Shown here piece by piece: positions 1 through 34,235 of a DNA stretch of 34,235 nucleotides. Source of the DNA: Pseudoflavonifractor phocaeensis. GTDB taxonomy: Bacteria > Bacillota > Clostridia > Oscillospirales > Oscillospiraceae. The DNA lies in NCBI RefSeq assembly GCF_021531375.1, contig NZ_JADYTU010000019.1, forward strand, positions 1 through 34,235, in the 5' to 3' direction. The translations under genes and the position numbers were made by a program. The notes under the pieces are model-generated. The model was not told where the DNA came from and made no database searches. It worked only from the letters and a program-made list of their open reading frames with translations. Every line of letters starts with the position of its first letter. Position 1 is the stretch's first letter.

Positions 1-45
1 ACCCCCTGACGTAGTCTATTTTCCTACATCAGGGGGTCTTTTGTC
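1..45 (+). terminator. Rho-independent terminator of a gene left of the window
   Basis: An inverted repeat (ACCCCCTGACGTAG against CTACATCAGGGGGT, one mismatch) with a 9-nt loop is followed by TCTTTTGT. The T-rich tail lies on the plus strand, so it most likely ends a gene upstream of the window. It insulates the sporulation genes that follow. Confidence 0.75.
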
Positions 46-147
46 ACTGTCCGTTTTTACTGGACCTGTTCACCGTTTGGTTCGGGAATTTTTATATGTT
101 CCGGCGGCTACCAACCGTTCCCCGGATGAAAAACCCGCGCCCGTCTG

Positions 148-176
148 TGTCAAAAGTCCCCCATCACCCATAGAAT
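148..176 (+). promoter_or_regulatory. Candidate sigma-E promoter of the spoVM-like gene
   Basis: CATAGAAT at 169-176 fits the sigma-E -10 pattern CATAnnnT and lies 46 bp before the start codon. The -35 side (around GTGTCAAAA, 147-155) fits poorly. spoVM is sigma-E controlled in Bacillus subtilis; the assignment here is inference from the motif and the gene identity. Confidence 0.4.
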
Positions 177-222
177 GAGGCAGCCGGAAACGGCCAGTCT
201 ATGAGGGAGGGGAGGCGTTTTC

Positions 223-294
223 ATGGGTATCGTTGTGGTACGTTCCCCCAAATGCCTGCGGGGCCTGCTGCGAAGAGTGTTCGGTCTCAAGTAA
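223..294 (+). CDS. spoVM: SpoVM-like spore-coat anchoring peptide (23 aa)
   Basis: This 23-codon gene has a strong ribosome binding site (GGAGGGGAGG, 208-217) before ATG at 223. The peptide starts MGIVVVRSPK and ends LRRVFGLK. That is the SpoVM pattern: a short hydrophobic N-terminus, a Pro at position 9, then an amphipathic basic helix (compare B. subtilis SpoVM, 26 aa, with its conserved Pro9). SpoVM sits on the convex outer forespore membrane and recruits SpoIVA, the ATPase that polymerises the coat basement layer. The next gene is sipL-like and spoIVA lies 3.3 kb downstream, so three partners of one structure occur together. The gene is far below usual ORF length cut-offs and is easily missed. 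The identification rests on the residue pattern, the RBS and the neighbourhood, not on an alignment. Confidence 0.82.
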   Translation: MGIVVVRSPKCLRGLLRRVFGLK

Positions 295-302
295 GGAAAC
301 AG

Positions 303-331
303 GAATACATTCCCGCTCCCGGCCATATAGT
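303..331 (+). promoter_or_regulatory. Candidate sigma-E promoter of the sipL-like gene
   Basis: GAATACA (303-309), a 14-nt spacer and CATATAGT (324-331) match the sigma-E consensus (-35 with an ATA core, 14-15 nt, CATAnnnT). The element lies just after the spoVM-like stop codon and about 65 bp before the sipL start, suggesting a separate mother-cell promoter for sipL. Confidence 0.5.
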
Positions 332-396
332 GTCACAAAGCCCGGGCCCCCGGCCAGAACTGATAGGACACTGTGATAAGGGAGAGGACAACGACC

Positions 397-1923
397 ATGG
401 AACTGGAATTTGATCGTGAGACCATGATTTGCTATGAGACGGCGGCGGAGGTGACCCTGTGCCAGGAGGAGACCCTGGAGAGCATCGTCCCCGACGCCTG
501 TCCGGATATTCTTCGCATCGTGGACGTATGCGGCCAGGCGGTACTGACCGGAAAGCAGGCAAAGGACGGGACCGCCCTGGTTTCGGGGATCGTAAAGGCG
601 GCCATCCTGTACCAGCCGGAGGAGGGCGCCGGCCTGCGGCGGATGGAGGTGGGGCTGCCCTTTACCTGCCAGGCGGAGGCGCCGGGATTCGCGGCAGAGG
701 GCACTGTCTTTGCCTCGCCCCGGCTTCGCAGCGCCGAGGCCCGGGCACTGAACCCCAGAAAGGTGCTGCTGCGGGTGGATCTGGCCGTGGATATCACCGC
801 CTACCAGCCTACCCGGCACGCCCTCTGCCGGGGCGTGCTGGAGTGCGAGGGCGCCGGCGTCTGTCAGCGCCAGTTCCGGGGAGAGACTTACCAGATCGCT
901 ACTGTGCAGGAAAAACCCTTTACATTCCAGGAACAGGTGCGGCTGCCCTCCGGCCCGGGGGACACGCCCCGGGTGATGGCCCTGTGGGCCCAGCCTATGT
1001 GTACGGAGAGTAAGCTCATCGGCAGTAAGATGATCTTTAAGGGGGCGGTGGAACTCCACATGCTCCTCCAGGAGGTTGACGGGACGCTGACCTCCGGCCA
1101 CGAGTCCCTGACCTTCTCCCAGGTTATGGAGGTGTCCGGCGTGGGGGAGGACGGCGACTGCCAGGTAGGGGTGGAGCTGACCGACCTGACCTGGGAGGCC
1201 GATCTGGCCGACGGGGGTAGCCTGAACGTGGAACTGGACCTGCTGGCGCAGGCCGGTATCCGCTGCCGGCGGCCGGTGACGCTGCTCCAGGACCTGTACA
1301 GCACCGTCTATGAGATGAAAACGGACAGCGAGGTCCAGCCCCTCTGGAAGCTGGGGGAGCAGTCTGTCCGCCCCCAGGCGGTGCGGGAGCTGCTGGAGAC
1401 CGGGGAGCTGGTCCGCGGCGTCATAGACAGCCGGCTGACTCTGGGCCAGGTGACCCAAAGCCGGGAGGGGGAGCGGCTGGTCCTCACCGCCGAGGCCTGG
1501 GTGACTGTCCTCTATCTGGACGAGAACAGCCAGGTCCGCTGTGCCCGGAGGACCATTTCCGTCAGCCGTCCCCTGGATAGCCCGGAGGGCTACCGCTGCT
1601 CCTGTGCCTGCCGCTGTCCCGGTGAGGTCTTTGCCGCTCCGGCGGCGGGGGGCGTGGAGGTCCGGTTCACCCTGGAGTTCCACTGTCTTACCGTCTGCCG
1701 GACCCAGGCGGCCTCGGTGCGGGAGGCACGGCTGGGCGGTCCCAGGTCCAAGGGGGCGGGTCCCAGTCCCTCGGTGGTCCTGCGTCTGGCGGCGCCGGGG
1801 GAGGGGATCTGGGAGCTGGCCAAGGCCTACGGCACCACCACCCAGCAGATCCTCCAGGCCAATGAACTGGAGGAAGAGACGATCCCAGAAGGAAAGATGC
1901 TCCTGATCCCCAGCACCCGATAA
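397..1923 (+). CDS. sipL: SipL-like spore coat morphogenetic protein (SPOCS/DUF3794 repeats plus LysM)
   Basis: The protein has 508 residues. ATG at 397 is chosen over an in-frame GTG at 373 because AGGGAGAGG sits correctly in front of it. The N-terminal and central parts are SPOCS/DUF3794-type beta-rich segments (ACPDILRIVDVCGQAVLTGK near residue 34 is typical, with further repeats through about residue 450). The last 46 residues are a LysM domain (PGEGIWELAKAYGTTTQQIL, ending in IPEGKMLLIPSTR). This order matches Clostridioides difficile SipL, which binds SpoIVA through its LysM domain and is needed to encase the forespore with coat. Expression is probably mother-cell specific under sigma-E. 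No signal peptide or membrane segment is seen, as expected for a cytosolic mother-cell protein. SPOCS proteins without a SipL role also exist; the neighbouring spoVM and spoIVA favour SipL. Confidence 0.88.
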   Translation: MELEFDRETMICYETAAEVTLCQEETLESIVPDACPDILRIVDVCGQAVLTGKQAKDGTALVSGIVKAAILYQPEEGAGLRRMEVGLPFTCQAEAPGFAAEGTVFASPRLRSAEARALNPRKVLLRVDLAVDITAYQPTRHALCRGVLECEGAGVCQRQFRGETYQIATVQEKPFTFQEQVRLPSGPGDTPRVMALWAQPMCTESKLIGSKMIFKGAVELHMLLQEVDGTLTSGHESLTFSQVMEVSGVGEDGDCQVGVELTDLTWEADLADGGSLNVELDLLAQAGIRCRRPVTLLQDLYSTVYEMKTDSEVQPLWKLGEQSVRPQAVRELLETGELVRGVIDSRLTLGQVTQSREGERLVLTAEAWVTVLYLDENSQVRCARRTISVSRPLDSPEGYRCSCACRCPGEVFAAPAAGGVEVRFTLEFHCLTVCRTQAASVREARLGGPRSKGAGPSPSVVLRLAAPGEGIWELAKAYGTTTQQILQANELEEETIPEGKMLLIPSTR

Positions 1924-1944
1924 CGGAATATTGGCGGAAAACGT

Positions 1945-1995
1945 GCCGGAGTGCCTGTCCCTGTCAGACGGGCGCTCCGGCCTGCTTGTTGAATG
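1945..1995 (+). terminator. Terminator-like hairpin after sipL
   Basis: A 15-bp stem (1945-1959 with 1967-1981, beginning GCCGGAGTGCC and closing with CTCCGGC, three G-T wobbles) has a 7-nt loop. It is followed by the weakly T-rich CTGCTTGTTG. It probably ends the spoVM-sipL unit. Confidence 0.65.
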
Positions 1996-2144
1996 ATGAT
2001 CTATACTCTGAAAATGAACGAAAGTACATTGTTAATTGCAAAACAAAGTATTTAAAGAAAAATAAAATAAATTCCGTTTTTTATAAAACAAAGAAATTGA
2101 TGGAATTAAATAATTTTCAAAGTGAAAAAGTTAAAAAATATCCT
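1996..2144. other. AT-rich intergenic segment
   Basis: About 150 bp of sequence much richer in A/T than the rest of the window lies between the sipL terminator and the promoter of the dehydrogenase operon. I see no ORF or RNA in it. It may act as an UP-element-like or curved region for the downstream promoter, or mark an insertion boundary. Confidence 0.5.
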
Positions 2145-2173
2145 TTGACATTTTAAAATATCGTGGCTATGAT
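2145..2173 (+). promoter_or_regulatory. Sigma-A promoter of the dehydrogenase operon
   Basis: A perfect TTGACA (2145-2150), a 17-nt spacer and TATGAT (2168-2173) lie in AT-rich DNA about 75 bp before the dehydrogenase start. This is one of the strongest vegetative promoters visible in the window and contrasts with the sporulation-type promoters on both sides. Confidence 0.8.
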
Positions 2174-2249
2174 AATAGCATGAAATGCAAGATTGATAGA
2201 TAAAAATTTCATAATTAAGATTGCGAATCAGAAAAGGAGGATACAGAAC

Positions 2250-3023
2250 ATGGGCGTCTATGTCATCACTGGCGGCACCACCGGAATCGGCGCGGCTACC
2301 AGGCTGTTGCTGGAAGATTGGGGACATGAGGTATTCAACATCGATTACAAGGGGGGAGATTTTCAAGCGGACCTGTCCTGTGAGGAGGGCGTCCGTGCTG
2401 CCCTGAAGGCGGTGGAGGAGCGGTATCCTGACGGGATCGACGGGCTGATCAGCAACGCCGGCGTCGGGCCGACCGCGCCGCCGGAAACGATTTTCGCCCT
2501 GAACTTCTATGCCGGCATCGAGATCGCGGAGGGGCTGCGCCCCCTGTTGAAAAAGAAAAAGGGCTGCTGTGTGATGACGTCTTCCAACTCCATCACCAAC
2601 GATACGGTCCGAATGGATTGGGTGGAGCTGCTGACCAACCTTCGCAACAAGGAACGGGGCCTGGAACTGGCCCGGATGATCCCCAGAGAGCAGGCAGCCA
2701 GCGTGTACAGCTCATCCAAACGGGCTTTAGCCCGCTGGGTCCGACGGGTCTCTCCCGCTTGGGCGGTGGACGGCATGAGAATCAACGCCGTGGCACCGGG
2801 CAATACCTCCACGCCGATGACGCGGGGGATGACGGAGGAACAGAGGAATTTCGCCCTGATGATCCCGATCCCCACCCGCTATGGGACCAAGGAGTTCCTG
2901 GAGGCGGAGGAGATCGCGAACGCCATCGCGTTCCTGGCGTCCCGGAGGGCCAGCGGCATCAACGGCGTGGTCCTCTTTGTCGACGGCGGCATTGACGCGC
3001 TGATGCGTTCTGAACGGCTTTGA
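2250..3023 (+). CDS. Short-chain dehydrogenase, 3-alpha-hydroxysteroid dehydrogenase/carbonyl reductase type
   Basis: This 257-residue SDR starts at ATG 2250 after AAAGGAGG. The nucleotide-binding motif TGGTTGIG is at residues 7-14, and Asp32 at the end of the second strand predicts NAD(H). SNAG is at 68-71, the catalytic Ser is 111 or 112, and YSSSK supplies Tyr153 and Lys157. The roughly 41-residue gap between Ser and Tyr is unusually long. From memory, Comamonas testosteroni 3-alpha-hydroxysteroid dehydrogenase/carbonyl reductase (also 257 aa; Ser114, Tyr155, Lys159) has this same extra segment. The likely reaction is reversible oxidation of a hydroxy-steroid or similar alcohol, or reduction of a carbonyl. 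The next gene is 15 bp downstream and encodes a ketosteroid-isomerase-fold protein. The SDR class is certain; the substrate is inferred. Confidence 0.85.
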   Translation: MGVYVITGGTTGIGAATRLLLEDWGHEVFNIDYKGGDFQADLSCEEGVRAALKAVEERYPDGIDGLISNAGVGPTAPPETIFALNFYAGIEIAEGLRPLLKKKKGCCVMTSSNSITNDTVRMDWVELLTNLRNKERGLELARMIPREQAASVYSSSKRALARWVRRVSPAWAVDGMRINAVAPGNTSTPMTRGMTEEQRNFALMIPIPTRYGTKEFLEAEEIANAIAFLASRRASGINGVVLFVDGGIDALMRSERL

Positions 3024-3038
3024 TAGGAGGAGAGACAT

Positions 3039-3377
3039 ATGACGTTGTTGGAGCAATATTTTGACTGTATGCGCCGGGGAGACCATATCGCCTTGGCCGA
3101 CCTGTTTGACAAAGATGGGATTCTGCACGATTCCTCCTGGACCCTGGTGGGGGATGACGCCCTCCACCTGTCCGGAAAAATGGCCGTGGAAATGATGTTC
3201 CATCACAAGTTCGGCATGAACGGCGGCCCGTTCCCCATCAGCGGGGTGAAATTCATGGAAGAGAATGTGGCCTGGTACTTTATCATATACCGGGGGCGCG
3301 TGGTGCCGGCGGTGGCATATCTGTCTTCGGTGACGGAGGATGGAAAAATCGACCGGCTGAACATTCTGCCCATGTGA
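3039..3377 (+). CDS. NTF2/SnoaL-like protein of the ketosteroid isomerase fold
   Basis: The protein has 112 residues; ATG at 3039 follows TAGGAGG. It opens with LEQYFDCMRRGD and LADLFDKDGILHDSS, the helix-helix-strand pattern of the NTF2/ketosteroid isomerase cone fold. Tyr7 and Asp31 line up with Tyr14 and Asp38 (the base) of Comamonas steroid delta-isomerase in an alignment by eye. The position of the third catalytic residue, Asp99, appears to be Ala or Tyr in VVPAVAYLSS. It is co-transcribed with the dehydrogenase, so both probably act on one small hydrophobic substrate, as isomerase, dehydratase or binding protein. The fold is likely; the activity is not established. Confidence 0.65.
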   Translation: MTLLEQYFDCMRRGDHIALADLFDKDGILHDSSWTLVGDDALHLSGKMAVEMMFHHKFGMNGGPFPISGVKFMEENVAWYFIIYRGRVVPAVAYLSSVTEDGKIDRLNILPM

Positions 3378-3428
3378 CGCCGGCTAGACTGTCGGTCCAT
3401 CCGGAACAAAATAGATCCCTGAGTAAAG

Positions 3429-3456
3429 TGGCCGCCCGACGGGGCGGCCATTTTCC
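3429..3456 (+). terminator. Rho-independent terminator of the dehydrogenase operon
   Basis: A perfect 9-bp stem (TGGCCGCCC with GGGCGGCCA) and a 4-nt loop are followed by TTTTCC. It closes the two-gene unit about 50 bp after the second stop codon. Confidence 0.85.
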
Positions 3457-3558
3457 GTGGGATGGCTGAGCGTTTGGGCATGTTGCAGCAGGTCCTGTTT
3501 ATCATCATATCAGTGTGGGAGCGGCCCGGGCCCCAGGGGCGATCCGGACTTTTCCGTG

Positions 3559-3587
3559 TCATATTCCACTGCTTATCCCAATAGAAT
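3559..3587 (+). promoter_or_regulatory. Candidate sigma-E promoter of spoIVA
   Basis: TCATATT (3559-3565), a 14-nt spacer and AATAGAAT (3580-3587) match the sigma-E consensus except for the first base of the -10. The start codon is about 48 bp downstream. spoIVA is sigma-E dependent in studied spore formers. Confidence 0.55.
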
Positions 3588-3634
3588 GATAGAGAAACTA
3601 CCGGCTGACAAATGAGGCCGAAGGAGGAATCGCA

Positions 3635-5113
3635 GTGGAAGACCGCAAAATCTATGAGGATATTGCCCTCCGGACCGAGGGCGACATCTACATCGGCGTC
3701 GTGGGGCCGGTCCGCACCGGAAAATCCACCTTTATCAAACGGTTTATGGAGACGCTGGTCATTCCCGGCATCGACAACGTGTACCGCCGGGAGCGGGCCA
3801 GGGACGAGCTGCCCCAGAGCGGCTCCGGCCGGACCATCATGACGGCGGAGCCCAAATTCGTCCCGGAGGACGCGGTGAGCGTGACGGTGGAGGGCGGAGC
3901 CACCTTCCGGGTCCGGCTCATCGACTGCGTGGGCTATATGGTGAACGGGGCGGTGGGCCAGCTGGAGGGGGAGAGCGAGCGGATGGTCACCACCCCCTGG
4001 TTCGACCATGAGATCCCCATGGCGGAGGCGGCGGAGATCGGCACCCGGAAGGTGATCTCGGAGCACTCCACCATCGGCGTGGTCATCACCACCGACGGCA
4101 CCATCACCGACATCCCCCGGGAGGACTATCAGGAGCCGGAGGAGCGGGTGATCTCCGAGTTGAAGGAGCTGGGCAAGCCCTTTGTGGTCCTGCTCAACTC
4201 GGCCTATCCTGACTCGGAGCGTGCCCAGGCTATCCGGGCTGACATCGCCCAGCGGCATGACGTGACCTGTGTGGCGGTGAACTGTCTGGAGCTGGGCCGG
4301 GAGCAGATCCACGAGATCCTGAAAGACGTCCTCTACGAGTTCCCCATGAAGGAGCTGGACCTGTATCTGCCCCCCTGGGTGGACGCCCTGCCCCAGGAGC
4401 ACCCCATCAAGTCGGTGCTGTACGCCGCCATCCGGGAGGGGACCGGCCAACTGCGGCGCATCCGGGACGTGGAGCGGGCGGTGTCCTCCTTCCGGGACTG
4501 CGAGGTGGTCAGCCAGGCCCAGATCACCTCCATCGACCTGGGCATCGGCCTGTCGGTGGCCTCCCTGGAGCTGCCGCGGTCCCTGTTCTACGAGACCCTG
4601 TCCCAGCAGTCCGGGTTCCAGATCGGGGACGACGGGGACCTGATGGCCCTGCTCACCCAGCTGGCGGGGGTCAAGGCGGCCTATGACAAGGTGGCCGACG
4701 CCCTGAAGGAGGTGGAGGAGACGGGCTATGGCATCGTGGTGCCCTCCATCGACTCCCTGGTACTGGAGGAGCCGGAGATCATGAAGCAGGGGGGGCGGTA
4801 CGGAGTCCGCCTGAAGGCCAGCGCGCCGTCCATCCATATGATCCGCGCGGATATCGAGACCGAGGTGTCTCCCATCGTGGGGGGCGAGAAGCAGAGCGAG
4901 GACATGATTCACTACCTGCTCCAGGAGTACGAGGGGGACTCCAGCAAGATCTGGGAGGCCAATATCTTCGGCAAATCCCTCCACGAGCTGGTCAACGAGG
5001 ACCTGAACGTAAAGCTGAAGCGGATGCCGGAGGACGCCCGTGCCAAGCTGCGTGAGACCCTCCAGCGCATCATCAACGAGGGCTCCGGCGGGCTGATCTG
5101 CATCATCCTGTAG
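3635..5113 (+). CDS. spoIVA: Stage IV sporulation protein A, coat basement ATPase
   Basis: The protein has 492 residues, the usual family length. It starts at GTG 3635 with AAGGAGG at 3621-3627. The Walker A motif GPVRTGKST is at residues 24-32 with Lys30, the same number as the catalytic lysine of B. subtilis SpoIVA. The sensor-threonine region GRTIMTAEPKFVP follows at 66-78, and the Walker B aspartate is Asp97 in RLIDCVGY. The C-terminus ends in the hydrophobic GGLICIIL typical of the family, which contacts SpoVM in B. subtilis. SpoIVA hydrolyses ATP to polymerise into a shell around the outer forespore membrane, tethered by SpoVM and, in clostridia, by SipL; both partners are encoded just upstream. 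It is a single-gene transcript with its own promoter and terminator. Confidence 0.97.
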   Translation: MEDRKIYEDIALRTEGDIYIGVVGPVRTGKSTFIKRFMETLVIPGIDNVYRRERARDELPQSGSGRTIMTAEPKFVPEDAVSVTVEGGATFRVRLIDCVGYMVNGAVGQLEGESERMVTTPWFDHEIPMAEAAEIGTRKVISEHSTIGVVITTDGTITDIPREDYQEPEERVISELKELGKPFVVLLNSAYPDSERAQAIRADIAQRHDVTCVAVNCLELGREQIHEILKDVLYEFPMKELDLYLPPWVDALPQEHPIKSVLYAAIREGTGQLRRIRDVERAVSSFRDCEVVSQAQITSIDLGIGLSVASLELPRSLFYETLSQQSGFQIGDDGDLMALLTQLAGVKAAYDKVADALKEVEETGYGIVVPSIDSLVLEEPEIMKQGGRYGVRLKASAPSIHMIRADIETEVSPIVGGEKQSEDMIHYLLQEYEGDSSKIWEANIFGKSLHELVNEDLNVKLKRMPEDARAKLRETLQRIINEGSGGLICIIL

Positions 5114-5162
5114 GGGAGCAGGTAGAGGCTTCGGGAAAAAGGACCGCCTGTCAGGCGGTATT

Positions 5163-5222
5163 CAGGCTGTCGAAAACGTGGCCGAGGAGAAAACGGCCCG
5201 GTTTTTCGGCAGCCTGTTTTTG
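5163..5222 (+). terminator. Terminator after spoIVA
   Basis: CAGGCTGTCGAAAA pairs with TTTTCGGCAGCCTG across a long loop and is followed by TTTTTGATG. A small extra hairpin (ACCGCCTG/CAGGCGGT, 5141-5158) precedes it. Confidence 0.75.
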
Positions 5223-5347
5223 ATGCCGCGGAGCGTGGCGGGCCGAAGGCTCCCTCCGCGCGTCTGGCGGGGATGACGGCCGTGTTCCGGAGGCGCTCCT
5301 GCTTCCGTGTGATGGGCGCGTCCCTTGAAACCGGGAGCGGCTTTACT

Positions 5348-5381
5348 TTTTCCGGAAAATGTGGTAGGCTTCTGTTACAAT
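5348..5381 (+). promoter_or_regulatory. Candidate promoter and palindromic operator of the pgs operon
   Basis: TGTTACAAT (5373-5381) is an extended -10 box (TG-n-TACAAT) 36 bp before the pgsB start. No good -35 is present. Instead a perfect 12-bp palindrome, TTTTCCGGAAAA (5348-5359), occupies that region, as expected for a promoter that needs an activator or is blocked by a repressor. The response regulator encoded in the operon is one candidate binder; this is inference. Confidence 0.45.
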
Positions 5382-5416
5382 TTCTTAAATTTTTTGTCGA
5401 AAAGAGGGAGTGGACC

Positions 5417-6547
5417 ATGGCTGTGATTGCCGCTGCTTTATTGGCAGTGATCCTGGTGTTTCTGGCATTGGAGCAGCGCCGGGCCTTACAGGACCGGGCA
5501 AAGCTGGAGCATGTGGTCCACGTCAACGGCATCCGCGGAAAATCCACGGTGACCCGTTTGATCGACGCCGGCCTGCGGGCGGGGGGACAAAAGGTCTTTT
5601 GCAAGACCACCGGAACCGTTCCCATGACCATTGGAACGGACGGCGTGGCCCGGCCTCTGGTCCGCCGGGGCCGCGCCAACATCAAAGAGCAGTTGAAGAT
5701 TCTCCGCCAGGCGGCCCGGGAGGGCGCGCAGGTCCTGGTCCTGGAGTGTATGGCGGTGGACCCGGCCCTGCAAAAGGTAGCGCAGCACCGTATGGTGCGG
5801 GCGGATGTGGGTGTCATCACCAACGTGCGGCTGGACCATACCGAGGAAATGGGCGGGACTCTGGAGGAGATCTGCGATTCGCTGTCCAATACCATCCCCA
5901 AGGACGGATGGATGTTCACCGCGGATCAGGCTTTTTATCCCCGGCTCAGCCGCAGCGCCGCGGGGATCGGGTGCAGGACCCAGCTGGCTCTTCCCAGTGG
6001 AACGGAGCCGGACTTTGACTTTCCGGAAAATCTGGCGCTGGCGCTGGCGGTCTGCTGTCATCTGGGCGTGGAGGAAGCTGTGGCGTTGGAGGGGATGCTC
6101 CATTATCAGCGGGACCCCTACGCGCTGTCCCTGCACCGGCTGCCTGGAGGTGGTGTGTTTGTCAACGGCATGTCCATCAACGATCCCCAGTCCACCCAAA
6201 TGGTCTTTCAGCGTCTGGCGGGGAAGTATGGCTGGGCGGAGAAAGAGTTGATCCTGCTGATCAACAACCGCCCGGACCGGGGTTACCGGACCGAGCACAT
6301 GGCGATGGTGGCCGGTGGGCTGCAGCCCGCTCAGGTGTGGCTGCTGGGCGCGTCCCAGCTGACCATGGCCCGGATCATCCGGCGCAGGGCGCCCCGGACA
6401 GAGATCCGGCGCTTTTCCCGGGCGTCGGAGCTGCCCTTGGACCGGGTTTTCCCGGAAAGCGTGGTCTTCGCGGTGGGCAATGTGGCCGGTCCCGGACATG
6501 AGGTGATGAAGCGCGTGCGAGAGGAGGCGGAGGAATATGTACCATGA
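5417..6547 (+). CDS. pgsB: Poly-gamma-glutamate synthase subunit PgsB/CapB (Mur-ligase-like amide ligase)
   Basis: The protein has 376 residues. ATG 5417 follows GAGGGAG; a longer upstream reading frame has no RBS. An N-terminal membrane helix (about residues 2-18) precedes the ATP-binding loop NGIRGKSTVTR (37-47), the Mur-ligase-like P-loop of PgsB/CapB. DVGVITNVRLDHTEEMG follows as the second ligase signature. PgsB uses ATP to activate the gamma-carboxyl of glutamate (or a growing chain) and joins amino acids through gamma-amide bonds at the inner membrane face, together with PgsC. It overlaps pgsC by 11 nt. No pgsA/capA homolog, normally the third core subunit, follows. The family is certain; whether the product is long poly-gamma-glutamate or a short gamma-glutamyl compound is open. 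Confidence 0.93.
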   Translation: MAVIAAALLAVILVFLALEQRRALQDRAKLEHVVHVNGIRGKSTVTRLIDAGLRAGGQKVFCKTTGTVPMTIGTDGVARPLVRRGRANIKEQLKILRQAAREGAQVLVLECMAVDPALQKVAQHRMVRADVGVITNVRLDHTEEMGGTLEEICDSLSNTIPKDGWMFTADQAFYPRLSRSAAGIGCRTQLALPSGTEPDFDFPENLALALAVCCHLGVEEAVALEGMLHYQRDPYALSLHRLPGGGVFVNGMSINDPQSTQMVFQRLAGKYGWAEKELILLINNRPDRGYRTEHMAMVAGGLQPAQVWLLGASQLTMARIIRRRAPRTEIRRFSRASELPLDRVFPESVVFAVGNVAGPGHEVMKRVREEAEEYVP

Positions 6548-6971
6548 AGTTGTCCTGGTGGGAGTGGCGCTCAGCCTGCTCTTTTCCGAACTGACCGGCC
6601 TGTCTCCGGCCGGACTGGTGGTCCCGGGATATATCGCGCTCTCCCTTCAGACGCCCGGCCGGGTGCTCTATACCCTTCTGATCGCGCTGCTGGCCTGGGG
6701 GGTGGCCCGGCTGCTGGCTCGCTGGATGATCTTGTACGGGCGGCGGCGGTTCGCGGTTTTGATCCTGCTGTCCTTTCTGATCAACGCGCTGATCGTCGGC
6801 TCGGGGATCCTGCCCTATGACCCGGGCATGATCGGCGTATTGGTGCCCGGCATCATTGCCAACGAGGTGGAAAAGCAGGGGGTTCTGAAGTCCATGCTGT
6901 CCCTGGCGGTGGTGGTGGGGGTCCTGGTCCTGCTGATGATGTGGCGGGGAATGAAGGTGTTCCCCACATGA
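6537..6971 (+). CDS. pgsC: Poly-gamma-glutamate synthase membrane subunit PgsC/CapC
   Basis: The protein has 144 residues and is almost entirely membrane helices (about four or five). It starts at ATG 6537, inside the end of pgsB, with GGAGGCGGAGG as RBS. The segment LTGLSPAGLVVPGYIAL is characteristic of PgsC/CapC, and the length is near the roughly 149 residues of the B. subtilis protein. PgsC forms the membrane part of the PgsB-PgsC synthase and probably the path for the product. Its stop codon overlaps the next start as ATGA (6968-6971), so translation of the three genes is coupled. Confidence 0.92.
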   Translation: MYHEVVLVGVALSLLFSELTGLSPAGLVVPGYIALSLQTPGRVLYTLLIALLAWGVARLLARWMILYGRRRFAVLILLSFLINALIVGSGILPYDPGMIGVLVPGIIANEVEKQGVLKSMLSLAVVVGVLVLLMMWRGMKVFPT

Positions 6972-8086
6972 GAAAGAAGGAAAAGACAGTTTTGGCGCTG
7001 CTGGCGGCCGCTCTGGTGCTGCTGGCGGCGTCGGCGGTGCTGGCAGATCGGAGCGCCGTGCTTGGGCGGAACGAATATTACCAGACGCAGGTGGAAGCTG
7101 TCCAGCGCCTGGAGGCCTGTTTTGAGGCGGTGCGGGGCTACAAGGAGGAACTGGGCATTCCCATGAGTGGGGAGGACCTGCATCAGACGGGGATGATCGG
7201 CCTGCCCTATACCGGCATCACCACCACCCAGGGCGCTTTGGAGGCCAAGCGCACCACGGCCTGGCCGGACATGGCGGCGCTGTGCGTGCGGATGCTGTAT
7301 GAGGCGGGGGTGCGCCCGGGCAACACGGTGGGCGCCGGCTTTTCCGGCTCCTTTCCGGGGATGGATCTGGCGGTGGTGACGGCCTGTGAAAGCATGGACG
7401 TGCGGCTGGTCTGCATCTCGTCCGTGGGCGCATCTACTTACGGCGCGAATCATCCGGAGCTTACCTTTCCGGAGATGATGTACCGCCTGGAGCGGGACGG
7501 GCTGATCGCCACCAAAAGCGCGGCGGTCACGTTGGGCGGCTATCATGACGTGGGGGAGGACATGGACCCGGAGTTGGTCGCTCCCATAAAGCGGCGTCTG
7601 GAGGAAGCGGGTCTGGATCTGGTGGAACAGCCCGATTTTGCCGCGAATATCGCGTGGAGAGAAGAACTCTACCAGCGGGAAGGCCCCATTGACTGCTTTG
7701 TCGCCGTGGGCGGCAACGTGACCTCCCTGGGTCTGGGAGAGAGCGGAGTATCCCTGGGGCAAGGGGTGCTGCATTCCGCCGGAGCGGTCCGGCTGGACGA
7801 TTCCAGCGGTCTGGTCCAGCGGTATTTGAGCCGCGGCCTGCCGGTGGTGAATCTGTTGAATATCAAAAAGCTTATGGCAGATTACAGTATGCCCTTTGAT
7901 CCGCTGATCTGGCCTCCCATCGGCCAGTCCGCGGCGTACAGCTCCATCCGGTACGAGAAGGGATGGATCGGGGCGGGCCTGGGCGGAGCTGCCGTGCTTC
8001 TCGCGCTGTGCCTGTGGGTCCGGCGCCGTCCGGAACCGGGCCGTCCCCCATTGGGGGAAGCGGAAAAGACAGAAATGGGAGGATAA
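6968..8086 (+). CDS. pgsW: Poly-gamma-glutamate system protein, PgsW-like
   Basis: The protein has 372 residues. ATG 6968 overlaps the pgsC stop; an in-frame GTG at 6941 is less likely. An N-terminal helix (LALLAAALVLLAASAVLA, about residues 8-25) and a C-terminal helix (WIGAGLGGAAVLLALCLWV) leave a large domain, probably outside the cell. That domain contains VGAGFSGSFPGMDLAVVTAC and CISSVGASTYGANHPELTF. I recognise it as the poly-gamma-glutamate system protein found beside pgsBC in loci outside Bacillus (symbol pgsW from memory). Its biochemical role is not known to me. Its place directly after pgsC, where pgsA would stand, suggests that it takes part in synthesis, export or anchoring of the gamma-linked product. 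Confidence 0.75.
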   Translation: MRKKEKTVLALLAAALVLLAASAVLADRSAVLGRNEYYQTQVEAVQRLEACFEAVRGYKEELGIPMSGEDLHQTGMIGLPYTGITTTQGALEAKRTTAWPDMAALCVRMLYEAGVRPGNTVGAGFSGSFPGMDLAVVTACESMDVRLVCISSVGASTYGANHPELTFPEMMYRLERDGLIATKSAAVTLGGYHDVGEDMDPELVAPIKRRLEEAGLDLVEQPDFAANIAWREELYQREGPIDCFVAVGGNVTSLGLGESGVSLGQGVLHSAGAVRLDDSSGLVQRYLSRGLPVVNLLNIKKLMADYSMPFDPLIWPPIGQSAAYSSIRYEKGWIGAGLGGAAVLLALCLWVRRRPEPGRPPLGEAEKTEMGG

Positions 8087-8092
8087 GGCCCT

Positions 8093-8737
8093 ATGTCAGA
8101 CAGAGAATTAAAGATTCTGATGATAGACGACGACGAACAGATCCTGTTCGCCCTTCGCGCTGTGTTTCAATTTCAGGGATGGGAGTCTGTGTCCGCCAAA
8201 GATGTGCCGTCTGGGCTGGAGCTGTTTCGTTCGGAGCACCCGGATCTGGTGCTGATCGACTACCATTTGCCCCGCGTCAACGGAGTCAAGGGGGTGCGGA
8301 TGATCCGGGAACTGGATGGAGAGGTGCCCATCATCGTCTTTACCATTGACGAAAGCCAGGAAGTGGCCGACCAGTTTATCGAAGCCGGCGCCAGCGACTT
8401 TGCGCTCAAGCCCATCAAGGTCCCGGACATCATCAGCCGTATCCGGCTCCACATTCGCCTAATCGACAGCAACCGCCGTCTCAAGGACAAAAAGGAGGAG
8501 CGGGCTCCTGTGGCCACTGCGAAGGGGATCGGCCTGACCACTCTGGAGCTGATCGAGGGAGCGCTGCAGGGAAGCGACGAATTTCTTACGGTGGAGGCCA
8601 TTTCCCAGCGCACCGGCCTGGCCTATCAGACGACTTACCGCTACCTGCAGCACATGGTCTCTCAGGACCGGGTGGAGGTCAGCCAGAGCTATGGAAAAGT
8701 GGGCCGTCCCAAGCAGAAATACCGCCTGAAGAGCTAA
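8093..8737 (+). CDS. Response regulator of the CitB/DctR type
   Basis: The protein has 214 residues and starts at ATG 8093 after GGGAGGATAAGG, only 6 bp after the pgsW-like gene. The receiver domain (1-120) has Asp12/Asp13, phospho-acceptor Asp56 in LVLIDYHLP, Thr84 and Lys106. The output domain (about 140-214) is a helix-turn-helix, LTVEAISQRTGLAYQTTYRY, ending in GRPKQKYRL. That closing motif is typical of regulators such as CitB and DcuR/DctR that answer to extracellular carboxylates. The cognate kinase is probably the histidine kinase two genes downstream. Likely targets are the pgs promoter and the promoter before ggt1, both of which carry inverted repeats. Confidence 0.87.
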   Translation: MSDRELKILMIDDDEQILFALRAVFQFQGWESVSAKDVPSGLELFRSEHPDLVLIDYHLPRVNGVKGVRMIRELDGEVPIIVFTIDESQEVADQFIEAGASDFALKPIKVPDIISRIRLHIRLIDSNRRLKDKKEERAPVATAKGIGLTTLELIEGALQGSDEFLTVEAISQRTGLAYQTTYRYLQHMVSQDRVEVSQSYGKVGRPKQKYRLKS

Positions 8738-8758
8738 GGGCACAGGAGGAAGTTTGTT

Positions 8759-9565
8759 ATGGTACGCCGCTCTATCGCTCTGTTTTTAAGCATGCTGCTC
8801 CTCTGCGGAACGGCGGCCGGCTGCGCCAAACGCGGCCTGGAGGCGGAGCCGGACCAGTGGAAGCTGGAGGACTTTGCAGGCTGTCTGGAAGCGCGGTTTG
8901 ACACCGCCGCGGAAGAGTATCCGCTCCTGGAGGGTACGGAGGAGGAAAACACCGTCTGTGTCCTGCGGGGCGCGGAGGAGGGGCCCACGGTCTACCTGGT
9001 GGCCGGGGTCCACGGGGATGAGGTGGCCGGCTGGCGGGCGGGCAACCTGCTGAAGGAGGCCACGCTGAAGGCGGGGACCCTTTATATCGTCAGCCCCGCC
9101 AATCTCTACGGAGCCCGGGAGGACCAACGGAAGACCAAATCGGACCGGGATCTGAACCGGAGCTTTCCGGGCGATCCGGAGGGGTGGGACGCTCAGCGCA
9201 TTGCCTATGCCATTTTTACTGACATTCAGGACAAGCAGCCCGATCTGGTTCTGGATCTGCATGAGGCGCGCTCCAAGCAGGGCGACCGGGACGCACTGGG
9301 GAATTCGTTGATCTGCCAATCGCTGGATGGGATCGGTGACCTGATCCTTGAGGCGCTGCTGGCTTCGGAGGCGGGGGAGCTGTGCGGGAGCGCGCTGACC
9401 TTGTACGGCTCGCCGCCGGCCGGGAGCATCAACCAGACGGTGACGGAGATGCTGGGCATCCCTACGGTCACCGTGGAGACCTATCGTGAGGAGCCGCTGG
9501 CGCGGCGGGTGCAAAATCAACTGGAATTTGTTCAGTATGTTTTGGAGTATTATGAAATGCGCTGA
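8759..9565 (+). CDS. Aspartoacylase/succinylglutamate desuccinylase-like zinc lipoprotein
   Basis: The protein has 268 residues and starts at ATG 8759 after AGGAGGA. A lipoprotein signal (hydrophobic 5-20, cysteine at position 22 in TAAGC) anchors it outside the membrane. The zinc site of the AstE/AspA branch of M14 peptidases is complete: HGDE (85-88) and His168 in LVLDLHEA. Arg/Asn substrate residues are in DLNRSFPG (131-138), and a catalytic Glu is probably 240 in VTVETY. Family members cleave N-acyl amino acids or C-terminal residues. Family members in the cytosol handle succinylglutamate or N-acetylaspartate, so an extracellular lipoprotein is notable. Between a response regulator and a kinase of a poly-gamma-glutamate locus, trimming of gamma-glutamyl chains or N-acyl-glutamates is a reasonable guess. 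Confidence 0.85.
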   Translation: MVRRSIALFLSMLLLCGTAAGCAKRGLEAEPDQWKLEDFAGCLEARFDTAAEEYPLLEGTEEENTVCVLRGAEEGPTVYLVAGVHGDEVAGWRAGNLLKEATLKAGTLYIVSPANLYGAREDQRKTKSDRDLNRSFPGDPEGWDAQRIAYAIFTDIQDKQPDLVLDLHEARSKQGDRDALGNSLICQSLDGIGDLILEALLASEAGELCGSALTLYGSPPAGSINQTVTEMLGIPTVTVETYREEPLARRVQNQLEFVQYVLEYYEMR

Positions 9566-9588
9566 ATGGTATGGGGAGGCAGTGAGCC

Positions 9589-11010
9589 TTGAAAAAGAAT
9601 TGGAAAAAACTGCCGCTCCGGCTTGCCTCCGTCAATACGAAGGAGCTGTGCATCGGCGTGATCCTGATCGTCATCAGCTTTTTTATGCCGCTGTTCTTTA
9701 ACGTGCATAATTTCGCGGTGCTGCGTTCCATCCGCCGGGCTTTGCGTATGGCGGAAAAGACAGACCTGCTGGCCGCTGCCATTCAGCTGGTGGCCCTGAA
9801 CTCCATCCGCGGCATCCCTCATTATGTGGGCTCGTTCTTTATTGGAGAATCCGTGGAGTTTCGATGGAAGGAGCGCAAGGTGTGGCTGCTCAATGTGCCT
9901 TTGATCATGGTCATCGTGCTGCTGACCTACCGGGGGATCGGCGCCATCCACCAGATCCACTATGATTTCGGAATCCCCGCCATGCTGGTGTCTTTTTTCG
10001 TGCTGCTGTTTCGGAAGATGGATTACCGCTATGTTTCTCTGGTGAAAAAAGCCAGCCTCATCATTTTGTTTCTGACTGCCCTTCAGTTTTTGGATGTGAT
10101 GCCCGCCATGGACCGCTTTCCGGTGGGACGGGGAGAGATTTCCATGGAGATCAAGCTGGCTGCCGTCATTTTGGAAGGGGAGACTGTGCTGAATGTGGCG
10201 GCGCTGACAGGCATGCTGTTGTTTCTTGCTTTCACCCTGGTGATTTTTTTCCAGCTGCGGGATGAAAACAATTTGAGGCAGCTGAGCAGCCTGAAGGAGC
10301 AAAACCAAGCCATCCTGGTCCAGTCCCAGCTGAATGAGATGAAAAACCGCACCTATCAGGAGATGCAGTATCTGGTCCATGACTTAAAGTCCCCGTTGAC
10401 GGCGGTGCAGACCCTGGTGGGCGTGCTGAAAATGAAGTGCGAATCGGAGTCGCGCGCTGATGATCTGGAATATCTGGATTACATCGAGAACACCGTGGAA
10501 CGGATGAGCGAGATGATCTCCGAGATCCTGTATGAGGACCAGCAGTCGCCCATCACCACCCAGGAGCTGGTGGGAGTGGCCCTGGCCCAAAGCTCAGTCA
10601 ACGATTATGCGGCCTACCTCCATGTGGACAACCAGATCCCGGAGGCTGTGATCTGTGCCAACCGCTTTTTGTTCCCCCGGGTCCTGATCAATCTGATCCA
10701 GAATTCGGCCCAGGCCATGCCGCAGGACCGGACGCCGGAGATCTGGCTGCGGGTGGAGCGGATGGAACATGGCGATGGGATCCTGTTTACCGTGGAGGAC
10801 AACGGCACGGGGATCGGCAAGGAACAGATGAAGACCATTTGGGACCGGGGCAGTTCGGGCCGCCAGTCCAGCGGACTGGGTCTTGCGTTTGTACAAAATG
10901 TGATCGACCGCATGAACGGGAAGATCCGTATGGAGAGTATTCCGGGGGAGGGGACCCGAATATCGGTGGAGCTTCCGGAAGAACTTGCGGAAGCAGAGGA
11001 AATGTGTTAA
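9589..11010 (+). CDS. Membrane sensor histidine kinase
   Basis: The protein has 473 residues. The start is TTG 9589, set by GGGGAGG at 9574-9580; no in-frame ATG lies near. Several membrane helices (about 20-38, 60-85, 100-117, 127-142, 155-170 and 200-222) form an integral sensor with little extracytoplasmic sequence. A short coiled linker (230-255) leads to the H-box YLVHDLKSPLTAV with phospho-acceptor His264. The N-box LINLIQNSAQAM (Asn372), G1 VEDNGTGIG (402-410) and G2 GLGLAF (429-434) follow, so all ATP-binding parts are intact. It is the probable partner of the response regulator, from which it is separated by the zinc lipoprotein gene. That arrangement suggests the lipoprotein may feed the sensor with a ligand. 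It is the last gene of the first block. Confidence 0.92.
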   Translation: MKKNWKKLPLRLASVNTKELCIGVILIVISFFMPLFFNVHNFAVLRSIRRALRMAEKTDLLAAAIQLVALNSIRGIPHYVGSFFIGESVEFRWKERKVWLLNVPLIMVIVLLTYRGIGAIHQIHYDFGIPAMLVSFFVLLFRKMDYRYVSLVKKASLIILFLTALQFLDVMPAMDRFPVGRGEISMEIKLAAVILEGETVLNVAALTGMLLFLAFTLVIFFQLRDENNLRQLSSLKEQNQAILVQSQLNEMKNRTYQEMQYLVHDLKSPLTAVQTLVGVLKMKCESESRADDLEYLDYIENTVERMSEMISEILYEDQQSPITTQELVGVALAQSSVNDYAAYLHVDNQIPEAVICANRFLFPRVLINLIQNSAQAMPQDRTPEIWLRVERMEHGDGILFTVEDNGTGIGKEQMKTIWDRGSSGRQSSGLGLAFVQNVIDRMNGKIRMESIPGEGTRISVELPEELAEAEEMC

Positions 11011-11028
11011 AATTAAATAAATTGAGCC

Positions 11029-11088
11029 AGAGAGGGTCAAAAACCGACGTTTGTAAAAGAAAAACGGGCGGGCACCCTCTCTTTTTTT
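11029..11088 (+). terminator. Terminator after the histidine kinase gene
   Basis: AGAGAGGGT (11029-11037) pairs with ACCCTCTCT (11074-11082) around a loop of about 36 nt and is followed by an uninterrupted T run. It separates the pgs-regulator block from the ggt-transport block. Confidence 0.8.
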
Positions 11089-11105
11089 ACTTCCCTTGGG
11101 CATGT

Positions 11106-11128
11106 TGCACAGAAAAAACGTCTGTGCA
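11106..11128. promoter_or_regulatory. Inverted repeat upstream of the ggt1 promoter, possible operator
   Basis: TGCACAGA and TCTGTGCA form a perfect 8-bp inverted repeat with a 7-nt A-rich centre, about 85 bp before the -35 box. The place and symmetry fit an activator site. The response regulator of the first block is the obvious candidate, but no binding evidence exists. Confidence 0.35.
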
Positions 11129-11211
11129 GGCGAGAAAATTGGAGATTGCTAAAGCGTTTATCCATCAGACAGAGAAAATCATCGCAGTGAAGAAATAAAT
11201 AAGAGAAAAAA

Positions 11212-11241
11212 TTGACGGACCGGCCATGTAAAATTTATAAT
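11212..11241 (+). promoter_or_regulatory. Sigma-A promoter of the ggt1-transport block
   Basis: TTGACG (11212-11217), an 18-nt spacer and TATAAT (11236-11241) lie 112 bp before the ggt1 start. They sit in an A/T-rich stretch. The near-consensus boxes agree with the high-expression codon choice of the genes it drives. Confidence 0.8.
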
Positions 11242-11296
11242 CTAAGTAAGTAGATGGTACATATTGGGCAATTTTATTCTTTTTTCAGGGCAGAAC

Positions 11297-11316
11297 TTGG
11301 CGGACCTGTCCGCCAA
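11297..11316 (+). other. Leader hairpin in the ggt1 5' untranslated region
   Basis: TTGGCGGA-cctg-TCCGCCAA is a perfect 8-bp stem in the leader, 25 nt before the RBS, with no T run after it. It could stabilise the mRNA or be a control element. Confidence 0.5.
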
Positions 11317-11352
11317 CTGCAAATATAAAGAGATGAAATAGGAGGTAAAAGA

Positions 11353-13158
11353 ATGAAGAAGTACTTAGCTCTGGCTCTGGCTCTGGCGATGACCCTTTCC
11401 CTGGTGTCTTGCGGATCCAAGACCACCCCGGGTACCAGCAGCTCCTCCGCCGGCAGTTCCGCCGCGGTCAGCGAGCCTGTTGCGCCCCCTGAGGACGACG
11501 TCTGGTCCTCTACCGACGAGAACGGCAACCTGAAGCTGACCGAGCGTGACGATACCGGCGCGAACGGCATGGTTACCACCGCCAACGTGTACGCTACCAT
11601 GGCCGGCCTGAAGGTCCTGGAGCAGGGCGGCAACGCCATCGACGCGGCTGTTGCCATTTCCTATGCTCTGGGCGTCTGCGAGCCCAACGCTTCCGGTCTG
11701 GGCGGCGGCGGCTTCATGACCATCCACACCGCTGCCGGTGAGGACGTGGTCATCGACTACCGCGAGGTCGCTCCCATGGCCCAGGACGCTTACACCTGGC
11801 TGGATGAGAGCGGTGCCGTGAAGGACAACGGCAACGCTAACCACATCGGCGGTCTGGCTACCGGCGTTCCCGGCACCGTCGCCGGCATGGAGTACGCTCT
11901 GGAGCACTACGGCTCCGGCAAGCTGACCCGCCAGCAGGTCATTCAGCCCGCCATCGACATGGCTACCGAGGGCTACAAGGCCGGCGCCACTCTGGTCGGC
12001 GCCATGAACGACTACTATGACTACATGGTCACCGACTTCACCACTCTGGGCAGCTACTACCTGAACGAGGATTCCATGCCCTACGAGATCGGCGACGTCA
12101 TCACCAACCCTGATCTGGCCGCTACCCTGCAGAAGATCGCCGAGGGCGGCAAGGACGCGTTCTACACCGGCGAAGTTGCTCAGGCCATCATTGACACCGT
12201 TGCTTCCTACGGCGGCGTCATGACCATGGAGGATCTGGCCAGCTACGAGCCCGTCATCCGTGAGCCCGTCACCGGCAACTATCGCGGCTATCAGATCATC
12301 TCCGCTCCTCCCGCTTCCTCCGGCGGCACCCACATCGTCGAGGTCCTGAACGTTCTGGAGAACTATGACCTGACTTCCATGGGCGTCAACAGCGCCGAGA
12401 GCATCCACGTCTGGTCTGAGGCTCTGAAGGCCTGCTTCGCCGACCGCTCTGCTTACATGGCCGACACCGCCTTCGCTGACGTCCCCCTGACCGGCCTGAC
12501 CTCCAAGGACTACGCCAAGACCATCGCCGACCAGATCACCGACCAGTCTCAGTCCTGGGAGAAGGGCGATCCCTTCGCCTATGAGGGCAACTCCACCACC
12601 GCTTACTCTGTGGCTGACGCCGAGGGCAACATCGTTTCCGTCACTCAGACCATCGAGTGCTTCTTCGGCTGCAAGATCGCCATCCCCGGCTACGGCTTCA
12701 TCATGAACGACCAGCTGCACGACTTCTCCACCAATCCTGAGTCTGTCAACTGCCTCGAGGGCGGCAAGAAGCCTCTGTCCTCCATGTCTCCCACCATCGT
12801 TCTGGACGAGAACGGCGAGGCCTTCATGGCTGTCGGCTCTCCCGGCGGCACCCGCATTTGGCCCACCGTGGCTCAGGTCATCTCCAACGTGATCGACCAC
12901 GGCATGGACATCCAGGAAGCCATTGACACCGCCCGTATCTGGGATAACGGCGGCGAGTCCGGTATTGCTTATGAGTCTGAGGGTGTGAACGCTCCCACTG
13001 CCGACGCCATCGGCGCTCTGGAGGCTCAGGGCCACGCTGTTGACGATAAGGGCGCGTGGAACCTGTACTTCGGCGGCGCTCAGGGCATCCTGTTCACCGA
13101 CAACGGCATCCGGGGCGGTGCTGATCCCCGTCGTGACGGCAAGGCCATCGGCTTCTGA
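11353..13158 (+). CDS. ggt: Gamma-glutamyltransferase lipoprotein 1 (variant active site)
   Basis: The protein has 601 residues; ATG 11353 follows GGAGG. A lipoprotein signal with Cys20 (SLVSCGSK) and a Ser-rich linker (to about 45) lead to a full Ntn-hydrolase of the GGT family. QGGNAIDAAVA (91-101), SGLGGGGFMTIHT (114-126) and the substrate Arg in IDYREVAP are present. Self-cleavage is expected before Thr415 in NSTTAYS, the nucleophile. PLSSMSP (474-480) and GSPGGTRI (495-502) complete the pocket. GGT hydrolyses or transfers gamma-glutamyl groups from gamma-linked peptides, here at the outer cell surface. By alignment with E. coli GGT, His393 is Ala417 and Asn411 is Glu435; GGT2 downstream keeps both residues. 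This copy may therefore have a different substrate. Codons are of the highly expressed type (many GCT, CGT, TCT; few CGG). Confidence 0.95.
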   Translation: MKKYLALALALAMTLSLVSCGSKTTPGTSSSSAGSSAAVSEPVAPPEDDVWSSTDENGNLKLTERDDTGANGMVTTANVYATMAGLKVLEQGGNAIDAAVAISYALGVCEPNASGLGGGGFMTIHTAAGEDVVIDYREVAPMAQDAYTWLDESGAVKDNGNANHIGGLATGVPGTVAGMEYALEHYGSGKLTRQQVIQPAIDMATEGYKAGATLVGAMNDYYDYMVTDFTTLGSYYLNEDSMPYEIGDVITNPDLAATLQKIAEGGKDAFYTGEVAQAIIDTVASYGGVMTMEDLASYEPVIREPVTGNYRGYQIISAPPASSGGTHIVEVLNVLENYDLTSMGVNSAESIHVWSEALKACFADRSAYMADTAFADVPLTGLTSKDYAKTIADQITDQSQSWEKGDPFAYEGNSTTAYSVADAEGNIVSVTQTIECFFGCKIAIPGYGFIMNDQLHDFSTNPESVNCLEGGKKPLSSMSPTIVLDENGEAFMAVGSPGGTRIWPTVAQVISNVIDHGMDIQEAIDTARIWDNGGESGIAYESEGVNAPTADAIGALEAQGHAVDDKGAWNLYFGGAQGILFTDNGIRGGADPRRDGKAIGF

Positions 13159-13194
13159 TCCGGAACGGTTCAATTCCCAATTTCATTTGGCTTT

Positions 13195-13226
13195 CCGGAG
13201 ACGGCGCCGTTCGGCGCCGTCTCCGG
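13195..13226 (+). other. Strong intergenic hairpin between ggt1 and the DUF6305-like gene
   Basis: CCGGAGACGGCGCCG pairs perfectly with CGGCGCCGTCTCCGG across a minimal loop. No T run follows, so full termination is unlikely. Such hairpins usually protect the 3' end of the upstream message and let ggt1 be more abundant than the following genes. Confidence 0.65.
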
Positions 13227-13286
13227 TCCCAATAAAACCTTTGCAGCAAGAAAATCACCTGTGTATCAGAAAGGAGAACAAAAACC

Positions 13287-13904
13287 ATGATTAAGAAGAT
13301 TTCTGCTCTGCTGCTGGCCGTCGCTATGGTGGCCTCTCTGGCCGCCTGCGGCGGCGACAAGAAGCCCGCCGCTTCCAACGGCGGTGCCAGCGCTTCCGCC
13401 GCCGGCGAGGTCGCCGGCCTGACCGAGGCGTTTGCTGAGTCCCCCATTCTGGTCACCTCCGGCGGCCAGAGCGCCGATTATCAGATGATCGGCACCGTTA
13501 TGGGCAAGCTGGGCATGGACTATGAGATCAACAATCTGGCTACTTCCGCCGACCTGGGCGACGCCAAGACCCTGATCGTTGTGGTTGGCGGCTCCTCCAA
13601 GGGTCTGGGCGCTGCCGGCATCGACGCTGACGGCGAGCTGGCTCGTCTGGAGGAGCTGATGGCCGGCGCCAAGGATGCCGGCCTGTCCATCATCGCCATG
13701 CACACCGGCGGTGAGGCCCGCCGCGGCGACCTGTCCGACAAGTTCATTACCCCCGTGTTTGAGAAGGCTGATTACGCCATCGTGGTCTCTGCTGGCGACG
13801 AGGACGGCCTGATGTCCGGCATCTGCGCCGGCGCCGGTATCCCCATGGACGTTATTGGCAGCATCAGCGATGTGACCACCGTCCTGCCCGCCGCGTTCAA
13901 GTAA
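13287..13904 (+). CDS. DUF6305-like lipoprotein next to the TRAP-type permease
   Basis: The protein has 205 residues; ATG 13287 follows GAAAGGAG. The lipoprotein signal ends at Cys21 in SLAACGG, followed by an Ala/Ser-rich linker to about residue 40. The mature domain begins ESPILVTSGGQSADYQMIG and continues with alternating strands and helices (TLIVVVGGSSKGLGAAG, GLSIIAMHTGGEARRGD, YAIVVSAGDEDGLMSG), a Rossmann-like alpha/beta layout. I associate this pattern with DUF6305, from memory and with moderate certainty. It sits 64 bp before a TRAP large permease that has no DctP gene, so it is a candidate extracellular receptor or accessory of that transporter. It is smaller than a DctP protein (about 330 aa) and of different sequence type. 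Confidence 0.7.
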   Translation: MIKKISALLLAVAMVASLAACGGDKKPAASNGGASASAAGEVAGLTEAFAESPILVTSGGQSADYQMIGTVMGKLGMDYEINNLATSADLGDAKTLIVVVGGSSKGLGAAGIDADGELARLEELMAGAKDAGLSIIAMHTGGEARRGDLSDKFITPVFEKADYAIVVSAGDEDGLMSGICAGAGIPMDVIGSISDVTTVLPAAFK

Positions 13905-13916
13905 TTTTGTACACAA

Positions 13917-13940
13917 GGACGGCCGGCACGCCGGCCGTCC
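13917..13940 (+). other. Intergenic hairpin between the DUF6305-like gene and the permease
   Basis: GGACGGCCGGC and GCCGGCCGTCC form a perfect 11-bp stem with a 2-nt loop and no T run. It is the second such hairpin in the block and probably tunes relative expression of the lipoprotein and the permease. Confidence 0.6.
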
Positions 13941-13968
13941 CGATCAAAACAACCATGGAGGTATCTTG

Positions 13969-15243
13969 ATGAGTACTGAGCTTCTCACCTTCATCGCAAT
14001 GGTCGCCGTGTTCCTGCTGGGCTGCTTTTTGGCAAAGCTGCCCGTCAGCATTTCCATGGTCCTCTCTGCGATCGCTGGTTCTCTGGTGGGTGGACAGGGT
14101 ATCGCCCTGCGTCACATGGTCGAGGGTATGTTCTCCTATGTTGACACCATTCTGGTCATTGCCACCGCAATGATCTTTATGAAGGTCATCCAGGAGTCCG
14201 GCGCCCTGGACGCCATCTCTTCCGTCATCATCGAGCGGTTCCATAAGATGCCCGCTCTGATGCTGTGCCTGATCATGCTGATCATCATGTTCCCCGGCAT
14301 GATCACCGGTTCTTCCACCGCCTCCGTTCTGTCCGCCGGTTCCATCATGGCTCCTGTGCTGATGATGATGGGCGTTCCCATGCTGGAGACCGCTTCTATC
14401 CTGGCTATGGGCGGTATCCTGGGCATGATCGCTCCTCCCACCAACATCCCCGCCATGATCATCGGCGCCGGTATCGACATCCCTTACAGCGGCTTTGAGC
14501 TGCCTCTGGCCCTGCTGACCTTCCCTCTGGCCGCCCTGTTCGTTCTGATGCTTGGCTACAAGTATGTCAAGAAGATGAACTATGTGGAGGTCCAGGCGAA
14601 GCTGAACACCGATTCCCGTAAAAAGTTTGGCCTGAAGGTCTACATCCCCCTGGTCCTGGCTATCGTGCTGATGGTCCTGACCAAGGTAGTGCCCGCCTTC
14701 TCCATCGGCATGCCTCTGGTATTCCTGATCTCTGCCGCTGTGGGCTGCTTCACCGGCTATAAGATTAACCTGCTGAAGGTTGCCAAGGACTCTGTCAACA
14801 GCGTGCTGCCCGTTATGGGCATCCTGATGGGCGTTGGTATGTTCATCCAGATCATGACCCTGACCGGCGTGCGCGGCCTGATCGTCACCAGCTGCCTGAG
14901 CCTGCCCGAGTGGGGCCGCTACATCGCCATGTCCGTGTCCATGCCCCTGTTCGGCGCCGTGTCTTCCTTCGGCTCCGCCAGCGTGCTGGGCGTGCCCTTC
15001 CTGCTGTCCTTCCTGGCCAAGGAGGAGATCATCGTGGCCGCTGCCCTGTCCCTGATCGCTTCTCTGGGCGATATGATGCCCCCCACCGCTCTGGCCGGTA
15101 TTTTCGCCGCCCAGGTCGTTGGCATGGAGAAGTACACCCCCGTGCTGAAGAAGTGCCTGTTGCCCTGCCTGATCGTTATCATCTGGGCCATCCTCTTCAT
15201 TGTCTTTGCCAATACCCTTGAGCCCTTCATCATTCTCGGTTAA
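13969..15243 (+). CDS. TRAP-type large permease (DctM-like)
   Basis: The protein has 424 residues. ATG 13969 is chosen over the adjacent in-frame TTG at 13966 by GGAGG spacing. It has about 11-12 membrane helices. The two re-entrant hairpin motifs of the ion-transporter superfamily are visible: MITGSSTASVLSAGSIMAP near residues 107-125 with MIAPPTNIPAMIIGAGI after it, and SSFGSASVLGVPFLLSF with MMPPTALAGIF in the second half. This is the DctM/TRAP large subunit layout, normally a Na+-driven importer of organic acids or amino-acid derivatives that needs a DctP receptor and a DctQ small subunit. Neither is encoded here; the DUF6305-like lipoprotein and a 48-residue membrane peptide flank it instead. 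Cleavage products of the two GGTs and two deacylase-like enzymes are the likely cargo. Confidence 0.88.
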   Translation: MSTELLTFIAMVAVFLLGCFLAKLPVSISMVLSAIAGSLVGGQGIALRHMVEGMFSYVDTILVIATAMIFMKVIQESGALDAISSVIIERFHKMPALMLCLIMLIIMFPGMITGSSTASVLSAGSIMAPVLMMMGVPMLETASILAMGGILGMIAPPTNIPAMIIGAGIDIPYSGFELPLALLTFPLAALFVLMLGYKYVKKMNYVEVQAKLNTDSRKKFGLKVYIPLVLAIVLMVLTKVVPAFSIGMPLVFLISAAVGCFTGYKINLLKVAKDSVNSVLPVMGILMGVGMFIQIMTLTGVRGLIVTSCLSLPEWGRYIAMSVSMPLFGAVSSFGSASVLGVPFLLSFLAKEEIIVAAALSLIASLGDMMPPTALAGIFAAQVVGMEKYTPVLKKCLLPCLIVIIWAILFIVFANTLEPFIILG

Positions 15244-15260
15244 TCGGAAGGAGCAAAAAG

Positions 15261-15407
15261 ATGATTACTATTATCTATCGACTGATCGTTGTTTTCGTAA
15301 TCGGCCTGGTGGGTTGGAACCTGTTCACTGAGAAGAAGCTCACCATGCAGCTGAACTGTGCCATGGTCCTGATCCCCCTGGTCCTGCGCGCCCTGATGAT
15401 CAAGTGA
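15261..15407 (+). CDS. 48-residue membrane peptide beside the permease
   Basis: ATG 15261 has a clear GGAAGGAG RBS, and the frame ends with TGA at 15405-15407. It starts 17 bp after the permease stop and ends 11 bp before the next start, so it fills the gap tightly. Two hydrophobic stretches are visible: YRLIVVFVIGLVGWNLF (about 6-22) and CAMVLIPLVLRALMI (about 33-47). They are joined by a charged turn, TEKKLT. I do not recognise a family. It may take the place of the missing DctQ subunit or be a stabilising subunit of the permease; a random ORF is unlikely given the RBS, spacing and codon choice. Confidence 0.75.
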   Translation: MITIIYRLIVVFVIGLVGWNLFTEKKLTMQLNCAMVLIPLVLRALMIK

Positions 15408-15418
15408 GGAGGGTGAAC

Positions 15419-16567
15419 ATGACTAAGAAGAATTATATCTCCGCCGCCATTTGTCTGGCGGTTTCAGTGGCCATCATGATCGTTACCAGCATGAACTTTT
15501 TGGCCGCCAGGGACGTTCCCCTGCCTGAGAAGGGTCCCAGCGTCACCGAGGTCAAGATGCTGTCTGACTGGTTCGACGGTCTGAAAGGCACCAATGGCGA
15601 CACCCCCGTCTATGTCCTGAAGGGCGAGAAGGAGGGAGGCGCCGCGCTGGTGCTGGGCGGTACCCACGCCAATGAGGTCTCCGGCTATATGTCCGCGTTT
15701 ACCTTCATTGAAAACGCCGTGGTGGAGCAGGGGACGGTCTATGTCATTCCCTACACCAACCACAGCGCCATGACCCACAACGACCCCGGCGAGGGCAACC
15801 TGCAGTACTTCACCTTGCAGACCAAGAGCGGTGAGCGTACCTTCCGCTATGGTTCCCGCGCCACCAACCCCGTGGACCAGTGGCCTGACCCCGACGTGTA
15901 TATCCACTACCCCTCCGGTCAGCAGCTGTCCGGTTCCGAGACCCGGAACATCAACCGCGCCTATCCCGGCCGTCCCGACGGCAACCTCACCGAGAAGATG
16001 GCCTACGGCGTGGCCGAGCTGATCCGCGCGGAGAACGTGGGCATTACCTTCGACCTGCATGAGGCTTCCCCCGAGTATCCCGTTATCAACGCCACCGTGG
16101 CCCACCAGAACGCCATGAACATCGCCTCCGAGGGCTGCATCAACCTGCTGCTGGGCGGGATCAACATGGCTCTGGAGCAGTCTCCCACCAACTTCCACGG
16201 CCTGACTCACCGCGAGCTGGGCGACTACACCGACACCATGGCCTTCCTCATGGAGACCGCCAATGCCTCTCAGGGTCGTCTGCGCGGCGCTACCACTGTG
16301 GAGCAGGTACTGGGTGGTAAGGATGAATGCTACCTGATCAGTGAGGGCCTGGGTATGCTGTACGTGCCTTGGGACGAGAACGGCCATCCCATTGAGGAGC
16401 GCTGCGGCCGGCACCTGCAGGGTATCTATGAGTATGTGACCGCTTACAACAACGCCAATCCCGACAGCGCGATTGTTTACAGCGGCGTACCCGGTTACAG
16501 CGAGCTGTTCCTGGAGGCCGACCCCTCCGAGCTGGGCGGCGCCCGTCTGGGCAGCTTCCTGCTGTAA
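15419..16567 (+). CDS. Membrane-anchored aspartoacylase/succinylglutamate desuccinylase-like enzyme
   Basis: The protein has 382 residues; ATG 15419 follows GAGGAGGGTG. One N-terminal helix (about 7-29, ISAAICLAVSVAIMIVTSM) anchors it with the catalytic domain outside. The zinc ligands of the AstE/AspA family are present: His83 and Glu86 in LGGTHANEVSG and His214 in FDLHEASPEYP. NINRAYPGRPDG (177-188) is the substrate-carboxylate motif. It is longer than the lipoprotein paralog at 8759 and shares the same motifs, so the locus has two surface-exposed members of this family, one per transcription block. The expected activity is removal of an acyl or amino-acid group from an N-acyl or gamma-linked substrate before uptake. 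The start lies 11 bp after the 48-residue peptide gene. Confidence 0.87.
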   Translation: MTKKNYISAAICLAVSVAIMIVTSMNFLAARDVPLPEKGPSVTEVKMLSDWFDGLKGTNGDTPVYVLKGEKEGGAALVLGGTHANEVSGYMSAFTFIENAVVEQGTVYVIPYTNHSAMTHNDPGEGNLQYFTLQTKSGERTFRYGSRATNPVDQWPDPDVYIHYPSGQQLSGSETRNINRAYPGRPDGNLTEKMAYGVAELIRAENVGITFDLHEASPEYPVINATVAHQNAMNIASEGCINLLLGGINMALEQSPTNFHGLTHRELGDYTDTMAFLMETANASQGRLRGATTVEQVLGGKDECYLISEGLGMLYVPWDENGHPIEERCGRHLQGIYEYVTAYNNANPDSAIVYSGVPGYSELFLEADPSELGGARLGSFLL

Positions 16568-16592
16568 CGCAATCCTCCCTTGTTACAAACGC

Positions 16593-16623
16593 GGCGGTTT
16601 ATAGATGCCTACTATATGCCGCC
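16593..16623 (+). other. Intergenic hairpin before ggt2
   Basis: GGCGG and ATAG pair with CTAT and CCGCC in a two-part stem within the 98-bp gap between the deacylase-like gene and ggt2. No T run follows. No convincing promoter is seen in the gap, so ggt2 is probably read from the ggt1 promoter. Confidence 0.45.
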
Positions 16624-16665
16624 CGATGGTAAAATGAATACCACAATAAGAAAGGGGAAACAAAA

Positions 16666-18486
16666 ATGAAGAGACTCAAGAAACTGTGCGCGCTCCTGCT
16701 GGCTTCCTCCATGGCTCTTTCCTTGGTCGCCTGCGGCCCCAAGGATACGCCTGCCTCCAGCTCCAGCAGCTCCACTCCCGCTGTCTCCGAGCCCGAAGAG
16801 CCGAAGCTGGTCCCGGCCTACTCCGTAGAGGGCTTTGAGACTGTGGACGCCGACGGCAACCGCATCGTCGAGGGCCGCGACGCCACCGGCAGCCAGGCTA
16901 TGGCTGTTGCCTCCAAGTACGAGGTGTCCCAGGTAGGCGCCGAGATCCTGAAGAAGGGCGGCAACGCCGTCGACGCCGCTGTGGCCATGGGCTTTGCTCT
17001 GGGCGTCTGCGAGCCCTTTACCTCCGGTCTGGGCGGCGGCGGTCTGGCCACCATCCACACCGCCGAGGGCGAGAACTACTTCATCGACTTCCGTGAGGTC
17101 GCTCCCGCGGCCGCCACTCTGGATCTCTATGTGGACGCCAACGGCGAGAGCAACGGCAACACCCGTTCCGGCGGTCTGGCCTCCGGCGTGCCCGGTGAGG
17201 TCGCCGGCCTGCTGTACATGCTGGACAACTACGGAACCATGAGCCGTCAGGAGGTCATGGAGCCCGCCATCCGCATCGCCACCGAGGGCTTCACCGTGTC
17301 TCAGTACTGCGCCAACGCCATCGCTGACGCCTATGAGACCGCCCTGCAGTTCCCTGAGATGCAGAAGGTCTATTGGGACGAGAACGGCCTGCCCTACGAG
17401 GCCGGCGACGTCATCACCAACCCCGACCTGGCCAAGACCCTGCAAAAGATCGCTGACGAGGGCGCCGACGCCTTCTACACCGGCGAGGTCGCTCAGGCTG
17501 TCGTTGACAGTCTGGCTGAGTATGACGGCGTGATGACTCTGGAGGATCTGGCCAACTACGAGGCCCAGGCTATCACTCCCGTCACCGGCGAGTATCGCGG
17601 CTATCAGATCATCTCCTCTCCGCCTCCCTCCTCCGGTGGTACCCACCTGATCGAGATCCTGAACATTCTGGAGAACTTTGATGTCGGTGCCCTGGAGGTC
17701 AACTCTCCTGAGTACTGCCACCTGTTTGCCGAGACCTTCAAGCTGGCCTTTGCCGACCGTGCCCAGTATATGGCCGACACCGCCTTCACCGACGTGCCTC
17801 TGGGCGGCCTGACCAGCCAGGATTACGCCGACCTGCGTGCCAAGTCCATCAACCTGGACACCGCCATGGAAGTGGCTGCTCCCGACGATCCCAGCCCCTA
17901 TGAGCACACCGATACTACCCACTTCTCCATCGCCGACGCTGACGGCAACTGCGTTGCCATCACCAAGACCATCAACTACTACTTTGGCTCCGGCGTTATG
18001 GTCAAGGGCTGCGGCTTTATGATGAACAACCAGATGGACGACTTCTCCACCGACGCCGAGTCCGTCAACAAGGTCGAGCCCGGCAAGAAGCCTCTGTCCT
18101 CCATGTCTCCCACTGTGGTTCTGAAGGAAGACGGTTCTCCCTTCATGGTCCTGGGTACTCCCGGCGGTTCCCGCATCTTCTCCGGTGTTGCTGAGGTCAT
18201 CTCCCGCGTCATCGACCACAAGATGGATCTGAAGACTGCTGTCTGCGTGCCCAAGATCTGGAACTGCAGCAACAAGAACAACTTCCAGTATGAGAAGGCT
18301 CTGAAGGGCTATGAGGAGTACGCTGTTACCGAGGAAACCGCGGCCGCTCTGACTGAGATGGGCCACGGCGAGATCAAGACCGCCGCTTCCGGCGCCATGC
18401 AGTCCATCATGTTCATGGAGGACGGCACTCTGTACGGCATCGGCGATCCCCGTCAGGACGGCAAGGCTGTGGGTGTGGACAAGTAA
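16666..18486 (+). CDS. ggt: Gamma-glutamyltransferase lipoprotein 2 (canonical active site)
   Basis: The protein has 606 residues; ATG 16666 follows AAAGGGGA. A lipoprotein signal with Cys23 (SLVACGPK) and a Ser-rich linker precede a complete GGT. It has KKGGNAVDAAVA (96-107), SGLGGGGLATIHT (120-132) and IDFREVAP. Nucleophile Thr417 lies in the canonical TTHFS, Asn437 matches E. coli Asn411, and NNQMDDFS, PLSSMSP and GTPGGSRI are kept. It should mature by self-cleavage before Thr417 and act on gamma-glutamyl compounds at the cell surface. It is a paralog of GGT1, and long stretches such as ITNPDLA and DAFYTGEVAQA match, so the pair arose by duplication around the transporter genes. It is the last gene of the block and shares the high-expression codon choice. 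Confidence 0.96.
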   Translation: MKRLKKLCALLLASSMALSLVACGPKDTPASSSSSSTPAVSEPEEPKLVPAYSVEGFETVDADGNRIVEGRDATGSQAMAVASKYEVSQVGAEILKKGGNAVDAAVAMGFALGVCEPFTSGLGGGGLATIHTAEGENYFIDFREVAPAAATLDLYVDANGESNGNTRSGGLASGVPGEVAGLLYMLDNYGTMSRQEVMEPAIRIATEGFTVSQYCANAIADAYETALQFPEMQKVYWDENGLPYEAGDVITNPDLAKTLQKIADEGADAFYTGEVAQAVVDSLAEYDGVMTLEDLANYEAQAITPVTGEYRGYQIISSPPPSSGGTHLIEILNILENFDVGALEVNSPEYCHLFAETFKLAFADRAQYMADTAFTDVPLGGLTSQDYADLRAKSINLDTAMEVAAPDDPSPYEHTDTTHFSIADADGNCVAITKTINYYFGSGVMVKGCGFMMNNQMDDFSTDAESVNKVEPGKKPLSSMSPTVVLKEDGSPFMVLGTPGGSRIFSGVAEVISRVIDHKMDLKTAVCVPKIWNCSNKNNFQYEKALKGYEEYAVTEETAAALTEMGHGEIKTAASGAMQSIMFMEDGTLYGIGDPRQDGKAVGVDK

Positions 18487-18605
18487 TTTGTTCCCATCGC
18501 TCCCGGCTTCCCGCGCGCTGTAACGTAATGTAAGCGCACGGGCCATGCCTGAAAGGACCTGTTGCAGATTGGAACCGGTCCGGTAAAAACGCACCATAAT
18601 AAACG

Positions 18606-18650
18606 AGACCTCCTGTCGCGGGATCAAGCCGCGGCAGGAGGTCTTGTTTG
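18606..18650. terminator. Strong bidirectional terminator between ggt2 and the minus-strand small genes
   Basis: A 16-bp stem (18606-18621 with 18629-18644, one T-G wobble) encloses a 7-nt loop. It is followed by TTGTTTGT on the plus strand and CGTTTATT on the minus strand. It ends ggt2 and probably also the convergent small-gene transcript. Confidence 0.85.
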
Positions 18651-18745
18651 TACACGGCAAAACCGCCGTGAGCTGTCATATCTCAAAGAATACCGTTGTT
18701 GTGCGCTGGGGCGGCCGGGAGACTGTTAAGCGGTGGGTTTCCATG

Positions 18746-18940
18746 TCAAAGCCCGGGGGAGGAGCCGCCGTCCTCCGGACTGTGATAGACCCGAAGCTCC
18801 GGGCTACCGGTTCCGCTGACGATGGGCTTGACGTGTTTTTTGCCGTGCCGTGCCTTGCCCTGAGTCTGTGGGACGGGGGGAAGGTCGTTATGTGGCTTGG
18901 TATGGGTCCACTCCGGACGGGCCATTCCCTTTTTTGCCAT
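18746..18940 (-). CDS. Small basic protein of unknown function (64 aa)
   Basis: The start codon at 18940 has GGAGGAG 6 nt upstream. The peptide opens MAKKGMARPEWTHTKPHND and is rich in Lys, His, Pro and Arg, with PVPQTQGKARHGK and SPELRVYHSPEDG after it. It has no hydrophobic segment and appears unstructured or nucleic-acid-like in composition. I have a loose memory of similar small proteins in other Clostridia but cannot name a family. It is the last of three minus-strand small genes in line behind the MATE pump gene. Confidence 0.6.
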   Translation of the reverse strand: MAKKGMARPEWTHTKPHNDLPPVPQTQGKARHGKKHVKPIVSGTGSPELRVYHSPEDGGSSPGL

Positions 18941-18952
18941 GCGGACTCCTCC

Positions 18953-19132
18953 TTACCCCTGGGCGGACAGTGTGTTGACCAGAGACTGCATCTCGCCCTT
19001 GGAGGATACGTTCCGGGCCTTTTGCAGGATCTCGGACTGCTTGGATTCCGGGAGATCGGAAAAGGTTTTCATAGCCTCCGGGTTCTGGGCCAGGGCAAAG
19101 CCGAACCCCAGAGGCAAGTCATTGTGATCCAT
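18953..19132 (-). CDS. Small conserved-looking protein (59 aa) with a PEA-F-LP motif
   Basis: ATG at 19132 is preceded by GAGGTG (19139-19144), which is better placed than an in-frame GTG three codons earlier. The sequence starts MDHNDLPLGFGFALAQNPEA, then has MKTFSDLPESKQSEILQKAR and NVSSKGEMQSLVNTL. It looks like a compact helical protein without signal or membrane segments. The pattern PEA-x3-F-x2-LP-x6-I, then V-x-S and a final amphipathic helix, is shared with the 56-residue product at 22030-22200, so the two are probably paralogs. The function is unknown. The stop lies 12 bp before the next small gene's start on the same strand. Confidence 0.65.
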   Translation of the reverse strand: MDHNDLPLGFGFALAQNPEAMKTFSDLPESKQSEILQKARNVSSKGEMQSLVNTLSAQG

Positions 19133-19162
19133 TTCACACACCTCATTTGTGATTGCGCCTGG

Positions 19163-19312
19163 TCAGAGGTCCTCCAGATCGGCAGCCGGGATGTCGTTTT
19201 CAATATTATCCCGGGCCAGGTCGTTGTCGATCACAGGATAGACCGCTGAAATGGGCTTTTCTTCCTTGTCGGGCTGCTTTGGGTCCCGTTGTCTTGCGCG
19301 GCGTGGATCCAT
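19163..19312 (-). CDS. Small acidic protein of unknown function (49 aa)
   Basis: ATG at 19312 follows GAGGTGA with good spacing. The peptide starts with a basic stretch (MDPRRARQRDPKQPDKEE) and continues with AVYPVIDNDLARDNIENDI and an acidic end PAADLEDL. It has no signal or membrane helix. It lies 69 bp after the MATE stop and 30 bp before the next small gene, all on the minus strand. I do not recognise a family. The regular spacing, ribosome binding sites and non-random composition support it as a real gene. Confidence 0.6.
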   Translation of the reverse strand: MDPRRARQRDPKQPDKEEKPISAVYPVIDNDLARDNIENDIPAADLEDL

Positions 19313-19381
19313 CCAAATCACCTCGGGACTAGAATGCCCATCCCTCCGGGGATTATGTGAAACTTTGCAGGGGTCAGGCGC

Positions 19382-20734
19382 TTATTCCCGGCGGTCCTCC
19401 CAGGCTCCGCGCCTGGTCAGCCATGCATAAGCGGCCACACAGATGATGGACGACAGCAGCGAGCCCAGCGGCGCCGCCAGCCCCATGGGGTACAGGGAGT
19501 CGGGAAAACAGAGGGAGGCCAGGTAGGCGCCAGGGATGCGTACCAGCAGGATGGAGGCCAGATTGTGTCCAAAGGAGATCAGGGGCCGCTGGTAGGCGCA
19601 GAAGTATCCGCTGAAGCAGAAGTGGACGCCCGCGATGACGCAGTCCAGTACATAAGCCCGCAGGTACTGGGCGCCCATGGCGATGACAAGCGGCTCTTCC
19701 CGGGCAAAAAGACACAAGATAGGCTCCGCCCAAAATTGACACAGGACTGCAAAGACCGCGCCCACGGCCACGCTGATCCCAATGCCGCAGGCCAGCGTCT
19801 TGCGGCTCCGGCGGTGAAAACCTGCGCCGGCGTTCTGCGCCGCGATGGCGGAGACCGAGGACAGCATGGCGGAGGGGACCAGGAACAGGAAACAGATGAC
19901 CTTTTCCACGATACCCACGGCGGCGGCCACGTCCAGTCCCCGTTTGTTGGCGATCACCGTGATGACCAGAAAGGCGATCTGGATCAGGCCGTCCTGTAAT
20001 GCGATGGGCAGACCCACCTTGAGAATAGCAGCAAAATGGCGGTGGGAGCCCCGGAAGTCCTCTTTGGACAGGGAGACGCCCAGCTCCATCCGCGCCATGC
20101 AGGCCAGAGCCATGACCACGCTGAGTCCCTGGGCCAGAACGGTGGCCAGGGCCGCGCCCATGGCTCCCATCCCCATGGGACCGATCAACAGGTAATCCAG
20201 ACCCACATTGACCACGCCCGCCACGGCCACAAAATACATTGGCCGTTTGGTGTCTCCAAGGCCCCGGAATATACTGCTGATCACGTTATAGGCAGTGATA
20301 AAGGGAACACCGGCAAAGCAGACGGTGAGATACTGCCTGGCTTCCGGCACCGCCTCCGCCGGCGTGGACAGCGCGGCCAGGATGCCGTCGGTAAACAGCA
20401 GCAGCAGGGCGGTGGCGGCCAGGGAAAAGACAGTGAAGATGACGGCTGTGCTGCCGATGCAGCTGGAGGCGGCGCGGCGGTCTCCCGCGCCGATGGAGCG
20501 GCTGATGGCCACCGTGCTGCCCATGGCCAGACCCACAATGATGACGGTCAGCATGTGGGTGACCTGACTGCCCACGGACACGGCGGTTATGGCGGACGCG
20601 CCGTTGAATTGTCCGGTGATGAACAGATCGGCAAGGCCGTAAAAGGTCTGCAAAAAGCAGGAAAGCAGGTAGGGCAGTGAAAAGCGTACCAAATTTTTGA
20701 ATACGCCGCCATGGGTCAGGTCGTTTGCATTCAT
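19382..20734 (-). CDS. MATE family efflux transporter
   Basis: The protein has 450 residues. ATG at 20734 with GGGAG upstream is preferred over an earlier in-frame start. Twelve hydrophobic segments are seen in two related halves. LVRFSLPYLLSCFLQTFYGL opens helix 1, and ADLFITGQFNGASAITAVSVG and AMGSTVAISRSIGAGDRRAA are typical MATE segments. The second half repeats the pattern from LKVGLPIALQDGLIQIAF. MATE proteins export cationic drugs, dyes or metabolites using Na+ or H+. The gene is divergent from a MerR regulator with a BmrR-like effector domain. Its promoter is of the MerR-activated kind, so the pump is probably induced by a compound sensed by that regulator. The substrate cannot be read from the sequence. 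Confidence 0.93.
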   Translation of the reverse strand: MNANDLTHGGVFKNLVRFSLPYLLSCFLQTFYGLADLFITGQFNGASAITAVSVGSQVTHMLTVIIVGLAMGSTVAISRSIGAGDRRAASSCIGSTAVIFTVFSLAATALLLLFTDGILAALSTPAEAVPEARQYLTVCFAGVPFITAYNVISSIFRGLGDTKRPMYFVAVAGVVNVGLDYLLIGPMGMGAMGAALATVLAQGLSVVMALACMARMELGVSLSKEDFRGSHRHFAAILKVGLPIALQDGLIQIAFLVITVIANKRGLDVAAAVGIVEKVICFLFLVPSAMLSSVSAIAAQNAGAGFHRRSRKTLACGIGISVAVGAVFAVLCQFWAEPILCLFAREEPLVIAMGAQYLRAYVLDCVIAGVHFCFSGYFCAYQRPLISFGHNLASILLVRIPGAYLASLCFPDSLYPMGLAAPLGSLLSSIICVAAYAWLTRRGAWEDRRE

Positions 20735-20788
20735 GTTCGCATCTCCCGTCAGGACGTGGGCCGGAAAAGCCATCCTAAGTTCGGGCAA

Positions 20789-20819
20789 AGCATAAACCCT
20801 GCAACAGTTGCAGAGTCAA
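20789..20819 (-). promoter_or_regulatory. MerR-type promoter and operator of the MATE gene
   Basis: On the minus strand TTGACT (20814-20819), a 19-nt spacer and TATGCT (20789-20794) are followed by the MATE gene. The spacer contains the perfect palindrome CTGCAAC-A-GTTGCAG (20799-20813 in plus-strand reading). A 19-bp spacer with a central dyad is the hallmark of promoters that MerR-family proteins activate by DNA distortion. Confidence 0.85.
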
Positions 20820-20836
20820 GGCCCCCATGGTAAAAT
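20808..20836 (+). promoter_or_regulatory. Promoter of the merR-family gene, overlapping the operator
   Basis: TTGCAG (20808-20813), a 17-nt spacer and TAAAAT (20831-20836) read towards the regulator gene. The -35 lies inside the palindrome used by the divergent MATE promoter, so the regulator would control its own synthesis. Confidence 0.6.
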
Positions 20837-20876
20837 AGCAGGGCAGAAAACTTTGTGCGGCCCGAGGGGGAGAACG

Positions 20877-21719
20877 ATGAAAAACGAGCTGTTTCAAATC
20901 GGGGAGATCGCCAGACTGTTTCATGTCAGCGTCAGTACGCTGCGCCACTATGACAGGATCGGACTGCTGAGCCCCGAATATACCGACCCGGACAGCGGCT
21001 ACCGCTATTACAGCACCCGCCAATTTGAGTGCCTGAACACCATCCGCTATCTGAGGGAGCTGGACATTCCTCTGGAGCAGATCGGGCAGTTCATCGAGAA
21101 CCGGCAGATCGATGGCATCTGCGAGCTGCTGCTTCAGCAGAAGGAGGAGGTCCGGCGCCGCCGGAAGCAGCTGGCGCGTATCGAGACGAAGATCGACAAC
21201 CGGCTGGCCCAGATCGCCGCCGCGGCCTCCGCCACGCTGGACGCCATTACAGTGGAACGTAAGCCGCCCCGCAGGATCGCCTTCCTCAAGCGGTCGTTTA
21301 CCCTGCGCAGCCCCCTGGATCTGGAGCTCTATATCCGGGAGTTGGAGCAGGACGAGGAAGGCACCACCATTTTTCTGGGCAAGGTGGGGATCGGCCTGTC
21401 CCGGGAGGCCCTGGAGGGGAGACGGTATGACCTGTATGAAGGGGTGTTTCTCATTTTGGACGACGAGGACGACCATGTGGGGCACACCATGCTTTTGCCC
21501 GAAGAGCTCTGCGCGGTGGTCCGGTTCCGGGGCTCCCATGAGAGAGCGGCGGAATACTACGATATTTTGATGCAATATCTGGCCGAGCACGGCTATCAGG
21601 TGGCTGGCTTTTCCAAGGAGGTCACCATGATCGACTTCGGACTGACCAACGACACGTCCCAGTTCGTCACCGAAATACAGATCCCCATCCGGCCGGCAGG
21701 GGAGGGGAGCGTTGACTGA
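20877..21719 (+). CDS. MerR family regulator with GyrI-like effector domain
   Basis: The protein has 280 residues; ATG 20877 follows GAGGGGGAG, while earlier in-frame starts lie in the promoter region. The winged helix-turn-helix opens with FQIGEIARLFHVSVSTLRHY (6-25) and then DRIGLLSPEY. A basic coiled-coil dimer helix (about 80-112, QKEEVRRRRKQLARIETKI) leads to an effector domain (about 130-275). That domain resembles BmrR/GyrI multidrug-binding domains (PRRIAFLKRSFTL, ending in TEIQIPIRP). Such regulators bind hydrophobic or cationic compounds and activate an efflux gene from a 19-bp-spacer promoter, exactly the arrangement with the divergent MATE gene here. A terminator follows directly. 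Confidence 0.93.
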   Translation: MKNELFQIGEIARLFHVSVSTLRHYDRIGLLSPEYTDPDSGYRYYSTRQFECLNTIRYLRELDIPLEQIGQFIENRQIDGICELLLQQKEEVRRRRKQLARIETKIDNRLAQIAAAASATLDAITVERKPPRRIAFLKRSFTLRSPLDLELYIRELEQDEEGTTIFLGKVGIGLSREALEGRRYDLYEGVFLILDDEDDHVGHTMLLPEELCAVVRFRGSHERAAEYYDILMQYLAEHGYQVAGFSKEVTMIDFGLTNDTSQFVTEIQIPIRPAGEGSVD

Positions 21720-21726
21720 CGGGAAA

Positions 21727-21767
21727 CGCCGCCGCGGGCGATGTAAAGCCTGCGGCGGCGCGGTTTG
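21727..21767 (+). terminator. Terminator after the merR-family gene
   Basis: CGCCGCCGCGGGC (21727-21739) pairs with GCCTGCGGCGGCG (21748-21760, one wobble). CGGTTTGT follows. Confidence 0.7.
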
Positions 21768-21963
21768 TAAAAGAGCAGTCATGGGCCTCCCCTGTGACCA
21801 TATTGGCCTTTTACCAGATATCACGCTACTAACATATTTCATGTTTTCAGCAGCCTGCATTTTGTCCAGAATCTCTCCCGTGTCGTCCTGAACGGCGCAT
21901 TGGCCTCCACTCTGCGCCATTACGACCACCCTGCGGCAGCTGCCAAAGACAGATTGAGATACC
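21768..21963. other. Intergenic stretch without a supported gene
   Basis: No frame here has a credible RBS and start. A minus-strand open frame reads QSGGQCAVQDDTGEILDKMQ without a start signal; it could be a remnant but resembles nothing I can name. Confidence 0.4.
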
Positions 21964-22010
21964 AAAGGACCGGAGGATCGGCCACATGCAGGCCGGCCCT
22001 CCGGTCCTTT
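21964..22010. terminator. Bidirectional hairpin after the 56-residue minus-strand gene
   Basis: AAAGGACCGGAGG pairs perfectly with CCTCCGGTCCTTT (13 bp), with an inner CGGCC/GGCCG stem. Short T runs occur on both strands. Its position 20 bp beyond the stop codon fits termination of the small minus-strand gene. Confidence 0.7.
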
Positions 22011-22029
22011 CCTCATAGTTCCGGGGACG

Positions 22030-22200
22030 TCAGTCGTCGCCGCGCAGAAGGTTTTCCGCATAGTCTTGCAGGCTTTCGAAGGAGTTCACACCCTGCGGGC
22101 GGGTACGAATCTGGTCTTTCACATAATCGGGCAGTGTGTCAAAATACTGCTTGGCCTCCGGCGCGTCTGCCAGAAGGACCTGCAAATCTGGATATTTCAA
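22030..22200 (-). CDS. Small conserved-looking protein (56 aa), paralog of the 59-residue product
   Basis: The start is taken as TTG at 22200 because GAGGTGA lies 6 nt upstream; a longer in-frame ATG (22248) has no RBS. The sequence reads MKYPDLQVLLADAPEAKQYF, DTLPDYVKDQIRTRPQGVNS and FESLQDYAENLLRGDD, a soluble helical protein. PEA-x3-F-x2-LP and the V-x-S segment before the last helix match the product of 18953-19132, and the charged end RGDD is distinctive. I have a loose memory of close relatives in many Clostridia but know no function. It stands alone, followed by its own terminator. Confidence 0.72.
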   Translation of the reverse strand: MKYPDLQVLLADAPEAKQYFDTLPDYVKDQIRTRPQGVNSFESLQDYAENLLRGDD

Positions 22201-22261
22201 AAAAATCACCTCAAAAGCAGTATGCCCAGAGAAGCAAGAGATTTGCATATGCAGGAACTGG

Positions 22262-22295
22262 AAAAGCGTGAAGTAAAGGATACATCACGCTTTTG
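22262..22295. terminator. Terminator-like inverted repeat
   Basis: AAAAGCGTGA and TCACGCTTTT form a perfect 10-bp stem with a 13-nt loop; the closing T run works on either strand. No gene clearly ends here, so it may insulate the small gene from the nusB side. Confidence 0.5.
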
Positions 22296-22733
22296 AAAAG
22301 AGCCATGCCCATATTGGAACAGCGGAAAGCAGTCAACTGGACTGGGGCTATATATAGAAAAATCCTTCAAAATTACAGATTTCGGAGGATCTTGAGCCGG
22401 AATATTTTGGACGAACTTAAAAACGCAAGAGCATTGCTCCTTGGTTTGCGGGAAAATCTTTCTTTCCTGCCAAAGCGATCATACTGCCTCCGGGGCTCCT
22501 GAGTCCCGCTCTGACATCGGGCGCCTGCTGCTGGGAAAACACTGGATAGAGAGAATTTTTTTTCATTTTTCCGGGAAATTGGGGGTTTTCTTTTTGCATA
22601 TACATGTTTATAATAAGAGAAGTGACAATGAGTATGATCGGGCGCAGGCCTGATACGATCCTTGACAGCAGACAGGTTTTGTCCGGGCCGGAGGCCTTAC
22701 CTACAGGGATCGGTATTATGGGAGGAAAAAACG
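22296..22733. other. 438-bp leader region of the nusB operon without a supported gene
   Basis: Short frames are present on both strands but none has an RBS and plausible composition. TATAAT at 22609-22614 after a T-rich stretch is a candidate -10 box with no good -35, and TTGACA at 22662-22667 has no matching -10. The main promoter of the housekeeping cluster is presumably here, but I cannot fix it. No tRNA or riboswitch fold was recognised. Confidence 0.4.
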
Positions 22734-23264
22734 ATGACAAGAAGCAACGCCCGCGAGATCGCGGTGCAACTGATCTTTTCTTTGAGTTTTGGAGATGACT
22801 GTGCCGAGGAACTGCTGAAGCGGCAGCTGACGCCGGAGCGCTTTGCCGAGCTTGCGGAGGAAATGCCCCTGTACGCCCAGTTTCCCAACGAGAAGCAGGA
22901 GCAGTACATAAGGGAGCTTGTCTTGGGCGTATTTGCCCACGGGCCGGAGTTGGACGACTATATCAGCCGGTACGCGGTGGGCTGGTCCTTCGCCCGTATT
23001 CCCCGCATGGCGGCGGCTATTATGCGTACTGCCATGTACGAGGTACTGTATATGCCGGATATCCCCAACGCCGCCGCCATCAACGAGGCGGTGGAGATCG
23101 CCAAGAATTACGAGCCCCAGGAGGTAGTCTCCTTTGTCAACGGCATCCTCGGCACCTTTGTCCGTACCGAGTTTGCCGACACCCCGCCCAAGCCCGAAAA
23201 AGCGGAGGGGCTTGGAACTGAGGAGGGGGAGTCCTCCCGTCCCGCGGAAGAGGCGGAGGACTGA
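22734..23264 (+). CDS. nusB: Transcription antitermination factor NusB
   Basis: The protein has 176 residues; ATG 22734 follows GGGAGGA. The all-helical NusB fold is recognised by AREIAVQLIFSLSF at the start, then YIRELVLGVFAHGPELDDYI, RIPRMAAAIMRTAMYEVLY and the signature NAAAINEAVEIAKNY, ending with VVSFVNGILGTF. NusB binds boxA RNA with NusE (S10) and prevents early termination in rRNA operons. The C-terminal 25 residues are an acidic, Pro/Glu-rich tail beyond the usual domain. It is the first gene of a ten-gene cluster and lies 2 bp before the next start. Confidence 0.94.
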   Translation: MTRSNAREIAVQLIFSLSFGDDCAEELLKRQLTPERFAELAEEMPLYAQFPNEKQEQYIRELVLGVFAHGPELDDYISRYAVGWSFARIPRMAAAIMRTAMYEVLYMPDIPNAAAINEAVEIAKNYEPQEVVSFVNGILGTFVRTEFADTPPKPEKAEGLGTEEGESSRPAEEAED

Positions 23265-23266
23265 CT

Positions 23267-24205
23267 ATGCCTGTCCTGGGACTGGATACCAGCAACTATA
23301 CCACCTCCGCGGCGGTGTTTGACGGCCAAAACGGCTGGAATGAGGGCCGCCTGCTGGAGGTGCGCCCCGGCGAGCTGGGCCTGCGGCAGAGCGACGCTCT
23401 GTTCCAGCATGTGAAGCGGCTGCCGGAGCTGTTTTCCCGTTTGGAACAGGCGGGACTTCTTCAGAATATTGAGGCGGTAGGAGCCAGCACCCGCCCAAGG
23501 GCGGTGGAGGGCTCCTACATGCCGTGCTTTTTGGCGGGCGCATCCCAGGGACAGAGTCTGGCTCATACCCTGGGAGTGCCCTTTTTTGCCCATTCCCACC
23601 AGCAGGGGCACTTGGTGGCGGCGGCCTGGTCCGCCGGCCGTCTGGATCTGCTGGATCGGCCTTTCCTGGCCTGGCACCTGTCCGGAGGAACCACCGAGCT
23701 GCTGCGGGTGGAGCCGGACGGGACCAGCGTGAGAGCGGAGATCGTGGGAGGCACCAGCGACATCTCCGCCGGCCAGCTCATCGACCGGACCGGCGTGCTG
23801 CTGGGGCTCCAGTTCCCGGCAGGGAAGGCTCTGGACGCCCTCTATGACCAGGCGGACGCCTGTCTGGATTACCGGGTGAAGCTCCAGGAACTGAGCTTCT
23901 CCCTGTCCGGCATGGAGAACAAGGTCAAGCAGCTGGTGTCGGCGGGGGAGAAGCCTGCCAACATCGCCCGGTTTACCCTGGACACAGTGATCGGAGTGGT
24001 CCTCCGGGCTACCCGGGAGGCGCAGCGCCGCTGGCCCGGCCTGCCGGTGCTGTGCTCCGGGGGCGTGGCCTCCAACCGGCAGCTGCGGGGAGCGCTGGAG
24101 CAGGGCTGTCAGGCCATTTTCGCCCAGCCTCAGTATGCTACTGACAACGCCATGGGCGCCGCCATTCTGACTTGGCGGGCATTGGAGAAACAGCGGAGAA
24201 CATGA
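23267..24205 (+). CDS. TsaD/Kae1-like paralog of unknown function (M22 family)
   Basis: The protein has 312 residues; ATG 23267 follows GGAGGACTGACT. The ASKHA fold of the TsaD/Kae1 family is clear: LGLDTSNYTTSAAVFDG at the start and the metal motif HQQGH (His111, His115) matching the H-x3-H of TsaD. SGGTTELL and a final Asp293 in TDNAMGAA complete the metal site. It differs from true TsaD, which starts ETSCDETS and makes the t6A tRNA modification, so a separate tsaD should exist elsewhere. Paralogs of this kind accompany nusB or xseA in clostridial genomes, in the place where folD stands in B. subtilis (from memory). The activity is unknown. Its stop overlaps the xseA start as ATGA. Confidence 0.85.
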   Translation: MPVLGLDTSNYTTSAAVFDGQNGWNEGRLLEVRPGELGLRQSDALFQHVKRLPELFSRLEQAGLLQNIEAVGASTRPRAVEGSYMPCFLAGASQGQSLAHTLGVPFFAHSHQQGHLVAAAWSAGRLDLLDRPFLAWHLSGGTTELLRVEPDGTSVRAEIVGGTSDISAGQLIDRTGVLLGLQFPAGKALDALYDQADACLDYRVKLQELSFSLSGMENKVKQLVSAGEKPANIARFTLDTVIGVVLRATREAQRRWPGLPVLCSGGVASNRQLRGALEQGCQAIFAQPQYATDNAMGAAILTWRALEKQRRT

Positions 24206-25410
24206 GAACGGAAACGACCATACTGACGCCCACCCAGGTGGGCCAATATATCAAGGGCTTTATGGACCGGGACCGGGTACTGTCCGGTCTGCTGGTCCGG
24301 GGAGAGATCTCCAACTATAAGATGTACCCCTCCGGCCACCATTATTTCACCTTGAAGGACGGGGAAGGGGCCCTGCGGTGCGTCATGTTCCGGGGGGACG
24401 CCGCCTCGTTGCGGTTTCGGCCCCAGAACGGGATGCAGGTCATTGCCGCCGGCCGGGTGACCGTCTTTCCCCGGGACGGACAGTACCAGCTGTACTGCGT
24501 CCGCCTGACCCCTGAGGGGGCGGGAGACCTCCATGTGGCCTTTGAACAGCTGAAGGCAAAGCTGGCGCGGGAGGGGCTGTTTGACCGGGAGCATAAAAAG
24601 CCTGTTCCGCGGTTCCCCAAGACCATCGCGCTGGTGACCTCTCCTGTCGGGGCGGCGGTGCGGGATATGCTCCGTATCCTGGGAGCCCGTTGGCCCATGG
24701 CACAGATCAAGGTGCTGCCCGTCCGGGTCCAGGGCGAGGGGGCGGCGGAGGAGATCGCCGCCGCCATCCGTTGGGCCAACTGGCAGCAGGCAGCCGATCT
24801 GATCATCACCGGCCGGGGCGGCGGCTCCATGGAGGACCTGTGGGCCTTCAACGAGGAGGCGGTGGCCCGGGCCATCTATGACTCGGAGATCCCCGTTATC
24901 TCCGCCGTGGGCCATGAGCCCGACGTGACCATTGCGGATTTTGTGGCCGACCTGCGGGCCGCCACTCCCTCCAACGCCGCCGAGCTTGCGGTGCCCGACC
25001 AGAACGAGGTGTACGGCGCGCTGCTCCACCACCGGGAGCGGCTGCGGGGCGGGATGGCCTACCGGCTGGCCCAGTACCGCCAGCGGCTGGACCGGGCGGC
25101 CGGGAGCCGCGCCATGACCGAGCCCGCCTCCTACTTTCAAAACAAGCGGCTGCTGCTGGACTACCAGAGCCGCCGTCTGGTCCACGGCCTGGACCGGAGC
25201 GTCTCGGCCCAGAAGGAGCGGCTGGCCCGGCTGGCCGCTTCCCTGGACGCCCTGAGCCCCCTGAAAGTGTTGGGCCGGGGCTATGCCATTGCCCAGAAGG
25301 GGGACGGGACAGTCTTGTCCTCGGTGAAGGACGCCGCCCCCGGGGATCGCTTTACCCTGCGCCTGTCTGACGGTACGTTGGACTGCCGGGCGGAGGAAGT
25401 TAGAAATTAG
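24202..25410 (+). CDS. xseA: Exodeoxyribonuclease VII large subunit
   Basis: The protein has 402 residues; ATG 24202 overlaps the previous stop. The N-terminal OB-fold (about 8-105) contains RGEISNYKMYPSGHHYFTLK. The catalytic core has TSPVGAAVRD (146-155), GRGGGSMEDLWAFNEE (204-219), GHEPDVTIADFVADLRA (237-253) and ATPSNAAE. A coiled region (about 270-350) binds the small subunit, and the end has the conserved LGRGYAI segment. With XseB it degrades single-stranded DNA from both ends. The length is slightly under the roughly 450 of B. subtilis and E. coli, but all motifs are present. Confidence 0.97.
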   Translation: MRTETTILTPTQVGQYIKGFMDRDRVLSGLLVRGEISNYKMYPSGHHYFTLKDGEGALRCVMFRGDAASLRFRPQNGMQVIAAGRVTVFPRDGQYQLYCVRLTPEGAGDLHVAFEQLKAKLAREGLFDREHKKPVPRFPKTIALVTSPVGAAVRDMLRILGARWPMAQIKVLPVRVQGEGAAEEIAAAIRWANWQQAADLIITGRGGGSMEDLWAFNEEAVARAIYDSEIPVISAVGHEPDVTIADFVADLRAATPSNAAELAVPDQNEVYGALLHHRERLRGGMAYRLAQYRQRLDRAAGSRAMTEPASYFQNKRLLLDYQSRRLVHGLDRSVSAQKERLARLAASLDALSPLKVLGRGYAIAQKGDGTVLSSVKDAAPGDRFTLRLSDGTLDCRAEEVRN

Positions 25411-25454
25411 AGGACTGCGGGCTCCGCAGCCAGAGGCCGGAAAGGAGTATCTTC

Positions 25455-25691
25455 ATGGCGACGAAGAAGAAAATGGATTTTGAGGGCTCCATGGCCCGGC
25501 TGGAGGAGATCGTCTGCCTGCTGGAGCGGGGAGACGCCCCGCTGGAGCAGGCCATGACCCTGTTCGAGGAGGGGGCCAAGCTGCTGCGGGAGTGTACCAA
25601 GCAGCTGGACCAGGCGGAGCAGAAGGTGACTCTGCTGACCGCCGGAGAGGACGGCCAGCCGGTGGAAGAACCGTTTCAGGGAGAGAGCTGA
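25455..25691 (+). CDS. xseB: Exodeoxyribonuclease VII small subunit
   Basis: The protein has 78 residues; ATG 25455 follows AAAGGAG. DFEGSMARLEEIVCLLERGD and PLEQAMTLFEEGAKLLREC form the two-helix hairpin of XseB, which packs on the coiled region of XseA. The stop lies 1 bp before the ispA start, so the two are translated together. Confidence 0.96.
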   Translation: MATKKKMDFEGSMARLEEIVCLLERGDAPLEQAMTLFEEGAKLLRECTKQLDQAEQKVTLLTAGEDGQPVEEPFQGES

Positions 25692-25692
25692 C

Positions 25693-26571
25693 ATGGAAAA
25701 AGACTTTACACTGCTGATGGCCCGGGATCAGGCCATGATCGAGGAGCATCTGGCGAATGTTTTTCGGGGGGAGACCCATTATGCCGATTTGCAGGAGGCC
25801 ATGGAGTATTCCCTCCTGGCTGGGGGCAAGCGGATCCGCCCGGTGCTGACTCTGGAGACCTGCCGCATGTGCGGCGGCAATCTCCAGTCTGCCCTGCCCT
25901 TTGCCTGCGGGGTGGAGATGATCCATACTTATTCTCTGATCCACGATGATCTGCCCGCCATGGACAACGACGACCTGCGCCGGGGCCGGCCTACCAACCA
26001 TGTGGTGTACGGGGAAGCCACGGCCATTCTGGCGGGGGACGGTCTGCTGACCGCCGCCTTTGAACAGCTGGCCGGGGCGGAGCTGCCCCCGGACCGTGTG
26101 GCGGCTGCGGTGTCCTGCCTGTCCCGAATGGCCGGTCCCGCCGGTATGGTGGGAGGACAGGCTCTGGATATGGCGGGGGAGGGCCACGCCCTGACCCGGG
26201 AGGAGCTGGAGCTGCTCCAGAGCCTGAAGACGGGCGCTCTCATCACGGCCGCCGCCCAGCTGGGCGGCATCGCCGCTGGGGCAGGGCCTGAGGAGCTGGA
26301 GAAGATCCGCCGCTATGCCCAGGCCCTGGGCCGGGCGTTCCAGGTCCGGGACGATATGCTGGACGTTATCAGCTCTGAGCAGGAACTGGGCAAGCCGGTG
26401 GGCTCCGACCGGGCCAATGAGAAGAGCACCTTTGTCACGGCGCTGGGTCTGGATGGGTGTGAGGCCCTGGTGGAGCGGCTGACTCAGGAGGCGATTGACG
26501 CCTTGGAGGGCTTTGAGCGGCCGGAGTTCCATATCTGGCTGGCCCGGAAGATGGCTTGCAGGACCAAATAA
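25693..26571 (+). CDS. ispA: Polyprenyl synthetase, farnesyl diphosphate synthase type
   Basis: The protein has 292 residues and starts at ATG 25693. GGKRIRPVLTLETC binds diphosphate. The first Asp-rich motif is DDLPAMDNDDLRRG (85-98) and the second is VRDDMLDVISS (about 218-228). The two residues inserted in the first motif (DDxxxxD, type II bacterial) and the length fit FPP synthase (IspA). It condenses DMAPP/IPP to farnesyl diphosphate for undecaprenyl phosphate and quinone synthesis. dxs, the first MEP pathway gene, follows directly, a pairing seen in many bacteria. Geranylgeranyl synthase is the main alternative. Confidence 0.94.
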   Translation: MEKDFTLLMARDQAMIEEHLANVFRGETHYADLQEAMEYSLLAGGKRIRPVLTLETCRMCGGNLQSALPFACGVEMIHTYSLIHDDLPAMDNDDLRRGRPTNHVVYGEATAILAGDGLLTAAFEQLAGAELPPDRVAAAVSCLSRMAGPAGMVGGQALDMAGEGHALTREELELLQSLKTGALITAAAQLGGIAAGAGPEELEKIRRYAQALGRAFQVRDDMLDVISSEQELGKPVGSDRANEKSTFVTALGLDGCEALVERLTQEAIDALEGFERPEFHIWLARKMACRTK

Positions 26572-26598
26572 AGATCCCCAAGGCGGGAGGAAACGAAT

Positions 26599-28452
26599 TT
26601 GACCAATCAAGAGAAAAAAGAATATAAGCCCCTCCTGGCCCAGCTGACGGACCGGGAGGGGGCTGCCCTTTGTGCCAGCCTGCGGAAGGAGCTGGTGGAG
26701 GACGTCTCCCGTACCGGCGGCCATCTGGCCTCCAATCTGGGGGCGGTGGAGCTGACGGTGGCTATCCACAGGGTCTTTGATACCAGTGTGGACCGGCTGG
26801 TCTTTGACGTTGGCCACCAGTGCTACCCCCACAAGATCATCACCGGCCGGCGGGAGGCCATGTCCGGCCTGCGGCAGTACGGCGGTATCGCCGGTTTCCC
26901 CAAGCCGGGGGAGAGCGTCCACGACGCCTTTGTGGCCGGTCACGCCTCCAACTCAGTGGCGGTGGCTCTGGGCATGGCCCGGGCCAGGACTGCTCTGGGG
27001 GAGGACTATAAGGTGATCGCCCTTCTCGGCGACGGGGCCCTCACCGGCGGGCTGGCCTACGAGGGGCTGTCCAACGCCGGAGAGTGCGGCCAGCAGCTGC
27101 TGGTCATCCTGAACGACAACGGCATGTCCATCACCCCCAATGTGGGGGCGGTGGCGGACCATCTGGCCCGGCAGCGGCTGAAGCCCCAGTACCTGACCTT
27201 CAAGAAGAACTACCGCCGGTTCATGAATGCCACCTGGCTGGGCCGGAAGGCCTACAAGGTCACCCATCGGATGAAGCAGGCGCTGAAGCAGAGCCTGCTG
27301 CCGTGCAGCATGTTTGAAAATATGGGATTCAACTACCTGGGTCCGGTGGACGGCCACGATCTGCACCGGCTGACCAAGACCCTTCGGTACGCCAAGGAGC
27401 TGAACGAGCCGGTCCTGCTCCATGTAAAGACTGTAAAGGGAAAAGGCTTTCTACCTGCGGAAGAGAATCCCGACGCGTTCCACGGCGTCTCTCCCTTTGA
27501 CGCCATGACCGGAAAGCCGCTGAAGGCGGGGGGAGACAACTTCTCCGCCGTTTTTGGTCGGACCCTGGCCCGGCTGGGCCGGGAGGACCGCCGGGTGTGC
27601 GCCATTACGGCGGCCATGACCACCGGAACGGGGCTGGAGCACTTCCAGGCCGCCTGCCCTGAGCGGTTTTTTGACGTGGGCATTGCCGAGGGCTGTGCCG
27701 TCTCCATGGCGGCTGGCATGGCCAAGCAGGGGGCGATCCCGGTCTTTGCCGTCTATTCCACCTTCCTCCAGCGGTCCTATGATATGCTCATCCACGACGT
27801 GGCCATCGACCACCTCCATGTAGTGTTGGGGGTGGACCGGGCAGGTCTGGTGGGTGAGGACGGGGAGACCCACCACGGCGTCTTTGACGTGGCCTATCTG
27901 AACAGTGTTCCCGGCATGACGGTGCTGGCACCTGCCAGCTTTGCGGAGTTGGAGCAAATGCTGGAGCGGGCTGTTCTGAGGATGGAGGGCCCGGTGGCCG
28001 TCCGTTACCCCAGAGGGGGCGAGGGACGCTACACCGCCGACTGCGGCCAGGCCCCGTCCACGGTCCTGCGGCAGGGCGGGGATATCACCCTGGCCGGTTA
28101 CGGAATGGAGATCAACGACCTGCTGGAGGGAGCCCAGCTTCTGGCTGAACAGGGCGTGGAGGCCGAGGTAGTCAAGCTGAACCAGATCATCCCCTTGGTC
28201 CCCAATCTGGTGGTGGAGTCGGTGCGAAAGACCGGCGTTCTGCTTGTGGCCGAGGACTGCGCCGCCGAGGGCTGCGTGGGACAGCGGCTGGCCGCCGACC
28301 TGGAGCAGGCCGGCGTGCCGGGAAAGATCTGTCTGATCAACTGCGGCCAGCGCTTTGTGACCCACGGAGCGCTGAGCTGCCTGAAATGGGAATTGAGTCT
28401 GGACGGCGAGGGGATCGCACGAAAGGCAATGGAGGTGCTGGGCCGTGGCTAA
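26599..28452 (+). CDS. dxs: 1-deoxy-D-xylulose-5-phosphate synthase
   Basis: The protein has 617 residues, the usual length. The start is TTG 26599, set by GCGGGAGG (26583-26590). The N-terminal domain has SRTGGHLASNLGAVELTVA and the ThDP/Mg site GDGALTGG (144-151) with LVILNDNGMSI. The pyrimidine domain has the catalytic-Glu region VGIAEGCAVSMAAGMA and YSTFLQRSYDM. The last domain includes VAVRYPRG. It joins pyruvate and glyceraldehyde 3-phosphate to DXP, the entry step of the MEP isoprenoid pathway and a source of thiamine and pyridoxal. It overlaps tlyA by 8 nt. Confidence 0.97.
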   Translation: MTNQEKKEYKPLLAQLTDREGAALCASLRKELVEDVSRTGGHLASNLGAVELTVAIHRVFDTSVDRLVFDVGHQCYPHKIITGRREAMSGLRQYGGIAGFPKPGESVHDAFVAGHASNSVAVALGMARARTALGEDYKVIALLGDGALTGGLAYEGLSNAGECGQQLLVILNDNGMSITPNVGAVADHLARQRLKPQYLTFKKNYRRFMNATWLGRKAYKVTHRMKQALKQSLLPCSMFENMGFNYLGPVDGHDLHRLTKTLRYAKELNEPVLLHVKTVKGKGFLPAEENPDAFHGVSPFDAMTGKPLKAGGDNFSAVFGRTLARLGREDRRVCAITAAMTTGTGLEHFQAACPERFFDVGIAEGCAVSMAAGMAKQGAIPVFAVYSTFLQRSYDMLIHDVAIDHLHVVLGVDRAGLVGEDGETHHGVFDVAYLNSVPGMTVLAPASFAELEQMLERAVLRMEGPVAVRYPRGGEGRYTADCGQAPSTVLRQGGDITLAGYGMEINDLLEGAQLLAEQGVEAEVVKLNQIIPLVPNLVVESVRKTGVLLVAEDCAAEGCVGQRLAADLEQAGVPGKICLINCGQRFVTHGALSCLKWELSLDGEGIARKAMEVLGRG

Positions 28453-29254
28453 AAAGAGATTGGATGTGGCAATGACGGAACAGGGCCTGGCGGAGAGCCG
28501 GCAGAAGGCTCAGGCGGTCATCATGGCCGGTCAGGTCTATGTTAACGGCCAGAAGGTGGATAAGGCGGGCGCTCCGGTCAAGGAGGAGGACAAGATCGAG
28601 GTGCGGGGCAAGCAGCTTCGATATGTGAGCCGGGGCGGTCTGAAGCTGGAAAAGGCCATGAGCTGCTGGCCGATCAGTCTGCAGGGAGTCGTCTGCGCCG
28701 ACATCGGCGCCTCCACCGGGGGCTTTACCGACTGTATGCTCCAGAACGGGGCGGCAAAGGTCTACGCCGTGGATGTGGGCTACAACCAGCTGGACTGGCG
28801 GCTGCGGACCCATCCCCAGGTGGTGTGTATGGAGCGGACCAACGCCCGCTATCTGACGGCGGAGCAGATCCCCCAGCCCCTGGATTTCTTTTCGGTGGAC
28901 GTGTCCTTCATTTCCCTGAACCTGATCTTGCCCGCCCTGCGCCCGCTGATGCGGGCTGGTGGCGAAGGGGTCTGCCTGGTCAAGCCCCAGTTCGAGGCGG
29001 GACGTGAAAAGGTGGGCAAGAAGGGCGTGGTCCGGGACCCCCAGGTCCATCTGGAGGTGCTGGAGCACTTTCTGGTCCATGCGGCCAATGCGGGATTTTC
29101 TGTAAAGGATATTACCTTTTCACCCATAAAAGGTCCGGAGGGCAACATTGAGTACCTGGGCTATCTGTACGCCGGAGAAGGCCCGGCCTACCAGGGGGAT
29201 CTGAAGGCCCTGGTGGAGCTGTCCCACAGCGTCTGGAAGGAGGGGGAGGAATGA
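28445..29254 (+). CDS. tlyA: TlyA-family rRNA methyltransferase (S4 plus FtsJ-like)
   Basis: The protein has 269 residues. GTG 28445 starts inside the end of dxs and gives MAKKRLDVAM. The S4 RNA-binding domain (2-62; KAQAVIMAGQVYVNGQKVDK) precedes an FtsJ-type methyltransferase with the SAM motif DIGASTGGFTDCML (86-99). ERTNARYL, FSVDVSFISL and LVKPQFEAG follow. Members are annotated as hemolysin A for historical reasons; characterised TlyA makes 2'-O-methyl marks on 16S and 23S rRNA. B. subtilis yqxC holds the same place between dxs and ahrC. It overlaps nadK as ATGA. Confidence 0.94.
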   Translation: MAKKRLDVAMTEQGLAESRQKAQAVIMAGQVYVNGQKVDKAGAPVKEEDKIEVRGKQLRYVSRGGLKLEKAMSCWPISLQGVVCADIGASTGGFTDCMLQNGAAKVYAVDVGYNQLDWRLRTHPQVVCMERTNARYLTAEQIPQPLDFFSVDVSFISLNLILPALRPLMRAGGEGVCLVKPQFEAGREKVGKKGVVRDPQVHLEVLEHFLVHAANAGFSVKDITFSPIKGPEGNIEYLGYLYAGEGPAYQGDLKALVELSHSVWKEGEE

Positions 29255-30123
29255 AGATCATTCTCAGCTCCAACCCCTATCGGGACCGGGGACTGCGGGC
29301 GGCGCTGGAGGCACAGCGGGTTCTGGAGAAGGCGGGGGCCAAGACGGTGCTCTGCCTGCCCTTTACCCCCAAAAAAGGGGATCGGCTGGAGCTGCCCGGC
29401 CAGGTGCCCCTGTCCTCACTGAGCCGTGAGCTGCCGGAGGCCGACCTGCTGGTCTGCTTCGGCGGAGACGGCACGATCCTCCACGCGGCCCGGGACGCTA
29501 CCCTCCATAACGTTCCTCTGATGGGCGTCAACATGGGGAGCGTGGGCTTTATGGCCGAGCTGGAACGGGGCGAATTGGCCCAGCTGGCGCCGCTGGCCCG
29601 GGGGGAGTACACCATTGAGGAGCGAATGATGCTGGACGTTCGGGTCTTTCGGGGAGATCGGATGGTCAGCCAGGATCTGGCGCTGAACGACGCCGTCCTC
29701 TCCAAAGGCTCCATGGCCCGGGTGGCGGAACTGGAGGTGCTGGCCGACCAGACCCAGGTCACCGCCATGACGGGAGATGGCGTGATCATCGCCACACCCA
29801 CCGGCTCCACGGCCTATTCCATGTCCGCCGGGGGCCCCATCGTGGAGCCTACCTCTCAATGCATCATCGTGACCCCTGTGTGCGCCCACCGTCTGGCGGC
29901 CCGCGCCATGGTGCTGGCGCCTCAGAGGCTGGTGACGGTCCGGCTGCCCAAGGGGAACCGAAAGCATTTGTACTTGTCAGTGGACGGCGGGAAAGCGGTT
30001 CGGCTGACTGGCGGCGACCGGGTGGAGATCAGCCGGTCCACCTATACCACAAAGCTGGTGCAGCTGGCGCACCGCAACTTTTACCAAGTCATCAATCAGA
30101 AATTGGGAGGGTTTGCGCCATGA
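29251..30123 (+). CDS. nadK: NAD kinase
   Basis: The protein has 290 residues; ATG 29251 overlaps the tlyA stop. LLVCFGGDGTILHAAR contains the catalytic GGDGT (71-75). LMGVNMGSVGFMAEL, LNDAVLSKG and the nucleotide motif TPTGSTAYSMSAGGPI follow. It makes NADP from NAD and ATP. Its presence between tlyA and argR is common in clostridia, unlike B. subtilis. The argR start overlaps its stop as ATGA, so the genes dxs to argR form one translationally coupled chain. Confidence 0.97.
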   Translation: MKIILSSNPYRDRGLRAALEAQRVLEKAGAKTVLCLPFTPKKGDRLELPGQVPLSSLSRELPEADLLVCFGGDGTILHAARDATLHNVPLMGVNMGSVGFMAELERGELAQLAPLARGEYTIEERMMLDVRVFRGDRMVSQDLALNDAVLSKGSMARVAELEVLADQTQVTAMTGDGVIIATPTGSTAYSMSAGGPIVEPTSQCIIVTPVCAHRLAARAMVLAPQRLVTVRLPKGNRKHLYLSVDGGKAVRLTGGDRVEISRSTYTTKLVQLAHRNFYQVINQKLGGFAP

Positions 30124-30572
30124 AAAACGCGCGTCAGGCGGAGATTTTGAATATCATCCAGATGACGGAGGTGGAGACCCAGGAGCAGCTGCTGGAGGAA
30201 TTGCGCTCCAGAGGCTTTACCGCCACCCAGGCCACCATTTCCCGGGACATCAAGGAGCTGCGGCTGGTCAAGGAACTGACAGGCCGGGGCGGATACCGGT
30301 ACGCTCTGACCGAGCGGAAGACCGTGAGCGGACTGGATACCCGGCTGCGGAACATTTTTAAAGAAGGCGTCACCGCTGTGGACGTGGCCCAGAATATCGT
30401 GGTGGTCCGCACCATGCCCGGCCTGGCCTCGGCGGCCTGCTCCGCTCTGGACGGTATGGAGATCCACGGCATGGTGGGCAGTCTGGCCGGCGATGACACG
30501 GGCATCCTGATCATGCGGGACAATGCCGCCGCCCAGCAGTTCAGCAGCGAGGTCCACAAGCTGCTGAAATAA
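30120..30572 (+). CDS. argR: Arginine repressor ArgR/AhrC
   Basis: The protein has 150 residues; ATG 30120 with GGGAGGG upstream is preferred to a much longer upstream-extended frame that runs through nadK. The winged helix has FTATQATISRDIKELRLVK (33-51). The C-terminal hexamerisation domain has NIVVVRTMPGLASAACSALD and the arginine-binding GDDTGIL (124-130). With arginine it represses arginine biosynthesis and activates catabolism. The cluster position matches ahrC before recN in B. subtilis. Confidence 0.97.
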   Translation: MKNARQAEILNIIQMTEVETQEQLLEELRSRGFTATQATISRDIKELRLVKELTGRGGYRYALTERKTVSGLDTRLRNIFKEGVTAVDVAQNIVVVRTMPGLASAACSALDGMEIHGMVGSLAGDDTGILIMRDNAAAQQFSSEVHKLLK

Positions 30573-30602
30573 GGGCGTTTAGAAGGACAAGGAGGAGAGA
30601 GT

Positions 30603-32300
30603 ATGCTCTCACTGCTCCACATTGAAAATATCGCCATCATCGAGTCGGCGGACATCAGCTTTGACCGGGGGTTCAACGTTCTGACCGGCGAGACCGGCGC
30701 GGGAAAATCCATCGTCATTGACGCCATCAGCGCCGTGCTTGGCCAGCGGACCAGCCGGGAGCTGATCCGAACCGGAGCCAAGTCCGCCCTGGTGACGGCG
30801 GTGTTCACCGGCCTGCCGGAGCTGCCCTGGCTGGCCCAAAACGGCTTTGTCCAGGGGGATGAGCTGCTCCTCCAGCGGGAGATCCAGGGAGACGGGCGCA
30901 ACGCCTGCCGCCTGGACGGGCGGCCTTTGACGGTGGCACAGCTCCGGGAGCTGGGCCGTCAGCTGCTGGACATCCATGGCCAGCACGACGGCCAGCAGCT
31001 GCTGGACCCGTCCTGCCACCTGACCTATCTGGACAGCTTTGGAAAAACGGCGCCTCTGCTGGCCGATTACCGACAGGCCTATGAGACGATGGCCGGGCTG
31101 AAAAAGCAGATCGCCTCCCTGGAGATGGACGAGGCGGAGCGGTCCCGCCGGGTGGATACCCTGAATTATCAGATCCGGGAGCTGGAGCGCGCCGATCTGA
31201 AGCCGGGGGAGGACGAGGAGCTGGACGCGCGGAAAAACCTGCTGCGCAGCGCGGGAAAGCTGATGGACGGCCTCCAGGCGGCGGAATTTGCCCTGTCCGG
31301 CAGTGAGAACAGCCAAGGCGCCTGCGACCTCATCGCCGACGCCGAGGGAGCGGTGCGAAGCATCACCCGGTACAGCGGCCAAATGGCAGAGCTGGGCGAA
31401 AAGCTGACGGCTCTGCGCTCCGCGGCAGAGGACGTGGCGGAGATGCTTCAGGATCTGGGCCGGGAGCTGGACTTCTCTCCTGAGGAGCTTGACCAGCTGG
31501 AGGGCCGCCTGGACGTGATCTACCGGCTGAAAAAGAAGTACGGCGCCACCGTGGACGACATGCTGGACTACCTGGAGCAGTGCCGCCGGGAGCTGGATCA
31601 GATCCAGTACGCCGACGACACCATCGCACGTCTGGAGGGGGAGCTTGCCAAGGCGAAGAAGACCGCTCTCCAAAAGGGAGAGGTCCTGTCCGCCGCCCGA
31701 AAGGAGGCGGCTTTGGCCCTCCAGAAGCGGGTCCAGGAGGAGCTGCGCCAGCTGGATATGCCAAAGGTGCGATTCGAGACGGAATTTCTGCCCAGTGCCG
31801 GGGAGGACGGCATGGACACCACCGGGATGGACCAGGTCCAGTTTCTCATGTCCGCCAACGTGGGCGAGGCGCTGAAGCCCATCCAGAAGGTGGCCTCGGG
31901 CGGCGAGCTGGCCCGGATCATGCTGGCGCTGAAAAACGTGCTGGCGGAGGACGACGGCATCGGAAGCCTTGTCTTTGACGAGGTGGATACCGGCGTGTCC
32001 GGACGGGCGGCTCAGAAGGTTGCGGAGAAGATGGCCGACGTGGCCCGGCGCAAGCAGGTGCTTTGCGTCACCCATCTGCCCCAGATCGCGGCCATGGCCG
32101 ACGCCCATTTCTCGGTGGAAAAGGGAGAGCGGGGCGGCCGGACCTATACCAGAGTGGAGCGGCTGGACCGCCAGGGCCGGGAAAATGAGCTGGCCCGGCT
32201 CATGGGAGGCGGCGCGGTCAGCGATACCCTGCGCCAGAGCGCCGGAGAGCTGCTTACCCAGGCGGAGGAGTATCGGAAAGTCGGAGCTTCCCCGCGGTGA
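30603..32300 (+). CDS. recN: DNA repair protein RecN
   Basis: The protein has 565 residues; ATG 30603 follows AAGGAGGAGAG. This SMC-like ATPase has LLHIENIAIIESADISF, Walker A GETGAGKS (29-36), a Q-loop region QLLDIHGQHDGQQLL, long coiled coils (about 150-400), the ABC signature SGGELARI (about 432) and Walker B LVFDEVDTGVSG (about 455-466). RecN gathers broken DNA ends early in double-strand break repair. It ends the cluster. spoIVB and spo0A, which usually follow recN in B. subtilis and relatives, are not here. Confidence 0.97.
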   Translation: MLSLLHIENIAIIESADISFDRGFNVLTGETGAGKSIVIDAISAVLGQRTSRELIRTGAKSALVTAVFTGLPELPWLAQNGFVQGDELLLQREIQGDGRNACRLDGRPLTVAQLRELGRQLLDIHGQHDGQQLLDPSCHLTYLDSFGKTAPLLADYRQAYETMAGLKKQIASLEMDEAERSRRVDTLNYQIRELERADLKPGEDEELDARKNLLRSAGKLMDGLQAAEFALSGSENSQGACDLIADAEGAVRSITRYSGQMAELGEKLTALRSAAEDVAEMLQDLGRELDFSPEELDQLEGRLDVIYRLKKKYGATVDDMLDYLEQCRRELDQIQYADDTIARLEGELAKAKKTALQKGEVLSAARKEAALALQKRVQEELRQLDMPKVRFETEFLPSAGEDGMDTTGMDQVQFLMSANVGEALKPIQKVASGGELARIMLALKNVLAEDDGIGSLVFDEVDTGVSGRAAQKVAEKMADVARRKQVLCVTHLPQIAAMADAHFSVEKGERGGRTYTRVERLDRQGRENELARLMGGGAVSDTLRQSAGELLTQAEEYRKVGASPR

Positions 32301-32306
32301 CAAATA

Positions 32307-32350
32307 AAAAAGCGGCGTTTCCCGTATAAACCCGGGAAACGCCGCTTTTT
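32307..32350. terminator. Strong bidirectional terminator between recN and the NSS transporter
   Basis: An 18-bp perfect stem (32307-32324 with 32333-32350) begins AAAAAGCGGCG and ends CGCCGCTTTTT with an 8-nt loop. The A and T ends serve both convergent genes. Confidence 0.95.
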
Positions 32351-32359
32351 GGCTGTTGT

Positions 32360-33790
32360 TCAGGAAGGGATGGCGAAGAAGGAGGTCAACTGACCGTACA
32401 GAATGAAAGCCATCCCTATGGGGGCGACAAAGCGGATGCAGACGCGGTAGAAGCGGTAGAGCGCGCCGTTGAAGTGGCTGTCCCCCAGACGGACCTCCTC
32501 CTGAATGACTGCGGGACCGATCTTCCACCCCACCAGAAGGGACATGATCAGAGCGCCCAAAGGCATGGCGATACCCTCGGAGATGAAGTCCATAAAGTCC
32601 AGCCAGGAGGCGGCGAGGTTGCGGCCGCTGGCCTGGAAGGGGACCCACAGGCCGTTGGCGCCCAGACCGTCGGCGGCTACCAGAGCTGCCATTACCAGGA
32701 TGACCAGACAGACCAGCGCCACCAGCCGGCTGCGGTTGGGCGTCCGGCCTTTCAGGGTGTCCCGGTCAATGAGGAAGGTGACCAGCACCTCGATCAGGGC
32801 GATGGCGGAGGTGATGGCAGCCAGGGAGACCAGCAAATAGAACAGGATGCCGAACAGGGGGCCGGCGGGGCCCATGGCGTTGAACACATCCTGGAGGGTG
32901 ATGAACAACAGCTTGGGGCCGGCCATCTCAGCGCCCTCTCCGCCCAAGGCGAAGGCGGCGGGCAGCACGGCCATGCCGGCCATGATAGCCACCAGGGTGT
33001 CGGAAATGATGATCAGCAGGGAGTTTTTGACCAGGTCCTCTTTCTTGCTCAGATAGGAGCCGTAGGTCACGGTGATGCCCATAGCCAGGGACAGGGAGAA
33101 GAACATCTGGCCGCCGGCCACGGAGAGCACCTTCAGAAAGCCCTCCAGGGAGGTGAAGGGGGTCAGGTTGGGGGCGAACATGAACTTCAGGCCCTCCACG
33201 GCTCCGGGCAGCGTCACAGCACGAATGATGACTACGACCAGCATAAGGAACAGGGCGGGCATACCAACCTTATTGAATTTCTCGATGCCGTCCTTGATAC
33301 CGCCCCGGATGATCAGAAAGCAGATCAGAATAAACAGGAAGGTGAACAACAGGGCCATAGGCTGGTTGGCGAGCATGTCGGTAAAAGATTGGGCGCCGCT
33401 GATGTGGGAGATCGAGGTCAGGCCCATCAGCTCAGAGAGATTCAGGGCCACATACTGCATGCAGTAAGCGCCCAGTACCGTGTAAAAGCTGAGGATCAGC
33501 AGGGGGGAGAGCATGGCCAGCCAACCGATGAAAGCGCCGACTCCGCCCCCCAGGCGTTGGTAGCTGACCAGTACGCTGCGTCCCACGTTCCGGCCAATGG
33601 CCAGCTCCGAGATCATGATGGGGAAACCGATCAGCGCGGCCAGGATCAGATAGACGACCAGGAAGGGGAAGCCTCCGGTGGCGCCCATTTTAAAGGGGAA
33701 AGCCCAGACATTGCCAAGACCAACGGCGGCGCCCACTGTGGCCAGCAAGAAACCCAGGTTGCTGCCCCATTGTCCTCTGTGATGTTCCAT
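32360..33790 (-). CDS. Sodium-dependent transporter of the NSS (SNF) family
   Basis: The protein has 476 residues; ATG at 33790 with GGAGGATAATT in front is preferred to a frame nine codons longer. GLGNVWAFPF in helix 1 (24-33) is the family signature for Na+ and substrate binding. MISELAIGRNVG follows helix 2, and MFFSLSLAMGITVTYGSYL is the unwound helix 6 region. Eleven to twelve helices are visible. Bacterial relatives such as LeuT, MhsT and TnaT import amino acids with Na+; the exact substrate cannot be told. It has its own promoter and a terminator shared with recN. Confidence 0.95.
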   Translation of the reverse strand: MEHHRGQWGSNLGFLLATVGAAVGLGNVWAFPFKMGATGGFPFLVVYLILAALIGFPIMISELAIGRNVGRSVLVSYQRLGGGVGAFIGWLAMLSPLLILSFYTVLGAYCMQYVALNLSELMGLTSISHISGAQSFTDMLANQPMALLFTFLFILICFLIIRGGIKDGIEKFNKVGMPALFLMLVVVIIRAVTLPGAVEGLKFMFAPNLTPFTSLEGFLKVLSVAGGQMFFSLSLAMGITVTYGSYLSKKEDLVKNSLLIIISDTLVAIMAGMAVLPAAFALGGEGAEMAGPKLLFITLQDVFNAMGPAGPLFGILFYLLVSLAAITSAIALIEVLVTFLIDRDTLKGRTPNRSRLVALVCLVILVMAALVAADGLGANGLWVPFQASGRNLAASWLDFMDFISEGIAMPLGALIMSLLVGWKIGPAVIQEEVRLGDSHFNGALYRFYRVCIRFVAPIGMAFILYGQLTSFFAIPS

Positions 33791-33843
33791 AATTATCCTC
33801 CATTTTCTCAAATCCATTCCTCTACCAAAGGCAGATAAATTGT

Positions 33844-33872
33844 ATTTTATCAGAAGAAACGGAAGCCGTCAA
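33844..33872 (-). promoter_or_regulatory. Sigma-A promoter of the NSS transporter
   Basis: On the minus strand TTGACG (33867-33872), a 17-nt spacer and TAAAAT (33844-33849) give a good promoter with a TG upstream of the -10. It lies about 54 bp before the start codon. Confidence 0.8.
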
Positions 33873-33953
33873 TGAATTATTCGGTGATTTACACAAAATA
33901 TGGAAGAAATTGAAAAGTTAAGCGAGATTTTTGCCGAAACGGCAGCTTTCAGG

Positions 33954-33980
33954 TTGCGTTTTTTTCCGTAGCGTTATACT
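33954..33980 (+). promoter_or_regulatory. Probable promoter of the malic enzyme gene
   Basis: TATACT (33975-33980) is a good -10; TTGCGT (33954-33959) is a -35 candidate with a short 15-nt spacer. A T-rich stretch lies between them. Confidence 0.5.
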
Positions 33981-33995
33981 ATGAGGAAGAAAAAG

Positions 33996-34017
33996 AGGCC
34001 GGGCGCTCCCCCGGCCT
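33996..34017 (+). other. Leader hairpin before the malic enzyme gene
   Basis: AGGCCGGG and CCCGGCCT form an 8-bp perfect stem with a 6-nt loop between the promoter and the RBS. The tail (TCCC) has too few T for a terminator. Confidence 0.4.
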
Positions 34018-34042
34018 TCCCAATGGAAAGAGAGGAATCATC

Positions 34043-34235
34043 ATGGATTACGCAAAGGAATCCCTGCGCCTGCACGGCGAATGGAAGGGAAAGATCGAGG
34101 TGATCGCCACTGTCCCCGTGGCCACCAAGGACGACCTGTCCCTGGCCTACACCCCCGGCGTAGCCCAGCCCTGTCTGGAGATCCAGAAGGACCTGAGCAA
34201 GAGCTATGAGCTGACCCGGCGGCACAACCTGTGCG
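34043..34235 (+). CDS. NAD(P)-dependent malic enzyme, N-terminal part (cut by window end)
   Basis: Sixty-four complete codons are present, from ATG 34043 with AGAGAGG upstream, to the window edge. The product starts MDYAKESLRLHGEWKGKIEV and has LSLAYTPGVAQPCLEI, the malic enzyme N-terminal signature that includes the substrate-site Tyr. The bacterial short-form enzymes (about 390-450 aa) begin in this way. It converts malate to pyruvate and CO2 with reduction of NAD or NADP. The rest of the gene, and so the cofactor site, is outside the window. Confidence 0.93.
   Translation, partial: MDYAKESLRLHGEWKGKIEVIATVPVATKDDLSLAYTPGVAQPCLEIQKDLSKSYELTRRHNLC

What the first reader, a model, noticed from the sequence alone, without database searches (positions are those of the whole stretch)
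5417..18486. A gamma-glutamyl make-trim-and-import locus built around PgsBC without PgsA
One continuous 13-kb plus-strand locus holds PgsB and PgsC, a PgsW-like protein, a two-component pair, two surface-anchored gamma-glutamyltransferases, two surface-anchored AstE/AspA-type zinc enzymes and a TRAP-type permease with atypical partners. PgsA/CapA, the third core subunit in Bacillus capsule loci, is absent. Known pgs loci carry at most a depolymerase or one GGT. The set suggests a cycle of synthesis, extracellular cleavage and re-uptake of a gamma-linked amino-acid polymer, or scavenging of gamma-glutamyl and N-acyl-glutamate compounds from the gut. Families are recognised from motifs; the integrated function is inference.
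Basis: partly seen in the sequence, partly recalled or inferred. Interest (0 to 1): 0.85.

Follow-up and report, generated by a model that had tools for sequence, protein, structure and literature searches.

The report
Polyglutamate-type ligase tied to surface importer
In this gut-type bacterium the enzymes known for building poly-gamma-glutamate capsules lack their usual third subunit and come as a set with surface enzymes and an unusual importer, a partnership that recurs across many bacterial families and suggests a role in taking things up rather than making a capsule.

Summary
Window 5417-18486 encodes PgsB, PgsC, a TIGR04332 protein ("W"), response regulator, AstE-type probable lipoprotein, histidine kinase, two GGTs, a DUF6305 lipoprotein, a DctM-like permease and a second AstE-type enzyme. 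I add an unreported 48-aa protein ("s48", 15261-15407) between permease and AstE2. CapA/PgsA was not found in the genome. The set is no local accident. In a 398-genome phylum sample, 23 of 25 W genomes carry DUF6305, against 23 of 373 without W. AstE2 is in 24 of those 25, and all 15 AstE2-positive genomes have W. s48 lies between DctM and AstE2 in 44 of 44 adjacent pairs. CapA lies within 1.5 kb of PgsC in 6 of 10 PgsC genomes without W and in 0 of 24 with W. PgsB splits into W-type and CapA/PghP-type clades. W stays single while import blocks multiply (up to nine AstE2 copies), which argues against a one-to-one "make, trim, re-import" loop. Best reading: PgsBCW makes a surface gamma-glutamyl chain used by hydrolase-import modules. 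Product, substrates and chemistry are untested. Novelty: new variant of a known kind.

The parts
5417..6547 (+). PgsB/CapB-type amide ligase, W-type clade
   Evidence: TIGR04012 308 bits; tree split 100/100 from CapA/PghP-type PgsB
6537..6971 (+). PgsC/CapC membrane protein
   Evidence: TIGR04011 112.5 bits, PF14102
6968..8086 (+). W: TIGR04332 'poly-gamma-glutamate system protein', two predicted TM helices around an alpha/beta domain; found where CapA is not
   Evidence: 318 bits; model pLDDT 93.6, helices 7-32 and 335-357 of the 376-residue model that starts at 6956; no clear fold match
8093..8737 (+). response regulator
   Evidence: PF00072; paired with HK in several relatives
8759..9565 (+). 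AstE1: exported AstE/AspA-type Zn hydrolase, probable lipoprotein
   Evidence: PF24827 64 bits; DLNRSFPG, DLHE motifs; fused to DUF6305 in L040, L041, L043
9589..11010 (+). membrane histidine kinase
   Evidence: PF02518, PF00512; TM-like segments
11212..11241 (+). promoter-like site (11 of 12) before GGT1; possible start of a second transcription unit
   Evidence: consensus match only
11353..13158 (+). GGT1, lipoprotein gamma-glutamyltransferase; Thr 415 aligns with the small-chain start of solved GGTs
   Evidence: TIGR00066 511.6 bits; lipobox LVSC
13287..13904 (+). DUF6305 lipoprotein, predicted Rossmann-like domain, likely ligand-binding part
   Evidence: PF19823 164 bits; lipobox LAAC; model pLDDT 88
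13969..15243 (+). DctM-like permease
   Evidence: PF06808 34.4 bits over cut-off 23.8
15261..15407 (+). s48: 48-aa protein with two TM-like segments and a conserved C-terminal P-x-x-L-R stretch; no Pfam match
   Evidence: between DctM and AstE2 in 30 of 30 and 14 of 14 adjacent pairs; no Pfam hit at E 0.1; alignment of 13
15419..16567 (+). AstE2: membrane-anchored AstE/AspA-type Zn hydrolase, core of the import block
   Evidence: PF24827; HxxE, NxNR and DxHE residues invariant in 24 of 24 aligned
16666..18486 (+). GGT2, lipoprotein gamma-glutamyltransferase; Thr 417 aligns with the small-chain start of solved GGTs
   Evidence: PF01019 551 bits; lipobox LVAC

Best explanation
A recurrent system in Bacillota. 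PgsB, PgsC and W form a membrane ligase complex that makes and exports a gamma-linked glutamyl chain; W stands where CapA stands in Bacillus. The chain is not mainly a capsule. At the outer face it is the common substrate or gamma-glutamyl donor for surface modules: AstE2 (and AstE1) cut the amide bond, an exported Ntn hydrolase (GGT here, C69 elsewhere) cuts or transfers gamma-glutamyl or dipeptide units, and the DUF6305 lipoprotein, DctM-like permease and s48 carry the product in. The kinase and regulator adjust this to the ligand. Shown by sequence: the gene set, its co-occurrence, the absence of a CapA match, catalytic motifs, export signals and the constant presence of s48. Inferred: the product of PgsBCW, the substrates of the hydrolases and permease, the direction of transport, and what is sensed.
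For: DUF6305 in 23 of 25 W genomes and 23 of 373 without W, Fisher p 1.7e-22. AstE2 profile: 10 of 199 genomes and 5 of 17 positive, all 15 W-positive; 24 of 25 W genomes of the sample show AstE2, G797 does not. CapA within 1.5 kb of PgsC: 6 of 10 PgsC genomes without W, 0 of 24 with W. Same genes in different orders. s48 in 44 of 44 adjacent DctM-AstE2 pairs. GGT or C69 within 5 kb of 47 of 52 DctM genes. Natural DUF6305-AstE1 fusion beside HK-RR in three loci. In G615 and G872 a PgsBC locus with neither W nor a nearby CapA carries a PF05908 gamma-PGA hydrolase after PgsC, a precedent for a Zn hydrolase beside PgsBC. Recalled knowledge: AstE's substrate N-succinyl-glutamate resembles gamma-Glu-Glu, and DctM-type carriers often move dicarboxylates including glutamate. 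A D-glutamate-cyclase-like gene lies near three import blocks in other genomes.
Against: No polymer, activity or transport has been measured. AstE2 occurs 1 to 9 times per genome while W stays single, so many blocks may act on peptides unrelated to the chain. C69 without GGT is near 21 of 52 DctM genes. G797 has W but no AstE2. AstE1 and AstE2 match the AstE/AspA domain, not the gamma-PGA hydrolase family; a PDB profile search with AstE2 found five AstE/AspA-family chains only. DUF6305 shows only common Rossmann-like fold matches. DUF6305 also occurs with HK-RR without PgsBC.
Confidence: 0.45

Rival explanations
1. Strict closed cycle: the cell stores glutamate outside as gamma-PGA, then trims and re-imports glutamate when starved.
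For: In this window one PgsBCW and one import block lie together with GGT and Zn hydrolases. Recalled, not read here: Bacillus GGT degrades PGA late in growth.
Against: Up to nine AstE2 copies with a single W and diverged DctM copies; some blocks have no GGT nearby.
Confidence: 0.2
2. Peptide scavenging: the blocks digest and import outside peptides or N-acyl amino acids; PgsBCW only supplies an anionic envelope matrix or a factor that these surface modules need.
For: Block multiplication with diverged DctM; C69 peptidases; a few neighbours of extra blocks belong to 2-oxoacid oxidoreductase, CoA-ligase and amino-acid permease families.
Against: All 15 AstE2-positive genomes have W, so the dependence on PgsBCW looks more specific than a general matrix.
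Confidence: 0.2
3. Ordinary PGA capsule locus with unrelated neighbours; CapA is dispensable and the importer block is there by chance.
For: CapsuleFinder makes CapB and CapC mandatory and CapA accessory for a PGA capsule (PMC5542703, passages).
Against: Co-occurrence in both directions over many families and gene orders; W-type PgsB is a separate clade.
Confidence: 0.05

Closest known systems
Bacillus pgsBCAE / capBCADE poly-gamma-glutamate systems
   Same: PgsB and PgsC; GGT-family enzymes are known at cap loci (CapD; PMC3815933, passages)
   Different: no CapA/PgsA match in the genome; W instead; separate PgsB clade; import block, AstE enzymes and s48 present; the GGTs score higher against other GGTs than against CapD
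Francisella capBCA locus
   Same: PgsBC plus a third gene whose entry in one paper's table reads 'Hypothetical poly-gamma-glutamate system protein' (PMC5362203, passages), the product name of TIGR04332. Two papers say that poly-D-glutamate was not found or not produced there (PMC3081320, PMC2629122, passages)
   Different: no import block is mentioned in the passages seen; that its CapA belongs to TIGR04332 rests on the name, not on a comparison made here. Against this: PMC6506827 names that organism among PGA-capsule makers (passages)
TRAP transporters (DctPQM)
   Same: DctM-like large subunit, an exported lipoprotein, a small membrane protein
   Different: no DctP or DctQ family hit among the locus proteins scanned; DUF6305 and a 48-aa protein instead; DctM similarity is distant (34 bits)
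PghP/PghL gamma-PGA hydrolases (PF05908, M14-like Zn fold; PMC6506827, passages)
   Same: Zn amide hydrolase, found after PgsC in two sampled genomes
   Different: AstE1/AstE2 match PF24827, not PF05908

Membership tests
PgsBCA/CapBCA poly-gamma-glutamate synthase | PgsB and PgsC | tested here: met
   TIGR04012 and TIGR04011 above cut-off
PgsBCA/CapBCA poly-gamma-glutamate synthase | CapA/PgsA (PF09587) | tested here: not met
   no match over cut-off in the own genome (99.95% complete), best E 0.6; control rings in B. subtilis; none at E 0.001
PgsBCA/CapBCA poly-gamma-glutamate synthase | poly-gamma-glutamate product | not testable with these tools
   needs chemistry
PgsBCA/CapBCA poly-gamma-glutamate synthase | small PgsE/CapE peptide | not tested
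   no search was made
TIGR04332 PgsBCW loci | W directly after PgsBC | tested here: met
   318 bits; PgsC and W overlap by 4 bp
TRAP transporter | DctM subunit | tested here: met
   PF06808 34.4 bits over cut-off 23.8; distant
TRAP transporter | DctQ subunit in the locus | tested here: not met
   no DctQ family among the ten locus proteins; s48 has no Pfam match; rest of the genome not searched
TRAP transporter | DctP-type binding protein in the locus | tested here: not met
   the lipoprotein beside DctM matches DUF6305 only; rest of the genome not searched
AstE/AspA Zn enzymes | Zn ligands H-x-x-E...H and NxNR/DLNR motif | tested here: met
   invariant in 24 of 24 AstE2; DLNRSFPG and DLHE in AstE1, HGDE read from the translation
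gamma-glutamyltransferase | PF01019 with catalytic Thr at the small-chain start | tested here: met
   both proteins
CapD-type anchoring GGT | closer to CapD than to other GGTs | tested here: not met
   CapD large chain 3g9k_L 147.9 and 149.2 bits against 273.5 and 278.9 for GGT large chain 2dbu_A
PghP gamma-PGA hydrolase | PF05908 | tested here: not met
   AstE1 and AstE2 hit PF24827; AstE1 also PF17033 below cut-off; no PF05908 at E 0.01

The most novel reading that the evidence does not exclude
PgsBCW is not a capsule synthase but the shared power source of a new importer family: it exports gamma-glutamyl chains that surface transpeptidases and AstE enzymes use to tag or release amino acids, which DUF6305-DctM-s48 carriers take up; that is, an extracellular gamma-glutamyl cycle in bacteria, with s48 as a new minimal transporter subunit. 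It would also suggest why some PgsBC systems lacking true CapA show no PGA capsule.
Probability: 0.22. Interest if true: 0.9.

Novelty: new variant of a known kind. Interest (0 to 1): 0.72.

Why it matters
PgsBC genes are commonly read as 'PGA capsule'. This work shows a PgsBC lineage without CapA nearby, with W in its place and bound to an import system, so a capsule call from PgsBC alone may be wrong for many of its members. It gives a testable reason why some PgsBC organisms show no polymer, and it points to a conserved small membrane protein as a candidate transporter subunit.

Tried and rejected
Ordinary capsule with CapA elsewhere: not supported for this genome. Of 38 chosen genomes (28 W-positive, 10 PgsC without W) 30 match CapA at E 0.001, 28 over cut-off, but a CapA within 1.5 kb of PgsC occurs only in six W-negative ones. 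Chance neighbourhood: rejected by co-occurrence. Import block as a free-standing module: not seen. Of the 23 W-negative genomes with DUF6305, I fetched the DUF6305 locus of 21 (not G587, G622). None of the 21 loci has a DctM or AstE2 hit; 20 have HK and RR hits in the same locus, L142 has not. A peptide solute-binding protein was identified by Pfam in the two such loci tested with a candidate ORF (L126, L133); a candidate in L137 had no match.

Limits: neighbourhood profiles were built from the same loci they later scored; the s48 profile from 14 of its own members. One search prints only 30 of its 199 genomes, so I could not check that each was's sample. From the co-occurrence counts I dropped G713 (W match below cut-off) and two CapC matches below cut-off (G720, G902). 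W loci L010 (partial, G169) and L063 (G713) were left out of the 31, and W of G802 (L029, contig end) was not fetched wider. Genomes share ancestry, so the p values overstate independence.
Full report
What is there. The window is contig 10 of a 2.28-Mb, 99.95% complete genome. Of the four named loci found with W, the closest is a Dysosmobacter sp. metagenome assembly (81% identity). Genes run PgsB-PgsC-W-RR-AstE1-HK, a 342-bp gap, then GGT1-DUF6305-DctM-s48-AstE2-GGT2. PgsB/PgsC and PgsC/W overlap. A promoter-like site (11 of 12 positions) lies in the gap, so two transcription units are likely. GGT1, GGT2 and DUF6305 have lipoboxes, AstE1 a weak one, AstE2 an N-terminal membrane-like segment. 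Both GGTs keep the threonine at the small-chain start and score higher against other solved GGTs than against CapD. No CapA match over cut-off exists in the genome.

Is the set real? TIGR04332 is rare near home: 3 of 150 genomes of the family (3 over cut-off) and 3 of 391 of the class (2 over cut-off), this genome counted in both. In the phylum sample it is in 26 of 398, 25 over cut-off. Positive genomes carry 14 family labels in all. I fetched the surroundings and scored them with profiles. Of 31 W loci, 25 have DctM within 10 kb. Of the other six, L059 and L061 are on short contigs, and the genomes of L050, L051, L056 and L062 carry the block elsewhere (L152, L155, L150, L153 and L154). The genes occur in several orders: as in the window (L002-L005, with losses in L004 and L005); with the import block first and HK or HK-RR last (L039, L042, L057, L060); with BCW, a DUF6305-AstE1 fusion, HK, RR and then the import block (L040, L041, L043); and divergent (L046-L048, L052-L055). 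The same set in different orders argues for selection to stay together.

Numbers. Among 398 genomes W and DUF6305 co-occur in 23, W alone in 2, DUF6305 alone in 23, neither in 350 (p 1.7e-22). PgsC over cut-off is in 34; 24 of these have W, and W without PgsC occurs once (G802, where W starts at a contig end). CapA lies within 1.5 kb of PgsC in 6 of the 10 PgsC genomes without W and in 0 of 24 with W. Genomes share ancestry, so these p values overstate independence. The AstE2 profile at E <= 1e-20 rang in 10 of 199 genomes, all W-positive. In a second test of 17 chosen genomes it rang in 5, all W-positive. It missed one W-positive (G797), all 10 scored W-negative, and G713, whose W match is below cut-off.

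The small protein. Every adjacent DctM-AstE2 pair has a short frame between, with a conserved C-terminus around P-x-x-L-R: 30 of 30 in the first set, 14 of 14 among further copies. Thirteen aligned members are 47-54 aa. The profile was built from 14 members. In the window it has a good ribosome-binding site and two TM-like segments. Pfam has no match. I read it as the small membrane subunit of the permease; that is inference.

The multiplication of blocks. W is single, while AstE2 occurs 1, 1, 6, 3, 3, 1, 2, 1, 9 and 5 times in the ten genomes. DctM copies among the seven fetched extra loci of G649 are 31-47% identical. A GGT or C69 gene lies within 5 kb of 47 of 52 DctM genes: GGT at 26, C69 at 23, both at 2. 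C69 identity was checked by Pfam in 5 of 5 tested. One PgsBCW with many import blocks fits a shared partner better than a one-to-one recycling loop.

W and PgsB as a lineage. The PgsB tree (39 rows) separates eight rows from CapA- or PghP-associated loci from 31 others with 100/100 support. Of these 31, 29 come from loci with W. The other two are L150, from a genome whose W is on another contig, and L143 (G851), where neither W nor CapA was found. W is predicted with high confidence as an alpha/beta domain between two membrane helices and has no clear structural relative.

Mechanism. General knowledge, recalled: PgsB-type ligases add glutamate through its gamma-carboxyl; GGTs cut or transfer gamma-glutamyl groups; AstE cleaves N-succinyl-glutamate, which resembles gamma-Glu-Glu; DctM-type carriers often move dicarboxylates. 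Put together: PgsBCW makes a gamma-glutamyl chain outside, AstE and Ntn hydrolases work on it or with it, and the DctM unit imports the result. Two sampled PgsBC loci without W or a nearby CapA carry a PF05908 gamma-PGA hydrolase after PgsC, which supports a Zn hydrolase acting on the PgsBC product. The DUF6305-AstE1 fusion next to HK-RR suggests that binding, cutting and sensing concern the same ligand.

Literature. In the held library no paper holds DUF6305 or TIGR04332, and one holds the TIGR04332 product name, in a table row for Francisella capA (passages). Passages say that poly-D-glutamate was not found or not produced in Francisella despite capBC (review passages), while PMC6506827 lists it among PGA-capsule makers (passages). 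CapsuleFinder treats CapA as accessory (passages). PghL/PghP structure: passages. Distribution of PgsB/PgsC: one section. Only this library was searched.

Verdict. The closed-cycle reading is possible but not favoured. Function is unproven.

Noticed in passing
L125-L142 and L157-L159: In genomes without W, DUF6305 sits in a locus with HK and RR hits in 20 of 21 fetched; in L126 and L133 a peptide solute-binding protein lies nearby. DUF6305 may be a general ligand-binding sensor part.
   Followed up: partly
L040:8159-9367, L041:8164-9372, L043:8167-9393: Single genes join a DUF6305 domain to an AstE1-type Zn enzyme, between W and HK-RR.
   Followed up: yes
L144:10344-11204, L145:10281-11258: PgsBC loci without W or a nearby CapA carry a PF05908 gamma-PGA hydrolase right after PgsC.
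   Followed up: partly
L172:10887-12068, L177:9033-10121, L155:6764-7921: D-glutamate-cyclase-like genes near import blocks in three genomes; PF14336 confirmed in the first two, the third by an in-house profile.
   Followed up: partly
window 11000-18500: GC skew turns negative over the GGT1-GGT2 block and is positive on both sides, as if this block came in separately.
   Followed up: no
window 1-5113; L193, L194: Two same-genus genomes keep SipL-SpoIVA but have no W and no match to the tested downstream window genes within about 16.7 kb; the SDR gene at 2193-3023 had no match there either.
   Followed up: partly
L143 (G851): A W-clade PgsBC locus with neither W nor CapA detected.
   Followed up: no
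window 20775-22061: A 428-aa minus-strand ORF with no Pfam match at E 0.001 and no NCBIfam match at E 0.0001.
   Followed up: no
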